A stretch of DNA of 64,000 nucleotides from contig NZ_JAMJWD020000006.1 of the NCBI RefSeq assembly GCF_023554255.2, positions 62,001 through 126,000 on the forward strand. The letters run 5' to 3'. The notes under the pieces are model-generated. The model was given only the letters and a program-made list of their open reading frames with translations. It made no database searches and was not told where the DNA came from. Made by a program: the position numbers and the translations under genes. Positions 1 to 64,000 of the stretch are shown in pieces. How positions within the stretch are numbered: the first letter of the stretch is position 1; the number at the start of each line of letters is the position of its first letter. This DNA is from Phyllobacterium sp. 21LDTY02-6 (GTDB lineage: Bacteria; Pseudomonadota; Alphaproteobacteria; Rhizobiales; Rhizobiaceae).

Positions 1-375
1 CGCCGCACCGCATTGTTTCGCAAAGCGGCTCTGCTGGCAAGGAAGACAATAGCCGTCGGCGCCCGTATACTCAACCATCGCGCTCTGATCTCCAGAACTT
101 CCGCGCGGCCAAATGTAGCGGCTCCTGCCCTGCCATTCTGCCGCACCGGCCCCAGATCGGCAACGGCGGCGATTGGGCGTTGCCACCGACTTTATCCCGC
201 AAAATCGGCAACTTAGGAGAATCTCTGAAAATTTCGCCTGAAGCTCCGCTTGCGCCTTTACGCCACGGTTCATCGCTGCTAGACAGAAAACTTGAGTATT
301 ACAGGCATATTTTGTCGCATTGAGCATGATCGAAATGGGCGCTATCAGCAGCGTGGTCGATGCAAGGAGAATAGC
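1..375. other. Left-edge region without a confident gene
   Basis: No recognisable gene was found here. A plus-strand frame is open from the window edge to a stop near base 322, but its composition is not convincing as protein and it has no start in view. On the minus strand an ATG at 78 opens a frame of 26 codons running off the edge, with a C-x2-C pair (YCLPC) and a GGAGA upstream. It could be the first residues of a truncated gene, but nothing identifies it. The last bases carry the AAGGAGA ribosome-binding site of the gene starting at 376. Confidence 0.4.
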
Positions 376-771
376 GTGACGTTCGAGTGGATAAACCGGT
401 TGCAATTGGCGGTGCGCATCATTTGCGCAGTCGGCCTGTTGACCATCGGTTTCGCCCACGGAAAGCCGGCGCAGGCCCGCGAAGGGCTCTCTCCCGAGGA
501 ACTGGCACTCTACGCCTTGCCGGATGGCAGCGTACCGGTGATCTGCACGACGGATGATCCTTCGGACTGGCAGGCCGAAGCGCATTTCAAGCGCAAATGC
601 GAAGCTTGCCGGATAAGCAGTGGCATGCTGCCGCCCGAACCTGTTTCAGTCTGGAAGCCCCGGGGCATTTTCGGGCCGGCAGAATTGACTACGTGGCCAA
701 CCGCTACGATAATGCCCTGGCCGTTGTCACCCAATACGGGGCCACGCGCACCGCCTGCATTGAATTCATAG
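376..771 (+). CDS. Small exported Cys-containing protein, DUF2946-like (tentative)
   Basis: A protein of about 131 aa. The GTG start is chosen because AAGGAGA lies six bases upstream and the product then begins with a signal-like hydrophobic segment (LAVRIICAVGLLTIGFAHG) ending in AQA. The mature part has an ALPDGSVPVICTTDD stretch, a C-x2-C motif (CEACR) and a GPRAPP tail. This layout resembles small exported copper-related proteins of the DUF2946 type; that assignment is from memory of family features. It lies upstream of a SCO copper chaperone and a haem-copper oxidase, which fits copper handling or sensing in the periplasm. No catalytic role can be assigned. The middle part (PPEPVSVWKPRGIFG) is less family-like, so a sequencing frameshift is not excluded. 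Confidence 0.5.
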   Translation: MTFEWINRLQLAVRIICAVGLLTIGFAHGKPAQAREGLSPEELALYALPDGSVPVICTTDDPSDWQAEAHFKRKCEACRISSGMLPPEPVSVWKPRGIFGPAELTTWPTATIMPWPLSPNTGPRAPPALNS

Positions 772-867
772 ACTTGGGATTAGTGCTGGACAGCACGGCT
801 GTTCAGATCGGTTCTCGGCGGAAGTACAATTCTCCTGTTGTCTTCCCGTTTATGGAGGCATGTTCGC

Positions 868-972
868 ATGCGTAACATTGGCGTCATTCGTCTTGGTTTG
901 AATTCAACGATCGCTCGTTCCTTCATGGCAGCTGCGGCGAAACGCAGCCGTGAAGCGGAGGCGCTGTCATGA
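868..972 (+). CDS. Possible 34-aa leader protein coupled to the SCO gene
   Basis: An ATG with GGAGG nine bases upstream opens a 34-codon frame (begins MRNIGVIRLG, ends SREAEALS). Its stop overlaps the start of the SCO gene (ATGA). The good ribosome-binding site and exact overlap suggest it is translated and couples translation into the next gene. It has no hydrophobic segment or metal motif and I do not recognise it. It may simply be a coupling leader, or an upstream start region of no function. Confidence 0.35.
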   Translation: MRNIGVIRLGLNSTIARSFMAAAAKRSREAEALS

Positions 973-1598
973 AGCGCAGTTCCGCAACGGTCCTCTTCTC
1001 CTTTGCCTTTCTCGGCCTGTGCCTGCTCTCGGCGCCATTGTTGAGCCGGTGGCTGCCGGGCGAAACCAGCGGCCCTTTCAACGCGGCCTTCACGCTTGTC
1101 GACGACACGGGCGCCAAGGTGGACAAATCCGTCTTTCACGGCCGGCCGATGCTCGCCTATTTCGGCTATACGCGCTGCCCCGAGGTCTGCCCCACAACGC
1201 TGTTCGAACTGTCCGCCTGGCTTCAGCAGCTCGGGCCGGAGGGCAAGGACCTGAAAACGTATTTCTTCTCGGTCGATCCGGAACGAGACACGCAGGAGGT
1301 GCTGCATGGCTATGTGACAGCGTTCTCGGATCGCATCAGAGGCGTTACCGGCGATCCGGCCGAAATGCGCAAGGTCATCGATGGCTGGCGGGTCTATGCC
1401 AGGAAGGAACCGGCCGAGGACGGCGATTATCATATGAGCCATACCATGGCGCTGCTCATGATCGGCGCCGATGGGCGGTTGAAGGGACTAATTCCTTATG
1501 GAACGAGCGCGGAGGAAGCCATTTCGAAGATAAGGACAGTGCTTTTGAAGGAACCGCAGCAATATGCCGCTGCGGATCAGCGGACAAATATCCGCTGA
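969..1598 (+). CDS. SCO1/SenC family copper chaperone
   Basis: A membrane-anchored thioredoxin-fold protein of 209 aa that delivers copper to, or reduces the copper site of, haem-copper oxidases. An N-terminal signal-anchor (residues about 7-27) precedes the fold. The copper site is visible as C70-P-E-V-C74 in GYTRCPEVCPTT, with the conserved distal histidine H158 in YHMSHT. Length is normal for the family. It overlaps the 34-codon frame upstream and lies just ahead of the cyo genes. Quinol oxidases of the bo3 type lack the CuA centre that SCO classically serves, so here it probably serves CuB assembly or general thiol/copper chemistry; that role is inference. Confidence 0.9.
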   Translation: MKRSSATVLFSFAFLGLCLLSAPLLSRWLPGETSGPFNAAFTLVDDTGAKVDKSVFHGRPMLAYFGYTRCPEVCPTTLFELSAWLQQLGPEGKDLKTYFFSVDPERDTQEVLHGYVTAFSDRIRGVTGDPAEMRKVIDGWRVYARKEPAEDGDYHMSHTMALLMIGADGRLKGLIPYGTSAEEAISKIRTVLLKEPQQYAAADQRTNIR

Positions 1599-1712
1599 TG
1601 CCCTCATAATGGCCACATAGGCGGTGATGAACCGCTATCCCGGGAGGCGAATATTCATCCTGCAGGATTTCGCGGTTAGAGCGAAATCTGCGTTAAACAG
1701 GAAGCCACGGAC

Positions 1713-2804
1713 GTGCAATATCCAGTGAAACTAATCCGTCTTCTGATCCTATTGTTGCCGGCGCTGTATCTCAGCGGGTGCAATATGGTCGTCATGTCGC
1801 CTTCCGGCGATATAGCCACGCAGCAGCGCGATCTCATCGTCATCTCGACGATATTGATGCTTATCATCATCATCCCGGTGATCTTGCTGACATTGTTCTT
1901 CGCCTGGCACTATCGCCGCTCGAACACGACTGCGAAATATGATCCCGACTGGCACCACTCACTGCGGCTCGAAGTCGTGATCTGGTCCGCGCCGCTCGCG
2001 ATCATCATAGCGTTGGGCGCGGTCACCTGGATAAGCACGCACAAGCTCGACCCATATCGGCCGCTCGACAGGCTCGATGCGGCAAGGCCGGTGCCGGCCG
2101 ATGTGAAGCCCATCACCGTGCAGGTAGTGGCGCTCGACTGGAAATGGCTCTTCTTCTATCCCGACCAGGGCATTGCCACGGTCAACGAGCTCGCGGCTCC
2201 CGTGGATGTGCCGATCAATTTCCGCATCACCTCCTCGTCCGTCATGAACTCGTTCTACATTCCAGCACTCGCCGGGCAGATTTACGCCATGCCCGGAATG
2301 GAGACCAAGCTGCACGCCGTCATCAACAAGCCGGGCGAATATGACGGGTTCTCCGCCAATTACAGCGGCGACGGCTTCTCCCACATGCGTTTCAAGTTCC
2401 ATGGCCTGTCGAAGGAGGACTTCGACCAATGGCTGGCCAATGCCAAGTCGCGCGGCACGGCGCTCAACCGCGACGCCTATCTGAAACTGGAAAAACCGAG
2501 CGAAAAGGAACCGGTGCGCTATTTCGCTTCGACGGATCCCGGCCTCTATGAGGCGATCCTGAACATGTGCGCCGCACCGGGCAAGATGTGCATGAACGAG
2601 ATGATGCATATCGACATGATGGGCGGCGGCGGCAAGGAAAGCGCCGACAATCGCGCACGGCTCGAATATGACAACCGCCATGCCAAGGATGGGGGAACGG
2701 CGGCGACCTTCCCTGCCAGCGGGACGGCGCCGCGGGACGACGAAAAGCCGACGGACAGCCAGCCTCACGATGGTTCCCATGTCCCCAACCAGTTGCACAA
2801 TTGA
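1713..2804 (+). CDS. cyoA: Cytochrome o ubiquinol oxidase subunit II
   Basis: Subunit II of a bo3-type quinol oxidase, 363 aa. A GTG start is chosen because AGGAAG lies eight bases upstream. The N-terminus is a lipoprotein signal ending in the lipobox LSGC (cysteine near residue 23), followed by two membrane helices (about 44-66 and 88-110) and a periplasmic cupredoxin domain. The cupredoxin contains VALDWKWLFFYPDQG and SSVMNSFYIPALAGQIYAMPGM. The CuA ligand cysteines of cytochrome c oxidases are absent, as expected for a quinol-oxidising enzyme. The C-terminal tail is long and polar. First of four consecutive cyo genes. Confidence 0.95.
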   Translation: MQYPVKLIRLLILLLPALYLSGCNMVVMSPSGDIATQQRDLIVISTILMLIIIIPVILLTLFFAWHYRRSNTTAKYDPDWHHSLRLEVVIWSAPLAIIIALGAVTWISTHKLDPYRPLDRLDAARPVPADVKPITVQVVALDWKWLFFYPDQGIATVNELAAPVDVPINFRITSSSVMNSFYIPALAGQIYAMPGMETKLHAVINKPGEYDGFSANYSGDGFSHMRFKFHGLSKEDFDQWLANAKSRGTALNRDAYLKLEKPSEKEPVRYFASTDPGLYEAILNMCAAPGKMCMNEMMHIDMMGGGGKESADNRARLEYDNRHAKDGGTAATFPASGTAPRDDEKPTDSQPHDGSHVPNQLHN

Positions 2805-2842
2805 CCTGACGCTCGCGTCGACAAAAAAGAACGGTTTATGCC

Positions 2843-4846
2843 ATGTCTTTCGATTCTGATCTTCTGAGGTTCGTCTTCGGGCGCTTGACCCTCGAGGCCA
2901 TTCCCTATCACGAGCCAATTCTGGTCGCGACCTTCATCGCCGTTGCGCTTGGCGGCGCGGCCCTGTTTGCACTCATCACCTATTACAAGAAGTGGGGCTA
3001 TCTCTGGCACGAATGGCTGACCAGCGTCGATCACAAGAAGATCGGCATCATGTACATCATCCTGGCGCTGATCATGCTTCTGCGCGGCTTTTCGGATGCG
3101 GTCATGATGCGCATTCAACAGGCCATCGCCTTCAATGGCGCTGAAGGTTACCTGCCACCGCACCATTACGACCAGGTGTTCACGGCGCATGGCGTGATCA
3201 TGATCTTCTTCATGGCCATGCCGTTCGTCACGGGCCTGATGAACCTCGTCGTGCCGCTGCAGATCGGCGCGCGCGACGTTTCGTTCCCGTTCCTCAACAA
3301 TTTCAGCTTCTGGATGACAGCGGCCGGCGCGGTCATCATCATGATCTCATTGTTCGTCGGCGAGTTCGCACGCACCGGCTGGCTTGCCTATCCACCGCTC
3401 TCGGGGGCCGACTACAGTGCCGGGGTCGGCGTGGATTACTACATATGGGGCTTGCAGGTGGCCGGCGTCGGCACCACCCTCTCCGGCATCAATCTGATCG
3501 CCACCATCCTGAAGATGCGCGCGCCGGGCATGACCATGATGAAAATGCCGGTATTCACCTGGACGTCGCTCTGCACCAACGTCCTGATCGTGGCGTCCTT
3601 CCCGGTACTCACCGCAACGCTGGCGCTGCTCTCGCTCGACCGCTATGTCGGCACGAACTTCTTCACCAACGATCTCGGCGGCAACCCGATGATGTATGTG
3701 AACCTCATCTGGATCTGGGGCCATCCGGAGGTCTATATCCTCATCCTCCCCGCCTTCGGCATCTTCTCGGAGGTCGTCGCGACCTTCTGCGGCAAGCGGC
3801 TCTTCGGCTACGCCTCCATGGTCTACGCCACCGTAGTCATCACGATCCTGTCCTATATCGTCTGGCTGCACCATTTCTTCACGATGGGCTCGGGCGCCAG
3901 CGTGAACTCGTTCTTCGGCATCACCACGATGATCATATCGATCCCGACCGGCGCCAAGATGTTCAACTGGCTCTTCACCATGTATCGCGGCCGCATCCGC
4001 TTCGAAGTGCCCATGCTGTGGACGATCGGCTTCATGGTCACCTTCGTGATCGGCGGCATGACCGGCGTCCTGCTCGCAGTTCCACCGGCGGATTTCGTGC
4101 TGCATAACAGCCTCTTCCTCATCGCCCATTTTCACAATGTCATCATTGGCGGCGTCGTGTTCGGGCTCATGGCCGGCGTCGTCTACTGGTTCCCGAAGGC
4201 ATTCGGCTTCAAGCTAGATCCGTTCTGGGGCAAGATGTCGTTCTGGTTCTGGCTGACCGGCTTCTATTTCGCCTTCATGCCGCTCTATGTCCTGGGGCTG
4301 ATGGGCGTCACGCGGCGCGTGAGCCAGTTCGAGGACCCCTCGCTGCAGATCTGGTTCGTCATCGCCGCCTTTGGCGCACTCCTGATCGGCATCGGCATCC
4401 TGTCCTTCCTCATCCAGCTGTTCGTCAGCTTCCGCCGCCGCAACGAGTTGCTCGATCTCACCGGCGATCCATGGGATGGGCGGACGCTGGAATGGGCGAC
4501 TTCCTCGCCGCCGCCGGATTACAATTTCGCCTTCACGCCGGTAGTGCATGACCATGATTCCTGGTGGGACATGAAGAAGCGCGGCTATGAACGCCCGACG
4601 GAAGGATTCCTGCCCATCCACATGCCGAAGAATACCGGCGCCGGCATCATCCTCGGCGGGATCAGCGTCGTGCTGGCCTTCGCCATCATCTGGTATATCT
4701 GGTGGCTGGCGGCGGTATCGTTCATCGCGATGCTCGCGGTGGCGATCGGCCATACCTTCAACTACAAGCGCGACTTCTACATTCCCGTCGAAGAAGTGAT
4801 CGAGACCGAGAACAAGCGCACGACGCTGCTTGCCGGGCAGGTGTGA
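2843..4846 (+). CDS. cyoB: Cytochrome o ubiquinol oxidase subunit I
   Basis: The catalytic haem-copper subunit, 667 aa, a normal length for CyoB. It reduces O2 to water with electrons from ubiquinol and pumps protons across the inner membrane. Visible ligands include the low-spin haem histidine in [10 protein letters not shown] (H116), the CuB/cross-link region [12 protein letters not shown], the HH pair in WLHHFFTMG, and the haem histidines in [11 protein letters not shown]. About 15 hydrophobic helices are present, as in the bo3 family. It sits 38 bases after cyoA and one base before the cyoC start, so the genes are surely co-transcribed. Confidence 0.97.
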
Positions 4847-4847
4847 C

Positions 4848-5468
4848 ATGAGCGATACCAACGTCCAGGAAATGGAAAAGCCGGAATTCTATCTGCGGGA
4901 GGAGCACCATCCCGAAGAAAGCACGATGATCGGCTTCTGGCTCTATCTGATGAGCGATTGCCTCATCTTCGCCGTGCTCTTCGCCACCCATGCGGTGCTC
5001 GGGCGGAACTATGCGGCAGGCCCCTCGCCGGCCGACCTGTTCGATCTTCAGCTCGTCGCCATCAACACGGCGATGCTTCTCTTCTCCTCGATCACCTATG
5101 GCTTTGCCATGCTGGAAATGGAGCGGGGACGCCAGAAATCGACGCTTGTCTGGCTGGCGATAACGGGCGTTTTCGGCGCGATCTTCATCGGCCTCGAACT
5201 TTATGAGTTCATCCACCTGATCCATGAGGGCGCGGGACCGTCGCGCAGTGCATTCCTCTCGTCGTTCTTCACGCTCGTCGGAACGCACGGCCTGCATGTC
5301 ACCTTCGGCCTTGTCTGGCTGGTGACACTCATGGTGCAGGTTTCGATACATGGCCTCATTCCCGCAAACCGCCGCCGCCTCATGTGCCTTTCCATGTTCT
5401 GGCATTTCCTCGACGTCGTCTGGATCGGCGTCTTTTCCTTCGTCTACCTGATGGGAGTCCTCGGATGA
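4848..5468 (+). CDS. cyoC: Cytochrome o ubiquinol oxidase subunit III
   Basis: Integral membrane subunit III, 206 aa, with five predicted helices (for example FWLYLMSDCLIFAVLFATHAV and the C-terminal FWHFLDVVWIGVFSFVYLMG). The ATG at 4848 is preferred to upstream in-frame codons because it gives the conserved start MSDTNVQEMEKPEFYLREEH, which follows the cyoB stop by one base. The subunit stabilises the oxidase. Its stop overlaps the cyoD start (ATGA). Confidence 0.94.
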   Translation: MSDTNVQEMEKPEFYLREEHHPEESTMIGFWLYLMSDCLIFAVLFATHAVLGRNYAAGPSPADLFDLQLVAINTAMLLFSSITYGFAMLEMERGRQKSTLVWLAITGVFGAIFIGLELYEFIHLIHEGAGPSRSAFLSSFFTLVGTHGLHVTFGLVWLVTLMVQVSIHGLIPANRRRLMCLSMFWHFLDVVWIGVFSFVYLMGVLG

Positions 5469-5866
5469 GCCAGCAACCAAAGTCACACGAAAGCGCCTCT
5501 GACACCCATCATGGCCACAGCCTCGGCCATGAGGCCGGGCACGGCAGCTTCAAGGGCTATATCACCGGCTTCGTGCTGTCCGTCATCCTGACGGCAGTGC
5601 CATTCTGGCTGGTCATGGGCAATGTCTTCGACAATCCCACGCTGACCGCCTTCTTCATCATGGCCTTCGCCGTAGTCCAGATCGTCGTTCACATGATCTA
5701 TTTCCTTCACATGAACATGGAGTCGGAGGGCGGCTGGACCATGATGGCGCTGATCTTCACCATCGTCATCGTCGCCATTGCGCTGTCGGGTTCGCTCTGG
5801 GTCATGCACCATCTCAACTCCAACATGATGCCGATGAGCCCGGAGATGATGAGAAACATGCCATGA
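5465..5866 (+). CDS. cyoD: Cytochrome o ubiquinol oxidase subunit IV
   Basis: A small membrane subunit of 133 aa with a His-rich N-terminus (THHGHSLGHEAGHG) and three helices, including the family-typical VQIVVHMIYFLHMN. The start overlaps the cyoC stop by four bases, showing translational coupling. CyoD assists assembly of the CuB site in subunit I. The histidine cluster at the N-terminus is richer than usual and might bind metal, though this is only a guess. Confidence 0.93.
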   Translation: MSQQPKSHESASDTHHGHSLGHEAGHGSFKGYITGFVLSVILTAVPFWLVMGNVFDNPTLTAFFIMAFAVVQIVVHMIYFLHMNMESEGGWTMMALIFTIVIVAIALSGSLWVMHHLNSNMMPMSPEMMRNMP

Positions 5867-5896
5867 CACAACAGTTTCGCGGCAACGGATAACACC

Positions 5897-6646
5897 ATGA
5901 CCAACGCCGCCGGGAGACGGGGCTCCCTGTTGAAGAGGGTTCTTGTCGGCGTCGCGGTCGTTCTGACGATCGCAGTCCTCGTCGCCCTCGGCATGTGGCA
6001 GATCGAGCGGCGGGCGTGGAAACTCGATCTGATTTCCCGCGTCGAGGCACGTGTCAACGCGCCTGCTTTGCCGCCACCGCCACGATCGGAATGGCCGAAC
6101 GTGACGGCCGCCAACAGCGAATATCGGCACGTCACGGCGACGGGCACCTTTCTGCATGACAAGGAGACCCTGGTCTATGCGGCAACGGAGCTTGGCGCCG
6201 GAGCCTGGGTGATCACCCCGCTGATACTCGATGACGGCACTGCCGTCCTTGTCAATCGCGGTTTCGTGCCGACGGAGAAACGCAGCCCTGCCTCGCGTCC
6301 GGAGGCGCTGGGGACGGCGCCCGCGCGCGTCACGGGCCTTTTGCGGATATCAGAACCCGGAGGGACGCTGCTTCGCTCCAACGATCCGGCTTCCGACCGC
6401 TGGTATTCCCGCGACGTCGCGGCGATAGGCGAGCAGCGCAACATATCGAACCTGGCGCCCTATTTCATCGACGCCGATGCAACGCCAAATCCAGGCCGCT
6501 GGCCGGTCGGCGGGCTGACCCGCATATCATTCCCGAACAACCATCTGGTCTATATCTTTACCTGGTTCGGCCTTGCCGCCTTGCTGGCTGGTGCCAGCCT
6601 CTATGTCGGGTTTCTGCGCAGGCAGGACGATCCGGGCGAGGATTAG
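5897..6646 (+). CDS. SURF1 family oxidase assembly protein
   Basis: A 249-aa protein with a helix at each end (about 11-32 and 219-240) enclosing a periplasmic domain, the SURF1 layout. Family motifs seen are LGMWQIERRAWKLDLI after the first helix, VLVNRGFVP, and the C-terminal NNHLVYIFTWFGLAALL. SURF1 proteins help insert haem into subunit I of haem-copper oxidases. It follows cyoD by 30 bases and closes the operon, as in many alphaproteobacteria. The gene ends six bases before the convergent fhuB, so the two transcription units meet almost without spacer. Confidence 0.92.
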   Translation: MTNAAGRRGSLLKRVLVGVAVVLTIAVLVALGMWQIERRAWKLDLISRVEARVNAPALPPPPRSEWPNVTAANSEYRHVTATGTFLHDKETLVYAATELGAGAWVITPLILDDGTAVLVNRGFVPTEKRSPASRPEALGTAPARVTGLLRISEPGGTLLRSNDPASDRWYSRDVAAIGEQRNISNLAPYFIDADATPNPGRWPVGGLTRISFPNNHLVYIFTWFGLAALLAGASLYVGFLRRQDDPGED

Positions 6647-6652
6647 CGTGGA

Positions 6653-8638
6653 TCATGGCTTTTCCCGCCCGATGAGCCAGAGAAGATAGGGCGCGCCGAT
6701 GAGCGAGGCGAATATCCCCAGCGGCTGCTCGTAGGGGAAAGTCACGGTGCGCGCCGCCCAATCGGCGACGAGCATGAGAATTGTGCCGATGAGGCAGGCA
6801 GCGACGAGATGGCTGGGCGCGCGGCGGAAGCCTGCCATCCGCGCCATGTGGGGAGCCATCAGGCCGACGAAGCTCAGTGGGCCGACGAGCATGGACGCGG
6901 CGGCCGTGGCGACGGCGGCGAGGCAGAACAACATGATGCGCGTCCTCCGGGCCGACATGCCGAGCGCCGAGGGCACGGCTTCGCCGAGCGGCAGGATCTC
7001 GAGCCAGCGAAGGCAGGACAGCCCGCCCGCCAATACGAGGCCGGCAAGGACCATCAGCACCACGGATTGTTCGGCCGTGACCGAAAGCGCAGTGCCGCTG
7101 ATCCAGATCAATATCTGCCAGGAGCGCGGATTCCCCGTTGCGATCAGCAGCGAGAGGATGGCGGTTGCAAAAGAGCTTATGGCAATGCCCGCGAGCAGCA
7201 GGCGATCTGGCGGCAGGCTCTTTCGCAGCACATAGCCGACGACGATCGCCAGCACCGTGAGCGAACCGGCGATCGACCCGATGAGGAATTCGAGCGGACC
7301 CGGCGCTTCAACGAGGTACAGCACCGCTGCAAAACCCACGCCGGCGCCGCCGCTGACGCCCATGACCTCGGGGCTCGCCATGGCATTGCCGGTGATCCGC
7401 TGCATGATGGTTCCCGCCACGGCAAGCAGGGCACCGGCTGCACCGGCAGCGGCGAGCCGCGGCCACCGCCATGGCAGGAGCTCATGGAAGACGTCGCCGA
7501 CCGAGAAGACCCAACCAGCCGGGGCGCGGCCCGTCGTCAGCATCAGGAAGACGAGGAGCGGCACCACGGCGAAGAGGATCGCTACGACGCGCCAGGGCCG
7601 CCTGATCTTCACTCTGTCGATAGTCGGCGTCTGCCTTGGAAGTTCGCGCAATTTCAGCCGCGGCAGGAGAAAGAGCAGCAGCGGCCCGCCGAGCAGCGCC
7701 GTCACCGCGCCGGTGGGGAAGGTCTCTCCCGTCGAGGAGCTGAGCAGTTGGACGACGCCATCGGCAAGCAGCAGCAGCAGGGCGCCGTACACCGGAGCGA
7801 GCAGCAGCACCGACGACGCCTTGCGGACGCCGGCAAGCCTGGCGAAGGCGGGCGCGGCGAGGCCGATGAAGCTGACGAGGCCGACGGCGGCGGCGACCGA
7901 AGCTGCGAGCCATACGGCAATGGCGATGACGGCGAACCGGATGAGATTGACGCTCAGTCCCAGCCGCCTGGCACTGCTGTCGTCGAGGCCGAGTATCGTC
8001 AGCGGTTTCGTCAGAACGGCCGCTGCCAGTGCCCCGGCGAAGAACTGCAGCAGGAGGTTTCTCGATGTGGACCAATCCTGCTGGCTCAGCGCGCCGCCGT
8101 TCCACGAAACGAGCGACATGAGGTACTCGCCCTGCGCCAGCACCAGCGCGGCGGAGATTGCGCTCGCCGTTATGCCGACGAGGAGACCGCCGATGATCAT
8201 GGCGATCGGGTCCAGCCCGCGACGCCAGCTCAACCCGACGACGATAAGGGCCGCAAGCGCGGCGCCCCCGAATGCAACGCCCTGCCGGCCGCCATCGACG
8301 AGCCCGGGAGCAAACAGCGTCGCCGCCACTATGGCCAATTGCGCGCCCGACGAAATGCCGAGCGTCGCCGGTTCCGCGATGGGATTGCGCAGCAGCCGCT
8401 GCAGCAGGGCTCCGGAAAGGCCGAGACACGCGCCACAAAGAAGGGCGACAGCGGCGCGCGGAAGCAAGCCATAGGCGATGATGATCTGATCGAGCGACAT
8501 CGACGCCGGATCGAAAGGCCAGGCGGGAAAGCCTGTCGCAGGTGCATAGCGGGCGATATTATAGGCCGACAGGGCAGACGCCAGCATGGCTGCCGCGACG
8601 ATCGCGACAAGATTGCGGGGGCGAAGTGCAGCGTTCAT
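6653..8638 (-). CDS. fhuB: Ferric hydroxamate ABC importer, double permease
   Basis: A fused permease of 661 aa with two homologous FecCD-type halves, each of about ten helices. The repeats are visible as LGLSGALLQRLLRNPIAEPATLGISSGA in the first half and AGTIMQRITGNAMASPEVMGVSGGA in the second. It forms the whole membrane channel for ferrichrome-type siderophores. The start at 8638 gives MNAALRPRN and overlaps the fhuD stop (ATGA). The cognate ATPase gene fhuC is not adjacent; the gene upstream of fhuD is an unrelated cupin. Confidence 0.93.
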   Translation of the reverse strand: MNAALRPRNLVAIVAAAMLASALSAYNIARYAPATGFPAWPFDPASMSLDQIIIAYGLLPRAAVALLCGACLGLSGALLQRLLRNPIAEPATLGISSGAQLAIVAATLFAPGLVDGGRQGVAFGGAALAALIVVGLSWRRGLDPIAMIIGGLLVGITASAISAALVLAQGEYLMSLVSWNGGALSQQDWSTSRNLLLQFFAGALAAAVLTKPLTILGLDDSSARRLGLSVNLIRFAVIAIAVWLAASVAAAVGLVSFIGLAAPAFARLAGVRKASSVLLLAPVYGALLLLLADGVVQLLSSSTGETFPTGAVTALLGGPLLLFLLPRLKLRELPRQTPTIDRVKIRRPWRVVAILFAVVPLLVFLMLTTGRAPAGWVFSVGDVFHELLPWRWPRLAAAGAAGALLAVAGTIMQRITGNAMASPEVMGVSGGAGVGFAAVLYLVEAPGPLEFLIGSIAGSLTVLAIVVGYVLRKSLPPDRLLLAGIAISSFATAILSLLIATGNPRSWQILIWISGTALSVTAEQSVVLMVLAGLVLAGGLSCLRWLEILPLGEAVPSALGMSARRTRIMLFCLAAVATAAASMLVGPLSFVGLMAPHMARMAGFRRAPSHLVAACLIGTILMLVADWAARTVTFPYEQPLGIFASLIGAPYLLWLIGREKP

Positions 8639-9570
8639 TCCGGCGCCTCCGTCAGGGCCTTGTGCAGCAGCCGCGCAAACCGCATGCCGGCGATGACCCC
8701 GCCATAGGGCCCGACATTTTCCAACTGCAGCACCCGGTTCTGACGCACGGCAGGAAGCGCGTTCCACAGCACGCTGCTGCGCAGGGTCGACCTCGCCTCG
8801 ACGGGAATTTCGGAGACGATAACGATCTTCGCCTCCGGCATCTCCGCCAGCCGTTCTATCGGGACTGGCGCCGCGAAACTGAACTCCGTGGCTCCCTGCC
8901 ACGCATTGGTCAGTCCCAGCCGGACCATGATATTGCCGAACAGACTATCGGCCCCGAAAGCGCGAAAATGACGCCCATCGCCAATATTGATCACATAGAT
9001 CGGTCGCGCAGCCTTGCGCCCGAGCTCTGCCCGATAGCGCGCCAGGTTGCGTTCTGCCTCGGCGACCACCTGTTCCGCGCGATCGGCCAGCGCCAGCTTC
9101 GCGCCGAGATTGCGCACCGCGTCCAGCGTCTTTTCGAACGGTGGCTGGCCGGCAACGTAGAAGGGAAGCGAGATCACCGGCGCGATCTGCGAGAATTTCG
9201 CCCCGTGCTGCGCATAAAATGGCGAACTCAGGATGAAATCCGGCTGAATGAACCGTAACAGCTCGAAATTCGGGGAGCCGCGCAAGCCGAGATCGATAAA
9301 ATCCGCCGGTAGAGCCGGTTCGACCGAGGTGCGGCGGAACTGCTTGATCTCCGTGCCGGCGACAATATGGGCTCCGAGGGCGAATGCCGTTTCGAGCATC
9401 GCCCAATCGATGGCGGCGAGCCTCGGGCCTTCTGCGGCATATGACAAACGCGGTGACAGGATGAAACCTGCCGACATGGCGAGCAAAGACCGCCGCGTGA
9501 TGATTGATCGTTGATTCAATGTCTCTGCCGACCGCAATGAATAATCGGGAAACATCTGCAAGCGGTGCAT
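8635..9570 (-). CDS. fhuD: Ferric hydroxamate-binding periplasmic protein
   Basis: A FhuD-type substrate-binding protein of 311 aa. The ATG at 9570 is chosen because AGGGG stands six bases upstream. The N-terminus carries a Tat-like signal (TRRSLLAMSAGFIL), fitting export of some iron-siderophore binding proteins by Tat. The mature part has the family framework: AIDWAMLETAFALG, a long helix spanning the middle, and QNRVLQLENVGPYGGVIAGMRFARLL at the end. It is the first gene of the fhuDB pair and lies 37 bases downstream of a RirA-type palindrome, so iron-repressed expression is expected. Confidence 0.88.
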   Translation of the reverse strand: MHRLQMFPDYSLRSAETLNQRSIITRRSLLAMSAGFILSPRLSYAAEGPRLAAIDWAMLETAFALGAHIVAGTEIKQFRRTSVEPALPADFIDLGLRGSPNFELLRFIQPDFILSSPFYAQHGAKFSQIAPVISLPFYVAGQPPFEKTLDAVRNLGAKLALADRAEQVVAEAERNLARYRAELGRKAARPIYVINIGDGRHFRAFGADSLFGNIMVRLGLTNAWQGATEFSFAAPVPIERLAEMPEAKIVIVSEIPVEARSTLRSSVLWNALPAVRQNRVLQLENVGPYGGVIAGMRFARLLHKALTEAPE

Positions 9571-9606
9571 ATGAGCCCCTGGAGACTGGCTACATAGGGG
9601 CAAAAG

Positions 9607-9635
9607 CTAAACATGAAAAGAGAAATCATGTTTAG
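9607..9635 (-). promoter_or_regulatory. Iron-responsive operator (RirA-type IRO box) for fhuDB
   Basis: A perfect 10-base inverted repeat, CTAAACATGA and TCATGTTTAG, separated by nine bases. Its inner part reads TGA-N9-TCA, the published consensus of the rhizobial RirA iron-responsive operator. It lies 37-65 bases upstream of the fhuD start, a suitable place to block transcription when iron is ample. Assignment to RirA rather than another iron regulator rests only on the consensus. Confidence 0.75.
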
Positions 9636-9708
9636 TCGCACAGGTCGTCGCGGTGAAGGCCGGAAGAGATAGTTGCAAATGTAACCATCTCTTCCGGCGA
9701 CAGCTGGA

Positions 9709-10044
9709 TCAGCTGATGAAATCCGCGCGGCGTGGCGTGAAACTGTCGACCAGACGCCCCTTTTCAAGCGCTTTTACGCCGTGAACGAGGTTGGAAGGGA
9801 CGATAAAACTGCCTCCTTCGCCGATAATTTCGGTCACGCCGTCGATTGTAACCTCGAAACTCCCCTCCGCCACATAGCTTCCCTGCACATGCGGATGGGA
9901 ATGGAGGGCGCCGACGCCGCCTTTCTCAAAGGCGAATTCGACGATCATCAGCTCGTCCGTATGGACCAGCACGCGCCGGCGATTCCCGTCCGGCGTGGGT
10001 GTCCATGGCCTGTCGCCGCTCTGGCAGAACATTGCTTGGTTCAT
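9709..10044 (-). CDS. kdgF: Cupin for unsaturated uronate linearisation, KdgF-like
   Basis: A single-domain cupin of 111 aa. KdgF opens the ring of 4,5-unsaturated uronates released from pectin or alginate, giving the linear ketouronate used by KduI. Cupin metal ligands appear in GALHSHPHVQGSYVAEG (two His plus Glu region) and SNLVHGVKALEKG. The ATG at 10044 has CGGAG nine bases upstream. A TTG at 10065 overlapping the kduI stop is an alternative start. It follows kduI closely on the same strand, supporting the pathway assignment. Confidence 0.85.
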   Translation of the reverse strand: MNQAMFCQSGDRPWTPTPDGNRRRVLVHTDELMIVEFAFEKGGVGALHSHPHVQGSYVAEGSFEVTIDGVTEIIGEGGSFIVPSNLVHGVKALEKGRLVDSFTPRRADFIS

Positions 10045-10061
10045 ATCGTATGCTCCGCGGT

Positions 10062-10913
10062 TCAACGAAGATCTTCGATGGCGACCGCGTCGACATCGGT
10101 ATAGTCCATATTGTCTCCGGCCATGGCCCAGATGAAGGCGTAGTTTGCGGTGCCGGAGCCTGAGTGGATGGACCAGCCCGGCGAAAGGACCGCCTCTTCA
10201 TTTTTCACCACGATATGGCGTGTCTCGTCCGGCTCGCCCATGAAATGGAAGACGCGCGCCGTTTCCGGCAGGTCGAAATAGAGATATGCCTCCATCCGGC
10301 GATCATGGATGTGGCAAGGCATCGTGTTCCAGACGGAGCCTTCGGCGAGCTGGGTCATGCCCACGACGAGCTGGCACGTCTTGACGCCATCCGCATGGAT
10401 GAACTGGAAGATCGACCGTTCATTCGATGTCGCGCGGCTGCCGAGATCGATGCGCTTCGCATCGCCGATACGGATGAGACGTGCCGGGTAGGCCTGATGC
10501 GCCGGCGCGCTCAGCAGATAGAATTTGGCGGGGTTTCCAGCATCGCTGCTCGCGAACGAAACACCCTTCGCGCCCATGCCGAGATAAAGCATGTCGCGAG
10601 CGGCGAGCTCGAATGAAGCGCCATCGGCCTCGATCCTGCCGGCGCCGCCAATATTGACGACGATCAATTCCCTGCGGTCGAGGAAATTCGCGGTTCCTGT
10701 CGGCTTGATGGCCTGAAGCTCCAGCGGCGCCGATCCGGGCATTGCGCCGCCGACGATCATCCGGTCGTAATGCGTATAGGTGAGCGTCACCTGGCCAGGC
10801 TGGAACAGATCGCCGATATGGAAATTGTGCCGAAGCTCATCTGTGCCCATGGCTGCAGCAGCGGAAGGGTCGATAGCGAAACGGATGGAATAGTCGGTGG
10901 TAGGCTGGGTCAT
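10062..10913 (-). CDS. kduI: 5-dehydro-4-deoxy-D-glucuronate isomerase
   Basis: A cupin-type isomerase of 283 aa, close to the E. coli KduI length. It converts the linear ketouronate from pectin breakdown into 3-deoxy-D-glycero-2,5-hexodiulosonate. The zinc-site motif MPCHIHDRRMEAYLYFDL is clear, with a further histidine in DETRHIVV and a C-terminal SGSGTANYAFIWAMAGDN. The ATG at 10913 has AGGA just upstream. No kduD or pectate lyase gene is in the window, so later steps must be encoded elsewhere. Confidence 0.95.
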   Translation of the reverse strand: MTQPTTDYSIRFAIDPSAAAAMGTDELRHNFHIGDLFQPGQVTLTYTHYDRMIVGGAMPGSAPLELQAIKPTGTANFLDRRELIVVNIGGAGRIEADGASFELAARDMLYLGMGAKGVSFASSDAGNPAKFYLLSAPAHQAYPARLIRIGDAKRIDLGSRATSNERSIFQFIHADGVKTCQLVVGMTQLAEGSVWNTMPCHIHDRRMEAYLYFDLPETARVFHFMGEPDETRHIVVKNEEAVLSPGWSIHSGSGTANYAFIWAMAGDNMDYTDVDAVAIEDLR

Positions 10914-10964
10914 GATTTCCTGCAATTCTGGTTGGGCAACTCTGGTTGGATTGAAGAAACGGGC

Positions 10965-11711
10965 TCAACCCGCATCTGGCATGGTTCGGCGCTCCTGCAA
11001 GCGCTCCTGGTATCGCTGCTGGCTGGAAGAAAGATGCGCCCGCATGGCGTCGCGCGCCGCATCGGCATCACCATTCGAAATCGCCGTCAGGATCGTCAGA
11101 TGCTCGCGCTGCAATCCCTGCTGGTAGGTTTCGGACTGCGTCGTTTCGGTGGACCACGGCGAGGTCACGTCACAGGGAATTGCCCGGCGTCCGAGCACAT
11201 CGAGCATCTCGACATAGAAGGGATTGTTCGTGGCGCTGGCGATGGCGCGGTGAAAGGCGAGATCGGCCGGCCCGGTCGGATCGCCGTTGCGCAGCAGCCT
11301 GCCGAACTCGAAATGCGCCTCCTGGATCGCGGCCTCCTGCGCCGCATTGCGCCTCACGGCCGCGAGGCCCGCAGACTCGATCTCGATTGCCAGCCTCACC
11401 TCCAGCACGTTCAGCGCGATGGAGTCTTTCGTTCCCATTTCGGATGCCAGCGCGCCGAGCACAGTGCTGATCTGCTCGGTGGCGAACACGCCGGCTCCCT
11501 GGCGCGGTTCGACAAGTCCCGCTGCCGCGAGTTGCGCCAACGCCTCTCGTACAACCGTGCGGCTCACGCCGAAGACTCCCGTCAACTGGCCCTCGGTCGG
11601 CAGCTTCTGCCCCGGCTGGATAATGCCGGTGCGCAGCTGTTCCCGGATCGCGGCGACGACCGTCTCGCACAGCTTGGGCTTTCGTTCTACCTTGAGGTCC
11701 ACAACATCCAT
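10965..11711 (-). CDS. FadR-type GntR transcriptional regulator of uronate genes
   Basis: A GntR regulator of 248 aa. The N-terminal winged helix contains GQKLPTEGQLTGVFGVSRTVVREALAQL, followed by LVEPRQGAGVFA. The C-terminal all-helical ligand-binding domain belongs to the FCD type of the FadR subfamily (DLAFHRAIASATNNPFYVEMLD). The start at 11711 (MDVVDLKVERKP) is 14 bases beyond the TRAP large-subunit stop. Its place between TRAP genes and kduI suggests that it senses a uronate intermediate and controls this locus; the ligand is inferred. Confidence 0.88.
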   Translation of the reverse strand: MDVVDLKVERKPKLCETVVAAIREQLRTGIIQPGQKLPTEGQLTGVFGVSRTVVREALAQLAAAGLVEPRQGAGVFATEQISTVLGALASEMGTKDSIALNVLEVRLAIEIESAGLAAVRRNAAQEAAIQEAHFEFGRLLRNGDPTGPADLAFHRAIASATNNPFYVEMLDVLGRRAIPCDVTSPWSTETTQSETYQQGLQREHLTILTAISNGDADAARDAMRAHLSSSQQRYQERLQERRTMPDAG

Positions 11712-11725
11712 TTCTATCTGCCTTC

Positions 11726-13006
11726 CTATTTGAAGATGCTCGGAAGCCAAAGCGAAATGGCCGGAATATAGGTGACCAGTCCCAGCACCACGATGCCGGC
11801 GCCGTAGAAGGGCCAGATCGACCGCATCGCCTGCCAGACGGTGATTTTCCCAACCGCGCAGGCGACGAATTGCACCGTTCCGACCGGAGGCGTGTTCAGC
11901 CCGATTCCGAGATTGAGGATCAGGATAACGCCGAAATGCACCGGATCAACGCCGTAGTGCTGGGCCAGGGGAAGAAAGATCGGCGTGCAGATGATGATCA
12001 TCGGTCCCATGTCCATGAACGTGCCAAGCAGAAGCATGAGCACATTCAGGAGCAGCAGCACCATGAGCGGATCGGTCGAAATGGCATTCATGCCGGCGAT
12101 CAACGCGGCGGGGACCTTCAGATAGGCCATGAGCCAGCTGAACGATGCCGCCGTCCCGATGATCAGCAGGACCATCGCCGTCGTCCGCACCGCGCCAAGC
12201 GTGGCGTGGACGAAATCGTTCCAACCCATCGACCTGTAGCCGAGGATGGTGACCAGCGCCGCATAGATGACGGCTATGCACGAGCTTTCGGTGGCGGTGA
12301 AGACGCCGGAGCGGACGCCGCCGAAGATGATCGCGATCAGCAGCAGGCCCGGTAGCGCTATGACGGCGAGCTCGCCGGCGCGCCGGAAGCCCTGGAACGC
12401 CTCGGTCGGATAGCCGCGATGGCGAGCGACGAAATAGGCCGTAATCATCAGCGCGGCGGCAAGGAGCAGCCCCGGGAGAATGCCGGCCGTGAAGAGATCG
12501 GCGATGGAGATCTTGCCACCTCCGGCGATCGAATAGATGATCATGTTCTGCGACGGCGGCAGCAGCAGCGCAATTAGGGCGGCCATCGAGGTGACGTTCA
12601 CCGCATAGTCGGTGCCATAGCCCTTCGCCTTCATCTGCGGGATCATGATCCCTCCGACGGCTGCCGCTTCGGCGACAGCCGAACCCGATATGCCGCCGAA
12701 CAGCGTGCCGGCGATGATATTGACCTGGCCGAGGCCGCCACGCAGGTGCCCGACGAGCGAACCGGCGAAGGAAATGATCCGCTGGGCGATGCCGCCCCGC
12801 ACCATCAGGTCGCCGGCATAGATGAAGAATGGCACCGCCATCAGCGAGAAGACGCTCATGCCGGAATTCATCCGCTGGAAGACGACGAGCGGGGGCAATC
12901 CAAGATAGGCCACGGTCGCCAGGCTGGCAGCGCCCAGGCAGAAGGCGATGGGCGTGCCGATGAACATCAGGAGCGTGAAGACTCCGAACAAAATCCAAAG
13001 ATCCAT
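11726..13006 (-). CDS. TRAP transporter large permease (DctM family)
   Basis: The large membrane subunit of a tripartite ATP-independent periplasmic transporter, 426 aa, with about 12 helices. Family motifs include FGGISGSAVAEAAAVGGIMIPQMKAKGY, LLPPSQNMIIYS and LNLGIGLNTPPVGTVQFVA. It catalyses sodium-driven uptake of an organic acid delivered by the binding protein. The start follows the DctQ stop directly (TGAATG), with AGGAGG inside the end of that gene. Given kduI and kdgF beside it, the substrate is probably an unsaturated uronate or galacturonate; this is inferred. Confidence 0.94.
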   Translation of the reverse strand: MDLWILFGVFTLLMFIGTPIAFCLGAASLATVAYLGLPPLVVFQRMNSGMSVFSLMAVPFFIYAGDLMVRGGIAQRIISFAGSLVGHLRGGLGQVNIIAGTLFGGISGSAVAEAAAVGGIMIPQMKAKGYGTDYAVNVTSMAALIALLLPPSQNMIIYSIAGGGKISIADLFTAGILPGLLLAAALMITAYFVARHRGYPTEAFQGFRRAGELAVIALPGLLLIAIIFGGVRSGVFTATESSCIAVIYAALVTILGYRSMGWNDFVHATLGAVRTTAMVLLIIGTAASFSWLMAYLKVPAALIAGMNAISTDPLMVLLLLNVLMLLLGTFMDMGPMIIICTPIFLPLAQHYGVDPVHFGVILILNLGIGLNTPPVGTVQFVACAVGKITVWQAMRSIWPFYGAGIVVLGLVTYIPAISLWLPSIFK

Positions 13007-13561
13007 TCAGGCCTCCTGCACCTTGGGCATTTCGGGGACTTCTTCAAGGTTTATGTCATGATCGACGCTGACGCCGGCCCAGCGCAGAACCATGCGCTCG
13101 AGTGAAAACAGGCTGAACAGGACGCCGCCAGCAACGAGCGGCAAGTAATCGAAGCCGCCTGGCAGGCCAAGCGACGGCAGGCGAGCCTGCCAGGTGAGGC
13201 CCACAAGCTTGCTGCCGTACCAGACCATGCCAAGGCCGAAGCCGAAGATGACAAGGTCGGAAACCGTGCGCAGGACCGCCTTGCTTCCGTTCGGCAATAT
13301 ATAGAGCAGCACGTCGAAGCCGAGATGAAAGTTCTCGCGGACACCGATCGCCGAGCCGAGAAAAATGAACCAGCTCATCAGCATGATGGAGGAGGTCTCG
13401 GTCCAGCTCGGCGACGAGTTGAGGATAAAGCGCGAGAATACCTGATAGGCGATGAGCAGGGTCATCATGACCATGCCGAACCCGGCGAGATAGAGCGCAA
13501 AATTGCTGATCGCCGTGATGACGCGGCTCAGCCGGACGCGCGTCGCGGGAAAATCACTCAT
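13007..13561 (-). CDS. TRAP transporter small permease (DctQ family)
   Basis: A four-helix small subunit of 184 aa. Typical DctQ features are the second helix region SWTETSSIMLMSWFIFLGSAIGVRENFHLGFD with its RxxxHxG-like element, and VAGGVLFSLFSLERMV in the last helix. The start at 13561 (MSDFPATRVRLSR) is chosen as the first methionine of the family-like N-terminus. It sits between the binding protein and the large subunit of the same transporter. Confidence 0.9.
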   Translation of the reverse strand: MSDFPATRVRLSRVITAISNFALYLAGFGMVMMTLLIAYQVFSRFILNSSPSWTETSSIMLMSWFIFLGSAIGVRENFHLGFDVLLYILPNGSKAVLRTVSDLVIFGFGLGMVWYGSKLVGLTWQARLPSLGLPGGFDYLPLVAGGVLFSLFSLERMVLRWAGVSVDHDINLEEVPEMPKVQEA

Positions 13562-13622
13562 TCCATTCCTCCCCTTCGGGCGGAGTTCCCCATGAAGACA
13601 AGGCTCCATGGGGATCTGCCGC

Positions 13623-14600
13623 TTACTGCGTGGCTTCGATACGGGCAGCCAAGTCCTTGAGCTCCGGCGTCGATAGATATTTCTCGTACACCGGCTTCAT
13701 GGCGTCGATCAGCGGCTGCCTCTCGATCTCGTTGACCTTCACACCGGCAGCCTCGACGATCTCGCGCGACTTCTTCTCGCGGGCATCCCAGAGTTCACGC
13801 ATCTTGGCGACACTGTCCTTTGCCGCCTGCCGCACGATCGCCTGATCTTCCGGCGTCAGGTTGTCCCAGCTCGCTTTCGACATCACCAGCACTTCCGGCA
13901 CCATCTGATGCTGGTCGAGAGAGAAGAATTTCGCCACTTCGTAATGTTTCGCCGATTCGAAGCTCGGCCAATTGTTCTCGGCGCCGTCGATCACGCCGGT
14001 TTCCAGCGCCGAATAGACCTCGCCATAGGCCATCGGAACGGCGTTGGCGCCAAGCTGATTGACCATGTCGACGAAAACATCCGACTGGATGACGCGGAAC
14101 TTCATGCCTTTGAGATCGTCCAGGGACGTGATCGGCTTCTTGGAATTGTAGAAGGAGCGCGCTCCCGAATCGTAGAATGCCAGTCCTACAAGATTATGCG
14201 CCTCGAACGCCTTGAGGATTTCATCGCCGACAGGTCCATCCATCGTATGGCGCATATGGTCAGCGGAGCGGAAGATATAGGGCAGCGACGGCACCTTGGT
14301 GATCGGCACGACGCTGTTGAACGGGCCCATCGAAACGCGATTGAGGTCCAGAACGCCGGTTTGCACCTGCTCGATCGTGTCTTTCTCCTCGCCAAGCTGC
14401 GCCGAATGATAGACCTCGACCGAATAGCGGCCGGCGGTGCGCTCCTTGATCAGCTCGCCCATATATTTCACGGCCTCGACAGTCGGATAGCCGTCAGGAT
14501 GGGTATCGGCAGAGCGAAGCACCGTCTGTGCCCCTGCCGCGCCTGTCATCAGTGCGCCGACCATGGCGGTCAGCATCGTCAATCGAATGGAATTCAGCAT
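13623..14600 (-). CDS. TRAP transporter substrate-binding protein (DctP family)
   Basis: A periplasmic binding protein of 325 aa with a Sec signal ending GAAGAQT. The ATG at 14600 has GGAGG seven bases upstream. Family signatures are [21 protein letters not shown] (with the carboxylate-binding Arg) and [23 protein letters not shown]. It captures an organic acid, probably a uronate in this context, and presents it to DctQM. It is the first gene of the uronate operon. Confidence 0.93.
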
Positions 14601-14747
14601 AAGTTCCTCCCTGAACAAGCGGGAAGAGACCATGAGCCGGGCTCTCGCATGCAGCGCGCGGATCCTGCGAGGTCTCCTCCCCTACAGGTGCCCGGCCGCT
14701 GCAATGCCCGGTCATTTCCTCCCGTCGTCTATCGATAGGAAGAGTTC

Positions 14748-14790
14748 TTCATCATGTCAATATACAAGTTTGGGTATGTTGTATGATGAA
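14748..14790 (-). promoter_or_regulatory. Nested inverted repeats upstream of the TRAP/uronate operon
   Basis: TTCATCAT (14748-14755) is the exact inverse of ATGATGAA (14783-14790), and inside lie ATACAA (14762-14767) and TTGTAT (14779-14784). The region is AT-rich and about 150 bases upstream of the dctP start, a plausible operator for the GntR regulator encoded in the operon. The two repeat pairs have different centres, so at most one need be functional. Confidence 0.35.
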
Positions 14791-14801
14791 TTTGACTTGC
14801 C

Positions 14802-15803
14802 TCAATTCAGCGGCAACCGCCGCGCCGACCATTCGCCCGGAGGAATGAGATCGCCGAAACTCAGGCTGAACGACACCACTTCCGTCTGGTCGCCATTCAC
14901 CCCGCAGCGGTAATCCACGCTGAACCAGCTGGTACGGCTGCGGAAGGCGCCGCCGGTCGCATCGAGCGCCTGATCGGAAAGCCTGCCGCCCCCGGGTTCG
15001 AAGGGCACGAAGAGGTCCGGGAATGACGCAGGACGTTGGTGCCGTATCTGTTCGAGCGCCTCGATACTGCATAGCTGGATGATCCGCCGGCGCGGCGGCA
15101 GCTTGGCAAGGGCATCTCGAATGCGCGGATCCGAGATCGAATTCGGCGAGTATAATCGTGTCGCCTTTTGCAGCCTGGATGAACCCTTCTTCGCCTTCGA
15201 CGACTGCCGTTCGCCACCGGCTCGTTTTGGCGTCGCCTTCTCAGCTTTCCTGGCTGGAGCATCCTTGGCCTTCGGCTCCGCCTGATCGGCGCTGGCGAGC
15301 TTTCCTTCCCTGCGCTCGACTGGCAGCTTCTGCGGCTCACGTTCCCGGCGTTGCTGTCCGGCATCAGGCGGCGCAGGCGCAGGGCTTGCCGGAGCCGGCT
15401 GCGGCTTCGCCTGATCCGGGCTTTTCGGCGGAGCGGCCGCTTCCATCGCGGGCACCTTCTTTGGAGGTTCGGGCGGCTTCGGCTGCTTCGGCGGTTGCTT
15501 CGGCGGCGGCTTGGGCGCCGGCGGCGGCACCAGCCGAACCTCGATCGCCTTGTCTTCCTTCATCTTCGGCAAGGCTGCCGTGATATCGAACAGGAAAAAG
15601 GCGGCGATCAGCCCGTGGATGGCGAGCGAGACCGGTACAGACCAGAACCATCCATGTCGTCTTGCCGCGTGAAACATAGGCTGGGAGATGCTCTCTTGAA
15701 TGGACGGACCATCCGGCCGCATGGCGGCGTCGATGCCCGAAGTAACAATGACAATCGAATGCCTCATCGAGCCGATCAGGCGCGATAAGAAAACTTGAAC
15801 CAT
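14802..15803 (-). CDS. DUF930 domain protein with TonB-like membrane/proline-rich stalk
   Basis: A protein of up to 333 aa. One membrane helix (about residues 54-73) follows WFWSVPVSLAIHG, then a long Pro/Lys/Ala-rich stretch (KPPPKQPPKQPKPPEPPKK) spanning the periplasm, and a C-terminal DUF930 domain with LPPRRRIIQLCSIEALEQI. DUF930 proteins are restricted largely to Rhizobiales and have no known role. The layout resembles TonB, but no TonB C-terminal domain is seen. The start is uncertain: in-frame ATGs at 15767, 15722 and 15677 are also possible and none has a good ribosome-binding site. Confidence 0.8.
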   Translation of the reverse strand: MVQVFLSRLIGSMRHSIVIVTSGIDAAMRPDGPSIQESISQPMFHAARRHGWFWSVPVSLAIHGLIAAFFLFDITAALPKMKEDKAIEVRLVPPPAPKPPPKQPPKQPKPPEPPKKVPAMEAAAPPKSPDQAKPQPAPASPAPAPPDAGQQRREREPQKLPVERREGKLASADQAEPKAKDAPARKAEKATPKRAGGERQSSKAKKGSSRLQKATRLYSPNSISDPRIRDALAKLPPRRRIIQLCSIEALEQIRHQRPASFPDLFVPFEPGGGRLSDQALDATGGAFRSRTSWFSVDYRCGVNGDQTEVVSFSLSFGDLIPPGEWSARRLPLN

Positions 15804-15895
15804 CCTTGGCTTAGGTTATCATCCGGGACAGAATTACATCATACTGCCCCACACTGACAATCTAACTCGCCTTCTCCACCCGACTGGATCAACGA

Positions 15896-16138
15896 TTGGG
15901 AAAAGCACAATCAGAACAAGATGGCTTTATGGAGCGGTTGAAAGCCGTGATTGCCGATTACGAAATCATCGTGCAGCGGCTGGAATCAGGGACCGACAAG
16001 GCATATCGGACATCGCGCACCGGCGTGAAGGAAGATGTCTCGGCGCAGACGGCGGACCATTATCGGCGCCTCATATCGCACTATACGCTCATCGTCACCC
16101 GCTATGAGGAAAAGCAGGCGAAGAACAGAGTCAAATAG
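15896..16138 (+). CDS. Small conserved-looking hypothetical protein
   Basis: An 80-aa product if TTG is the start. An ATG at 15929 (MERLKAVIADYEIIV) is the alternative. The protein is helical, charged and soluble, with an amphipathic segment AVIADYEIIVQRLESGTDKA and a second in YRRLISHYTLIVTRYEEK. No motif is recognised. Codon use matches neighbouring genes. It lies between a DUF930 gene and an AhpD-like gene. Confidence 0.5.
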   Translation: MGKAQSEQDGFMERLKAVIADYEIIVQRLESGTDKAYRTSRTGVKEDVSAQTADHYRRLISHYTLIVTRYEEKQAKNRVK

Positions 16139-16279
16139 GCCGGTCCGCGCATCGATGGAATCCAATGCGATGCACCTTCAGAACGTCACTGTTCCGGCCT
16201 TCCGGATCGCTGGACACGCGAACTGGCTGGTTCTGCGGAGATCGTTCACATTCGAAACACGGATTTTTGAGGTGTCGAC

Positions 16280-16690
16280 ATGACCACTGTAAAACTGCTG
16301 ACAGACGCCGAGGCGGCCGCAATCCCGGCGGTGCGCGCCGTCTTCGAAGACATCCGGGCGACGCGGAAGTCCGACTTCATCAATAATTTCTGGCGTGGCC
16401 TCGCCAATGACCCGCCAACGCTCAAGCGTGTCTGGGAGAGCGTGAAAGCGGTGATGGGCGCGGAAGGAACACTCGACCCGCTGGTCAAGGAAATGATCTA
16501 TATCGCCGTTTCAACCGCCAATGGCTGCAATTATTGCGTACATTCCCATAGCGCCGCTGCCAGGGCGAAAGGTCAGACCGCTGCGCAGCACGCGGAACTG
16601 ATCGCGGTCATCAGCCTTGCCGGCCAGACCAATCATCTGGCGAATGCGATGCAGATCCCGGTCGATCGGGAATTTCAGTTCGGCGGTTGA
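16280..16690 (+). CDS. AhpD-like carboxymuconolactone decarboxylase family protein
   Basis: A 136-aa single-domain protein with the AhpD core: E71, then C83-N-Y-C86 and H90 in NGCNYCVHSHSAAARAKG. The cysteine pair and histidine form the peroxidase-like thiol site of this family, so a role in thiol-dependent antioxidant chemistry is likely, but the substrate is unknown. The 3' end overlaps the convergent VanZ-like gene by 16 bases. Confidence 0.88.
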   Translation: MTTVKLLTDAEAAAIPAVRAVFEDIRATRKSDFINNFWRGLANDPPTLKRVWESVKAVMGAEGTLDPLVKEMIYIAVSTANGCNYCVHSHSAAARAKGQTAAQHAELIAVISLAGQTNHLANAMQIPVDREFQFGG

Positions 16691-17079
16691 CGCGCCGCGA
16701 TCCTGTCGCGGAACAGGGCCATGACGGCTATCCCCATGCCTGCGCCCGCCATCTTGACCAGGAAGTTGCTGATATCCGCATGCCTGCCGGGCATCAGATA
16801 TTGCCCGAGTTCGAACAGGCCACAGCACAGAAACAGCACCATTCCCACGTAGACGAGCCGATTGGGGTAGCTGAGGCTGAAGACGATGCCCAGCGCCAGG
16901 AAGGCCGCGAACCGTTCCGTGTTGGGGCCGAGCAATGTCACCGGCCGCACGCTCATCGGGCCGATGGTGGCGAGCATGATGAGACCCAGCAACAGCCAGG
17001 CTATTGCGTGATGGCGTGCGAAGAAATTAATCGTTCTTCTCCACCACCAGTACGCGGCTTGGCGATATCCGCCCCGCAA
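16675..17079 (-). CDS. VanZ-like membrane protein
   Basis: A protein of up to 134 aa with four hydrophobic helices, including AIAWLLLGLIMLATIGPM, ERFAAFLALGIVFSL and LVYVGMVLFLCCGLFELGQYL. The last resembles the VanZ signature (E near GQ). VanZ-like proteins often accompany exopolysaccharide or exosortase clusters; their function is uncertain. The TTG start at 17079 lies inside the end of the upstream glycosyltransferase gene (53-base overlap). A later start near the motif RTINFFARHH, just after that gene's stop, is possible. Confidence 0.65.
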   Translation of the reverse strand: MRGGYRQAAYWWWRRTINFFARHHAIAWLLLGLIMLATIGPMSVRPVTLLGPNTERFAAFLALGIVFSLSYPNRLVYVGMVLFLCCGLFELGQYLMPGRHADISNFLVKMAGAGMGIAVMALFRDRIAARQPPN

Positions 17080-17944
17080 TTAGGTCCTGAAGTGCCAGCA
17101 GATTGCCCCTCAGACGGCCTTTCCTGTCCACCCAAGCCTCTGGCGCAAGGCTTTTCACCAGATTGGCGACCACGTTCTTCGCCGCAATGGCGAGCGCCTT
17201 GGACTTCAGCATCGTGCCCTTGCGGGCGAGATAATAGGGGTTGGCGATCTGGGAGTAGCCCAGCTTGATCCCGGACGTTCGTCCTGTTTTCACACCGAGA
17301 TGGATGCCGCGCAGGGTGTTCGATTTGACGACGCGGCCGTGCTGAGCCAGCAACCGGCTCAGATCCACATCCTCCAGCCAGCAATAGAGCGGCAGGTTCT
17401 CGTCGAACCAGATATCGTTGCGCCGCAGGCCATCCAGCCGAACCGTCATGTTGCAGCCGTAGCCATTATAGACATTCGTCATCGTTTCGGGCCGTGTCTC
17501 GGGGTCGTCGAGCAGCTTCTTCAACAGGCCCGATCCCTCCGCGACGCCAATGCCGCGGCTGCCTATGCCGTCGAGCAGGACATTGCCGGTCGCCACCATC
17601 ACGTCCTCATGCTCGAGAAAAAGGCGCTCCACTTCGGCAAGGTAGTTGGGCGCCATCAGGAAATCATCGTCCAGGAACACCAATATATCGAAATCGTACA
17701 ATTCCTTGATGATATCGTTGCGCTGTTTCGCCAGGCCGGAGGACGACAGCTTCGTGGACACCGGAATGGCGAGATGGTGCAGGCCATCGGGCACGTCGCT
17801 CGGACGCAACGTGCAGATGACGATCTTCTCCGGCAGTCGCGTCTGTTTCTCGATCAGCGGCACTGTCGCCGCCAGAATGTCGCTCCTTCCCGTCGATGGT
17901 ATCCCGACGGCCATCCTCAGGCGGCGTGCGGAATCATACCCCAT
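17027..17944 (-). CDS. Glycosyltransferase family 2
   Basis: A GT-A fold glycosyltransferase of 305 aa that probably adds a sugar to the exopolysaccharide repeat unit on the cytoplasmic side. It opens with VGIPSTGRSDILAATVPLI, has the nucleotide-sugar DxD-type motif in VFLDDDFLMAPNYL (three Asp), and an acceptor-side CWLEDVDLSRLLAQHG with the ED general-base element. The ATG at 17944 has GGGGAG six bases upstream and overlaps the Wzc-like gene by 11 bases. The sugar cannot be deduced. Confidence 0.88.
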   Translation of the reverse strand: MGYDSARRLRMAVGIPSTGRSDILAATVPLIEKQTRLPEKIVICTLRPSDVPDGLHHLAIPVSTKLSSSGLAKQRNDIIKELYDFDILVFLDDDFLMAPNYLAEVERLFLEHEDVMVATGNVLLDGIGSRGIGVAEGSGLLKKLLDDPETRPETMTNVYNGYGCNMTVRLDGLRRNDIWFDENLPLYCWLEDVDLSRLLAQHGRVVKSNTLRGIHLGVKTGRTSGIKLGYSQIANPYYLARKGTMLKSKALAIAAKNVVANLVKSLAPEAWVDRKGRLRGNLLALQDLIAGRISPSRVLVVEKND

Positions 17945-20240
17945 GAGCGGCTCCCCTTTTCTTGCCAACGCGTACATAGCGTTTGCCAAGCGCGGCCAAT
18001 GATGATTTCAGCTCCCGGCTGGAGGGCCAGAACGAGATAGGCGCGGTTGCGCGGGAGCGGCGGACATTGTTGAACACGACGCCGACACCATCGGCGTCCA
18101 GCGCGCCGCAGCTCGCCACGGCTGCTCCCAATACGTCCAGTGTCACGTTTTGCTCGTCGCCCACCGTCAGGATCACGCAATCCGTCGTCCCACTGACGAT
18201 ACGCGCATCCGCCGTCGTCTTGAGATCAGGCAGGTCCAGTATGATGATGTCATGTTGCTCGCGCAGCCGTGCGAGATTGGCTTCGAGCGCCTGCAGGTTC
18301 AGATAGCGATAGGACTGTGTCGACTTATGCGTGATCTCGTCGACGCCCATCAAGGCCGGTGGCGTGATAACCGCCACGGATTGATAGGGCTCGTCGTTCC
18401 GCCTTTCCTTGACCTCGGCCAGCCGTCGGCGCTCTTCGGCCAGCTCGGAACGGCCATAATGCGCGTCGACGGATTTTCCACCATCTTCGCCCTTGTGGTC
18501 GAGCCTCTGGTTCAGCGTAGCGAAAACACGGGTCAGGGTCGGGTTGGCCGCACAGGCGTCGATCAGCATGGTGCGATAGCCGGTGGCGGCGTAGAGCTGG
18601 GCCAGATTGCTGGCCAAGGTCGTCTTGCCCTCGCCCGGCAGCGCCGAGGTTATGCCGACGATCTTGCCGTTCCTGCGACGCAGAATGAGGTCCAGCGAGG
18701 CCTTCGTGCTGCGCACTGCATCCGCGAATGGTTCGTTCGGCTGGTCCATGACGAGGCTGAGCAGTCGCTGCGACTCATGCCCGCCGGTTCGCGACAGCGA
18801 TTTCAGCGGCACGAAAGGCAGGGTACCGAGGCTGCTGAGGCCGAGTTCCCTGTGCAGGCGGGCTGCCGTCTTGATGCGGCGATCCGCGACTTCGCGAATG
18901 GCGGCGTAGGCAAGGCCGCCGAGCGTACCGAGCACGACGGCAAGCGCCAGGACCAGCGAACCTTTCGGCCAGGCCTTGCCAAGCGGTACGGCGGCAGCGG
19001 ACACCAGGCGGGAATCTCCAACCGGGAAGGATTCCTGCTGCAGCGCGCTTATCAGCTGCTGCATCACGCTCTGGTACATTTGCCGGTATGTGTTGGCGCG
19101 GCTTTCGAGTTCCGCCAGCTGCACCCTCGCCATGCCCTTGCTCAGGCCGGAATGGATCGTCGCCTGCAATTGTTCATTGACATATTGCTCGCGCCGTTCG
19201 GCGGCTTCGAGGTTCGACTTGTAGACCTGGCCGATACGGACGATCTCGGCGCGAACCTCGCCCTGGAGGCTGGCAATTTCCTTTTCCGCCGCCTGTACGG
19301 CCGTGCCCTCGGCGCCGTAGCGGCTCTTCAATTCATCGCGCTGGCCCGTGGCCACCGTCAGGCGTTCACGCAAGGCGGTGATCTGCGGGCTTCGCAGCGC
19401 CTCGTCGACATAGCCATCGACATAGGTCTCCGATTCAAGGAAGCGATTGATCATGGCCAGCTTGGCCCGCTCCGTTGCCGCATCCGCCTTGGCGCGCGAG
19501 AGCTGGATATTGGCCTCCGCCACCTGCTGCTCGTCGAGCGATGTCGGGCCGGCCTGCGAAATATTGTTGCGGTTGCGGAAATCCTCGACTGCCTTGGCGG
19601 ATTCGTTCGCCTGGCGGCTGATCTCGGCAAGACGCGCCTCGAGCCAGCCGGCACCGCTCTTGGCGGCCGACGACTTGGCTTCGAGCCCGGCCTTGATATA
19701 GGCCTGCGCCGTCGCATTGGCGACGGCGGCCGCCTTGACCGGATCGACGGAATTATAGGCGATGTCGAGAACATAGGACTGACCGACACGCCATACGCGC
19801 AGGCGCTCCAGGAAACCGGCGACAGTGCGCCGAAGCGCCACTTCCTGTTTCCCATCCGTATTGCCGCTGCGCCAGAAGGCAAGGCGCGAGAGCAGCGACG
19901 GCTGTTCCTGCAGCTCCGGGTCTTCCGTCAAGGCAAGTTCGGCGATGACGCTGATCGCAATCGCCTCCGAGCGGATGATCTCGACCTGGCTCTCCACCTC
20001 GCCCGTCTCGATGACGATCGCGCCGGAGACCGCGTCCTGCGAGGCGATACGGGCCTGCTCGGGATCGATCACGATACGCGCGGTAGCGGTGAATATGGGT
20101 TCGGTAACGGCCAGATAGAACATGCCGGCCATGGCGCAGCCGAGTACCGAAACGAGGACCGGCCGCCAGTTGCGTTTCAGGAATCCGATGATATCGCGCA
20201 TTCCGATCAGATTGGCATCGGCCGGATTGTCGTCGGACAT
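17934..20240 (-). CDS. Wzc-like polysaccharide co-polymerase with C-terminal P-loop ATPase
   Basis: A 768-aa fusion of a Wzz chain-length domain and a BY-kinase-like ATPase. A first helix (about 27-47) and second helix (about 428-449) enclose a periplasmic coiled-coil region. The cytoplasmic part has Walker A SALPGEGKTTLASNL (about 532-546) and LIILDLPDLK-type Walker B further on. Walker A-prime is atypical (LIDACAANP instead of LIDADxRxP) and the C-terminus holds a single tyrosine rather than a Tyr cluster, so autophosphorylation may be reduced or lost. It controls polymer length with the export protein. The start at 20240 (MSDDNP) has AAGGA upstream; ATGs at 20264 and 20279 are alternatives. 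Confidence 0.88.
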   Translation of the reverse strand: MSDDNPADANLIGMRDIIGFLKRNWRPVLVSVLGCAMAGMFYLAVTEPIFTATARIVIDPEQARIASQDAVSGAIVIETGEVESQVEIIRSEAIAISVIAELALTEDPELQEQPSLLSRLAFWRSGNTDGKQEVALRRTVAGFLERLRVWRVGQSYVLDIAYNSVDPVKAAAVANATAQAYIKAGLEAKSSAAKSGAGWLEARLAEISRQANESAKAVEDFRNRNNISQAGPTSLDEQQVAEANIQLSRAKADAATERAKLAMINRFLESETYVDGYVDEALRSPQITALRERLTVATGQRDELKSRYGAEGTAVQAAEKEIASLQGEVRAEIVRIGQVYKSNLEAAERREQYVNEQLQATIHSGLSKGMARVQLAELESRANTYRQMYQSVMQQLISALQQESFPVGDSRLVSAAAVPLGKAWPKGSLVLALAVVLGTLGGLAYAAIREVADRRIKTAARLHRELGLSSLGTLPFVPLKSLSRTGGHESQRLLSLVMDQPNEPFADAVRSTKASLDLILRRRNGKIVGITSALPGEGKTTLASNLAQLYAATGYRTMLIDACAANPTLTRVFATLNQRLDHKGEDGGKSVDAHYGRSELAEERRRLAEVKERRNDEPYQSVAVITPPALMGVDEITHKSTQSYRYLNLQALEANLARLREQHDIIILDLPDLKTTADARIVSGTTDCVILTVGDEQNVTLDVLGAAVASCGALDADGVGVVFNNVRRSRATAPISFWPSSRELKSSLAALGKRYVRVGKKRGAAHGV

Positions 20241-20286
20241 TTCAAGATCCTTGTACTTGGCCATTCTCGTGCCCATCATCCTGTTG

Positions 20287-21639
20287 TTACTGAGTGTTGG
20301 TCAGGCCGGTCGCCGCCGCGAGAGGCGCGGCGCCGGAATTCTGCGGCACCATCGCCGCGGTTCCAGCCGTCTGTGCGGAGAACCGGACATTGAGCGAGGC
20401 ACGAACCACATCGCCCGGCACAAGCAGCGTATTCTCGTCGGCGGCGATTTCGACCGGCTCGGCGGAGGCCTTGCGGGTGATGGTGAATGTGAGGTCCGGC
20501 TCCTGTTTTTCACCGCGTTTCTGCCCCGAAAGGATCGAACCCGCCGCGACGAGCAGGCGCTGCGCCGTCTCCTGGCGGATTTTCAGCTGATCCAGCGAGG
20601 CTTGGGCCGTCTGGAGTTCGGTCGAGGCGGTGGTCTGCCGCGTGCTGACGAGGTTCTGCGCATCCCGGCTCGCCTGGCTTATGTTCTGCCGTGCGCGCAT
20701 GATTGCGGTCACCTGATCCAGGCGATCGGCCTGAAGCGCCGTTATGATGCGCTGCAAGTCGGACTGGCGCGATGTCGTCGCTATGCCGCGCTCGACGAGC
20801 GGCTTGACTGCGGCGAGCTCATCATCGAGCAGCTTGAGCTGCTTCTCCTGGCCGACGACCTTTTCCTGCAGCACATCGATTTCCGAGGCGAAGAGCCGGC
20901 GCAGCTCGCTCAGGTTCTCAAGCTGCTGGGTAAGACCATTGGACTGCGCCTGAAATACCGCCCGTTCTTCCGCGATAATGGAGGAAACCGTGGCTTCATC
21001 GGCAAGCTCGTTAAGGTTGGCTGGAAATTCGATGTCCTTCTGACCCGAAATTTCGGCCCTCAGCCGCGCGATCCGGGCAAGGGTGCGCACCATTTCGCCA
21101 TGCGCCGATTGAAGCTCGCCCAGATACTGAATCTGCTCGACCGTTCTCGCTTCCTCGCGCGGACGATATCGCCCACCTGCCAGGGCCACCGCCTGAAGCA
21201 CCGTCAGGCCCGGACGGAAACGATATTCACCCGGCCGCTCGACATTGCCGACGAGGAAGACCGGCGGATAATCGACGATCTGGACGGCCACATTGGGTAG
21301 GTTCACCAGACCGGTGATCTGCTGCACCCGTTTCGACACCTCGGTCGCCATGGTCACGGCATCGAAGGAAGACACTTCCATGGTGCCGACCAATGGCAGG
21401 AGAAGCGACCCTTCCTCGGAAACGACATATTCGCCGTTCAGTGCGCTCCACTCGCGATATTCACCGCGGGCGGCCACCCATTCCAGCACAGTGAGACGCA
21501 ATCTCGTATAGGGTGCCAGCTTGTAGGGTTCGCTCGCAGCCGCCGGCAATGGCATTGCAAACGGTATGGAACACAGAGCAGCGGCAAGCATGAGCCGCCG
21601 CGCGATCCCGAGGATCGATCTCTTGAGTTCGTGCCACAT
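20287..21639 (-). CDS. Polysaccharide export protein (Wza/ExoF type)
   Basis: A periplasmic/outer-membrane export protein of about 450 aa. A Sec-type signal ends near PLPAAASEPYK. A Poly_export (PES) domain follows (YEYVVSEEG-like region EYVVSEEGSLLLPLVGTMEV), then an SLBB-type segment VFLVGNVERPGEYRFRPGLTVLQAVALAGG. The C-terminal half is a long coiled coil with many Gln/Ala, as in ExoF-like proteins. There is no lipobox cysteine, unlike enterobacterial Wza. The ATG at 21639 has GGGGCAAG upstream. It forms an export unit with the co-polymerase 47 bases downstream. Confidence 0.88.
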   Translation of the reverse strand: MWHELKRSILGIARRLMLAAALCSIPFAMPLPAAASEPYKLAPYTRLRLTVLEWVAARGEYREWSALNGEYVVSEEGSLLLPLVGTMEVSSFDAVTMATEVSKRVQQITGLVNLPNVAVQIVDYPPVFLVGNVERPGEYRFRPGLTVLQAVALAGGRYRPREEARTVEQIQYLGELQSAHGEMVRTLARIARLRAEISGQKDIEFPANLNELADEATVSSIIAEERAVFQAQSNGLTQQLENLSELRRLFASEIDVLQEKVVGQEKQLKLLDDELAAVKPLVERGIATTSRQSDLQRIITALQADRLDQVTAIMRARQNISQASRDAQNLVSTRQTTASTELQTAQASLDQLKIRQETAQRLLVAAGSILSGQKRGEKQEPDLTFTITRKASAEPVEIAADENTLLVPGDVVRASLNVRFSAQTAGTAAMVPQNSGAAPLAAATGLTNTQ

Positions 21640-21981
21640 GATTCTTGCCCCGCCACCTGTTTTTCCAGCATTATCAGCGGCTACAGAAGGCGTGACAATC
21701 AATCGATCACAGTTTTACCATAATGAATTTGGTCTATATCGGCTATCTTTTGTGTTTATTCACCAGTTTCGATGCACGTTGAACATGCCAGATCGCAATT
21801 TCCAACACATATAGACTGAAATCAAGCCTGATAGATCAGTATAGCGCGCCGCATACCTAGTATTACGGGCGCCTGTTAAACCCAATTGTTTATTGACGCT
21901 CCGGGTCCATATTATAGGCTTCATGGGCGGCATCGAAGCGGGAAGGAATAACCCGTATATGCCGCTCAAGGGGCAGTCAAA
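21640..21981. promoter_or_regulatory. Divergent intergenic region of two EPS operons
   Basis: A 342-base AT-rich gap between the export/co-polymerase operon (minus) and the asnB operon (plus). It should hold promoters for both directions. AT-rich stretches such as TTTGTGTTTATTCACC and CAATTGTTTATTGACG occur, but I found no long perfect palindrome and no reliable -35/-10 pair. A fragment AATCAATCGAT resembles half of the palindrome seen at 41111-41125. Confidence 0.4.
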
Positions 21982-23928
21982 ATGTGTGGGATCGCGGGCT
22001 ATTGTGGAACGGAAATCGGTGGAGACGGCCCCCGCATCCTGCGCAGGATGACCGACGCGATTTCTTACAGGGGTCCCGACGAAAGCGGCGTCCAGTCGAT
22101 GACGGATGCGGGGCTCGGTCATGTCCGCCTGTCGATCGTCGGCCTGTCCGATGGCCAGCAGCCGATGCAGAGCGCGGATGGCAACCTCGTAATCTCGTAT
22201 AATGGTGAAGTGTTCAACTATGTGGAACTGCGCGACGACCTGATCGCGCAGGGTCACCGCTTCCGCAGCTCGAGCGACACGGAGGTGATCCTTCATCTCT
22301 ACGAGGAGATGGGGCCGGATTGCGTCAAGCTGCTCAATGGCGATTTCGCCTTCGCACTTTGGGACAACAAGCGCCGCCGCATGATGCTGGCGCGGGACCG
22401 GATGGGCGTGCGCCCTCTCTTCTATACGTGCCACGGCGGCAATTTCTTCTTCGCATCGGAGATAAAGGCGCTGCTGGCCGTTCCAGGCGTGCGGTCCGAA
22501 ATCGATCCCTATGCGCTCGACCAGATATTCACGCTCTGGGCGCCGATCCCGCCGCGAACGGCGTTCAAGGACATTTACGAACTGCCGGCTGCCCATCTGA
22601 TGCTCGTCGATGACCGTGGCATCAAGCGGTCATCCTATTGGCAGCTGGACTATCCGCATGGCGGCGACCACGGCAAATCGCGATCCGAAGCCGATATGGC
22701 CGAGGAACTCAGGCATCTTCTGACCGACGCTACCAGAATTCGGCTGCGCGCCGATGTACCTGTCGGCTCCTATCTTTCCGGGGGGCTGGATTCGTCGGCG
22801 GTTTCGGCCCTGGCCGCTCGTGTCATCCCGGATCGGCTGAGGACATTTTCGATCGGGTTCGAATCCGCGGAACATGATGAAACAATCTTTCAGAACCAGA
22901 TGGTCGAGGCGCTCGGCACGAAGCATTCATCGCTGACCTGCAGCGGCAGCGACATTGCCGATATATTCCCGTCCGTCGTCGAACATATGGAGCGGCCGGT
23001 GCTGCGAACGGCGCCAGCGCCGCTCTATCTCTTGTCCAGGCTTACCAAGGAGCACGGCTACAAGGTCGTCCTCACCGGCGAGGGCGCCGACGAGGTTTTC
23101 GGCGGCTACGACCTGTTCCGCGAAGCCAAGGTCCGGCGTTTCTGCGCCCGCCAGCCCCATTCCCGCACGAGACCGCAGCTGTTCCGCCGGCTTTATCCGT
23201 ATCTGCCGGGGCTGCAGCAGCAGAAACCGGAATATCTTGCGGCATTCTTCGGCGTCAGCGTGGATGATCTGAACGATCCGCTCTATTCGCATCGCCCGAG
23301 ATTCCGCGGCACGGCGGCGACGAAACTTTTCTTTTCCCCTGAGCTGAAACAGGCGCTTCATGGCTATGACGCGACGGAAGATCTGATTTCGACACTGCCT
23401 GCGGATTATGCGCGCTGGCATCCGCTGAACCAGGCTCAATATCTCGAAACCAGCCTGTTGCTGCCCGGTTATATCCTGTGCTGCCAAAGCGACCGCATGG
23501 CCATGGCCCATGGCGTGGAGGGGCGTTTCCCGTTCCTCGACCATCGGATCGTCGAATTTGGAGCGAGGCTGCCGATCAGCGCCAAGCTGAATGGCCTCGA
23601 CGAGAAGCACATCCTCAAGCAGGCCATGCGCGGGCTGATACCCGAGACGATCACCGCCCGGCAGAAGCAGCCTTACAGGGCGCCCGACAGCCAGTCCTTC
23701 ACCCGTGGCCACTTGCCCGGTTACGTTGCCGAGCTGATGAGCCCGGAAGCGATCGACGATGGCGGATTGTTCAACGCCGGCGCCGTCGGCAAGCTCCTCG
23801 AAAAATGCGTGCGCAACGACACGCCGGGGCATCGCGACGACAGCGCTTTCGTCGGCATTCTGTCGACGCAGCTCTGGCAACAGGCCTTCGCCCAACAATC
23901 CTATCAAAACAACTATGCCGCAGCATGA
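21982..23928 (+). CDS. Asparagine synthase-type amidotransferase (glutamine-hydrolysing)
   Basis: A class II glutamine amidotransferase of 648 aa. Cys2 of MCGIAGYCG is the glutaminase nucleophile, and the synthetase domain has the PP-loop SYLSGGLDSSAVSALAA. GEGADEVFGGYDLF is the AsnB signature. AsnB makes asparagine, but paralogues in polysaccharide clusters (the exosortase-associated type) are thought to amidate a sugar or lipid carboxyl. Here it heads a row with an acyl carrier protein, an AMP-ligase and a NadE-like enzyme, so a role in decorating the polymer is more likely than amino-acid synthesis. The stop overlaps an upstream ATG of the next gene. Confidence 0.9.
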   Translation: MCGIAGYCGTEIGGDGPRILRRMTDAISYRGPDESGVQSMTDAGLGHVRLSIVGLSDGQQPMQSADGNLVISYNGEVFNYVELRDDLIAQGHRFRSSSDTEVILHLYEEMGPDCVKLLNGDFAFALWDNKRRRMMLARDRMGVRPLFYTCHGGNFFFASEIKALLAVPGVRSEIDPYALDQIFTLWAPIPPRTAFKDIYELPAAHLMLVDDRGIKRSSYWQLDYPHGGDHGKSRSEADMAEELRHLLTDATRIRLRADVPVGSYLSGGLDSSAVSALAARVIPDRLRTFSIGFESAEHDETIFQNQMVEALGTKHSSLTCSGSDIADIFPSVVEHMERPVLRTAPAPLYLLSRLTKEHGYKVVLTGEGADEVFGGYDLFREAKVRRFCARQPHSRTRPQLFRRLYPYLPGLQQQKPEYLAAFFGVSVDDLNDPLYSHRPRFRGTAATKLFFSPELKQALHGYDATEDLISTLPADYARWHPLNQAQYLETSLLLPGYILCCQSDRMAMAHGVEGRFPFLDHRIVEFGARLPISAKLNGLDEKHILKQAMRGLIPETITARQKQPYRAPDSQSFTRGHLPGYVAELMSPEAIDDGGLFNAGAVGKLLEKCVRNDTPGHRDDSAFVGILSTQLWQQAFAQQSYQNNYAAA

Positions 23929-23942
23929 AAGGAATATTCAGC

Positions 23943-24206
23943 ATGACGCTCGAGGCACAGATAAGAGATTTCATCGTCGAGAACTACCTGTTCGGCGACA
24001 CCAGCCACCCGCTTGAGGCGACGACGTCGCTGATCGAGAGCGATGTCATCGATTCGACCGGGGTTCTCGAACTGGTGACCTTCCTTGAAGACACGTTCCA
24101 CATCACCATCGACGATGCGGACATCGTACCTTCCAACCTCGATTCCATCGCGAGCATCGCCAGTTTCGTGTCCAGCAAGGCTGTACCGCAGAAATCGGTG
24201 GCTTGA
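23943..24206 (+). CDS. Acyl carrier protein
   Basis: An 87-aa four-helix carrier protein. The phosphopantetheine site is S38 in ESDVIDSTGVLELVTFLED, which fits the D-S-x-x-x-x-E/L pattern of dedicated carriers. The ATG at 23943 has AAGGA upstream. It most likely carries an acyl or aminoacyl group activated by the AMP-ligase encoded 15 bases downstream. It is not the fatty-acid AcpP, which has a different motif (GADSLD). Confidence 0.88.
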   Translation: MTLEAQIRDFIVENYLFGDTSHPLEATTSLIESDVIDSTGVLELVTFLEDTFHITIDDADIVPSNLDSIASIASFVSSKAVPQKSVA

Positions 24207-24221
24207 GGAAAGGCCCGGCAA

Positions 24222-25760
24222 ATGCGCATCGAGAACATCCTGCGGCAGACCGCCCGCCGCCTTGGCGACAAGACCATGCTGGTCGCCGGCACCCGGAGGC
24301 TGAGCTATGCCGAGTTCGACGATCTGACGGATCGTCTCGCCGCCGCGCTTTGGGCTCAGGGCATAATGCGCGGCGACCGTGTTCTCGTGTTCATGAACAA
24401 TTGCTGGGAAGCTGCCGTCTCCATCTATGCCGTCATGAAGGCCGGGGCTGTCTTCAGCCCCATCAACCCATCCACAAAGGCGGACAAGCTCGCCTATATC
24501 ATCGAGAACTGCCGGGCGAGGGCAATCATCACCCAGGAGAAGCTGGCCGGCATAGCCAGTGAAGCAATAGGCACGAATACCGCTTGCGAGCTGATCGTTT
24601 CCGGGTCGCGTGACGACATGGCCGGCCAGAACCGGTTGTCCTTTGCCAATGCGCTTCAGGTCGAGCCTGTGCCGGTGCCGCATGCGGGGATCGACATGGA
24701 CCTCGCCATGCTGATCTATACGTCCGGCTCCACCGGACGGCCAAAGGGCGTGATGATGAACCACCGCAACATCGAAGCTGCGGCGACCTCGATCACGACC
24801 TATGTTGAGAATGTCGAGGACGACATCATCCTCAACGTGCTGCCGCTGGCCTTCGACTATGGGCTCTATCAGCTGTTCATGACGGTCAGGGCAGGCGCAA
24901 CGCTGGTGCTGGAAAAATCCTTCAGTTTCCCGCAAGCCATATTCGACACCATGCGTCGCGAGGGCGTTACCGGCTTTCCGATCGTCCCTACCATGGCGGC
25001 GCTCATCCTGCAGATGCGCGATCTTCAACCGGGGTTTCTGCCGGGCCTGCGCTACCTCACCAATACCGCCGCGGCCCTGCCGCCGGCGCATATTGCCCGC
25101 CTCCGGGAGCTTTTTCCCGGCGCCCGCCTCTATTCGATGTATGGGCTGACCGAGTGCAAGCGCTGCACCTATCTGCCGCCGTCGCAGCTCGACATCCGCC
25201 CGGGTTCCGTTGGCATCGCCATTCCGAACACGGAGGCCTTCGTCGTGAACGATGATGGCCAGCGCGTACCGCCGGGGACCGTTGGAGAGCTCGTCATCCG
25301 CGGCCCGCATGTCATGCAGGGCTATTGGGAAAACAGGGAAGCGACGGATCGCGCCCTGCGCCCCGGTCCAAGCCCCTGGGAAAAGGTGCTCCATACGGGC
25401 GATCTCTTCACGATGGACCCCGAGGGTTACCTGTTCTTCGTCGGCCGCAAGGACGACATCATCAAGACGCGCGGCGAGAAAGTCGCGCCCAAGGAGGTCG
25501 AAGACGTCCTTCACGCCTGCGCCGGAATTGCCGAAGCGGTGGTGATCGGCGTGCCTGATCCCGTGCTTGGCCAGGCGGTGCGCGCCATAGTCGTGCGGAG
25601 CGATGAAACCCTGACGGACAAGGACATCATTCGCCATTGCGCGCGTAATCTCGAAGATTTCATGGTGCCTAAATCGGTGGAATTCAGGTCTGGGCTGCCC
25701 AAGACCGATACGGGCAAGGTAAGTCGGAGGCTCGCGGCAGAGCCACAGGAGCAAATATGA
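24222..25760 (+). CDS. AMP-dependent acyl/aminoacyl ligase
   Basis: An ANL-superfamily adenylating enzyme of 512 aa. Motif A3 is YTSGSTGRPKGV (166-177), A5 is SMYGLTECKR, A7/A8 are LHTGDLFTMDPEGYLFFVGRKDDIIKTRGEKV, and the catalytic Lys of A10 is in LPKTDTGKVSRR. It activates a carboxylic acid as its adenylate and loads it onto a thiol, most likely the adjacent carrier protein. The same order (amidotransferase, carrier, ligase) occurs in exosortase-type polysaccharide clusters, but no exosortase is present here. The substrate is unknown. Confidence 0.9.
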   Translation: MRIENILRQTARRLGDKTMLVAGTRRLSYAEFDDLTDRLAAALWAQGIMRGDRVLVFMNNCWEAAVSIYAVMKAGAVFSPINPSTKADKLAYIIENCRARAIITQEKLAGIASEAIGTNTACELIVSGSRDDMAGQNRLSFANALQVEPVPVPHAGIDMDLAMLIYTSGSTGRPKGVMMNHRNIEAAATSITTYVENVEDDIILNVLPLAFDYGLYQLFMTVRAGATLVLEKSFSFPQAIFDTMRREGVTGFPIVPTMAALILQMRDLQPGFLPGLRYLTNTAAALPPAHIARLRELFPGARLYSMYGLTECKRCTYLPPSQLDIRPGSVGIAIPNTEAFVVNDDGQRVPPGTVGELVIRGPHVMQGYWENREATDRALRPGPSPWEKVLHTGDLFTMDPEGYLFFVGRKDDIIKTRGEKVAPKEVEDVLHACAGIAEAVVIGVPDPVLGQAVRAIVVRSDETLTDKDIIRHCARNLEDFMVPKSVEFRSGLPKTDTGKVSRRLAAEPQEQI

Positions 25761-26770
25761 TGAACAAGATTTCCTCGAGGCCCGGCGCGGACATCCTGCC
25801 TTTGTCGCTGGAAATAGATCCGGCTGCCGAGGTCGCGCGCATCGTCGCCGCGATGAGGAGCCAGCTGCGCTCGCCGCTCCGGCGCCGCGGTTTCGTCCTC
25901 GGCCTTTCCGGCGGCGTCGATTCAAGCGTCTGCGCCGCATTGGCGGCACGCGCCGTCGGCCCCCGGAACGTCTTCTGTCTTTTCATGCCGGAAAACGATT
26001 CCGACCCGGAAAGCCTGCGGCTCGGACAACAGGTCGCCGACGCTTTCGGGCTTCCAGGCATTATCGAGGATATCGGCCCGCAACTGGAAGCAATGGGCTG
26101 CTATGAGCGCAGGGACGCCTTTATCCGCCGCATCGAGCCCGAATTCGGGCCTGGCTGGGCGTCGAAAATCGTCATCGCCAATGCGCTTTCCGGCGAGGGC
26201 TACAATATTTCATCGCTCGTGCTGCAACGGCCCGACGGGACGACGGCGAAGCTCCGCATGCCGGCGGAAGTCTATCTCGGCATCGTCGCCGCCACCAACA
26301 TGAAGCAGCGTACCCGCAAGCAGATCGAATATTACCATGCCGACCGCCTGAACTACGCCGTCATCGGGACGCCGAACCTGCTCGAATACGACCAGGGATT
26401 CTTCGTCAAGAATGGCGACGGCGCGGCCGATCTCAAGCCGATCGCGCATCTCTACAAATCGCAGGTCTATCAGTTGGCCGCCTATCTCGGGGTGCCGGAA
26501 GAGGTGACGGCGCGGCCGCCGACGACCGATACCTATCAGCTGGCGCAAACGCAGGAGGAGTTCTATTTCGCCCTGCCCTATCGCGAGATGGATCTGTGCC
26601 TCTACGGCCTCAATAATGCCCTGCCGGCCGCGAGCGTCGCCGTCGCTGCGGGCCTCTCGGAAGAGCAGGTCCTGCGCGTATGGCGCGATATAACGGCCAA
26701 GCGGAAGACGACGCGTTATCTTCATCTCGGCCCGCAACTGGTCGAGGCGATATCCACCATCGATCATTAG
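25757..26770 (+). CDS. NAD synthase-like ATP-pyrophosphatase (NadE family)
   Basis: A 337-aa N-type ATP pyrophosphatase. The PP-loop is LGLSGGVDSSVCAALAAR (SGGVDSS at 51-57). The family core GTPNLLEYDQGFFVKNGDG followed by LYKSQVYQLAAYLGVP matches NH3-dependent NadE. There is no nitrilase (glutaminase) domain. Family enzymes convert deamido-NAD to NAD with ammonia. Placed after AsnB, carrier and ligase with a four-base overlap, it more likely adenylates and amidates another carboxylate for polymer decoration; this is inference. A housekeeping NadE should exist elsewhere. Confidence 0.82.
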   Translation: MMNKISSRPGADILPLSLEIDPAAEVARIVAAMRSQLRSPLRRRGFVLGLSGGVDSSVCAALAARAVGPRNVFCLFMPENDSDPESLRLGQQVADAFGLPGIIEDIGPQLEAMGCYERRDAFIRRIEPEFGPGWASKIVIANALSGEGYNISSLVLQRPDGTTAKLRMPAEVYLGIVAATNMKQRTRKQIEYYHADRLNYAVIGTPNLLEYDQGFFVKNGDGAADLKPIAHLYKSQVYQLAAYLGVPEEVTARPPTTDTYQLAQTQEEFYFALPYREMDLCLYGLNNALPAASVAVAAGLSEEQVLRVWRDITAKRKTTRYLHLGPQLVEAISTIDH

Positions 26771-26778
26771 GAAGCGCC

Positions 26779-27816
26779 ATGCCGGGTTTCACGCAAGCGG
26801 TTTTCGCAATCGGCACCTTGTTGCTGGCAGCTCTTCCCGGCAGGGCGGCGCTTGCGGAAGAGCGCATGATGTGGGGCGTCAACGGCCATCCTCTTGCCTC
26901 CTATCATGGCGTCACGCTCACCTTCCAGGTAGAAACGATGGCCGCGCTTGGCGTCAAATCCTACCGGGTCGACCTGCAGACGCCCGAACAACTGCCGAAG
27001 CTTGAAATGCTCGTCAATGCAGCAGCGCGGAAAGGCATTTCGATCCTTCCCGTGCTCACGCCGGTCGTCGATCTCAAGTCAGCATCCAAGGAAGATATTT
27101 TCACCGTGTCGAAACGGCTTGCGATGCAGGCGGCGGCACAGCTCGGAGACAAGATCTCCGTATGGGAACTCGGCAACGAACTCGAGAGCTTCGCCATCAT
27201 CCAGCCATGCGAGATGCGCGACGACGGCACGCAATATCCCTGCGAATGGGGCCCGGCAGGCGGGCTCTACCCGCTCGATTATTACGGCCCGCGCTGGGAG
27301 AAAGTCGCGGCCGTGATGCGTGGGTTGATCGCGGGCATGAAGGCGGCGGGCGGCGAATACAAGATTGCGATGGGCACAGCCGGCTGGGGCCACATCGGCG
27401 CGTTCGAGCGGATGAAGCAAGACAAGATCGAATGGGATATCAGCGTATGGCATGCCTATGGCGAGGACCCGGAATGGGCCTTCAAGGCGCTGGCCGCCTA
27501 TGGCAAGCCTATCTGGGTGACCGAATTCAACCATCCGAAAGGCAGTGTCGAGGGCGAGCAGGCGCAGGCGGAAGGCCTGAAGAAGGCAATGGCGCGGCTC
27601 CAGGAGCTGAGCAAATCCTATCCGGTGCAGGCGGCCCACATCTACGAATTGATGGACGAGACCTATTGGGCTCCGGATTTCGAGGCATTCATGGGCCTCG
27701 TCAAGCTCGATCCGGACGGCAAGGGCGGATGGCGGCCGGGGGCGTTGAAGCCCGCGTTCAAGACGGTTCAGGAATTCATCCAGAGCAACGCCCTGGCCGG
27801 AGCCGCAATCCAATGA
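26779..27816 (+). CDS. Exported glycoside hydrolase, clan GH-A (GH39/PslG-like)
   Basis: A 345-aa protein with a Sec signal (AVFAIGTLLLAALPGRAALAEE). It folds as a TIM-barrel: the acid/base is N133-E134 in SVWELGNELESF, and the nucleophile is E249 in KPIWVTEFNHPKG. This is the clan A pattern and resembles PslG, the GH39 enzyme of Pseudomonas Psl synthesis. Such enzymes trim the polymer or clear stalled chains in the periplasm during export. The ATG at 26779 has AGGAAG upstream, nine bases after the NadE-like stop. The exact family needs a profile search. Confidence 0.8.
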   Translation: MPGFTQAVFAIGTLLLAALPGRAALAEERMMWGVNGHPLASYHGVTLTFQVETMAALGVKSYRVDLQTPEQLPKLEMLVNAAARKGISILPVLTPVVDLKSASKEDIFTVSKRLAMQAAAQLGDKISVWELGNELESFAIIQPCEMRDDGTQYPCEWGPAGGLYPLDYYGPRWEKVAAVMRGLIAGMKAAGGEYKIAMGTAGWGHIGAFERMKQDKIEWDISVWHAYGEDPEWAFKALAAYGKPIWVTEFNHPKGSVEGEQAQAEGLKKAMARLQELSKSYPVQAAHIYELMDETYWAPDFEAFMGLVKLDPDGKGGWRPGALKPAFKTVQEFIQSNALAGAAIQ

Positions 27817-27839
27817 TGACAAGGCGGCGGAACTAGATC

Positions 27840-29279
27840 ATGGCAACCAATGTCTTTGGCGTCTGTGTGCTGCTGTTCGGCATCCTCGTCCAGTTCATGC
27901 ACAGGAAGTATGCGCTCTACGGCATGCTGGCGCTCACGCTTTTCGGCGCGGCGGCGGCACTGACCCTGCCTGCGCTCGGCGGCGCGTCGATTCTCGTCGC
28001 CAATGCGTTCCTCGTGTTCTTTGCCTGGCGGACGCTTCGCATCACCGGTCTTTCGCCCTTCCTCAGCAGTCTTCTGGCGCCCAGCAGCGGCTTCTGGCTC
28101 CTGCTATTGATCACCTATGGCATCATCAGCACCATCTTTTTCCCGCGCCTCTTCGCCGGCGTGACGGAAACCATGATGGTGCAGAGACTGCCCGGCGGCT
28201 TGAGCCGCATCGTGCTCAATCCGCTTACCTTCTCGAGCACCCATTTGACGCAGACGGTCTATGCCCTGGGCGGCGTCGTCTGCTTTGCCGCCTCGTTCGC
28301 CTATTTCAGGCTCAAGCAGGCCTTTCACCATTTCCTCGGCGCCTTCTTCTTCCTCTGCGGCCTGAACGTCCTTTTTGCCATTCTCGATCTCGCTACCTTC
28401 GCGACCGGCACAGGCGAATTGCTGGAATTCATCCACACGGCCAATTATTCGCTGATGACGGCTGTCGAGATGGGTGGCCTCAAGCGGATCTCGGGAACCT
28501 TCCCTGAATCCTCTTCCTTCGCCACGTTCACGCTGATCCTCTTTGCGATCAGCGCCAGCCTCTATCTCGACAATGTAAGGCCGCTCCGCTCCGGATTCTA
28601 CGCGCTGGCCAGTCTGGTCCTGCTGCTGCTTTCGACCTCGGGAACTGCCTATGTGGGGCTCATGGCGACCATGGCGCTATTGATGGTGCAATCCTTCGCT
28701 CCGGTCTTCAATGGCGGGCGCATGCGCAAGCAATTGTTCATCTATATGGGCGGCATGTGCGCGATCGCCCTGCTCCTGTTGATCGCGGTGCTGTCACCGA
28801 CGATCATCGACGCCGTCGCTGCCTTTTTCGACGAGAGCCTGTTCGGCAAGCTCGACAGCGCGTCGGGGCGTGAACGCGGATACTGGAACGAGGTGGCATG
28901 GACGAACTTCGTCGAAAGCTTCGGCCTCGGCGTCGGCGTCGGCGGCGCGCGCGCATCGAGCTATGTATTCGTGCTGCTCTCGAATGTCGGGGTGCCGGGC
29001 GCGCTCTGCTTCGTATTCTTCGTGGCTTCCACGCTGTTCAGGCGGAGCCTGCGCCCATCGGGCGGCCAGACCCGCCATATCGTCCGCGCCATCCGTTGCG
29101 GGATCGCCGCCAATCTTGTCGGGGCAGCGCTGGTCGGAACCGTGTTCGATCTTGGAATGCTGTTCTACGTGCTGGCCGGTGCAGCCGCTGCGGCCGCCTA
29201 TCCAGTTGCCAAGGCTGCCGCTCCGGCCCGCAAGATCGCGCTGCCCGGCAAGGAATTGACGAGCCACAGCGCGCATTGA
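27840..29279 (+). CDS. O-antigen ligase/Wzy-like polysaccharide polymerase
   Basis: A 479-aa membrane protein with about 11-12 helices and a larger extracytoplasmic loop after the sixth or seventh, the layout of Wzy polymerases and WaaL ligases. The loop/helix region RISGTFPESSSFATFTLILFA and the motif SASGRERGYWNEVAWTNF (Arg-rich, R-E-R-G-Y-W) are typical of the family. It probably polymerises the exopolysaccharide repeat units in the periplasm. It ends five bases before the convergent HlyD gene. The family is weakly conserved in sequence, hence moderate confidence. Confidence 0.75.
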   Translation: MATNVFGVCVLLFGILVQFMHRKYALYGMLALTLFGAAAALTLPALGGASILVANAFLVFFAWRTLRITGLSPFLSSLLAPSSGFWLLLLITYGIISTIFFPRLFAGVTETMMVQRLPGGLSRIVLNPLTFSSTHLTQTVYALGGVVCFAASFAYFRLKQAFHHFLGAFFFLCGLNVLFAILDLATFATGTGELLEFIHTANYSLMTAVEMGGLKRISGTFPESSSFATFTLILFAISASLYLDNVRPLRSGFYALASLVLLLLSTSGTAYVGLMATMALLMVQSFAPVFNGGRMRKQLFIYMGGMCAIALLLLIAVLSPTIIDAVAAFFDESLFGKLDSASGRERGYWNEVAWTNFVESFGLGVGVGGARASSYVFVLLSNVGVPGALCFVFFVASTLFRRSLRPSGGQTRHIVRAIRCGIAANLVGAALVGTVFDLGMLFYVLAGAAAAAAYPVAKAAAPARKIALPGKELTSHSAH

Positions 29280-29284
29280 TCCGC

Positions 29285-30616
29285 TCAGGATTCGCGGAAG
29301 GCCCGGGACATGCTGTCGAGAACCGGCTTCGCCAGATATTCGAAGAAAGTCCGTTCATGCGTCTGGATGAGAATGTCCGCAGGCATGCCTGGCGTCGGTG
29401 AAAAACCCTTGATCCTGCCGAGTTCCTCCGACGGAATGCTGACCCGCGCCAGATAGACATCCTGTTTGGTCGCGTTATCGGTCATCGAGTCGGCGGATAC
29501 GTAGTCGACGCGGCCGTTGATGACCGGCGTGGTCCTTTGGTTGAGGCCGCTCAACCTGATGTGGGCTTCCTGCCCCTGCTTGACTTCATCGATCTGCATC
29601 CGCGGTATCTGCGCTTCGATGATGAGAGGAACGCCGGCGGGGAGGATCTCCACGATCGGCTTGCCGGTTTCGATGACGCCGCCGGCCGTGTGGTAATGCA
29701 GGCGCACCACAGTGCCTGCCACCGGCGCCTTGATCAACGTCCGGTCGAGCACGCTATCGGCCTGCCGGGTTTGTTCGCGCACTGCATCGAGCTCGGCCTC
29801 CGCACTCTGGATTTCATCGAGGGCGGCCTGCTTCTCGGTATCCTTGGTCTGGATGATTTCCTTGCGGAACTTCTCGATCTGGGCGTTGATTTCGGAAATT
29901 TCTGCCGAAAGGCGTGCAATCGTGCCCTCGCCATCGGCCACGGCGCGCTGCAATACGCTCACCTCGGAACGGGCCATGAGCCCCTTCTTGAACAGCGACT
30001 GCTTGGCCTTGAACTCGTCCTTGAGCAGTTCGACCTGCGTCGCGGTCGCGTCGATCTGGGCCATCCGCCCGACGCGCCGGAACTCCAGCGCCGAGATGTT
30101 CCGCTCCATCATCTGTAGCTCGTTCGCATATTTCGCGTGGGCATTGGCGAAATTGTCGCTCTGGCTCTCGTTGACCGCGCGAATATCGGGATTGGTCAGA
30201 TTGTCCATGATTATCTTCGGCGGCTGATAGCGCTCGTCGCCGCGCACCACCGCATGAAGCCGCGCGAGGATCGCCTCCAGCCGTGCCTGGCGCAGGAACA
30301 GCTGTTGTGCATTCGCCTTCGCCGCAGTCTCGTCCAGGCGCACCAGATTATCGTTCTCGCTGACCTGGTCACCCTCCTTGACGAGGAGCTCCCTTATGAT
30401 GCCGCCCTCGAGATGCTGCACGATCTTGTTGTTGCCGGTGGCGACGAAGCTTCCCGGCGCGATCACGGCAGCGGCGAGCGGCGCGGTGGCCGCCCATGTC
30501 CCGAACCCGCCAAAACACACGAAGACGAGCGCAGCGCCGAATTTGCTGTAGGGCTTGATAGAGCGAGGCACGCCCGCATACCATTCGAGGTCGTTCAATG
30601 CGTTCGTCGCGGCCAC
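29285..30616 (-). CDS. Type I secretion membrane fusion protein (HlyD/PrtE family)
   Basis: A 443-aa periplasmic adaptor with one N-terminal helix (about 26-47), a long coiled-coil hairpin (about 100-290, rich in E/Q/A), a lipoyl half-motif near APGSFVATGNNKIVQHLEGG and a C-terminal beta domain with ILPAGVPLIIEAQIPRMQIDEV. It bridges the ABC transporter to an outer-membrane channel (TolC type, not in the window). The GTG start at 30616 has AGGGAG upstream. It lies immediately downstream of the ABC transporter and probably exports the two unusual proteins encoded upstream. Confidence 0.92.
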   Translation of the reverse strand: MAATNALNDLEWYAGVPRSIKPYSKFGAALVFVCFGGFGTWAATAPLAAAVIAPGSFVATGNNKIVQHLEGGIIRELLVKEGDQVSENDNLVRLDETAAKANAQQLFLRQARLEAILARLHAVVRGDERYQPPKIIMDNLTNPDIRAVNESQSDNFANAHAKYANELQMMERNISALEFRRVGRMAQIDATATQVELLKDEFKAKQSLFKKGLMARSEVSVLQRAVADGEGTIARLSAEISEINAQIEKFRKEIIQTKDTEKQAALDEIQSAEAELDAVREQTRQADSVLDRTLIKAPVAGTVVRLHYHTAGGVIETGKPIVEILPAGVPLIIEAQIPRMQIDEVKQGQEAHIRLSGLNQRTTPVINGRVDYVSADSMTDNATKQDVYLARVSIPSEELGRIKGFSPTPGMPADILIQTHERTFFEYLAKPVLDSMSRAFRES

Positions 30617-30637
30617 GGTTCGCTCCCTTTTCTTGTT

Positions 30638-32668
30638 CTATTCCGCTGCTTCGATGAAGGCTTCCGGTGCCGGCGCCTTCTTCCTCGACAGTGCCTCCAG
30701 GACCTTCTCGCGCGAGCCGAACATGGTCACGCTGCCATTGTTGAGCACCATGATCTTGTCGACACAGCTCAACAGCGCCGGCCGCTGGGTGATGGTGACG
30801 ACGGTGATCTTGTTGTTGCGGGCGTGATAGAGCGCCTTCGTCAGCGCCTGATCGCCCTTTTGGTCGAGATTGGAATTCGGCTCATCCAGGACGACCAGCG
30901 TCGGGTTGCCGAAGAAGGCGCGGGCGAGAGCGATGCGCTGCTTCTGCCCACCGGACAATGGCGCCCCATCGGCAGCGACCACCGTCTCATAGCCCTGCGG
31001 GAAACTGGAGATCAGTTCATGCACGTCGGCAAGAACCGCCGCCTCATAAATCGACTGATCGGTGGCGTCCTCCCGCATCCGCGCGATATTGGCCTTGATC
31101 GTGCCCGGAAACAGCTGCACGTCCTGCGGCAGGTAGCCGATATTCTCGCCGAACTGGCGCTGGTCCCAATTTCGCAGGTCCATGAGATCGAGGCGCACAC
31201 TGCCCGAAGTCGGCAGGATGGACCCGACGAGCATCTTGCCCAGCGTCGTCTTGCCCGCGCCGGAATTGCCGATGACGGCCATCGATTCTCCTGGCATCAG
31301 CGTGAAGGAGATACCGTTCAGGATGACTTTCTTGTTGGGTGGCGGAACGTAAAGGATCCGCTCGACATCCAGCCGGCCCTGGGGAGCCGGCAAGCGAAGC
31401 CGCTCGAAGTTCAATGGCGAGGTCTGCAGCAGGTTGCGAATCCTGCCGAAGGCGGAGCGGAACTGGATGAAACTGTTCCAGCCTTCGATCGCGCCCTCGA
31501 TAGGCGCAAGCGCACGGCCGGCGATGATCGAGGCTGCGATGACCATGCCGCCCGTAAGCTGCCCGTCAATGGCCAGATGCGCGCCCCATCCGAGCATCGC
31601 GACCTGTGTAAGCAGCCGCACGCATTTGGAAATGGTGGCGAAGATAATGTTCCGGTCCTGTGCCTTGACCTGTGATCGCAGCGAACCTGCCATGTCGCGG
31701 CCCCAGATCTTCACCGCTTCGGGTATCATCGCCAGCGCATTGATGATCTGCGAGTTCCGCGACATCGAGTCGAGGTGCAGCATGGCCCGGCTCTGGTAGC
31801 TGGTGGCCTCGGCAAAGGAAGCGGCCGTGGCGCGCTGGTTGAGGAAGGCGATCGCGATCAGCAGCAGCGACGAGGCGACGACGATGAATCCGAGATGAGG
31901 ATGAACCAGGAACACTGCCAGCAGGAAGATCGGCGCGATCGGCGCGTCGAAGAATGATAGGAGTGTTCCCGATGTGAGGAACGATCGCAACTGCTGCAGA
32001 TCGCCGAGTATCTGGTAGTCCTTGCCATTGCCATGCAGCGATGCACGGGCGGCGGCGCTCAAAATGGGCGCTCCCAATTGCACCGCGACCTCCACCGCCG
32101 TGCGCATCAGAATGAAGCGCCGAACCGCATCCAGCACGACCTGAACGATGACGGCCCCGACGATGACGACGGTAAGCATCACCAGCGTATCGGTCGACCG
32201 GCTCGTCAACACGCGGTCCGATATCTGGAACAGGTAGATAGGGATCGCCAGGACGAGGATATTCAGGAAGAAGGTGAAACCCATGGTGATGATGAGGTTT
32301 CGCCGCACCGCATTGACGCCGTTGCGAAAACTGTCGGCGAAACTTACCGCGGCGACGCGCTTATGGAAGTTTTCGCCGCTGGTGATCGGCTTGACATTGC
32401 TGCTTTCCTTGGCGGGAACAGGACCACGATCACCTTCGATGACCTTGCCGAATTCCTCTACCGGCTGCTGACGCCCCTCGGCAATCGGCGCAACCGGGGC
32501 TGCTTCAACCGGATTGGCCGTCGCGGTTTCCGCGTCCTCGCCGGACAGCCGGCGGATCTGCGCCTCCATTTCGTCCAGCAGGCTTTCAAACGTCAACCGG
32601 CTGAGCTCCGCTTCGTCGCCATGACGAGGCAATGCCCCGGACAGGCCGGTCGTGGTGTATTGGTTCAT
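30638..32668 (-). CDS. Type I secretion ABC transporter (PrtD family)
   Basis: A 676-aa half-transporter with an unusual N-terminal extension of about 100 polar, Glu/Pro-rich residues, a six-helix membrane domain (about 125-400) and an ATPase domain. Walker A is GNSGAGKTTLGKML (467-475 core), the signature LSGGQKQRIALARA (from 571) and Walker B LVVLDEPNSNLD. There is no C39 peptidase, so substrates are exported without leader cleavage and presumably use C-terminal signals. Forms a T1SS with the HlyD protein downstream (21-base gap). Confidence 0.92.
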   Translation of the reverse strand: MNQYTTTGLSGALPRHGDEAELSRLTFESLLDEMEAQIRRLSGEDAETATANPVEAAPVAPIAEGRQQPVEEFGKVIEGDRGPVPAKESSNVKPITSGENFHKRVAAVSFADSFRNGVNAVRRNLIITMGFTFFLNILVLAIPIYLFQISDRVLTSRSTDTLVMLTVVIVGAVIVQVVLDAVRRFILMRTAVEVAVQLGAPILSAAARASLHGNGKDYQILGDLQQLRSFLTSGTLLSFFDAPIAPIFLLAVFLVHPHLGFIVVASSLLLIAIAFLNQRATAASFAEATSYQSRAMLHLDSMSRNSQIINALAMIPEAVKIWGRDMAGSLRSQVKAQDRNIIFATISKCVRLLTQVAMLGWGAHLAIDGQLTGGMVIAASIIAGRALAPIEGAIEGWNSFIQFRSAFGRIRNLLQTSPLNFERLRLPAPQGRLDVERILYVPPPNKKVILNGISFTLMPGESMAVIGNSGAGKTTLGKMLVGSILPTSGSVRLDLMDLRNWDQRQFGENIGYLPQDVQLFPGTIKANIARMREDATDQSIYEAAVLADVHELISSFPQGYETVVAADGAPLSGGQKQRIALARAFFGNPTLVVLDEPNSNLDQKGDQALTKALYHARNNKITVVTITQRPALLSCVDKIMVLNNGSVTMFGSREKVLEALSRKKAPAPEAFIEAAE

Positions 32669-32702
32669 TCGCCTCGCGCTCCTCCACGCATTCTTGTTTT
32701 TA

Positions 32703-34694
32703 TCAGGCGAGTACAGTCTGCATCACGTCCACGGCAGGACCGGTGTCGGGTATGTCGACGGCGGGACCATGATCCGCGGCCGCATGGCCGGGCGCATCAT
32801 CGTCCAGGAATGCCACCAGTTCGTTGGCGAGCGGCTGTTGCCCGTTCTGCGCAGGCGCTGGCGCGATGATGTCGGCCTGGATCAGGATCGCGTCGGAATA
32901 GACGCCTCCACCCGCATAGGACGTACCTCCTCCATTCGCGTCCATGTCTTCAATGGACGCGATGTTGATCAACGCATTGGATCCGGTGCTGATGTCCCAT
33001 TCCGTTCCGTCCGACCCGTTCAGCAAAGCATCCTCGTAATGCGCAACATAATCGGCATCGCCCAAGACATTGACCTGCTTGATATAATTCAGGTCGTAGA
33101 CATTGCCACTGATGTAAAGAACCCGGAGGCCCTCTATGCCCTGGAGCGCCGCGTCAGCGCCGAAGCCCGACGGCATCGTGTAGTTCCCGCCGGCCAATTG
33201 GCTGAAGGCATCGGCATAATGCTGGGGCAGGCCGTTCACCCAGTTAGCCCCGCCCGTATTGGCGATGCTGGCGGAATTCCACAACAGGTTGCCGCTCGAT
33301 GACAGGCCGCCGCTATATTCCCCCGCCGCGCCGCCCGTAGTGAATTTGTCGTTGTCGAACAGTATGTTGGTCTGGAATATGAAATTGCCGTCATAATAGT
33401 TCCCGCCGATCATGACGAGGTCGTATGACTTGCACAGGTCCGCGAAGGACGCGCTATTCATGGAGCCGTTGGAACCGGTCACGATGGTGGTGTAGGCGCC
33501 GGTTGCCGAGAGCACATGCACGTCATTGTCGGACATGAAACTATATTGCGAGATCCAGTTCATCTGCAGGAGGTCGCCCGTGACGACGCTGATCTGCCAA
33601 TTCTGCGGGAATGTCGGCGCCTCGCCAGGTATTGTTGCGTTCTGGCCCTGGGCCGATTCATAGAGGAAGCTGGCAATGTTCATCGCCTGTGTCGATGGCG
33701 CGGCGCCAAGCCCGGCAAATCCCCCCTCGAACACATCGCTGTCGCTATAGGCGTTGACCTGGACGATCGCGCTGATGTCATAATAATTGCCGGCAACCGC
33801 GAAGTGAGCGCCGACCGAATCCAGGCTTTGCAGCGACACCTGATTGACCATCAGATTGCCGCCGGCCTTCAAGGTGACCGAATCGTCGATTTCCGTCCCT
33901 TTGATCGTCGCTCCCTCGGCGCCAGCAGTAATTTGGCCATCCGTTGCAGCCTCGGTCGGCTGTGGCAGATAGTCCTCGAGCCTCAGGTTGGCGAGTTCGG
34001 CGGAACCGTTGACATATGTGCCTTCGATATGGTCGGCGGACACGACGGAGATATCGGCGCCGGCAATGGCAGGCGCCGCGAAACCCTGCATGGCGGACAT
34101 CTGGTTCGCAAAGAATTGCGGTATGTCGGCGACCGAGTCCAGGCTGCTGGCTGCGTCGAAAGGCTCGCTCACGGAGAAAGCCAGTCCCGTCAGGCTCGTG
34201 AACGCGGCGTCATCGCCCCAGTTCAGGTCGACCGGAACGTGATTGCCCATGATGATGATGTCATTGTCTTCGAGATGGCTCGTCTGTTGCAGGACGACCG
34301 CGGTCTCGGAAGGCGGAAGGCCGAAATGGGGACCGCTGTCTTGATCCACCGCACGCGATCCGCCGCCAACGCCGACATTCCCCTTCAAATGATGAAATTT
34401 CTGCCCGTGCAGCTCGAGTTCCAGGGTGTCGTATGAAACGGAGGTCATCATCTGGTCGGCCGTCGGTGCCCACGGCGTGGGGAGGTATTTTACGCTCGCC
34501 TGCGAACTGGCCGGAGCGACGTATTGTTCAGGATTGGTCTCGACGACGAGCAAGGGGTTGAGTTCAGGCTCCGCATTCGGAGCAACCTTGAATTCACGAT
34601 AGTCCAGTCGCAGTTTCACCGCTTCGATGGATGTGTGGAAATAACCCATAAAGTGCGTGATCGATTCCGAAATATGATCACCAAATCCCAGCAT
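32703..34694 (-). CDS. Modular, probably type I-secreted protein with repeated G-N-x-Y-D modules
   Basis: A 663-aa acidic protein without signal peptide, suiting type I export. At least four copies of a module beginning G-(N/D)-x-(Y/L)-(D/Q)-x-x-x-I-x-Q-x-N start near residues 302, 373, 431 and 530; a partial fifth (GGVYSDAILIQAD) is at 597. Each of the first four is followed by D-x-D and an N-x-A-S element (for example QAMNIASF, SMNSASF, WNSASI, INIASI). Spacings are 58-99 residues. The C-terminus is acidic and ends VMQTVLA. The ATG at 34694 (MLGFGDH) has GGGAG upstream. The gene is next to the exporter, so it is most likely its substrate. I cannot name a family. Confidence 0.72.
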   Translation of the reverse strand: MLGFGDHISESITHFMGYFHTSIEAVKLRLDYREFKVAPNAEPELNPLLVVETNPEQYVAPASSQASVKYLPTPWAPTADQMMTSVSYDTLELELHGQKFHHLKGNVGVGGGSRAVDQDSGPHFGLPPSETAVVLQQTSHLEDNDIIIMGNHVPVDLNWGDDAAFTSLTGLAFSVSEPFDAASSLDSVADIPQFFANQMSAMQGFAAPAIAGADISVVSADHIEGTYVNGSAELANLRLEDYLPQPTEAATDGQITAGAEGATIKGTEIDDSVTLKAGGNLMVNQVSLQSLDSVGAHFAVAGNYYDISAIVQVNAYSDSDVFEGGFAGLGAAPSTQAMNIASFLYESAQGQNATIPGEAPTFPQNWQISVVTGDLLQMNWISQYSFMSDNDVHVLSATGAYTTIVTGSNGSMNSASFADLCKSYDLVMIGGNYYDGNFIFQTNILFDNDKFTTGGAAGEYSGGLSSSGNLLWNSASIANTGGANWVNGLPQHYADAFSQLAGGNYTMPSGFGADAALQGIEGLRVLYISGNVYDLNYIKQVNVLGDADYVAHYEDALLNGSDGTEWDISTGSNALINIASIEDMDANGGGTSYAGGGVYSDAILIQADIIAPAPAQNGQQPLANELVAFLDDDAPGHAAADHGPAVDIPDTGPAVDVMQTVLA

Positions 34695-34744
34695 TCTGGT
34701 AGCTCCCGCCGTTCGCGGATGTAGTTCCAACGCGGTTCATGACG

Positions 34745-34773
34745 CACCCTGCGCGGAAGCTCCGCGCAGGGTG
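34745..34773 (-). other. Perfect 13-bp hairpin between two secreted-protein genes
   Basis: CACCCTGCGCGGA (34745-34757) and its exact inverse (34761-34773) with a three-base loop. On the minus strand it follows the stop of the (GQ)n gene and precedes the modular-protein gene. No U-run follows, so it is a poor terminator. It more likely acts as a 3' stabiliser or processing site that raises (GQ)n protein output relative to downstream genes. Confidence 0.7.
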
Positions 34774-34789
34774 ATACTCGTTGGAAAGG

Positions 34790-35704
34790 CTAGACCTGAT
34801 CGGTGTCGCCTACGGAAGTGCTGGTATACGAGCCGTTGATGACGGTACCTTCGAAGGCGTTCTGCTGCAGATTGGCACCGAGAACGATTTCCTGGGTGAA
34901 TGCCGAGGAGTTGATGTTGGCTTCGGCGCTGGCTGCACTCGAACCATTGACATCATCGCCTGCCGTGATGTCGGAACCACCGGCACCGCCACCGAAGAAG
35001 CTGCTCGTAAGACCGCCCCAACCGCCGTCACCGAGGCCGATACCATCGCCCGCCGACGCGTTGCCACCAGCTGCACCTAGCGTGACGCTGCCGGTGTTGT
35101 TCTGCGAAACGCCCGAAAGCGCATCATTGTCGACGAGGTCCACGACCTGATTGAGCGCGAAACCCGTATCATTGCCGGCACCGGTCAATGCGCCATTGAG
35201 CACATTGGAGAAATTCACATCATTGCCCGGATCGAACGTGATGCTGCCGGAGTCGGTCAGGAAGATATTGTCGAAGCTGTTGCCGGTCAGATCGAGATCG
35301 GCGAAGTCATTGTCGTCGGGCGAATAGCCTTCGATGCCGAGATCGACAGTTACATCAACCGTGACGTCGGTCGTCGAGCTGTTCGAATTGAAGTTCTCAT
35401 TGCCGTTGTAGCTCTCGTTGGAATTGGCATTGAGGTTGCCGTTCCCATTGAGGTTGCCATTGCCATTGAGGTTGAGGTTTTCGGAACTGGACGACTGCTC
35501 CTGGCCCTGCCCCTGACCCTGATCCTGGCCTTGGCCCTGACCTTGTCCCTGCCCTTGGCCCTGATCCTGCCCTTGGCCCTGTCCCTGGCCTTGACCCTGT
35601 CCCTGCAACTGAAGCGCCAGCGCAGCGGCGAATGCGTCGGCGTCGGCACTGGCCGAGGCGGACGGGTCGAAGCCGGGGAGCTGGTAATTCTTATTGCCAC
35701 TCAT
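34790..35704 (-). CDS. Low-complexity (GQ)n / (GN)n protein, likely secreted
   Basis: A 304-aa protein with strong compositional bias. Residues 34-70 are a run of Gly-Gln dipeptides broken by Asp and Glu, residues 77-94 an Asn-Gly/Leu run (LNGNGNLNGNGN), then acidic Asp/Asn-rich sequence (DVTVDVTVDLG, SPDDNDFADLDL) with an aggregation- or fibre-like flavour. No signal peptide, so type I export is plausible. The ATG at 35704 has GGAGG seven bases upstream, predicting strong translation. It leads the set encoding the modular protein, PrtD and HlyD. Structural matrix or polymer-binding roles are only suggestions. Confidence 0.72.
   Translation of the reverse strand: MSGNKNYQLPGFDPSASASADADAFAAALALQLQGQGQGQGQGQGQDQGQGQGQGQGQGQDQGQGQGQEQSSSSENLNLNGNGNLNGNGNLNANSNESYNGNENFNSNSSTTDVTVDVTVDLGIEGYSPDDNDFADLDLTGNSFDNIFLTDSGSITFDPGNDVNFSNVLNGALTGAGNDTGFALNQVVDLVDNDALSGVSQNNTGSVTLGAAGGNASAGDGIGLGDGGWGGLTSSFFGGGAGGSDITAGDDVNGSSAASAEANINSSAFTQEIVLGANLQQNAFEGTVINGSYTSTSVGDTDQV
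35495..35605 (-). repeat. Tandem Gly-Gln codon repeat
   Basis: A tandem six-base repeat encoding Gly-Gln, about 111 bases (residues 34-70 of the (GQ)n protein), read on the plus strand as repeated CCCTGG/CCCTGC/CCTTGG units. Third positions vary between copies, showing selection for the dipeptide rather than recent DNA slippage alone. Length variation between strains is expected. Confidence 0.9.
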
Positions 35705-36328
35705 GTTAATTCCTCCGAAAAGATCAAAGCGGCAAATCTCTATGCATTTCAAACGAGATTATCTGCGCGCTCTGCCGTGTTAAGTTCCGACAAGCATCGG
35801 CCTGCAATGTGCGAGACGATGAATCTCGCACAAGGTAACAATGATGGTACTGATGCTCGTGATGATCCGGCTTACCTACTGCACGCCAAGCCGAGACGTG
35901 AACCTAGGGCCGAAAACCGGCCTCGTTAAGCTACCAATTGTACTTAGCTCCGGCAGAAACCAGTAAGAACGGGCGAATCGGACGCGGTACGGGCGAATAA
36001 AGCCAAGCTACCAGACACTTATGAGGCGCGCTCGCGGCGACCCGTTGCCGGCGGCCAGCGGCAGCATAATCCCGGCTAATGAATTGGGACGATGACCCGG
36101 ATGGGCCTGAAACAGTATAATTCTATCTAGATTGGCAGTCGAAGGACAATCGGATGTATAAACATTTAACAATGTCACGGTGGCGTCACGCCGGGTTTAC
36201 TAATCCTTAAAAGGTCAGCACCGGTGACGGGGGTTGCCGTGCTGAGGAAATGTTCACAATTACAAAACAAAACGCGAAACGCTAACTGGCCCCGAGGTGA
36301 CACTTATTTTGGGGCGTAGGGGACTATT
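35705..36328. promoter_or_regulatory. Long divergent intergenic region (secreted proteins / LuxR regulator)
   Basis: A 624-base gap between the (GQ)n gene (minus) and the LuxR-type regulator gene (plus). No convincing gene is present. The right half is AT-rich with runs such as AGTATAATTCTATCTAG and a direct repeat GTCACG at 36174-36179 and 36185-36190 (11-base period, about one helical turn). It probably holds promoters and binding sites for the regulator, but no site can be assigned. Confidence 0.45.
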
Positions 36329-37144
36329 ATGAACAATTCTATATCACGCCTGAAAATAGAAAATCCGTCCAGATCAGAGGGGCCAGCCAAGTCAAAGAAC
36401 GGCGTATTCATCTACGCGGAGTCCGGCGCCGTATTTCAGGGCCTGGTGCAATCTCTTGAAAGAACTTTCCCGAACCTGGAGATCTACCTCGCCGACGAAT
36501 TGGTCGAGGCTGAACCATTTGATAGCGAGGTGGGACTCGCGCTGATCCAGGCCAGCTTTGCCGATGACGTCACGGGTTGCGTCATGCGCTGCCGCGAACG
36601 GTTCCCGTCGGCATCGATCACGATGATGATCGAGGAATCCGCCACCGGAATCCATGAGCTGAGCCACCTCTTCGACAACAAGCAGATCCAGGGGCTTCTG
36701 CCATTCAACCTGAAGCTCGACGTCTGGCTGGCCGTCATCTGGCTTCTGCTCAATGGCGGCGAATACTATCCGACATCCATTGTCCGCTCGGCCGGCGCCG
36801 AGCAGGAAAAGCCTTCCGTCACGTCCATCGAGACGTCCTTGCGGGCTGCCGGCAACGGTACGAAGCCGATCAAGACGCTCACGATCCGGGAACACCAGAT
36901 TCTGGAGCTTCTGTCGGAAGGCCTCCAGAACAAGATCATCGCGGATCGGCTGTCGCTGTCGGAACACACCGTCAAGGTCCATGTGCACAACCTCATCCGC
37001 AAACTGCGCGTCCACAACCGGACCCAGGCGGCTGCGGTCTATCGCAACAACAAGGACCAGGAGCGATACTCGCCCCCTTTTAGAGGTTACGGTACGTCAA
37101 TGGCGCGCATGAATGGTGGCGCTGAAATGGTGAGAGCGCTCTAG
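36329..37144 (+). CDS. LuxR-family regulator with degenerate receiver domain
   Basis: A 271-aa regulator. The C-terminal HTH (about 184-236) has LTIREHQILELLSEGLQNKIIADRL and LSEHTVKVHVHNLIRKL, a standard LuxR/FixJ form. The N-terminal domain looks like a response-regulator receiver (VFIYAESGAVFQGLV to LNGGEYYPTSIV), but the phospho-acceptor Asp is not seen (VGLALIQASF instead of VDLVLLDxxM) and the conserved Lys is replaced in GLLPFN. It probably acts without phosphorylation. Its position in the EPS locus suggests that it controls polymer and secreted-protein genes. Confidence 0.88.
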   Translation: MNNSISRLKIENPSRSEGPAKSKNGVFIYAESGAVFQGLVQSLERTFPNLEIYLADELVEAEPFDSEVGLALIQASFADDVTGCVMRCRERFPSASITMMIEESATGIHELSHLFDNKQIQGLLPFNLKLDVWLAVIWLLLNGGEYYPTSIVRSAGAEQEKPSVTSIETSLRAAGNGTKPIKTLTIREHQILELLSEGLQNKIIADRLSLSEHTVKVHVHNLIRKLRVHNRTQAAAVYRNNKDQERYSPPFRGYGTSMARMNGGAEMVRAL

Positions 37145-37147
37145 GCA

Positions 37148-37630
37148 ATGTCACGATTTGACGACGTACTGATGCTGGTGGGCAAGCTGAACTATGCCTG
37201 GACGAACACCGAAAGCCTGTTCATCTACCTGATTGCCCACCTCCTCGATACCAATAAGGAAGCGGCGACGATCGTATTCCTGACACTCAATACGACACGC
37301 GCTCGCATAGATCTTCTGGAGCGGTTGGCCAAAATCCGGTCAACCCCTCCGGACGTCAAGAAGTCGGTTCTCGACATCACCTCGCGCATGACGCGCGAAC
37401 AGCGCCTGCGCAACAAGTACAATCACTGCATCTATTCCTTCGATGAATCCGGCCGCATGGCCTCCACGCAGCTGATGCGCATCATCGACATGGACGAGAG
37501 CCTGAAATATGGCAAGGTGGAAGCGCTCGACGATGCCGAATTGCAGCGGATCCAGAATACGATCGATTCGATCATCAGCGTGAATCGTTCGATCTGGAGC
37601 TTCATGCAGGAGAAAAACATCAGCCACTGA
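37148..37630 (+). CDS. Hypothetical protein of unknown function
   Basis: A 160-aa soluble, helical protein starting three bases after the LuxR gene stop, so probably co-transcribed with it. It begins RFDDVLMLVGKLNYAWTNTE and has a central RxRIDLLERLAKIRS and a region with R-N-K-Y-N-H-C that recurs in small bacterial helical proteins of unknown role. No catalytic motif is certain. It may be a regulator partner. Ends 15 bases before the convergent GNAT gene. Confidence 0.65.
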   Translation: MSRFDDVLMLVGKLNYAWTNTESLFIYLIAHLLDTNKEAATIVFLTLNTTRARIDLLERLAKIRSTPPDVKKSVLDITSRMTREQRLRNKYNHCIYSFDESGRMASTQLMRIIDMDESLKYGKVEALDDAELQRIQNTIDSIISVNRSIWSFMQEKNISH

Positions 37631-37644
37631 CTGTTGGGCCAAGG

Positions 37645-38754
37645 TCAGCGGAAATCGTCGCCATTGAGCCTGTTCCAGGCTTCGCCCGCCAATCCATTGA
37701 AGAAGGCATTTCCCGCGGCGAATGCGCCGAGCACCGCTTCATCCCGCGCGTGAAGAACCGTGGACGAGCGCTGGAAGAACATGCCCTTGCGCACCATCAT
37801 CGCCGCCATCAGATTTGGCTGGATGCGTGCCCGCGCCGCGACTGCTCCCGACTGGGCAGCATGCGACAACAGGCGATCGAGCACCGCATCCTCCTGTCCG
37901 CGCCGTGCAAATATCTGCAGGATGCGCGCCACCCTGCCGCTGCCTCCGTGGTAGAGATAGGCGCCGAGCGCGGTGCCCGAACCGGATCGGACAATGCGGC
38001 TGTGAAGCTCGCCATAGGAAGACTTGGTTATCGCTGCGTTCAGAACCGAACGAAGTTCGTCACCCGTCCAATCCGGGCGCAGATCATAATGTTGCAGGAA
38101 GGACGGTATCAGCTCCATCAACGTCGGGAAATCGGTCGCCTCGTCGCTCGTGGCGCGCAGTCCGCCCTGCTCCTGCAGATGGCCGCGGCTCCAGTTCCCG
38201 GCCAGCCGATCGAGGGGCGCCGCCAGTGGCTTCAGCGAACGCGCCAGCGGCGTGTAGCGCATCGCGAAATCGGCGGCGAATCCCGCAGGCCGGAATATCT
38301 TGACCCATTCCAGGCTGTAGGACGGCAGGACGACGCCGCGCAGCCTGGTCCACATGAGGCGGGAGGTTTCATTGGCCGTTTCGCTTAGCGAAAGATCCTG
38401 CGGCCCGGCCAGAAATGTGCGCAGCAACCGTGCGCCCGCCAACGGGTCCGAGGCATGATGCTCGACCATGAGAGGCCCGCATATGGCAGCGCGCAGCGTC
38501 CGCCCCTGAATGCTCATACGAAGCGGCAGCGAACCGATGAAGCCGTTGAGCACGCCATTGTCGCCGATGAAGACCTGGGAAATGATATCCTTGTCCCGGC
38601 TGTCGGGATTGAGATACAGCGATTCCAGATAGGCTTCGGCGGCAGGCGAGACGGTCTGGTTCTTCGGCTTGAACATACGCCAGAACATGCTGGCGACGGC
38701 GGGGATGTCCGCCTTCGTCAGAGGTCTGATCAGGCCGGCGCCAGTGCTATCCAC
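37645..38754 (-). CDS. GNAT-like acyltransferase of the EPS locus
   Basis: A protein of 369 aa. The GTG at 38754 is preferred because GGGAG stands seven bases upstream and the product then begins with LIRPLTKADIPAVASMFWRMF, a typical GNAT opening. A further GNAT-like region is VFIGDNGVLNGFIGSLPLRM. The length suggests two GNAT folds in tandem (the second near LGAYLYHGGSGRVARILQIFARR). It may acylate the polysaccharide or a precursor. It overlaps the methyltransferase gene upstream by eight bases. The acyl donor and acceptor are unknown. Confidence 0.65.
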   Translation of the reverse strand: MDSTGAGLIRPLTKADIPAVASMFWRMFKPKNQTVSPAAEAYLESLYLNPDSRDKDIISQVFIGDNGVLNGFIGSLPLRMSIQGRTLRAAICGPLMVEHHASDPLAGARLLRTFLAGPQDLSLSETANETSRLMWTRLRGVVLPSYSLEWVKIFRPAGFAADFAMRYTPLARSLKPLAAPLDRLAGNWSRGHLQEQGGLRATSDEATDFPTLMELIPSFLQHYDLRPDWTGDELRSVLNAAITKSSYGELHSRIVRSGSGTALGAYLYHGGSGRVARILQIFARRGQEDAVLDRLLSHAAQSGAVAARARIQPNLMAAMMVRKGMFFQRSSTVLHARDEAVLGAFAAGNAFFNGLAGEAWNRLNGDDFR

Positions 38755-39469
38755 GATCCGCTCCCATAGCCTCCCTGCGCGCCACCACGACGCGGGGAGT
38801 ACCCTCCTCATTGGTTATGAAGACCGGCGGCGCAAAGCCCTCGACACGCGTCACGAGGTGCCGCACCTGCTCCACCTGGCCTTCGCCGAATTCCATGATC
38901 AGATAGCCATCGGGTTTCAGGAAGGCTACCGCTCCCCGGATCACCCTTTGCAGGATCGAGATGCCGAAGGGCCCGCCGTCGAAGGCTTCCCGCGGCTCGT
39001 CCTCGAGCAGATGCGCCAGGCTGTCGGTCAGGCGCCGCGTCGAAATATAAGGCGGGTTGCAGACGATCATATCGACCTTGCCAGTGAGCGTCTGGCCATT
39101 CAGCGCTTCGAAGAGATCGCCCTGATAGATCGAAACCCGGCTCTTCAGCCCGAGCCGCACCGTGTTGCGCCGCGCGAGTTCCACGGTTTCGTCGGTCAGG
39201 TCGGCGCCGATGACCCGTGCCGAACTGACTGCGGTCGCTATCGCCAAGCCAAGATTGCCGGAACCGCAGCACATATCGATGACGAGGGGCTCTTCCTCCT
39301 CCGTCAACCGCTCGATGGCAGCAAGGCAAAGCAGTTCCGTCTCCTCGCGAGGCGCAAGCACACCCGGGGCAATTTCGATCTCGACATCGAGAAAACGGCG
39401 TAGATCCTGCCTCTCATGCTTCACCCCTGCTGCGAAACCACGTTGATTTTCCTGCATCGGAACCCCCAT
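38747..39469 (-). CDS. HemK/PrmC-like SAM-dependent N-methyltransferase
   Basis: A class I methyltransferase of up to 240 aa. The SAM motif is LVIDMCCGSGNLGLAIA, and the catalytic NPPY is in MIVCNPPYIS, the mark of enzymes that methylate amide or amine nitrogen. APREETELLCLAAIERL also matches PrmC. It lacks the N-terminal helical domain that PrmC uses to bind release factors, so a different substrate is likely. The ATG directly follows the flippase stop (TAAATG); an ATG at 39457 with GGGGG upstream is an alternative. Placement in the EPS operon suggests modification of a sugar or amide group. Confidence 0.82.
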   Translation of the reverse strand: MGVPMQENQRGFAAGVKHERQDLRRFLDVEIEIAPGVLAPREETELLCLAAIERLTEEEEPLVIDMCCGSGNLGLAIATAVSSARVIGADLTDETVELARRNTVRLGLKSRVSIYQGDLFEALNGQTLTGKVDMIVCNPPYISTRRLTDSLAHLLEDEPREAFDGGPFGISILQRVIRGAVAFLKPDGYLIMEFGEGQVEQVRHLVTRVEGFAPPVFITNEEGTPRVVVARREAMGADRG

Positions 39470-40936
39470 TTAATCCAAGCTTCCCGTGGCCCTGCTCTCC
39501 CTGAGCGAGGACCAGTCATTTGATCGGTATGCGATGAAAAACGCTGCCCCGGCGATGAGGCCATAGGCGATGGCGCCCGTCGCCACCTGCAAGGCCAGCT
39601 TCAATCCCGGCGCCATTGGTGCCGCCGCGAACCAGAGGACGGCCCCCGCCATGGCGGCGAGGCCGGGAAGCACGATGGCGGCACGCCTTGCGATCCTTCC
39701 CCATGACACACGGCCATAGCGGAACTGCAGCCAAACCGTCGCGATGAAGCTGATTACGCCGGCGGCGAACTGGCCTGCGGCAACAGCTTCGATACCAGAC
39801 GGCACGGTGGCAAAGATGATGGCGATGGCGATCGCCGCGTTGAAGAGCGATATCCGCGGCAGAAGATTGATCTGGCCCGTCAGCGAAAGCGCAGGTTCGG
39901 ACAGCACTTGAGGAATGCACATCAGATAGGCCAGCGCCAGGATCGACGTGATGGGCGCTGCCGGATGCCATGGTTCCCCGAGCAGCAGGACCACCAGATC
40001 CTCCGAAACCAGCGCCAGGCCGATAAAGATCGGAAGGGCGAGCGCCAGAAGAAACGGCATCAGCAAGGTAATTTCCTGCCCGACGCGCAGCTTCGTCTCG
40101 GTATGATGCGCGTCATTGTCGATGACCCGCCGCAACGACACCCACGAAATCAGCCGCGCCGGCTCCTCCATGAGTTCGAAGAACGAGGAGGCGAGACGTT
40201 CCGCGACACGGTAATAACCAACGCCGGCTGTTCCGATGAAGCCGCCGATGATGAAAGTCACCGCATAGGTCTGGATATAGGCGATCATGCGCGTCGAAAG
40301 GATGTGCCTCGAAAAGGCCGCCAGTTCGCGCACGACGCTCCATTCCAGCCTGAGGCGCGGGAACCATTTCGTGGCGACGAATGCGGCACTGAGGTAAATC
40401 ACCTGCATGCTGAGCTTGCCAATCGCCAGCGCGAATATGCCGAGGCCGGAATAGAGCCCCGCCAGCGCAGTCAGCAAGCCGACCGCTTCCCCGACCATGA
40501 GAAAGACCGAGTGGAGCTCCGACTGGCTGCGCCTGACGAGCAGTCCGGTATAGACCGCGCTCAAGGTGGCAAGGAACACCCATGCGGAAAACAGGCAGAG
40601 CAGGCTCGCCGCGCCCTGGACGGAAAAGATGCTGTCGATGAACTTCGCGGCGATGAGTCCGCCCGCTGTCCCGGCAGCGCCGCTGATGATGGCGGCAGTG
40701 CCGATCTGGTCGAGCAGCGAGCGGTCCTCCCGGCAGCTCATGATGAACTCCCTCGAGCCGGCTTCCGCGACGCGGGTCAGGAATATCGCGATCGCCAGCG
40801 TGAGCGTATAGAGCCCGAATTCCGCGGCGGTGAGCGTGCGCGCGGCCAGAATGAATACGGCCATCTGGGCGACCTGCGCAGAGACGCGCGAGCCGAGCGC
40901 GGCTATTCCCATGGCCGCCGCTTTCCGGGCCGTCAC
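39470..40936 (-). CDS. Polysaccharide flippase (Wzx/PST family)
   Basis: A 488-aa membrane protein with about 14 helices. It opens AAALGSR-like (IAALGSRVSAQVAQMAVFILAARTLTAAEFGLYTLTLAIAIF), characteristic of the oligosaccharide flippase family. It moves lipid-linked repeat units across the inner membrane for polymerisation. A GTG at 40936 starts the longest form; an ATG at 40912 with GGAAA upstream may be the real start. Followed immediately by methyltransferase and GNAT genes, forming one operon. Confidence 0.88.
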   Translation of the reverse strand: MTARKAAAMGIAALGSRVSAQVAQMAVFILAARTLTAAEFGLYTLTLAIAIFLTRVAEAGSREFIMSCREDRSLLDQIGTAAIISGAAGTAGGLIAAKFIDSIFSVQGAASLLCLFSAWVFLATLSAVYTGLLVRRSQSELHSVFLMVGEAVGLLTALAGLYSGLGIFALAIGKLSMQVIYLSAAFVATKWFPRLRLEWSVVRELAAFSRHILSTRMIAYIQTYAVTFIIGGFIGTAGVGYYRVAERLASSFFELMEEPARLISWVSLRRVIDNDAHHTETKLRVGQEITLLMPFLLALALPIFIGLALVSEDLVVLLLGEPWHPAAPITSILALAYLMCIPQVLSEPALSLTGQINLLPRISLFNAAIAIAIIFATVPSGIEAVAAGQFAAGVISFIATVWLQFRYGRVSWGRIARRAAIVLPGLAAMAGAVLWFAAAPMAPGLKLALQVATGAIAYGLIAGAAFFIAYRSNDWSSLRESRATGSLD

Positions 40937-41236
40937 ACTTCCGGCATCTCTTTTCGGGAACTGATCCAGGATATATACCCCACCGCTCTGTTCGGCCGCA
41001 GCTTCGGCCGTTCGATATTGTTTTTGCTTGTTTATTTCGGCTGATCCATGAACGCCGGCAGTCTCCGATTTCTAACAGATCGGCAGCGCATTTTCAGGAA
41101 CTACATTGCTAATCAATTCGATTAGCCCGTCTGGACGAACCCAATCGAACATGGGACATTCCTTAAAAAGGGGAAGCTCGGTCGCATCGGCAATGAAGAA
41201 AAACAGCGAACAAACCGAGCATCGCAGGGGGCCCGC
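40937..41236. promoter_or_regulatory. Divergent intergenic region with palindromic operator
   Basis: A 300-base spacer between the flippase operon and the GINT1-like gene. It holds the perfect inverted repeat GCTAATC-AATTC-GATTAGC at 41108-41126 (7-base arms, 5-base spacer). Apart from that it is AT-rich promoter-like DNA without a gene. The core TAATCAATNNGATTA recurs at 47248-47262. Confidence 0.6.
41108..41126. promoter_or_regulatory. 19-bp palindrome, candidate operator
   Basis: GCTAATC at 41108-41114, AATTC spacer, GATTAGC at 41120-41126. Dyad symmetry, AT-rich core and position 111 bases before the GINT1-like start and 172 bases before the flippase start suggest a regulator-binding site controlling both directions. 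The regulator is not identified; the LuxR-type regulator in the locus is a candidate by context only. Confidence 0.5.
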
Positions 41237-42781
41237 GTGTCAAAACTCGCCATTGGCGTTGCCATTGATTCCATCGAGGAACTGAGCAACTGGGAAGCAA
41301 AGCTGCTCGCAGATATTCTGGCCGACAGCCGGTTTGAACTCCGCGACATTGTCGAGAACAGGTCTCCGGCAAAGACGGCAGCCCCGCTCGCCCTCCGGCT
41401 GCTGCAACGCGGCGAACAGATGGTCTTCGCCCGTAACACAAGCAGCCTTGCTCGCGAGGTGAAGAGCCAGCTGCTGCGGATCACCGCGGACAACGGCTCG
41501 GCCTTTAGCGGCGTGGATATCTTCATCCGCCTCACCGCTGACGCACTGCCGCGGCGCGTGCTCGACCGCACCAGGCTTGGCGAATTATCGCTGGATTTCG
41601 TCGACCGGAAGACTGCTGGCTATGACTGGGCCGGTTTCCGGGAAGTCCGGAACGGCAGTCCTTTCACCAAGGTCGTCGTCAATTTCCGGGCAAGCGCCGG
41701 CGAGCCGCCGCAACCGCTCGCCGGCGCATCCTATGGCACCAAATTCTGCGCAACGGTCAATGGCGCATTCCTCAAGGAGAAGTCGGTCATCCTTCTCATG
41801 CGCGAATTGCGCCGGATCGCCGATAGCGGCGAGCTGAAGCCGGCCGCGGCGGTTCAGCCCACGGAAGCAGAGCATAGCCCGTCCTATCGGGACCTGCCGC
41901 CCTATCTCCGGCGCCTCGCCGGAAATATCCTGACCAAGGCGCTTGTCGTCGGGCGCACGCGCCTGGGATTGAAAGCCCGCAGCTGGGGCGTTCATATCGG
42001 GTCGGGCAGTATCGAGGATTTCCGGCCGTCGGAGAGTCTCGAGCTGCAGCTGACGCCGGGAATGTGGGCCGCCGATCCCTTCCTTTTCCAATGGAACGGC
42101 GAGGACTACGTGTTCTTCGAGTGTTTTCCCGGCAATCACGAAAATGCCTGGCTTTCGGTGGCGAAGCTCGTCGATGGCAAGGCGGAGCTATTGGGCACCT
42201 GCCTGCGCACCAGCTATCATCTTTCCTATCCTTTCGTATTCAATGATGGCGACGATATCTATCTCATCCCCGAGACCCATCAGACCGGGCGCGTGGAAAT
42301 CTGGAAGTCCGTGGAATTTCCGCTGAAGTGGGAACTGCATGCGACTGCCCTGGAGGGGCAAAGCCCAGCCGATACGGTCATGTTCAAGACCAAGGGGCAA
42401 TGGTGGCTGCTGACGTCGCTATCCGATCATTCGGACTTCATGGACCATTGCAGCGAACTCTATGCCTTCGCCGTGGATGGCCCCGCCCTGACGTCGGTGG
42501 TCCCGCACAAGCGCAACCCGGTGATCATCGGCAGCGACATCGCGCGCAATGCCGGACGCGTCCACCTCGTCGGCGACCGCCTGTTGCGCCCGTCTCAATG
42601 CAATTCCCATGGCGTCTATGGCTATGGGCTCAATATCCAGGAAATAACCCGGCTCGATGCCGACGAATACAGCGAGCGGCCCTTGCGACTCATCGAGCCC
42701 AATTTCAAACCGGGAATCGTCGCATGTCATCATGTCGATTTCCTCGGCGGGCGCTTCGTGATCGATTTGTGCCGGGCCTGA
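41237..42781 (+). CDS. GINT1-like glycosyltransferase-associated protein
   Basis: A 514-aa protein with a GTG start. The N-terminal half resembles a formyltransferase-like Rossmann fold (LAIGVAIDSIEELSNWEAKLL, then a long open region). The C-terminal half (about 250-510) is a five-bladed propeller-like domain as in the N-terminal domain of plant glucosamine inositolphosphorylceramide transferase: repeated WAADPFLFQWNGEDYVFFE, YPFVFNDGDDIYLIPETHQTG and ADTVMFKTKGQWWLLTS blades with Asp/Glu pairs. Such proteins occur in bacterial polysaccharide clusters, where their reaction is not established. Confidence 0.7.
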   Translation: MSKLAIGVAIDSIEELSNWEAKLLADILADSRFELRDIVENRSPAKTAAPLALRLLQRGEQMVFARNTSSLAREVKSQLLRITADNGSAFSGVDIFIRLTADALPRRVLDRTRLGELSLDFVDRKTAGYDWAGFREVRNGSPFTKVVVNFRASAGEPPQPLAGASYGTKFCATVNGAFLKEKSVILLMRELRRIADSGELKPAAAVQPTEAEHSPSYRDLPPYLRRLAGNILTKALVVGRTRLGLKARSWGVHIGSGSIEDFRPSESLELQLTPGMWAADPFLFQWNGEDYVFFECFPGNHENAWLSVAKLVDGKAELLGTCLRTSYHLSYPFVFNDGDDIYLIPETHQTGRVEIWKSVEFPLKWELHATALEGQSPADTVMFKTKGQWWLLTSLSDHSDFMDHCSELYAFAVDGPALTSVVPHKRNPVIIGSDIARNAGRVHLVGDRLLRPSQCNSHGVYGYGLNIQEITRLDADEYSERPLRLIEPNFKPGIVACHHVDFLGGRFVIDLCRA

Positions 42782-43095
42782 AATGCTGCACCGTTTCGCC
42801 GATTCGATCGCGAAAACAGGCAATTTGCGTCAAATTTTCCTAAACATTTAATGAATATTGATAAAGGCACAACCGCCGCCATTAGTCACTATTAATTATT
42901 GACGCCAGAGGCATATACTATAATTTTAACGTATAAAATGGAATCGCTCACAAATAAAAATAAGAAGCTGTTGGGTAATACTTCGGTTTAAACTTCTACA
43001 CTGAAACACGCAAGGAACGGCAATGTTCTCGCGCAAGAAGACGACGTGAAATTTATCTGACTTAGAGCGGCAATGGGTGGCTTGGGGTTTACATT
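42782..43095. promoter_or_regulatory. AT-rich promoter region of the sugar-transferase gene
   Basis: A 314-base AT-rich gap, far poorer in G+C than the genes around it, upstream of the initiating sugar transferase. It contains runs such as ACTATTAATTATTGACG, ATACTATAATTTTAACG and AAATAAAAATAAG. No gene or strong hairpin. It probably holds the promoter and possibly sites for an AT-binding regulator such as MucR/Ros, though no site is assigned. Confidence 0.45.
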
Positions 43096-43773
43096 ATGTC
43101 CTACATATCAGAACCGTTGGTTGAACAACGGCCAGAAATAACGAATGCGCAAAACAAACTGTTCTATGACCTTTCCAAAAGGGCGCTTGACGTTGCTTTC
43201 GCTGTCGTCGCATTGGCTTTTCTCTTTCCCGTGCTCGTGGCGATCGTCGTCGCCCTCATCGCACATGACGGCACGCCGATCATCTATCGGCAAAGACGCA
43301 TCGGCCAGAATGGCAAGGAATTCACCTGCTACAAGTTCCGCTCGATGGCGAATGACGCCGATGAGCGCTTGAAAAAGCTGCTGGACGAAAATCCGGAAGC
43401 CCTGCGCGAATGGCGCGAAACCCAGAAATTGAAGTCCGATCCGCGCATTCACCGGCTGGGTCGTTTCCTTCGCGTCTCAAGCCTCGACGAGCTGCCGCAA
43501 TTCTTCAACGTGCTGCGCGGCGACATGAGCATCGTCGGGCCCCGACCGATCGTCACGAGCGAAATAGCACGCTATGGCGATGCCTATCACTACTATGCGG
43601 CGCTGAAGCCCGGCATCACAGGCCTGTGGCAGGTGAGCGGACGCAGCAGCACCGGATATGACACGCGGGTGAAGCTGGATGTAGCCTACTTCAAGTCCCG
43701 CTCGCTTATTCTCGACATCAAGATCATGTGCCGTACAGCGTTAGTAGTACTCCTGGCGCGAGGCAGTTGCTGA
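43096..43773 (+). CDS. Undecaprenyl-phosphate sugar-1-phosphate transferase (ExoY/WbaP type)
   Basis: A bacterial sugar transferase of 225 aa, the short ExoY-like form. One helix (about 30-51) is followed by YRQRRIGQNGKEFTCYKFRSM, DPRIHRLGRFLRVSSLDELPQFFNVLRGDMSIVGPRP and a C-terminal KPGITGLWQVSGRSS. It transfers a hexose-1-phosphate (often galactose or glucose) from a UDP-sugar to undecaprenyl phosphate, starting the repeat unit. It is the committed step for this locus. Confidence 0.94.
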   Translation: MSYISEPLVEQRPEITNAQNKLFYDLSKRALDVAFAVVALAFLFPVLVAIVVALIAHDGTPIIYRQRRIGQNGKEFTCYKFRSMANDADERLKKLLDENPEALREWRETQKLKSDPRIHRLGRFLRVSSLDELPQFFNVLRGDMSIVGPRPIVTSEIARYGDAYHYYAALKPGITGLWQVSGRSSTGYDTRVKLDVAYFKSRSLILDIKIMCRTALVVLLARGSC

Positions 43774-43800
43774 CCAGGACCGTTCGCAGGAACCGCCGCA

Positions 43801-44130
43801 ATGACGCATCAATCAATGCATGTTCTCGAGTTGCCCATGCGCTATCGCCTTAGAGATTTCTGCCCGTCGAAGACCGTGCATTCTCGAATCTCCAATGCGC
43901 TATGGATTGAATATGGCGGATCGCCCTGGGACATGCCGCAGGACTGGGAGCCCGAACGCATCTGGGCGGCAAGCCTGGATCTCAATCTCATTCCCAATCT
44001 GGGGCCGATGTCGGTGGCAATCTTGCGCAACTGGCTCGTTGCCGGCGACAGTGAGGCCGGCACCCTCAACCAAGGCGGCGGTGGGCTAGAGCAGGCGCCA
44101 GACAACAACCCAGAAGATGACGCACGTTAG
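43801..44130 (+). CDS. Small protein with RpoA-CTD-like helix-hairpin-helix
   Basis: A 109-aa protein with AGGA upstream of the ATG. Residues 60-80 (LNLIPNLGPMSVAILRNWL) match the helix-hairpin-helix element of the RNA polymerase alpha C-terminal domain (IPNLGxxS). The tail is Gly/Asn/Asp-rich and disordered. It could be a small DNA- or polymerase-binding protein, but the similarity is limited to that one element and could be chance. Its 3' end overlaps a possible small membrane-protein gene on the opposite strand. Confidence 0.55.
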   Translation: MTHQSMHVLELPMRYRLRDFCPSKTVHSRISNALWIEYGGSPWDMPQDWEPERIWAASLDLNLIPNLGPMSVAILRNWLVAGDSEAGTLNQGGGGLEQAPDNNPEDDAR

Positions 44131-44232
44131 AAACGCGGCCCATCTGATCAAATACTTCTCCTCGACCAGGTCGAAAAAGGATTTCGATGGCTGCTCGTCG
44201 GTGGATTTGAGGTTTTCTGTCGGGTTTGGCAT
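44086..44232 (-). CDS. Possible 48-aa single-pass membrane protein (antisense overlap)
   Basis: An ATG at 44232 opens 48 codons: a polar N-terminal half (MPNPTENLKSTDEQPSKSFF) and a helix IRWAAFLTCVIFWVVVWRLL at the C-terminus, with basic residues flanking it. The reading looks like a genuine small tail-anchored protein. A weak AAGAG lies upstream. It overlaps the 3' end of the gene on the opposite strand by 45 bases, so only one of the two ends may be accurate. No family is recognised. Confidence 0.45.
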   Translation of the reverse strand: MPNPTENLKSTDEQPSKSFFDLVEEKYLIRWAAFLTCVIFWVVVWRLL

Positions 44233-44427
44233 CGATCTCTTGAACTTGTTTCAATCGTCGATATCGCCCTTCCGTAAATAATCGGATTTAACGATACCCC
44301 GAAATTCGGCAGTAATTCCCCTGCCGTACAAGATCATATGCCACAAAAATGAATAAAAGCATAGTTTTTGGCAGGATATCCTGCTGATTTGGATTTAGTC
44401 GTCTTTTTCTGTGATCAATCGACGGAT

Positions 44428-45738
44428 TTATACGGCCTGCGCCCGCCCGTAAGACAGCTCGGGCCCTGGCCGCAGGACAGCCTGCTCCTGCGATCGCAGG
44501 CGAGACTTGTAAAGCGCGATGAATTCGTCCCGCCATGAGCCCGGCGTGTTGGACAGGCGCGGCGACACATCGAAGGCCAGATGGCTCATGCGCTCGACCG
44601 TCGCATCGTCGTCCATCTTCGCGAACGCGGCCGCCAGGCTGTCGACGTCCGTCCGTTCCGCCACGATCCCGCATCCAAGCTGCCTCGCCTCCTGAGCAAT
44701 GAAGGCCGATTTGAACGCGACGACAGGCACGCCGCTTTGCAGGCTCTCATGCGCCACCAGGCCGAACGGCTCCGGCAGGCGGCTTGGCATCACCACGAAG
44801 CGCGCCTGCTGCAAGAGTTCGGCAATCTCCTCATGGCTCCGCCAGCCCTCCCAGACAATTTCCGGATAGCGCTGAAGCAGTTCCTCCCGGAAAGCGCCAT
44901 CGCCGATGACGCGCAGCTTCCTGTTGACGCGTCTCGCCGCCTCGGCCGCGATATCCACGCCCTTCTCGAATTCCACCCTGCCGATAATGAAGATGTCGTC
45001 ATTGGTTTCCGCCGGGATCCGCCGGCGGGCAAAGGGACGAACCGGATTGAGAACCGTCCTGATCCGCTCCTGTGGAATGCCGCCGCGCTCGAGCCATGGG
45101 TTCATCAGCGGATGGATCGATGCGATCGTGCATTCGGAATCGGCAAGCTGCAGCAACCGCGTCCGCAGCCATGAACGGCCGAAACGCCAGACCTTGTCGG
45201 CATATCGCCGCTTGTCGCAATGCGAAGCGAGGCACTGGCGGCTGAGCGGCGTCAGCTCGCATACGGTCGACTGGTTGAAATTGGCATAGCTGCCATTCGG
45301 GCAGACCAGGGTAAAATCATGGGCCGAGATGACCAGCCGGTGATGCACGGGCCGCAGCGCCGAGAAGATCGATGGCGATAATATCTGCGCCCAGGCATGC
45401 ACGTGGTAGATCGTGCCGGGCGTGTCGTGCTGCGCGATATATTCGCGTATCCGGCGGTGGGCCAGCCGGTTATAGGCGCCTTCGACAATCCGCCTGTGCA
45501 ATGGCAGCTTCAGGAGCGGCGCGCTGCCGATACCGGATACCTCGATCCCGTCCGAGGACAGCGCAGGATTGGATCCGGCGTCGCCGCTGAGGAAGGTGAC
45601 GGGTATCCCGGCCTCGCGCAGGAGTCGGGCCGATAGCAGCGCCAGAACGGCAGCTCCGCCGCTCGCTATTGCCTCGTCATTGATGACAACCACTCGTTCG
45701 AGCGGCACTAAAGCGTTTTCAGCTGGGCTGGACGACAT
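44428..45738 (-). CDS. Glycosyltransferase family 4
   Basis: A 436-aa GT-B glycosyltransferase. The C-terminal donor domain has IFIIGRVEFEKGVDIAAEAARR (GT4 opening), LRVIGDGAFREEL, and the retaining GT4 motif VVMPSRLPEPFGLVAHESLQSGVPVVA with the EPFGLVxxE element. The N-terminal half contains HVHAWAQILSP and LVISAHDFTLVCPNG. It adds a sugar to the lipid-linked repeat unit. The start at 45738 (MSSSPAENAL) overlaps the preceding glycosyltransferase by 20 bases and has GGAG upstream. Confidence 0.88.
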   Translation of the reverse strand: MSSSPAENALVPLERVVVINDEAIASGGAAVLALLSARLLREAGIPVTFLSGDAGSNPALSSDGIEVSGIGSAPLLKLPLHRRIVEGAYNRLAHRRIREYIAQHDTPGTIYHVHAWAQILSPSIFSALRPVHHRLVISAHDFTLVCPNGSYANFNQSTVCELTPLSRQCLASHCDKRRYADKVWRFGRSWLRTRLLQLADSECTIASIHPLMNPWLERGGIPQERIRTVLNPVRPFARRRIPAETNDDIFIIGRVEFEKGVDIAAEAARRVNRKLRVIGDGAFREELLQRYPEIVWEGWRSHEEIAELLQQARFVVMPSRLPEPFGLVAHESLQSGVPVVAFKSAFIAQEARQLGCGIVAERTDVDSLAAAFAKMDDDATVERMSHLAFDVSPRLSNTPGSWRDEFIALYKSRLRSQEQAVLRPGPELSYGRAQAV

Positions 45739-46942
45739 CGGCCGGTCTCCGCGTCTTCGGACTGCGCGCAAGAACGAGTGCGCCCGGCTTCGGCCAGCCC
45801 TCCGGGATCGCCGGCGGCACGTTGACCGGAGACAGGCCGGCGGCGACGGCGCTGCGTTTCGCAAGCTCTTCCTGCACCAGCATCTTGATCTTCTTCTTGA
45901 AATTGTCCTTGCTGAAGTTGAGTGCGTGCGCCCGGATCGCCTTCGGCTCGAAACCGGCCTCGGCCGCCTCGAACTTCGCCACGCTTTCGATCAGGCACTC
46001 GACGCTCTGCTCGGCGAAGAGCATGCCGGACAGGCCCTCGACGACCGTATCCATCGCGCCGCCGCGACCATAGGCGAGAACCGGCCGGCCGCTGGCCATG
46101 ACCTCCACCGGAACGATGCCGAAATCCTCCTCGCCCGGAAATATCAACGCCTTGCATTGCGCCATGTGCTTCTTCAGCGACGCGAAGGGCTGATGGTCGA
46201 GAAATTTTATCGTCGGACCGGCGCGGCGCTTGAGGTCTTCCATCTCTTCGCCGGTGCCGATGACGACGAGGTTCTTCTGCATCCTGGTGAAGGCATCGAC
46301 CGCGATGTCCACGCGCTTATATCCGACCAGCTGCCCGGCACAGAGGTAGAAGTCGCCGATATCGTCCGCGATGGCGAAATCATCCACCGAAACCGGCGGA
46401 TGGATGACAGTCGCGTCCCGGCGGTAATATTTCTCGACGCGATTGGCGATGTGACGCGAATTGGCGACGAAGCGATCTACCCGGGCGCTCGTCGAGACAT
46501 CCCATTGCCGCAACCGGGACGCGATGACCGGCATGAGCAGCCGTTTCAAGAAGCCCGCATTGGCGTGATAGAAGAAATAATGATCCCAGATATAGCGCAT
46601 GGGCGAATGGCAGTAGCAGACATGCAGCGCGTCGGGCTTCGGGATGATTCCCTTCGCCGGGCCGGATTCGCTCGAGATCACCAGATCGTAATCGGTGATA
46701 TCCATGCTTTCGAGCGCCAACGGCATGAGCGGAAGCATCAGCTGGTAGTATTTCTTCACGCCGGGGATTTTCTGGAGGAACGACGTCTTGATCGTATGGT
46801 TCTTCAGCCGTCCCTTGATCGCATCCGGGTCGTAGACCAGGGTGAAGATATCGGCTTCCGGATAAAGCTCGCTCAGCGCTTCAAGCACCTTTTCACCGCC
46901 GCGCATCGACAGCAGCCAATAATGAACGATTGCAACTTTCAC
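45719..46942 (-). CDS. Glycosyltransferase family 4 (mannosyltransferase-like)
   Basis: A 407-aa GT-B enzyme starting VKVAIVHYWLLSMRGGEKVLEAL (the GGEKV element is typical of GT4 mannosyltransferases such as WcaI/WbaZ-like). The donor domain has LCAGQLVGYKRVDIAVDAF, LVVIGTGEEMEDLKR and FPGEEDFGIVPVEVMASGRPVLAYGRGG, with E-x7-E. The GTG start has AAGGGG upstream. First gene of a two-gene operon. The sugar specificity is inferred from motif resemblance only. Confidence 0.9.
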   Translation of the reverse strand: MKVAIVHYWLLSMRGGEKVLEALSELYPEADIFTLVYDPDAIKGRLKNHTIKTSFLQKIPGVKKYYQLMLPLMPLALESMDITDYDLVISSESGPAKGIIPKPDALHVCYCHSPMRYIWDHYFFYHANAGFLKRLLMPVIASRLRQWDVSTSARVDRFVANSRHIANRVEKYYRRDATVIHPPVSVDDFAIADDIGDFYLCAGQLVGYKRVDIAVDAFTRMQKNLVVIGTGEEMEDLKRRAGPTIKFLDHQPFASLKKHMAQCKALIFPGEEDFGIVPVEVMASGRPVLAYGRGGAMDTVVEGLSGMLFAEQSVECLIESVAKFEAAEAGFEPKAIRAHALNFSKDNFKKKIKMLVQEELAKRSAVAAGLSPVNVPPAIPEGWPKPGALVLARSPKTRRPADVVQPS

Positions 46943-47293
46943 AAAACTGCCCCTTGCCCAAAGTCCGTCGCACGCTTGCAGACAAGCGCGTCCGTTCAGG
47001 TTCTAGATTATTGTAATTGGTTGGATGGACGTCCGAGACGCGGTGCTACGCCGAAACCCTACATTCAATCACTTTAGAGTTCCGGCGTAGGTCCCCCACC
47101 GACTGCTGCCCGCTTGCTCCCACACACGCTTGATTAATTTTGTTTTTCATGCGTTTAAACTTGCGACCACGTGATGAAGCTAAGGCGCTACCCGTTACGC
47201 GAGCGTGACTCGTCAGTATCTTTTTCGACAATTTTAGACAAATTCCGTAATCAATATGATTATAGATAGAACTGATTGTGCGCTGCAGCAGTA
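46943..47293. promoter_or_regulatory. Intergenic region downstream of tfuA and upstream of the GT4 operon
   Basis: 351 bases without a convincing gene. It contains TAATCAATATGATTA (47248-47262), an inverted repeat with the same core as the palindrome at 41108-41126 (13 of 15 bases identical). It lies about 300 bases upstream of the GT4 start and just beyond the tfuA stop. No hairpin with a U-run was found after tfuA. Confidence 0.5.
47248..47262. promoter_or_regulatory. Second copy of the TAATCAATNNGATTA motif
   Basis: TAATC, AATAT, GATTA with dyad symmetry. It differs from the 41111-41125 core only in the two central bases. The shared core in two EPS promoter regions suggests a common regulator; this is inference. 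Confidence 0.45.
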
Positions 47294-48034
47294 CTAGTTC
47301 TTTAGTTTCGCCCATTGCACCGTTTCATTGAATGTCCACCCGGAAAAGGCAGATGAAACCTGCGGCGACGGTGCTTTCAACTCTCGCCCGAGCAGGATTT
47401 GAAGTAGAATCTCGGCATCCTCCCGCTTGATATGGCGCCAGGCTGCTGCGAGCTTGACGGCGGAGCCGGGCACCACGGCATCCGCACATGCGAAGATGCG
47501 CTTTCGCGTCCGATCCTTGAAGAAAACGCCATTGCAGGCGTCCCTGATTGCGCCTGCTTCGTCCAGCGTGATGGAACCGGCTTCCATCGCACGCTCCAGC
47601 GTCGCATCCACGGTCACCATCGCCTCGCTGAAGGCCACATAGCCGAACTCGGCCGGAGCGTGGATCTGCGCGACGGCCGCATCGTCCTCAAGTCCGCCGA
47701 AAGCATATCTTTCGAACACCTGGCCGAGGCCGATCATGCCGAATGGGTGGCATTCCGCCGCCCGCAGCGCCCCCATGCTGGCGGCTCCGTAGACGACGAC
47801 GCCGCGCGAGAGCGCGTAGAGAATCTCCTTGTGCCAGACCGCCGCCACGTCCTCGAACCGGCCATCGACGAGACCGATCCGGCGAAACCCCTGCTGCACC
47901 GCCCGCGTGATGTCACCGCATCTGGCCGGGCCGCGGCAGGTCAGATCATGCTCCGGCACCAGCCGGTCCTTGCCGCCTTCCAGCGGAACATAAGGCGTTC
48001 CCGACAGGCTTGGACCGGCAAACAATATCTTCAT
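47294..48034 (-). CDS. tfuA: TfuA domain protein, partner of YcaO
   Basis: A 246-aa TfuA-like protein. The family core is IGLVDGRFEDVAAVWHKEILYAL (about 54-75) followed by GAASMGALRAAEC (83-95) and YGFGMIGLGQVFERY-like sequence. TfuA was named from the trifolitoxin genes; in TfuA-YcaO pairs it is thought to deliver sulfide or act as a hydrolase supporting thioamide formation. It starts nine bases after the ycaO stop with TAGGAG upstream, so the two are co-translated. It is the last gene of the RiPP-like cassette. Confidence 0.92.
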   Translation of the reverse strand: MKILFAGPSLSGTPYVPLEGGKDRLVPEHDLTCRGPARCGDITRAVQQGFRRIGLVDGRFEDVAAVWHKEILYALSRGVVVYGAASMGALRAAECHPFGMIGLGQVFERYAFGGLEDDAAVAQIHAPAEFGYVAFSEAMVTVDATLERAMEAGSITLDEAGAIRDACNGVFFKDRTRKRIFACADAVVPGSAVKLAAAWRHIKREDAEILLQILLGRELKAPSPQVSSAFSGWTFNETVQWAKLKN

Positions 48035-48043
48035 CGCCCGCTC

Positions 48044-49300
48044 CTAATGCCGCAGCAGGGCGGTGAGCGCCCTTCCGCCAAAGCGATGCTTGCGCATGCC
48101 GACCGGGCTTTCCAGTTCGTTCACCAGCACCCGGCAGACGGAGATGCCGAACTCCTCGCCGCCGAGCGGCACGACGACAACGCTGCCGATCCCGCTGGCC
48201 CGCAATGGCGCCAGATAGGATTCGAGCCGCGCCTTGTCCTGCGGCATCGCGTCGGCAAAAGCGAAATCCGCCAGTGGCGCAGCATTGATGTAGACGGCAA
48301 GATCCGGTGCCAGCCGCTGCGCATATTCGGCGGGGTCGAAATCGTCCCGGGCGCCGGAAATATTGGTGATGCGCGTCTGCGCAGCTTCGGTGATCGCCCG
48401 CATCGCCGCAACCGTCGGCGAAAGATGACAGCCATAGCCAGCTGCCAGATCGAAATGCAGGTAGGATTCGTGGCGCGTCCGCGGAGAGATGGTAGCCATG
48501 AACACGGGCAGCCCGATATCGGAGCTGATATCGAAAAGCCTCAGTTCGAACCCGGCGGTCTTGATGCTGTGCGCCAGCCCGTCGATGCCCTCATGCCTGA
48601 GGGCAGCCGGATCGACACAATTCGCCTCGACCGCCGCATCCTTCCTGAAGCGCCAGAGTTCGATCGCGTCACGCTCCACGCGCTCGCAAAGCCCATGAAT
48701 GACAGCCTCCAGCAGGCAATTGCCCGAGGCCAGCCCATCCGTCGATTGGGTATAATGAAACGCCCGCCGGGCAGTGGTGAAATCGAGCGTGACCAGTTCG
48801 TGCGGAACCATGACCGGCGATTGCTTGATGAGATCATGGCCCTGCAGCCATTCCACCGGCTCGTCCATCGCCGGCTCGTCAGCATCGCGCATCAGCAACA
48901 TGCGCCCGTCGAAGACCGCGTTCCCCTGCTCGATCAGTTCCCGCCGCGAAGCTGTCAGACGTGGCAGGCCGATATTCTCGGCAATGGCGATCTCCGCCGC
49001 TTCCATGACAGCCGATGCCTGGGCATGAGCGGCGCTCATCCCCTTGCCCTGGCTCACGGCCAGCGTCCGGCTGTTTGGCCGGACAGCCATCCAGACGGGA
49101 ATTCCTATACGGTCGAGCCCCGTCATGTCGGCAATGCGGACAATGCCGAGCCGCGGGAAATGCGGGCGCAAGCGCTCCACGAGCGTTGCAGCGTTTTGAA
49201 GCCGGGCAGAGGAAAGACTGTCGGAGCGAGCAGCGGCCACAAGCCTCGCCTCATCGCCGGCCAGCCGTGCCATTATCGACGTCACGTCCAGGGGTTTCAT
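48044..49300 (-). CDS. ycaO: YcaO ATP-dependent peptide-backbone modifying enzyme
   Basis: A 418-aa YcaO protein with all three ATP-binding elements: SQGKGMSAAHAQASAVMEAAE (83-103), GLASGNCLLEAVIHGLCERVERD (189-211) and AGYGCHLSPTVAAMRAITEAAQTR (287-310). It lacks the proline-rich C-terminus of azoline cyclodehydratases (ends ALTALLRH) and no E1-like partner is near, pointing to the TfuA-associated (thioamide-type) class. YcaO enzymes phosphorylate a peptide amide oxygen to allow backbone chemistry. The ribosome-binding site is weak, fitting lower enzyme output than the upstream small-protein genes. Confidence 0.93.
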   Translation of the reverse strand: MKPLDVTSIMARLAGDEARLVAAARSDSLSSARLQNAATLVERLRPHFPRLGIVRIADMTGLDRIGIPVWMAVRPNSRTLAVSQGKGMSAAHAQASAVMEAAEIAIAENIGLPRLTASRRELIEQGNAVFDGRMLLMRDADEPAMDEPVEWLQGHDLIKQSPVMVPHELVTLDFTTARRAFHYTQSTDGLASGNCLLEAVIHGLCERVERDAIELWRFRKDAAVEANCVDPAALRHEGIDGLAHSIKTAGFELRLFDISSDIGLPVFMATISPRTRHESYLHFDLAAGYGCHLSPTVAAMRAITEAAQTRITNISGARDDFDPAEYAQRLAPDLAVYINAAPLADFAFADAMPQDKARLESYLAPLRASGIGSVVVVPLGGEEFGISVCRVLVNELESPVGMRKHRFGGRALTALLRH

Positions 49301-49340
49301 GAATTGTCCACGAGGGCGTGTCCCATGCCGCCATAAGGAT

Positions 49341-49373
49341 GTTCCGCCGGGACCATTCCGGCCCCGGCGGAAC
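49341..49373 (-). other. 11-bp GC-rich hairpin between small-protein gene and ycaO
   Basis: GTTCCGCCGGG (49341-49351) pairs exactly with CCCGGCGGAAC (49363-49373) around an 11-base loop. It lies eight bases after the 74-aa gene's stop on the minus strand and no U-run follows. It probably stabilises the precursor-like mRNA 3' end or attenuates readthrough to ycaO, a common layout in RiPP operons where peptide must exceed enzyme. Confidence 0.75.
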
Positions 49374-49380
49374 CTGTCCC

Positions 49381-49605
49381 TTAGCAGGGGCTTGCGGAAT
49401 AGGCGCGATCCGAAGCGTCACTGCGGCAAACGCCCGACATTACTGTCGACCGGTCGCGATTATCCATTCTTTTCAGAAATTCTGCGCCTGCGTTGCCCAT
49501 GGAACCAAGGACATCCCTGTCGATCAGCTCAATCGGGCGTTTATGTTCATCCACCAGCCAAAGCTTGTCGGTGGTCATGTCGTCAACAATGTAAAACTTT
49601 CCCAT
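49381..49605 (-). CDS. Candidate RiPP precursor/partner, 74 aa, Cys-containing tail
   Basis: A 74-aa protein starting MGKFYIVDDMTTDKLWLVDE. The ATG at 49605 has AAAGG upstream; the longer form from 49635 is less likely. It shares the pattern M-x-K-...-D-x-(x)D-x-LWLVD with the 80-aa protein encoded upstream, showing common ancestry. The tail is Ser/Asp/Arg-rich with two cysteines (C60 and C74, ending SASPC), plausible targets for modification. It lies directly upstream of ycaO and tfuA. It does not match a precursor family I know. Confidence 0.72.
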   Translation of the reverse strand: MGKFYIVDDMTTDKLWLVDEHKRPIELIDRDVLGSMGNAGAEFLKRMDNRDRSTVMSGVCRSDASDRAYSASPC

Positions 49606-49609
49606 GACT

Positions 49610-49648
49610 ATAACCTTTCCAAGTAAAGAGCTCACAAGGAGAGGTTAT
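49610..49648 (-). promoter_or_regulatory. Possible stem covering the 74-aa gene's ribosome-binding site
   Basis: ATAACCT (49610-49616) pairs with AGGTTAT (49642-49648), seven bases with a 25-base loop. On the minus strand the downstream arm (49616-49610) contains the AGG of the AAAGGTTATAGTC-ATG start region, so pairing could mask initiation. Translation from the upstream gene would open it. A chance pairing is possible. Confidence 0.3.
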
Positions 49649-49710
49649 TCTGATTCGTGCGGACGTCAATGGGTGGAGCAACTGCAGTAAAGTTCCCGCC
49701 GTTTCTCCAC

Positions 49711-49953
49711 TTAATTTTCGTTATTCTCGCTGTACGACTTGGTCGCAAGTTCCGCGCGCGCATCGCCGGAGATGGCCACGCTGACGCCCCTTATGAGCGA
49801 CATGCCATTTCGCCTTGCGCGATCGACCAGTTTCAACACGTCGGAGCTGAAAGGGCTTGCCAGCAGCTCTTCGCTGATCGGCACGACCGAGCCCGCTTCG
49901 ACATCCACCAGCCAAAGATCGCTGGCGTCCCCCAGAAGAAAATACTTTGCCAT
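49711..49953 (-). CDS. Candidate RiPP precursor/partner paralogue, 80 aa, no Cys
   Basis: An 80-aa protein starting MAKYFLLGDASDLWLVDVEA, clearly related to the 74-aa protein in its first 35 residues (K at 3, D at 9, LWLVD, then a Leu-rich helix). The rest (LVDRARRNGMSLIRGVSVAISGD) is basic then Asn/Ser-rich at the end. It contains no cysteine, so if it is a YcaO substrate the chemistry would be on backbone amides or Ser/Thr. It starts 27 bases after the regulator gene stop. Alternatively both small proteins are accessory factors and not substrates. Confidence 0.72.
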   Translation of the reverse strand: MAKYFLLGDASDLWLVDVEAGSVVPISEELLASPFSSDVLKLVDRARRNGMSLIRGVSVAISGDARAELATKSYSENNEN

Positions 49954-49980
49954 TCCTGCCCCGATTTCGTCGCGAACCGT

Positions 49981-51975
49981 TTAATGGAAGCCCGCTTCGC
50001 GCAGCGAGACCTCATATTTCTGCCGCTGTTCCGGCACCCTCAGGCACATGCTCTTGGTCCAGTCGCTGATCTTGAACCCCGGATTGTCCTCCAGCGAGTA
50101 GGCGCGGAATCTCGCCGCTTCGTCACGCTCTCCGAGCATGGCCCAGCAGGCTGCTATCAATCGTGCGGCCGCCCGCGGGTTTTGCATCCTGTTCGTATAG
50201 GCGATGGCATCTTCGTGCCGGTCGAGCGCATGCAATGCACCGGCGCCGACCCAGTAATAATAATCCGGCGCAAGCGGATTGTGCGCGATCGCCACCTCGA
50301 TCTTCTCGACCGCCTGTTCGAGCCAGCCATAATGCGTCAATGCGTCGGCATAGTCGGCCAGCAGGTCGGCATGTTGGGGATTGATCGACTCGCCCTGATC
50401 GAAATATTCGAGGCTGTCGTCATACTTGCCGAGATACATGCTGATCGTGCCGAGTTCGCGCAATGGCCGCTCGTCATTCGGATCGGTCGGCGCCGCGCGC
50501 TTGGCGATCTGCTCGCCTTCGATGAGAATGTCCTTGTCGCTGCGGGCCTGCATCAGCCACTCTTTCTGCATCGTCCGGGCAATGCCGCTCAGCGCGGGTA
50601 CGAAGTCCTCGGAAGCGACGAGGGCATTCTTGAACGACTGGCGCGCCTGGCGAAGCTTGACCAGGTCGAACTTGTCGAGATCGCGCTTGCCGGTGAGATA
50701 CCAGTAGTAGGCGTTGGGGTCCTGGTACAGCGTATTGTAGCGGTCCAGCTCGGTCTTCTCTATGATCGAGACCACCGACAGGATGATGCGTATCGACAAT
50801 TGCCGGTATTGCTGCTCCGGCAGAACATAGTCGAAGCGCTGCTTCTCGGCCCAGACGATCTGCTGCGTTGCCACGTCGATCAGCTTCACCGACAGGAAAC
50901 AGGTGCCGTCGCGGCGCATGATCTTGCTGTCGATCGCATAATTCACACCGAACTGCGTGCCGAGATGCTCGAAACTTTCGACCGGCGAGTCGACGACGAT
51001 CCGCCGCGACGTATAGGGGGCGACGACCGAAACCGTGCGCAGCCGGCAAAGGCCGATCGTAATGTCGTCGATCAGCGATGCGGCAAGCTGTTCTATCGGA
51101 TCATCGGCATTGTGCGGCATATAGAGCATGATGATGCGCGGCAGCCCGACGCGCTCATTCTGCTCGATCACGCTCGACGCCTGCAGCCCGCGCGGCAGTT
51201 CAATACCGGTGAAGGTGCCGACGGCGCGCCCTTCATTCGGAAGCTGCTTCGGCAACAGTCTCTGGTAGAGTTCGACGGTTTCCGTCTCGGGCTCGACATC
51301 CAGATCGTCGCGCAATTTCTTTGCACATTCGCGGAAAGTCCGCTCGACCTTCGTTATCTGCCCCAGTTGCGAGGCCGTGGCCATCAGCACCCGGTAGGCA
51401 ACTTCCTGATAGGGATCGATCTCGATCAACTTGCAGGCGCAGATGCGCTTTTCGTCGACGCTCACGCCGATCGGCCGGTTCACGACGCTCAGCAATATGT
51501 TGATCGTCTCGTCCCTGAGCTTTGCCCGCTGGACATCGAGCCATTCATCGAAATCGGCGCTCTGCGATTCATGCTGCATGAGCAGATCGCCATTGTAGAT
51601 ATCGGCGATCCGCAGGACGGATTCGATGTCGTCCCGGCATTTGCAGTTCAGATAGTCCAGCAGATCGATTTCGAGGAGCTGCGAGCGCACCTGTTCCAGA
51701 TCCAGATAGACATAGGTCGCGTCGCTCTGGATGAGGTTCAAACCATATTGGTCCTGGAACTTGCGTATGCGCGCCAGACATTGACGCAGGTTCATGGAAG
51801 CATGGGCCTGGTCGGTGTCAGACCACAGAATCTGGGATAGTTTGCTGCGGGAAACGGAATAACTTCCCGATTCGAGGAAGAGGTAAACAACAATTCTTAG
51901 AAAATTGGCAGGCACGCGCGGAACGAGCTGCCCACCCAGGCCAACAGTTGCCTCTCCAAAAACTGCCATTTTCAT
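49981..51975 (-). CDS. SARP/BTAD transcriptional activator with TolB-like and TPR domains
   Basis: A 664-aa regulator, first gene of the cassette. The N-terminal winged helix (about 1-95) includes SRSKLSQILWSDTDQAHASMNLRQCLARIRK, a SARP/OmpR-like DNA-binding form, followed by a BTAD domain (about 100-245, LDLEQVRSQLLEIDLLDYL and YRVLMATASQLG). Next comes a TolB-like region (about 275-390, LGTQFGVNYAIDSKI, VKLIDVATQQIVWAEKQ) and C-terminal TPR repeats (about 430-620). This combination is common as a sensor-activator. It likely controls the peptides, ycaO and tfuA encoded downstream. Confidence 0.87.
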   Translation of the reverse strand: MKMAVFGEATVGLGGQLVPRVPANFLRIVVYLFLESGSYSVSRSKLSQILWSDTDQAHASMNLRQCLARIRKFQDQYGLNLIQSDATYVYLDLEQVRSQLLEIDLLDYLNCKCRDDIESVLRIADIYNGDLLMQHESQSADFDEWLDVQRAKLRDETINILLSVVNRPIGVSVDEKRICACKLIEIDPYQEVAYRVLMATASQLGQITKVERTFRECAKKLRDDLDVEPETETVELYQRLLPKQLPNEGRAVGTFTGIELPRGLQASSVIEQNERVGLPRIIMLYMPHNADDPIEQLAASLIDDITIGLCRLRTVSVVAPYTSRRIVVDSPVESFEHLGTQFGVNYAIDSKIMRRDGTCFLSVKLIDVATQQIVWAEKQRFDYVLPEQQYRQLSIRIILSVVSIIEKTELDRYNTLYQDPNAYYWYLTGKRDLDKFDLVKLRQARQSFKNALVASEDFVPALSGIARTMQKEWLMQARSDKDILIEGEQIAKRAAPTDPNDERPLRELGTISMYLGKYDDSLEYFDQGESINPQHADLLADYADALTHYGWLEQAVEKIEVAIAHNPLAPDYYYWVGAGALHALDRHEDAIAYTNRMQNPRAAARLIAACWAMLGERDEAARFRAYSLEDNPGFKISDWTKSMCLRVPEQRQKYEVSLREAGFH

Positions 51976-52288
51976 TGAGCACGACCTTGCATATCAGATG
52001 ATTCAATAGGTTAAGGTGTATTCCAAATGCCATTTCCCGTCAGTTTGTTTAAACTCTACTATAGGTTTCAATAGTTCTCTATACCCGCGATGATCCGAAA
52101 CGCTAATAAATATGATCTATCGCGGTGCTCATGTCTGCCGGCCGGCCGGTATTGTGCTCCGGAAGGACATTACAGTGCGATTTTCATCCGTGCCGGGGCC
52201 AATCGGGAGGGCCGCGGGCCAGTTCAGGCGAACAATATTCGTTCGTTAAACTTGTCGACAAAGTATTGCTGGTGCGACCGGCGGCCAA
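51976..52288. promoter_or_regulatory. Promoter region of the YcaO/TfuA cassette
   Basis: A 313-base gap before the regulator. It is AT-rich near the gene (TTGTTTAAACTCTACTATAGG). TAATAAATATGATCT (52104-52118) resembles the TAATCAATNNGATTA motif at 12 of 15 positions but has poor symmetry. No gene found. It probably holds the cassette promoter and autoregulatory sites. Confidence 0.45.
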
Positions 52289-52627
52289 CTAGAGTGCGTG
52301 CCTGCCGCAAAACGACCTTACGCTTATCAATATCTCGCTGACGAACACGATCTGCGCGTCGATGAAGTTTATCCGGCGCTCGCAGTTCTGTATCGACTTG
52401 GCGAAGACATCGAGCTTGGCCTCATAGGGCTGCTGGCTTTCCCCCTCGGGCATGGCTTCGAATACAAGCGCCGCGTCGGCCGAGGCATCCGAATAACGTT
52501 TGCGCAATCCCGCCTTCTCGCGCTGAAGCTCGTCCATCACCTGGCCGAGCGTTGCCTGGATGCGCTGGAACCGCGACAGATCCGCCTCAAGATCACGCGT
52601 TGCGCTTCTCATCTTGAATCCGAACAT
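52289..52627 (-). CDS. Small coiled-coil hypothetical protein
   Basis: A 112-aa protein with a strong ribosome-binding site (GGGGAGAAGG) at the MFGFKMRS start. Most of it is a helical, charged coiled coil (ADLSRFQRIQATLGQVMDELQREKAGLRKRYSDA and VFAKSIQNCERRINFIDAQIVFVSE). It contains cysteines at about 83 and 107. It precedes the RiPP cassette on the same strand but is separated by 313 bases, so it may or may not belong to it. Function unknown. Confidence 0.6.
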   Translation of the reverse strand: MFGFKMRSATRDLEADLSRFQRIQATLGQVMDELQREKAGLRKRYSDASADAALVFEAMPEGESQQPYEAKLDVFAKSIQNCERRINFIDAQIVFVSEILISVRSFCGRHAL

Positions 52628-52742
52628 CGCCCTTCTCCCCTGTCTCAGGCACCGCCTGCGAATCTTCGCGTCGGTTTGAGCTTCAATGCGATTGTCTCAG
52701 ACGGTCTGCATAAGGAAAGTACATAATTAGAGCAGGTAGGGC

Positions 52743-53516
52743 TCAGATTCCATCGCCATGCGTGTGGTTTTCCTGCGTGAGCGTGGCAATGAAGCGCTTG
52801 GTGCGTTCCTTTTGCGGCCGGGTGAATATATCGCGCGACGTCCCGGTCTCGACGACGACGCCGCCTTCCAGCACCACGACCTCGCCGGCAATGCGCGACG
52901 CAAGCCGCAGGTCGTGCGTCGCCATCACCATGGTCGTGCCTTCCCGCGCCAATTGCGCGAGGACGTCCACCACCTCGCCCGACAGTTCCGGATCGAGGGC
53001 GGAGGTCGGTTCGTCGCAGAGGAGAACCTTCGGCGACGGCGCCAGGGCGCGCGCGATGGCGACGCGCTGTTGCTGTCCGCCCGACAATGTCGCGGGCCAC
53101 GCATCCGCCTTGTGCGCCAGCCCCACCTTGTCCAGCAGCGACAGGGCCCGATCCCGCGCCTTGGCTTTCGGCCAGCCGAGGACAGTCACCAGTCCCTCCG
53201 CCACATTGTCGATGGCGGTCCTGTGCGGGAAAAGCTGGAAGTTCTGGAACACCATGCCGGTATGGCGGCGCAGGGATTGGATGGCCTTCGCCCCCGGCCG
53301 CACGCCCGGCTGCAACTCCAGGCGATCGCCGGCGATCTCGACGCTGCCCGATGTCGGAATCTCCAGAAGGTTGATACATCTCAGCAATGTGCTCTTGCCG
53401 CCGCCGGAGGGACCGACAAGCGCAAGCACCTCGCCCTCGGCGACATTGAGCGACACATTGTCGAGAACGGTCTGATCGCCGAATTTCTTGACGATGTTCT
53501 TGAGCTCTATCATCAT
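52743..53516 (-). CDS. Polar amino-acid ABC importer ATPase
   Basis: A 257-aa ATPase of the His/Glu/Cys uptake family. Walker A is LVGPSGGGKSTLLRCIN, Q-loop VFQNFQLFPH, signature LSGGQQQRVAIARAL and Walker [15 protein letters not shown]. It energises uptake through the adjacent permease. The start overlaps the permease stop (ATGA), so it is translationally coupled. Neighbouring binding protein resembles cystine/cysteine-type receptors, but the substrate is not certain. Confidence 0.93.
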   Translation of the reverse strand: MMIELKNIVKKFGDQTVLDNVSLNVAEGEVLALVGPSGGGKSTLLRCINLLEIPTSGSVEIAGDRLELQPGVRPGAKAIQSLRRHTGMVFQNFQLFPHRTAIDNVAEGLVTVLGWPKAKARDRALSLLDKVGLAHKADAWPATLSGGQQQRVAIARALAPSPKVLLCDEPTSALDPELSGEVVDVLAQLAREGTTMVMATHDLRLASRIAGEVVVLEGGVVVETGTSRDIFTRPQKERTKRFIATLTQENHTHGDGI

Positions 53517-54193
53517 GAACGCGCCTCCAGAAATCCGCCATAGCGATTGAGTCTCAATTCGAGCCGCGCCTGCAAGGCCGACAGGACCGAGCTGAGCACC
53601 AGATAGATCAGCGCAGCCTCGATATAGAGGATCAGCGGCTCGTAGGTCGTCGCCACGATCCGTTGCGCCGCCTGGAAGAGTTCGGGAACGGTGATGGCAG
53701 CGGCAAGCGACGTATCCTTGACGAGCGATATGAACGTGTTGGAAAGCGGCGGAACCGCAACGCGCGTCGCCTGCGGCAGGATCGTCCGGCGCATGGCCTG
53801 CGACCAGCTCATGCCGATCGAATAGGCTGCCTCCCACTGGCCCTTCGGCACCGAGGAGATGACGGCGCGCAGGATTTCCGACGTATAGGCGCCGATGTTC
53901 AGGGTGAAGCCGATCAGCGCGGCGGTGAACGCATCGAGCACGATGCCGACGCTCGGCAGGCCGTAGAAGATCAGGAACAACTGCACCAGCAGCGGCGTGC
54001 CGCGGATGATCCAGACATAGAATTTGATGATGGCCGCCACCGGCGCCGGCGCAAACAGCCGGATGAGCGCCGCGACCAGCCCGAGGGTGAGGCCGAAGAT
54101 GAAGGACAGAAGCGTCAGCGGAATGGTGAAGATCAAGCCGGCCCAAAGCAGGGGAGCCAGCGATTCAAGCATCAGGTTCAGCCAGTGTGGCAC
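53513..54193 (-). CDS. Polar amino-acid ABC importer permease
   Basis: A HisM/YecS-type permease of 226 aa with five or six helices. The conserved EAA-like loop is SSVPKGQWEAAYSIGMSWSQAMRRTILPQ, and FYVWIIRGTPLLVQLFLIFYGLP is the family opening. It works as a homodimer with the ATPase encoded next. Transcribed from the binding-protein gene through an attenuating hairpin (54216-54235). Confidence 0.93.
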   Translation of the reverse strand: MPHWLNLMLESLAPLLWAGLIFTIPLTLLSFIFGLTLGLVAALIRLFAPAPVAAIIKFYVWIIRGTPLLVQLFLIFYGLPSVGIVLDAFTAALIGFTLNIGAYTSEILRAVISSVPKGQWEAAYSIGMSWSQAMRRTILPQATRVAVPPLSNTFISLVKDTSLAAAITVPELFQAAQRIVATTYEPLILYIEAALIYLVLSSVLSALQARLELRLNRYGGFLEARS

Positions 54194-54215
54194 GGCCTTT
54201 TCTCCTCAAAACAAA

Positions 54216-54235
54216 GGCAGGGGTTACCCCCTGCC
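54216..54235 (-). terminator. Attenuating terminator between binding protein and permease genes
   Basis: GGCAGGGG (54216-54223) and CCCCTGCC (54228-54235) form an 8-base stem with a four-base loop. On the minus strand it is followed by CTTTGTTTTGAGG, a U-rich run. It would partly terminate transcription after the binding-protein gene so that the receptor exceeds the permease. Confidence 0.8.
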
Positions 54236-54270
54236 CTGTTAGAGCGCAAATATCAATCGGCGTAAACGGA

Positions 54271-55041
54271 CTACTTGGAAACGTCCTGGCCGAAATATTT
54301 GTCCGCTATCTTCTGGTAGGTGCCGTCAGCCTTGATCTTCTCGAGCGCCTTGTTGATCTCAGCCAGCAGCTCCGGCTCGCCCTTGCGGATGATGATGCCG
54401 GAATAATCCGCATTCTCCTGTTCGGCGGCGATCTTCACGTTCGCATCCGGCTTGTGCTTCTTGAAGTCGAGGAAGGAAAGACTGTCATTGACCGTCGCGT
54501 CGGCGCGGCCGCTGAGGAGAAGCTGGATCGACTGGTCGAAACCATCGGTGCCGACGAGTTCGGCGCCGTTGCTCTGTGCGATCTTGCCGAAATTGCTCGA
54601 CAGCGATTGCGCCGACTTCTTGCCCTTCAGGTCGGCGAAACCCTTGATCTCGTCATTGTCGCCCTTGACGATCAGCACTGCCTTCGACGCGATATAGGGC
54701 TCCGAGAAATCATATTTCGCCTTGCGCGCTTCGGTGATGCCGACCTGATTGATCACGGTGTCATAGCGATTGGCGTCGAGGCCGGCGATGAGGCCGTCCC
54801 ACTTGCCCTCGAGGAATTGCGGCTTCACGCCAAGCTCCCTGGCGATCGCTTCGCCGATCTCGACGTCGAACCCGACGAGCTTGCCCGACGCATCATGATA
54901 GGTGAAGGGAGCATAGGTCCCTTCCGTCCCGATCTTGAACACGCCGGCCGCCTTGATCTGCTCGAGATTTTCTCCCGCAAGCGCATGCGCGGGAGCAATT
55001 GCGAGGGCGCCAACAACTACAAGTGATTTCAGCCAGTTCAT
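54271..55041 (-). CDS. Polar amino-acid ABC importer binding protein (cystine-type)
   Basis: A 256-aa periplasmic receptor with a Sec signal (VVVGALAIAPAHALAG). Typical family elements are GTEGTYAPFTYHDASGKLVGFDVEIGEAIA, the ligand-pocket DTVINQVGITEARKAKYDFSEPY and LSGRADATVNDSLSFLDF. The overall pattern resembles FliY/TcyJ cystine receptors, but specificity cannot be fixed from sequence by eye. First gene of the importer operon. Confidence 0.92.
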   Translation of the reverse strand: MNWLKSLVVVGALAIAPAHALAGENLEQIKAAGVFKIGTEGTYAPFTYHDASGKLVGFDVEIGEAIARELGVKPQFLEGKWDGLIAGLDANRYDTVINQVGITEARKAKYDFSEPYIASKAVLIVKGDNDEIKGFADLKGKKSAQSLSSNFGKIAQSNGAELVGTDGFDQSIQLLLSGRADATVNDSLSFLDFKKHKPDANVKIAAEQENADYSGIIIRKGEPELLAEINKALEKIKADGTYQKIADKYFGQDVSK

Positions 55042-55282
55042 CTTATTCCGTCGCTTTCTGCCGGGCGCGCCGATGCGCCTTGGTCATTCCGAGAAAATGT
55101 CACTTTGGCTCGGCCGTGCATAGATATCCGAAGCCAAGTTTAGCGCTTGGCTGCAAAAATATACCATAATACGGCACATAGCAGGAATGAATTTCTCATG
55201 CCTTCAACCGATACGTGCGCCCGTAGAACCATCGACAAATGGATATGTTCCGGACCACGGCGAGGCGGGCGCGTCCGCAAGG

Positions 55283-55310
55283 AAAAACCCGCGCCGGGCG
55301 AGGCGCGGGC
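55283..55310 (-). terminator. Rho-independent terminator after the peptide ABC operon
   Basis: CCCGCGCC (55288-55295) and GGCGCGGG (55302-55309) form an eight-base GC stem with a six-base loop. On the minus strand the stem is followed by a run of five T then CC. It lies 24-51 bases beyond the stop of the double-ATPase gene (55334) and is the best terminator in the window. Confidence 0.9.
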
Positions 55311-55333
55311 TCCGGTGTTGACGAAGCGCCGTG

Positions 55334-56935
55334 TCAGAGGTCGAAGGCGGCGCCGATCAGCGTCTTCGTATAGTCGTGATGCGGGTCGGCGAATATTTCT
55401 CCCGTCTCCCCCTCCTCGACGATCTTGCCGTTCTTCATGACGATCACATAGTCGGATATCGCCCTTATCACCGCCAGATCGTGGCTGATGAAGATATAGG
55501 ACAGGCCATATTTCTCCTGCAGGTCGCGCAGGAGATCGATCACCTGGCCTTGCACCGAACGGTCCAGCGCCGATGTCGGTTCGTCGAGGATCACCACCTT
55601 GGGCTTCAGGATCATGGCGCGGGCAATGGCGATGCGCTGCCGCTGGCCGCCGGAGAATTCATGCGGATAGCGATTGCGCGCCGCCGGATCGAGCCCAACT
55701 TCCTTGAGCGCCGCAACGGCGCGGCTGTCCCGCTCGGCGCGCGACAATTGCGGCTCGTGGATCAGCAGGCCCTCCGTGATCACCTCGCCGACCGTCTGGC
55801 GCGGCGACAGCGACCCGTAGGGGTCCTGGAAGACCAGCTGCAATTCCTTCCGCAGCGGCCGCATGGCGGAGCGGCCGTAATTGGTGATGTTCGTATCGTC
55901 GAAATGGAACTGGCCGCTGCTCGGCAGCAGGCGCAGCAGGGCGCGGCCGAGCGTCGATTTGCCCGAACCGGATTCACCGACGATGCCGATCGTCTGCCCC
56001 TGTTTCAATCGCACGTTCACGCCATCGACCGCGCGGAACACGGCAGTCGCCGACCGGAAGAAGCCACCGCCGACGGCAAAATCGACGCTGACATTGCGGC
56101 CTTCCAGAACGATGGGAGCGGTATCCTCCGGCGGCCCCTTTGTGCCGCTCGGCTCAGCCGCAAGCAGCATCTTGGTGTAATCTTCCCGCGGACGCTCGAA
56201 TATGTCCGAGATCGTGCCGGTTTCCACCACTTCGCCGCGACGCATCACGACGACGCGTTCGGCAAAATGTCTGACGATGCCGAGATCATGGGTGATCAGC
56301 ACGATCGCCATGCCGAAACGCTTCTGCAGCGAGCGCAGGAGATCGAGAATCTGCGCCTGGATGGTTACATCCAGCGCCGTCGTCGGTTCATCGGCGATCA
56401 GGAGATCGGGCTCGTTCGCGAGCGCCATGGCGATCATGACGCGCTGGCGCTGGCCGCCCGACAATTGATACGGGTAGGAGTTGATGCGGCGCTCGGGCTC
56501 GGGGATGCCGACGAGCTTCAGGAGTTCGAGAGCCCTGACCCGCGCCTGCTTGAAGCTGACGCCCTTGTGATGGACGATCGGCTCGGCGATCTGGCGCCCG
56601 ATCGTATAGAGCGGATCGAGCGAGGTCATGGGCTCCTGGAAGATCATGGTGATCTTCGAGCCGCGGACGGTGTTCAGCCCCTTGACCGGCAGCCCCACCA
56701 GTTCCTTGCCGCGATATTTCGCCGAACCGGCCACGCGGCCATTGGCGGCGAGCAGGCCCATGATGCCCATCATCGTCTGGCTCTTGCCCGAACCGGACTC
56801 GCCCACCACGGCGAGGGTCTCGCCTCGCCTCACGTCGAGATCGATGCCCTTGACGGCGTTGACCTCGCCGTCGGGGGTGGTGAAGTCGACCTTCAGGCCG
56901 CGCACGGCCAATATGTTTTCCATATCATCCGTCAT
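55334..56935 (-). CDS. Peptide/opine ABC importer, fused double ATPase (OppDF/YejF type)
   Basis: A 533-aa ATPase with two nucleotide-binding domains in one chain. Each half has Walker A ([38 protein letters not shown]), a signature ([31 protein letters not shown]) and Walker B ([24 protein letters not shown]). OppD and OppF are usually separate; the fusion is the YejF/GsiA type. It energises the two permeases next to it. Start at 56935 has AAGGA upstream. Confidence 0.93.
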
Positions 56936-56937
56936 GG

Positions 56938-58068
56938 TCAGCGATCCTTCGGGTCTAGCGCATCACGCAGTCCGTCGCCGATGAAATTCAGCGAGAACAG
57001 GGTGAGAACGAAGAAAATGGCGGGGAATATCAGCAGCCATGGCGCGGACTGCATCTTGGCCGCGCCTTCCGAGATCAAGGCGCCCCAGCTGGTCAGCGGC
57101 GCCTGTACGCCGAGGCCGAGGAAGGAGAGGAAGCTCTCGAGCAGGATGACCTTGGGCACGACGACGGTGACGAAGACCACGACGGGACCGATCGTGTTCG
57201 GGATGATGTGACGCCGGATGATCTGCCAGTCCGTCAGGCCCAAAGCCTGCGCCGCGCCGATGAATTCGCGGCGTTTGAGCGCCAGGGTCTGGCCACGGAC
57301 GATACGCGCCATGTCCAGCCATTCCACCGCGCCGATGACGAGGAAGATCAGGATGAAGCTGCGGCCGAAAAACACCACCAGCACCACCACGAGAAACACG
57401 AAGGGCAGCGAATAGAGGATTTCGACGAGCCGCATCATCACATTGTCGATGCGCCCGCCAATATAGCCGGAGACCGCGCCATAGGTAACGCCGACGGCGA
57501 GCGATACGAGGCTGGCGAGCAGCCCCACCGCCAGCGATATCTGTCCGCCCAGCATGACCCTCGCCAGCATGTCGCGGCCGTTCGTATCGGTGCCGAAGGG
57601 GAAATATTCGCGGTTGACCTCGCCCGAGACCTTGAGCGTGCGCCCGTCATCCTCGGTTGCGACAACCTGCGTATTGTCGAACTCGTTGGCACGGTCGAAA
57701 TAGCGTATCGTCCGCGGATCGATGGTCTTGTCGGACTGTATCGTGGCCGTGAAACCATTGTCCTCGATGGCGAATTCGCGCAGTTCCACCCGCGCCCGGG
57801 TGGCAACGCCCTTCAGGACGTCGCCCAGCGTATCGGCTTTCGGCAATGGCTCGATGCTCGGAGCCACCGCCACATAGGACGGAAACACCTGATCATAGCT
57901 GTGGCTGATGAAATAGGGGCCGACGAACGAGAACAGCATGATCAGAAGCAGCATGATGCTGCCCGCCATGGCGGCCCTGTTGCGGCGAAAGCGGATCAGC
58001 GCCAGCTGGAACAGGCTGCGTCCCCGGGTCTCCTCCGGCGGAACGATGGTCGTCGGGATGTCAGTCAT
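56938..58068 (-). CDS. Peptide-type ABC importer permease (OppC family)
   Basis: A 376-aa permease with six helices and a long N-terminal periplasmic insertion (about 62-150, DEFDNTQVVATEDDGRTL) beyond the usual OppC length, resembling YejE. It includes FGTDTNGRDMLARVMLGGQISLAVG and the EAA loop EFIGAAQALGLTDWQIIRRHIIPN. It pairs with OppB-type permease, whose gene it overlaps by eight bases. Confidence 0.92.
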   Translation of the reverse strand: MTDIPTTIVPPEETRGRSLFQLALIRFRRNRAAMAGSIMLLLIMLFSFVGPYFISHSYDQVFPSYVAVAPSIEPLPKADTLGDVLKGVATRARVELREFAIEDNGFTATIQSDKTIDPRTIRYFDRANEFDNTQVVATEDDGRTLKVSGEVNREYFPFGTDTNGRDMLARVMLGGQISLAVGLLASLVSLAVGVTYGAVSGYIGGRIDNVMMRLVEILYSLPFVFLVVVLVVFFGRSFILIFLVIGAVEWLDMARIVRGQTLALKRREFIGAAQALGLTDWQIIRRHIIPNTIGPVVVFVTVVVPKVILLESFLSFLGLGVQAPLTSWGALISEGAAKMQSAPWLLIFPAIFFVLTLFSLNFIGDGLRDALDPKDR

Positions 58069-58984
58069 GGCGAACCCTCGGATCGAGCAGGCCGTAGATG
58101 ATATCGACCACGAGATTGAACACGATGACGAAGACCGCGACCAGAACGACGGTGCCCATCACCAGAGTGTAGTCCCGGTTGATGGCACCGAGCACGAAGT
58201 AGCGCCCGACGCCGGGGATGGTGAATATGCTTTCAACCACAGCCGAGCCCGTCAGCAGCGCAGCCGCGCAGGGAGCAAGGTAGGAGACCACCGGAAGCAG
58301 CGCGCCGCGCATGGCGTGGGTTATCACCACCACCCGCTGCGGCAGGCCATAGGCCCGCACCGTCCTGATGTGATCCGCATGCAGCGCCTCGATCATCGAT
58401 CCCCGCGTCAGGCGGGCGAACACCGCGAGCTGCGGCAGGCCGAGCGTGATCACGGGCAGGATGAGGAATGGCCACGAACCATCGCCCCACCCGCCGCCCG
58501 GCAGCAGCGAGAATGTCAGCGAGAAGATGAGCAGCAGGACCGGCCCGACGACGAAATTGGGCACGGTGACGCCCGTCGTCGCCACCGACATGACGAGGAA
58601 ATCCAGGAACGAGTTCTGCCGCAGGGCCGCCAGCGTGCCGACGAGCACGCCGCCCACGAGCGCGAAGATCAAGGCGAGGCTGCCCAGCCTTATCGAATAG
58701 GGCAGGCCCTTGCCGATCAGTTCGGCGATCGTGTTGTCCTTGTAGATATAGCTCGGCCCGAAATCGCCGGTGACCGCGTTCTTCAGATATTGGAGATACT
58801 GGCTCCAGAGCGGCTGGTCGAGATGATAGGCCCGCATCAGGTTTTCCATCGTCGCCGGCGGCAATGGCCGTTCGAGATTGAACGGGCCGCCCGGTGCGAA
58901 GCGCATCAGGAAGAAGGAAATGGTGACGACGATGAAGAGGGTCGGCACCGCACTCGCCAATCGGCGAAGAATGAAGTGAAACAT
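58061..58984 (-). CDS. Peptide-type ABC importer permease (OppB family)
   Basis: A 307-aa six-helix permease starting MFHFILRRLASAVPTLFIVV, an OppB/DppB opening. GGPFNLERPLPP and the EAA loop HADHIRTVRAYGLPQRVVVITHAMRGALLPVV are family-typical. The ATG at 58984 has GGGAG eight bases upstream. Confidence 0.93.
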   Translation of the reverse strand: MFHFILRRLASAVPTLFIVVTISFFLMRFAPGGPFNLERPLPPATMENLMRAYHLDQPLWSQYLQYLKNAVTGDFGPSYIYKDNTIAELIGKGLPYSIRLGSLALIFALVGGVLVGTLAALRQNSFLDFLVMSVATTGVTVPNFVVGPVLLLIFSLTFSLLPGGGWGDGSWPFLILPVITLGLPQLAVFARLTRGSMIEALHADHIRTVRAYGLPQRVVVITHAMRGALLPVVSYLAPCAAALLTGSAVVESIFTIPGVGRYFVLGAINRDYTLVMGTVVLVAVFVIVFNLVVDIIYGLLDPRVRHD

Positions 58985-59063
58985 CCGCTATACTCCCGGA
59001 GAAGATTCTACCCGGCTTGCGTTCGGGTTCCCGTCGCGGCTGTGTCCCATGGAAACGGCTCCT

Positions 59064-59096
59064 CCCGGCGCGGGCGAACAGGCTGCCCGCACCGGG
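59064..59096 (-). other. GC-rich hairpin between binding-protein and permease genes
   Basis: CCCGG-C-GCGGGC (59064-59075) pairs with GCCCGC-A-CCGGG (59085-59096), leaving one mismatch and a nine-base loop. No U-run follows. It probably stabilises the binding-protein mRNA, like the hairpin at 54216-54235 in the amino-acid operon. Confidence 0.65.
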
Positions 59097-59198
59097 TGGA
59101 ACACGGTTTCATGTGTCGAATTATGAGAAAACTGAGCCACGCCGGAACCCGTTGCCGGCCTGCCATCGAACCCCGATCGCAGGCCGCAATGCAAAATC

Positions 59199-60797
59199 CT
59201 ATTCCTCGACGCTGAGATACTTGCTCAGATGTTCATTATTGCCGTTGTCGCCCCAGCCCTTGACCTTGCTGGAGACCAGCCAGAAATTCGCGTCGTTGAC
59301 CAGAGGCGCGATCGGCTGGTCGCGCATGACGAGGGCTTCGGCCTGGTGCAGCAGCTTGGAGCGCGCCGCGGGATCGCGTTCCTTGTAGGATTTCTGCAGC
59401 AGTTCGTCGAATTCCGGATTGTTGTAGTGACCGTAATTGAAGGTCTTGTTGCCGCTGTAGTTCAGGTTGAGGAAGTTTTCGGCATCGGCATAATCCGCCA
59501 CCCAGCCGGCGCGGGCGACATTGAACTTGCCGCCTTCCTGCAGGTAGGCGTAGTGCGAGGAAATGTCGAGATTTACCAATGTGACATTGGCGCCGAACGT
59601 CTTCTTCCACATGTCGGCGACGGCGGTCGCGGCCCGCTCATGGTTCGGATTGGTGTTGTAGCGGATCTCGATATTGAGCGGCTTGCCGCCCTCGCCATAA
59701 CCGGCCTCCTTCATCAGCTCGATGGCCTTGTCCTCGCGGTCGAGCTGCGACATCTCGGCGAAATCGGGCAGCTCCGGCTTGCCGTAATTCTCGATGCCGG
59801 GCGGCACCAGCGAATACATCGGCAGCTTGGACTCGTTGAATATCTCGGTGGAAAGGAAGTCGCGATCGACCGCCATCGACAGCGCGCGCCGCACGCGCAC
59901 GTCGCTGAAGGGTTCGGCGCGCGTATCGAACGGATAGTAATAGGTGGCGAAGGACGGGGTCACATGCACCTGGTCGGCATATTGCGCGCGGAGCCGCTCG
60001 ATCTGGTCGCTGGCGAAATTATAGACGAGATGCAGTTCGCCCGCTTCGAAGCGGCGGACATTCGCCGCCTGGTCGTCGATCGGGTAGAAGATGACCTTGT
60101 CGAGCTTGACGTTGGCCGCATCCCAGTAATTCTCGTTCTTGACCACGGTCAGGTGATCGTTCGGCACATGCTCGACGAGCTTGAAGGCGCCATTGCCGAC
60201 GAGCTTGCCCGGCTTGACGAAATCGGCGCCGTTCTTTTCGAAGCTCGCCTTGCTGACGGGCAGCGCCGATTGGTGCGACAGCAGCTCTATGAAGAACGGC
60301 GTCGGGTTTTCGAGGGTGATCTCCAGCGTCTTCGCATCGATCGCCTTGGCGCCCAGCTCTTCGAGCTTGGCCTCGCCCTTGTTGATCTTCGCCGCGTTCT
60401 TGATCGGGTAGAGGATATTGGCGTAGCCGGCAGCCGTCTTCGGGTCCTGGATGCGGCGCAGCGAGAACACGAAGTCTTCCGCCGTCACGGGGCTGCCATC
60501 GGACCAATTGGCATTGGCGCGGAGCTTGAACGTATAGACCGTGCCGTCATCCGAGATCGTCCAGCTTTCCGCCGCGCCGGGCACGATCTTGCCATTGGCG
60601 TCATAGACGGTCAGCCCTTCGTAAAGGTCCTTCAGGATGAAGGCCTCGATGTCGATGGAGGTCTGCGACTGGTCCAGCGTTTGCGGCTCGCCGCTATTGC
60701 CGCGATGCAGCACCATTTCGGCCAGAGCGGGGCTCGCGCCGATCAGCAGCGACCCAAGCAGGAGCGCGGCGCGGAGATTGAGTTTCATGTGGGACAT
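59199..60797 (-). CDS. Peptide-type ABC importer binding protein (OppA family)
   Basis: A 532-aa extracellular solute-binding protein, family 5, with a Sec signal (LLLGSLLIGASPALAE). It has LKDLYEGLTVYDANGKIVPGAAESW, ANWSDGSPVTAEDFVFSLRRIQDP and WVADYADAENFLNL, matching OppA of oligopeptide systems. Start at 60797 has AGGAA upstream. It is the first gene of the operon with OppB, OppC and the fused ATPase. The substrate could be oligopeptides or another large solute. Confidence 0.93.
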   Translation of the reverse strand: MSHMKLNLRAALLLGSLLIGASPALAEMVLHRGNSGEPQTLDQSQTSIDIEAFILKDLYEGLTVYDANGKIVPGAAESWTISDDGTVYTFKLRANANWSDGSPVTAEDFVFSLRRIQDPKTAAGYANILYPIKNAAKINKGEAKLEELGAKAIDAKTLEITLENPTPFFIELLSHQSALPVSKASFEKNGADFVKPGKLVGNGAFKLVEHVPNDHLTVVKNENYWDAANVKLDKVIFYPIDDQAANVRRFEAGELHLVYNFASDQIERLRAQYADQVHVTPSFATYYYPFDTRAEPFSDVRVRRALSMAVDRDFLSTEIFNESKLPMYSLVPPGIENYGKPELPDFAEMSQLDREDKAIELMKEAGYGEGGKPLNIEIRYNTNPNHERAATAVADMWKKTFGANVTLVNLDISSHYAYLQEGGKFNVARAGWVADYADAENFLNLNYSGNKTFNYGHYNNPEFDELLQKSYKERDPAARSKLLHQAEALVMRDQPIAPLVNDANFWLVSSKVKGWGDNGNNEHLSKYLSVEE

Positions 60798-61047
60798 TTG
60801 TCTGTTCCTTCCCCTCTAAGAGAATGTGAAGGCATGAACAAATGACAATTTTTGCATGAACGCAAGGAGGCTTTGTCGGGGTTGTAGCGATAATGGGGGT
60901 TACGGCCACGTCAAACATCGTTGCACCATATGGACCACATGCCCGATTCCCGCCATTTTCTGCCGGAAACGCGGCCTACATCCTAAGACTTAGGTCATAC
61001 CGATTTGTGTGGAAAACACCACAATCCGCAAATTGCCGCGACAATAC

Positions 61048-62673
61048 TCAACCTGCGGTTTCGCTATCACGCAAAAGTGCTTCCAGCGTTTCGAGACGAT
61101 CCGCCTCTATCGGCGGCTTGTCCCAGCGCAATCGCGATATTCGCGGGAAGCGCATGGCGACGCCGGACTTGTGCCGATTGGAGCGGTTCAGCCCCTCGAA
61201 CGCCACTTCGAGCACCAGCCCGTGGTCGGGTTCGGCCCGCACCGAGCGAACCGGGCCGAAGCGCTCGGTGGTATTGTTGCGGACGAAGGCGTCGAGCTGC
61301 TTCAGCTCCTCGTCCGTGAAGCCGAAATAGGCCTTGCCCACCGGGACGAGCTGCGGGTCGCTCTCCGGTCCGGTCCACACCGCGAATGTATAATCCGAAT
61401 AATAGCTGGAGCGCTTGCCATGGCCGCGCTGCGCGTAGACCAGCACCGCGTCGATGATGAACGGATCGCGTTTCCACTTGAACCACGGTCCCTTGGGACG
61501 CCCCGGCACATAGGCGGAATCCCGCCGCTTCAGCATCAGCCCCTCGATGATCGGATGCGGCGGGTTGCCCCGCAGTTCCGCCAGATCGTCGAAAGTCTCG
61601 AACGGCACCAGCGGCGAGAGGTCGAAGCGGGCGGGATCGAGCCCGGCGACGAACGTCTCCAGCCGCGCCCGGCGTTCGATGAAAGCCAGGGCGCGGATAT
61701 CCTCGTCCCCGTCGAAGAGGAGATCATAGAGCCGCACGAAGGCGGGAAAGCTCTCGAGCTGTTTTGCCGTCACCGTCTTGCGGTTCAGCCGCTGCTGCAG
61801 ATCGCCGAACGACCCGACTTCGATGCCGGTTGCCGATGGCCGCCCCACCAGCAATTCACCATCCAGCGTGCCGGCGAAGCTCATGGCGTCGGCCACGTCC
61901 GGGAAGGCGTGGGAGATGTCGTCGCCGGTGCGCGAATAGATCCGCCGCTGGCCGCCTTCCGCCGTCAGCTGCACGCGGATACCATCCCATTTCCACTCGG
62001 CCGCATAGGTTTCCGCGTTGATCTTGCCATAGTCCGGCTCTTCCAGCGGCGTCGACAGCATCACCGGGCGGAAGGGCGCGCTGGCAAGGCCCTGCGGCTT
62101 GTCCGCCTTGCGCTCCAGCCAGGCGAAGAGCGGCTCGTAGGGCGGCTTCAATCCATGCCACAATTCCTCGATCTCGCCGACATCCACATCTCCGAACTGC
62201 GCCAGCGCCTGCTTGGCAAGCCGCGCCGACACGCCGATCCGCAGGCCGCCGGTCACCAGTTTCAGCAAGGCGTAGCGCGCCGATGCGTCGAGCCGATCGA
62301 GCCAGCGCTCCACCAGCCGGACCGCATCGCTGCGGGATGCGTGGATGAGCGAGGTCACGATATCGCCGAGCGACGGCGCCGCATTGGCCCGCGGCGCATC
62401 TTCCGCCGCCCAGACCAGCGATATCGTCTCGGCGAGATCGCCGACATAATCATAGGAATAGCCGAACAATTGCTCGTCCATTCGCTCCGCAATCAGGCTT
62501 CTCAGCATTGCCGGCTTGACGTTGGCGATGTTGAGATCGCCGGTGATGGCCGCCAGCGCATAGCCGCGATCCGGGTCGCGCGTCCTGCTGAAATAATCGA
62601 CGAGCAGCGTCAGCTTGCCGTTGCGGGCCGGCGTCAGCACCAATCGGTCGAGGAGTTCGGCAAACTCTTCCAT
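61048..62673 (-). CDS. ATP-dependent DNA ligase of the ligase-associated repair module (LigB type)
   Basis: A 541-aa ATP-dependent DNA ligase. The adenylation motif is K228-W-D-G in AAEWKWDGIRVQ, with GTLDGELLV, GPWFKWKRDP and ERFGPVRSVRAEPDHGLVLEVAFEGLNRSNRHKSGVAMRFPRISRLRWDK. The N-terminal helical domain (1-200) is typical of the class associated with a beta-CASP exonuclease. The ATG at 62673 overlaps the exonuclease stop (TGATG). It seals nicks in a DNA-damage repair pathway. Confidence 0.94.
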   Translation of the reverse strand: MEEFAELLDRLVLTPARNGKLTLLVDYFSRTRDPDRGYALAAITGDLNIANVKPAMLRSLIAERMDEQLFGYSYDYVGDLAETISLVWAAEDAPRANAAPSLGDIVTSLIHASRSDAVRLVERWLDRLDASARYALLKLVTGGLRIGVSARLAKQALAQFGDVDVGEIEELWHGLKPPYEPLFAWLERKADKPQGLASAPFRPVMLSTPLEEPDYGKINAETYAAEWKWDGIRVQLTAEGGQRRIYSRTGDDISHAFPDVADAMSFAGTLDGELLVGRPSATGIEVGSFGDLQQRLNRKTVTAKQLESFPAFVRLYDLLFDGDEDIRALAFIERRARLETFVAGLDPARFDLSPLVPFETFDDLAELRGNPPHPIIEGLMLKRRDSAYVPGRPKGPWFKWKRDPFIIDAVLVYAQRGHGKRSSYYSDYTFAVWTGPESDPQLVPVGKAYFGFTDEELKQLDAFVRNNTTERFGPVRSVRAEPDHGLVLEVAFEGLNRSNRHKSGVAMRFPRISRLRWDKPPIEADRLETLEALLRDSETAG

Positions 62674-63689
62674 CAGTCGCCCTCGTCTTCGTAACCGATC
62701 AGATGCAGCGGCCTGGCCTTGTAGCCATTGAGCTCGCACCAGCGCACCAGCGCCTCCTCGCGGCCATGGGTGACCCAGACCTGATCGGGATCGAGTTCCG
62801 TTATCGTCCGCGTCAGCTCATCCCAGTCGCAATGGTCCGAAAGTATGATCGGCAGTTCGACGCCGCCCTGCCTGGCGCGTTGCCTGATGCGCATCCAGCC
62901 CGAGGCGAAACAGGAGACCGGGTCGGGGAAACGCCGCGCCCAGCGATCGAGGAAAGCCGATGGCGGACCGATGACGATGGCCCCGGCAAAATCGCCGGCG
63001 TTGTCTGTATCGACCGTGGCCGGCGAGAGGTCGCCGAGGTCGATCCCCTGCGACTGGTAGTAGTCGCAGAGCTTCGCCAGTGCGCCGTGGATATAGATCG
63101 TCCTGTCATGGCCGGCATCGCGCAGCATGCGGATGACGCGCTGCGCCTTGCCGAGCGCATAGGCGCCGACGAGATGCGAGCGTTCCGGAAACTGCTCGAC
63201 CGAGCGCAGCAGCTTGGCGATCTCGTCGCGGCTGTCCGGGTGCCGGAACACCGGCAGCGCGAACGTCGCCTCGGTGATGAAGACGTCGCAGGCCACCGGC
63301 TCGAAGCCGAGGCAGGTCGGGTCGGGGCTGCGCTTGTAGTCGCCCGAGGCGACGATGCGCATGCCATCCTTCTCCACCGCGATCTGCGCCGATCCGAGCA
63401 CATGCCCGGCAGGGTGGAAGCTGACGCTGACGCCGTTGTTGACGACGGTTTCGCCGAGCGTCGCCGCCTGTGTCACGGCAGCGAATCCACTGCCGTAGCG
63501 CAGCGCCATGATGTCGAGTGTCTGGCGCGTCGCCATGACGCTTTCATGGCCGGACCTCGCATGATCCGAATGGCCATGGGTGATGAGCGCCTTCTGCACC
63601 GGCCGGATCGGATCGATGTAGAAATCGCCCGGCGGACAATAGAGCCCCGCCGGCGTCGATCGCAACAAGTCTTCCGGTCGTTTCAGCAC
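62673..63689 (-). CDS. Ligase-associated DNA exonuclease (beta-CASP MBL)
   Basis: A 338-aa metallo-beta-lactamase-fold nuclease. The metal site HGHSDH (38-43) is clear and further motifs are HPAGHVLGSAQIAVEKDG, DVFITEATFALPVFRH and LSDHCDWDELTRT. This family occurs beside the LigB-type ligase and processes DNA ends. The GTG at 63689 has GGGGGAGAAG upstream. Overlaps the ligase gene by one base. Confidence 0.93.
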   Translation of the reverse strand: MLKRPEDLLRSTPAGLYCPPGDFYIDPIRPVQKALITHGHSDHARSGHESVMATRQTLDIMALRYGSGFAAVTQAATLGETVVNNGVSVSFHPAGHVLGSAQIAVEKDGMRIVASGDYKRSPDPTCLGFEPVACDVFITEATFALPVFRHPDSRDEIAKLLRSVEQFPERSHLVGAYALGKAQRVIRMLRDAGHDRTIYIHGALAKLCDYYQSQGIDLGDLSPATVDTDNAGDFAGAIVIGPPSAFLDRWARRFPDPVSCFASGWMRIRQRARQGGVELPIILSDHCDWDELTRTITELDPDQVWVTHGREEALVRWCELNGYKARPLHLIGYEDEGD

Positions 63690-63842
63690 CTTCTCCCCCT
63701 GCTCCGGCCATGGCTAAACGAAGATAGTGCGCTTTTGGCTCCACGCAAATTCCGTATCGCGCTATTTGCAGCAGCGTCGTGCATGCTTCGACAGATGCCA
63801 GGGACCTTGGCGCGCAGACCGGCAATCGCTACATTCGCCGCT

Positions 63843-64000
63843 GTGAGCAAGCCCGAAACATTGGACGACACCCCCCTCCTGCCGCCGCAATTCCTGCGCT
63901 GGTTCCAGGACAAGGGCTGGAGCCCCCGCCAACACCAGCTGGACCTTCTGCGCGAGGCGGATGCGGGCAATTCCGCCCTGCTCATCGCACCGACCGGCGC
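63843..64000 (+). CDS. Ligase-associated DEXH helicase, N-terminus (cut by window edge)
   Basis: The beginning of a helicase of the ligase-associated DEXH type, cut at 64000. It reads LPPQFLRWFQDKGWSPRQHQLDLLREA then SALLIAPTG, the first half of Walker A. The GTG at 63843 gives the usual short N-terminus; an in-frame ATG at 63783 would add 20 residues. The gene diverges from the ligase and exonuclease pair and completes the repair module. Confidence 0.85.
   Translation, partial: MSKPETLDDTPLLPPQFLRWFQDKGWSPRQHQLDLLREADAGNSALLIAPTG

Follow-up and report, generated by a model that had tools for sequence, protein, structure and literature searches.

The thiovarsolin genes varA-varY-varT of Streptomyces varsoviensis encode precursors with imperfect core repeats in varying number together with YcaO and TfuA, and for thiovarsolin B a precursor, YcaO and TfuA suffice (PMC6511847). 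As described there, the cluster comes from an actinobacterial host, encodes a heme-oxygenase-like protein, VarO, and contains no specific protease; a SARP regulator is not mentioned in the paper's main text. In the std cluster, YcaO and TfuA likewise act on a small precursor peptide, in which Asn is thioamidated, but the published account also includes extra tailoring enzymes, an RRE partner and a single SNKEWQE motif (PMC13174530). The same protein pair is described for the thioamidation of McrA in methanogens, where the substrate is a large enzyme rather than a small precursor (PMC5589413). Among rhizobial RiPPs, trifolitoxin is linked to TfuA, but is described as an azol(in)e peptide derived from tfxABCDEFG (PMC4603692, PMC9670871). 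TfuA clusters were mined in bulk by Malit et al. (2021), with more than 500 in Rhizobium; according to this study, all TfuA-YcaO thioamidated peptides known at the time were actinobacterial and most such clusters proteobacterial (PMC8120280). Its abstract and most of its results do not describe the leader family, tandem cores or SARP regulator reported below, and its supplement may list the peptides concerned.

We analyzed a 64,000-nucleotide stretch from the soil bacterium Phyllobacterium sp. 21LDTY02-6 (the window; NZ_JAMJWD020000006.1, positions 62,001 to 126,000), to which all coordinates refer. Five genes lie on its minus strand in the order already given by the initial annotation: a SARP-type regulator (49981-51975; 664 aa; Pfam BTAD 6e-12 and TPR), the regulator-adjacent s80 (49711-49953, or 49714..49953 without the stop codon; 80 aa), the YcaO-adjacent s74 (49381-49605, or 49384..49605 without the stop codon; 74 aa from its ATG), a TfuA-associated YcaO protein (48044-49300; 418 aa; Pfam 4.5e-63) and, adjacent to it, the TfuA partner (47294-48034; 246 aa; Pfam 3.8e-40). 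If read from a GTG start, s74 would comprise 84 aa. For s80 and s74, no Pfam or NCBIfam family scores above its cut-off. Small genes with a conserved leader and a variable core stand beside a modifying enzyme, and we think it probable that the locus is a SARP-switched RiPP system, in which s80 and s74 are precursors with a conserved leader some 60 residues long, which would be recognized, and a variable C-terminal core, which YcaO-TfuA most likely thioamidates.

The two small proteins had been proposed to be related, and their similarity indeed exceeds chance: s80 and s74 match with an E value of 7e-06 in a single BLASTP comparison, a profile of ten Phyllobacterium s80 orthologues recovers the s74 of the window at 1.6e-05 among 22,657 ORFs, and a reversed-sequence control with three profiles gave no match at E<1e-3. 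A profile built from 64 leaders from outside Phyllobacterium detects s80 at 3.5e-11 and s74 only at 7.5, and even this profile is not wholly independent, since the leader profile used to collect the 96 precursors analyzed below had s80 and s74 among its 16 seed segments. Identical precursors count as one entry among these 96, while locus counts retain duplicates. Searches with s80 or s74 alone returned near-identical copies only, and the family emerged via the gene neighborhood; three weak tblastn matches of s80 to plasmids were left unused. At E<=1e-3, a large database contains 290 protein clusters of the family, and all names given among the 120 matches listed are "hypothetical" or "uncharacterized". 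Judged by these comparisons, s80 and s74 are members of one unannotated family of predicted precursors.

In the AF2 model of s80, the leader (residues 1-62; 49768..49953, minus strand) is ordered, with a predicted β-β-β-α arrangement, and the tail is loose: block pLDDT values are 80-89 over residues 1-60, and 64 and 55 over residues 61-80, where the putative core GDARAELATKSYSENNEN (49714..49767, minus strand) varies among orthologues. A Foldseek search with the leader model placed sactipeptide enzyme chains in the top rows, with weak E values of 0.1-0.5. Neither VIA-align nor hhalign against a PqqD alignment nor Pfam gave any backing to a PqqD-like RRE in the leader, and we keep this reading only as a weak lead.

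In family and position, s74 matches the multi-core proteins of Phyllobacterium. Its counterparts at ten Phyllobacterium loci carry repeats of approximately R[ST]xPS[DE]RA[FHY]S, the number of which ranges from one to eight across the 11 s74 orthologues; the s74 of the window holds one unit, RSDASDRAYSASPC (49384..49425, minus strand), and neither window precursor contains tandem repeats. A repeat scan of the window returned two tiny rows, both outside the precursors. Comparison of repeats inside one protein gave a pS of 0.655 and a pN of 0.133, the latter biased downwards by a regular expression that restricts which units count, and indicates conservation at the protein level. Multi-core repeats, a thiovarsolin-like trait, are also present in relatives: exact repeated 5-mers occur in the tails of 24 of the 96 precursors, compared with one of 96 in a control shuffled once. 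The same leader is joined to different cores, single or tandem, in Rhizobium, Ensifer, Shinella, uncultured relatives and others, and these cores are too divergent between genera for a single modified residue to be named. The initial annotation had pointed to cysteines, and its count was right (two in the tail of s74, none in s80), but the emphasis was misplaced: only three of the 96 family members have a cysteine after residue 45, which makes thiazole formation unlikely, and we rejected Cys-based chemistry on this basis.

Linkage to the neighboring genes was assessed in 297 genomes of the family. Each of the 59 clear leader matches has a SARP gene no more than 3 kb away, and 55 also have a YcaO gene within this distance; for the other four, the contig carries SARP but lacks YcaO. 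This search scored up to 19 candidates per genome and gave 63 rows; we dropped four with weak E values (0.002-0.009), none of which was linked to SARP or YcaO. As the best 80 YcaO rows and SARP rows to E 1.2e-48 were used, this restriction can only lower the linkage. Among 80 YcaO-anchored named loci, which overlap with the genome set, 65 carry the leader and 15 lack it, TfuA is present in 68, and 59 combine SARP, leader, YcaO and TfuA. Homologues of the small proteins are thus not found mostly far from YcaO and TfuA, in agreement with the original view of them as RiPP precursors. Class-wide, the leader was found in one of 376 genomes, that of the window itself; of the 20 other genomes listed in this search, four belong to the same order. 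In the search for related loci, wider stretches were taken for 20 of the 29 loci from other genomes. As far as sequence comparison tells, this type of cassette is common among rhizobia and related bacteria, with a recognizable precursor family.

When ORFs around 81 loci were clustered, no exporter or peptidase was recognized at a fixed place. The clustering rests on longest-ORF calls, which include wrong frames in GC-rich DNA. An ABC-ATPase group, in which exporters and importers are undivided, occurs at 36 of the 81 loci but is scattered, and two of the 43 proteins in it are encoded no farther than 3.5 kb from YcaO; the only recurrent groups at a fixed place are an XRE regulator, present at 24 loci, and a small protein encoded downstream, present at 16. 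An E1-like/ocin-ThiF partner and a dehydrogenase are absent from the window cassette and, by this crude test, were not recognized among the recurrent neighbors either. The initial annotation had considered an undescribed class for want of E1 partner, dehydrogenase, peptidase and transporter. The first two are indeed missing, but the minimal gene set of thiovarsolin B, whose cluster resembles the window cassette in having no specific protease, and the Rhizobium TfuA clusters counted in 2021 remove the grounds for this proposal. The cassette type very probably belongs among the latter. The thiovarsolin core motif APR/GPR occurs in none of the 96 tails after residue 45, and we therefore do not file the cassette as thiovarsolin.

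The regulator combines a wHTH (residues 1-97), a BTAD (~104-240), a TolB-like α/β domain (~280-416) and a TPR superhelix (~420-660), names that derive from the Pfam BTAD and TPR matches and partly from the AF2 model (mean pLDDT 83.9, pTM 0.48), in which wHTH strands and helices precede the BTAD, as in a SARP. In Foldseek, the periplasmic domain of CadC ranks fourth (E 3.1e-07, TM by target 0.44), and CadC is not among 50 VIA-align rows; residues 332-567 match the NCBIfam model HilA/EilA with an E value of 5.1e-08, far under its cut-off. Upstream of the SARP gene lies a repeat-like block, TATAGAGAACTA-n8-TATAGT (52058..52083, minus strand), which is conserved in 7 of 11 loci (window and Phyllobacterium), occurs nowhere else in the window or the loci scanned and is likely to be a promoter or regulator site. 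From this repeat-bearing promoter, the SARP, with its SARP/BTAD head and TolB-like/TPR sensor, would switch on the operon. In Mantel tests on 57 of the 80 named loci, leader divergence follows the regulator more closely than YcaO, which makes a peptide-sensing loop possible. Tentatively, the precursor or a peptide cut from it could be the ligand of the TolB-like/TPR sensor, with YcaO-TfuA tuning or stabilizing the signal; we regard such a closed loop as conceivable but on the unlikely side. It is compatible with a thioamidated RiPP and goes beyond that explanation.

With regard to chemistry, the YcaO protein scores 208.6 bits with the NCBIfam McrA-thioamidation model and 121.3 bits with the azoline model SagD, both under the cut-offs. 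Its best solved relative is the archaeal MJ1094, and TfuA has a solved relative in 6xp8; the historic tfuA gene is reportedly that of Breil et al. 1996. A PxPxP tail marks azoline-forming YcaOs, and this motif is absent from the last 25 aa of all 101 fetched YcaO homologues, including that of the window. Characterized YcaO-TfuA pairs make thioamides (PMC13174530, PMC6511847). Formation of azolines from Ser/Thr instead (–18 Da per ring) would agree with the serine present in 95 of the 96 tails and with the implication of TfuA in making trifolitoxin, but is improbable in view of the model scores, the PxPxP result, the characterized pairs and the lack of an E1/ocin-ThiF partner or dehydrogenase. 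Still more doubtful is the idea that the small proteins are structural or regulatory partners of SARP or of YcaO-TfuA and that the true substrate lies elsewhere, as with McrA in archaea: the folded leader is the better conserved part and its tie to SARP is stricter than that to YcaO, but a repeat number that changes and tails that vary fit multi-core precursors and would serve no evident purpose in a partner. The product is most likely a backbone-thioamidated RiPP of a subfamily with its own leader and SARP-TPR regulator. YcaO would activate amides in an ATP-dependent manner and TfuA would deliver sulfur, most likely turning at least one core backbone amide into a thioamide, and peptidases encoded elsewhere would then free short peptides, as proposed for thiovarsolin.

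Tandem cores, the tie between precursor and regulator and the spread of the family were not part of the initial annotation. With recognizable precursors and Phyllobacterium multi-core proteins of up to eight cores, the chemistry becomes directly testable. Beyond this, the pairing of regulator and precursor hints that the product is a signal and not an antibiotic. A Rhizobiales peptide-sensing circuit, in which a cytoplasmic SARP coevolves with its cognate precursor and thioamidated single or tandem cores feed back on the regulator, is an even less certain proposition than the loop itself, and we consider it rather unlikely; to our knowledge, descriptions of TfuA-YcaO systems include no such pair. 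If true, it could account for the fact that no dedicated exporter was recognized. The cassette offers a starting point for asking why bacteria associated with roots produce peptides of this kind.

The five genes proposed in the initial annotation, encoding a SARP-type regulator, two small putative precursors (s80 of 80 amino acids, adjoining SARP, and s74 of 74 amino acids, adjoining YcaO), YcaO and TfuA, were confirmed in order and co-orientation, all on the minus strand (47294..51975). TfuA, YcaO and the BTAD/TPR regulator are recognised by Pfam and NCBIfam, in which s80 and s74 have no match over cut-off. The cassette is real and richer than could be told at first reading. One YcaO was found in this 4.6-Mb genome, and a YcaO match occurs in 18 of 20 genomes of the genus, the window's own among them, with 67-73% identity between the window YcaO and those of the 17 others. 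The ten nearest named loci show 70-73% identity to the window's; by “Phyllobacterium loci” we mean eight from Phyllobacterium and two labelled Rhizobiales bacterium (L055, L056). By reading of the genes, the cassette is flanked on one side by polysaccharide-type genes (sugar transferase, glycosyltransferases, flippase-like; 39470-46942) and on the other by an amino-acid ABC transporter (52645-55041). Some genes of the polysaccharide side also occur in four loci (L055, L057, L058, L059).

Single-sequence searches with s80 or s74 returned near-identical copies only, and the family was recognised starting from the YcaO neighborhood. Its members share an N-terminal leader of about 60 amino acids with the approximate consensus MAKxxxLGxxGxxxLWLVDxxxGTV, often with a second block, KGVDLAVA, after which the tail varies by genus. 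A profile built from 64 non-Phyllobacterium leaders and searched against 22,657 ORFs recovered s80 at 3.5e-11 and did not recover s74 (7.5), which was found at 1.6e-05 by a profile of the ten s80 orthologues; s80 and s74 align with an E value of 7e-06. Reversed-sequence controls for three profiles gave no match at E<1e-3. We read s80, s74 and their relatives as one family of putative precursors. An alignment of 71 members matched 290 protein clusters in a large protein database, and none of the 120 clusters listed among them carries a Pfam domain. Among nine relatives' precursors checked, that of locus L034 exceeds the DUF3993 cut-off through a 19-residue stretch inside its repeats and also matches MSCRAMM models, though below their cut-offs; none of the remaining precursors exceeds a cut-off. 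AF2 (71 sequences) models leader residues 1-60 as three strands plus helices (block pLDDT 80-89), with a loose tail (pLDDT 64, 55). An RRE-bearing-enzyme likeness topped the Foldseek list for the leader model; further tests gave it no backing.

Linkage was analyzed in one set of 297 genomes of the window's taxonomic family, where YcaO matched in 87 (E<=1e-20), TfuA in 86 (E<=1e-10), SARP in 103 (E<=1e-20) and the leader in 52 (E<=0.01). Dropping four weak rows (E above 0.002, all unlinked) from the 63 leader rows left 59 in 49 genomes. Each of these 59 has a SARP homologue within 3 kb on the same strand; 55 also have YcaO within 3 kb, and the other four lie on contigs without YcaO. In 73 fetched plus-strand cases, the precursor starts a median 30 bp after the SARP stop (range 13-407). 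Of 80 named loci anchored on YcaO, 65 contain the leader; 61 of those 65 also contain SARP, and all four parts are present in 59 of the 80. More widely, YcaO of any type matched in 86/397 genomes of the order (E 0.001), and across the class the leader was found in 1/376 genomes, the window's own. In L154, L155, L156 and L157, SARP and precursor stand on a contig on which no YcaO was found. Eight loci with YcaO (L070, L072, L079, L080, L085, L088, L089, L110) have no TfuA or SARP match and carry an XRE-type regulator directly upstream of YcaO.

All ten Phyllobacterium loci contain two precursors, as does the window. Their s80 orthologues have a single variable core, and the s74 orthologue tails repeat the core in 8/10 loci, for example RSDPSDRAFSFDG or RSNPSERAHSAGPVV. 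By pattern count, s74 has one core unit in the window and 8, 6, 8, 3, 5, 4, 6, 4, 1 and 1 in L052-L061, respectively. Within one s74-type protein the repeats differ with pS 0.655 versus pN 0.133, the unit-defining pattern in itself pushing pN down; thus the repeat DNA has diverged and the peptide is conserved. Tails in other genera repeat RSDAASHYYYP, RSDAASHIFYG, SESLSAASSHNWGEP, EPKEAAFSGLLFQS, SGGFMD or AFSGKLE, or have a single core such as ALSGHVDG or AFSGHLDG. An exactly repeated tail 5-mer occurs in 24 of 96 non-identical precursors, compared with 1 of 96 after one shuffle; 3/96 tails contain Cys. A small ORF between an XRE-type regulator and YcaO-TfuA (L124:7708-7875), ending in MFDAGPMFDAGPMFDAGQ, is another repeat-core candidate.

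In the 297 genomes, no leader match accompanies eleven of the SARP-YcaO pairs; all eleven were fetched, and their gaps hold other small ORFs, in SARP-YcaO-TfuA cassettes. In seven (L158-L163, L173) a 42-65-aa ORF ends in HALKFR, HAVRFR, HALRFR or similar, probably another precursor family. The remaining four (L164-L167) have a 140-158-aa ORF that starts approximately YVIGxRxSGVLFIKTDPLR and may be distantly related to the leader. One plasmid carries two arrangements, SARP with a single-core precursor and YcaO and, farther on, a multi-core precursor with YcaO and TfuA; the window, with s80 by SARP and s74 by YcaO, is similar in order. L176 (NZ_MK318969.1) holds two precursors, one single-core and one multi-core, and two YcaOs in about 8 kb. 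In L190 (NZ_CP022567.1, 3491-5338) the annotation of the SARP homologue reads “peptide antibiotic resistance protein”, which may go back to the trifolitoxin strain's historic tfuA locus.

The window YcaO scores 208.6 bits with the NCBIfam McrA-thioamidation model versus 121.3 with SagD, each under cut-off. Among solved structures, YcaO is closest to MJ1094, and TfuA to the TfuA-domain protein 6xp8. PxPxP, a mark of azoline-forming YcaOs, is absent from the last 25 residues of all 101 fetched YcaOs, some representing the same gene fetched twice. According to the respective papers, YcaO-TfuA pairs thioamidate peptides (PMC6511847, PMC13174530), thiovarsolin B requires only precursor, YcaO and TfuA (PMC6511847), and sulfur delivery in YcaO-TfuA thioamidation is treated (PMC13063428). 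Based on these scores, relatives, the missing PxPxP and these papers, the putative product would be a thioamide.

In the accessible parts of the open-licence literature we found no description of the precursor family or its SARP. According to PMC8120280, Rhizobium has more than 500 TfuA clusters, and the precursor families number 797; the peptides of this cassette type may already be listed in its supplement. Rather than the undescribed class suggested initially, the cassette is a variant, new but inside the known TfuA-YcaO RiPPs, and its interesting part is the putative pairing of regulator and precursor.
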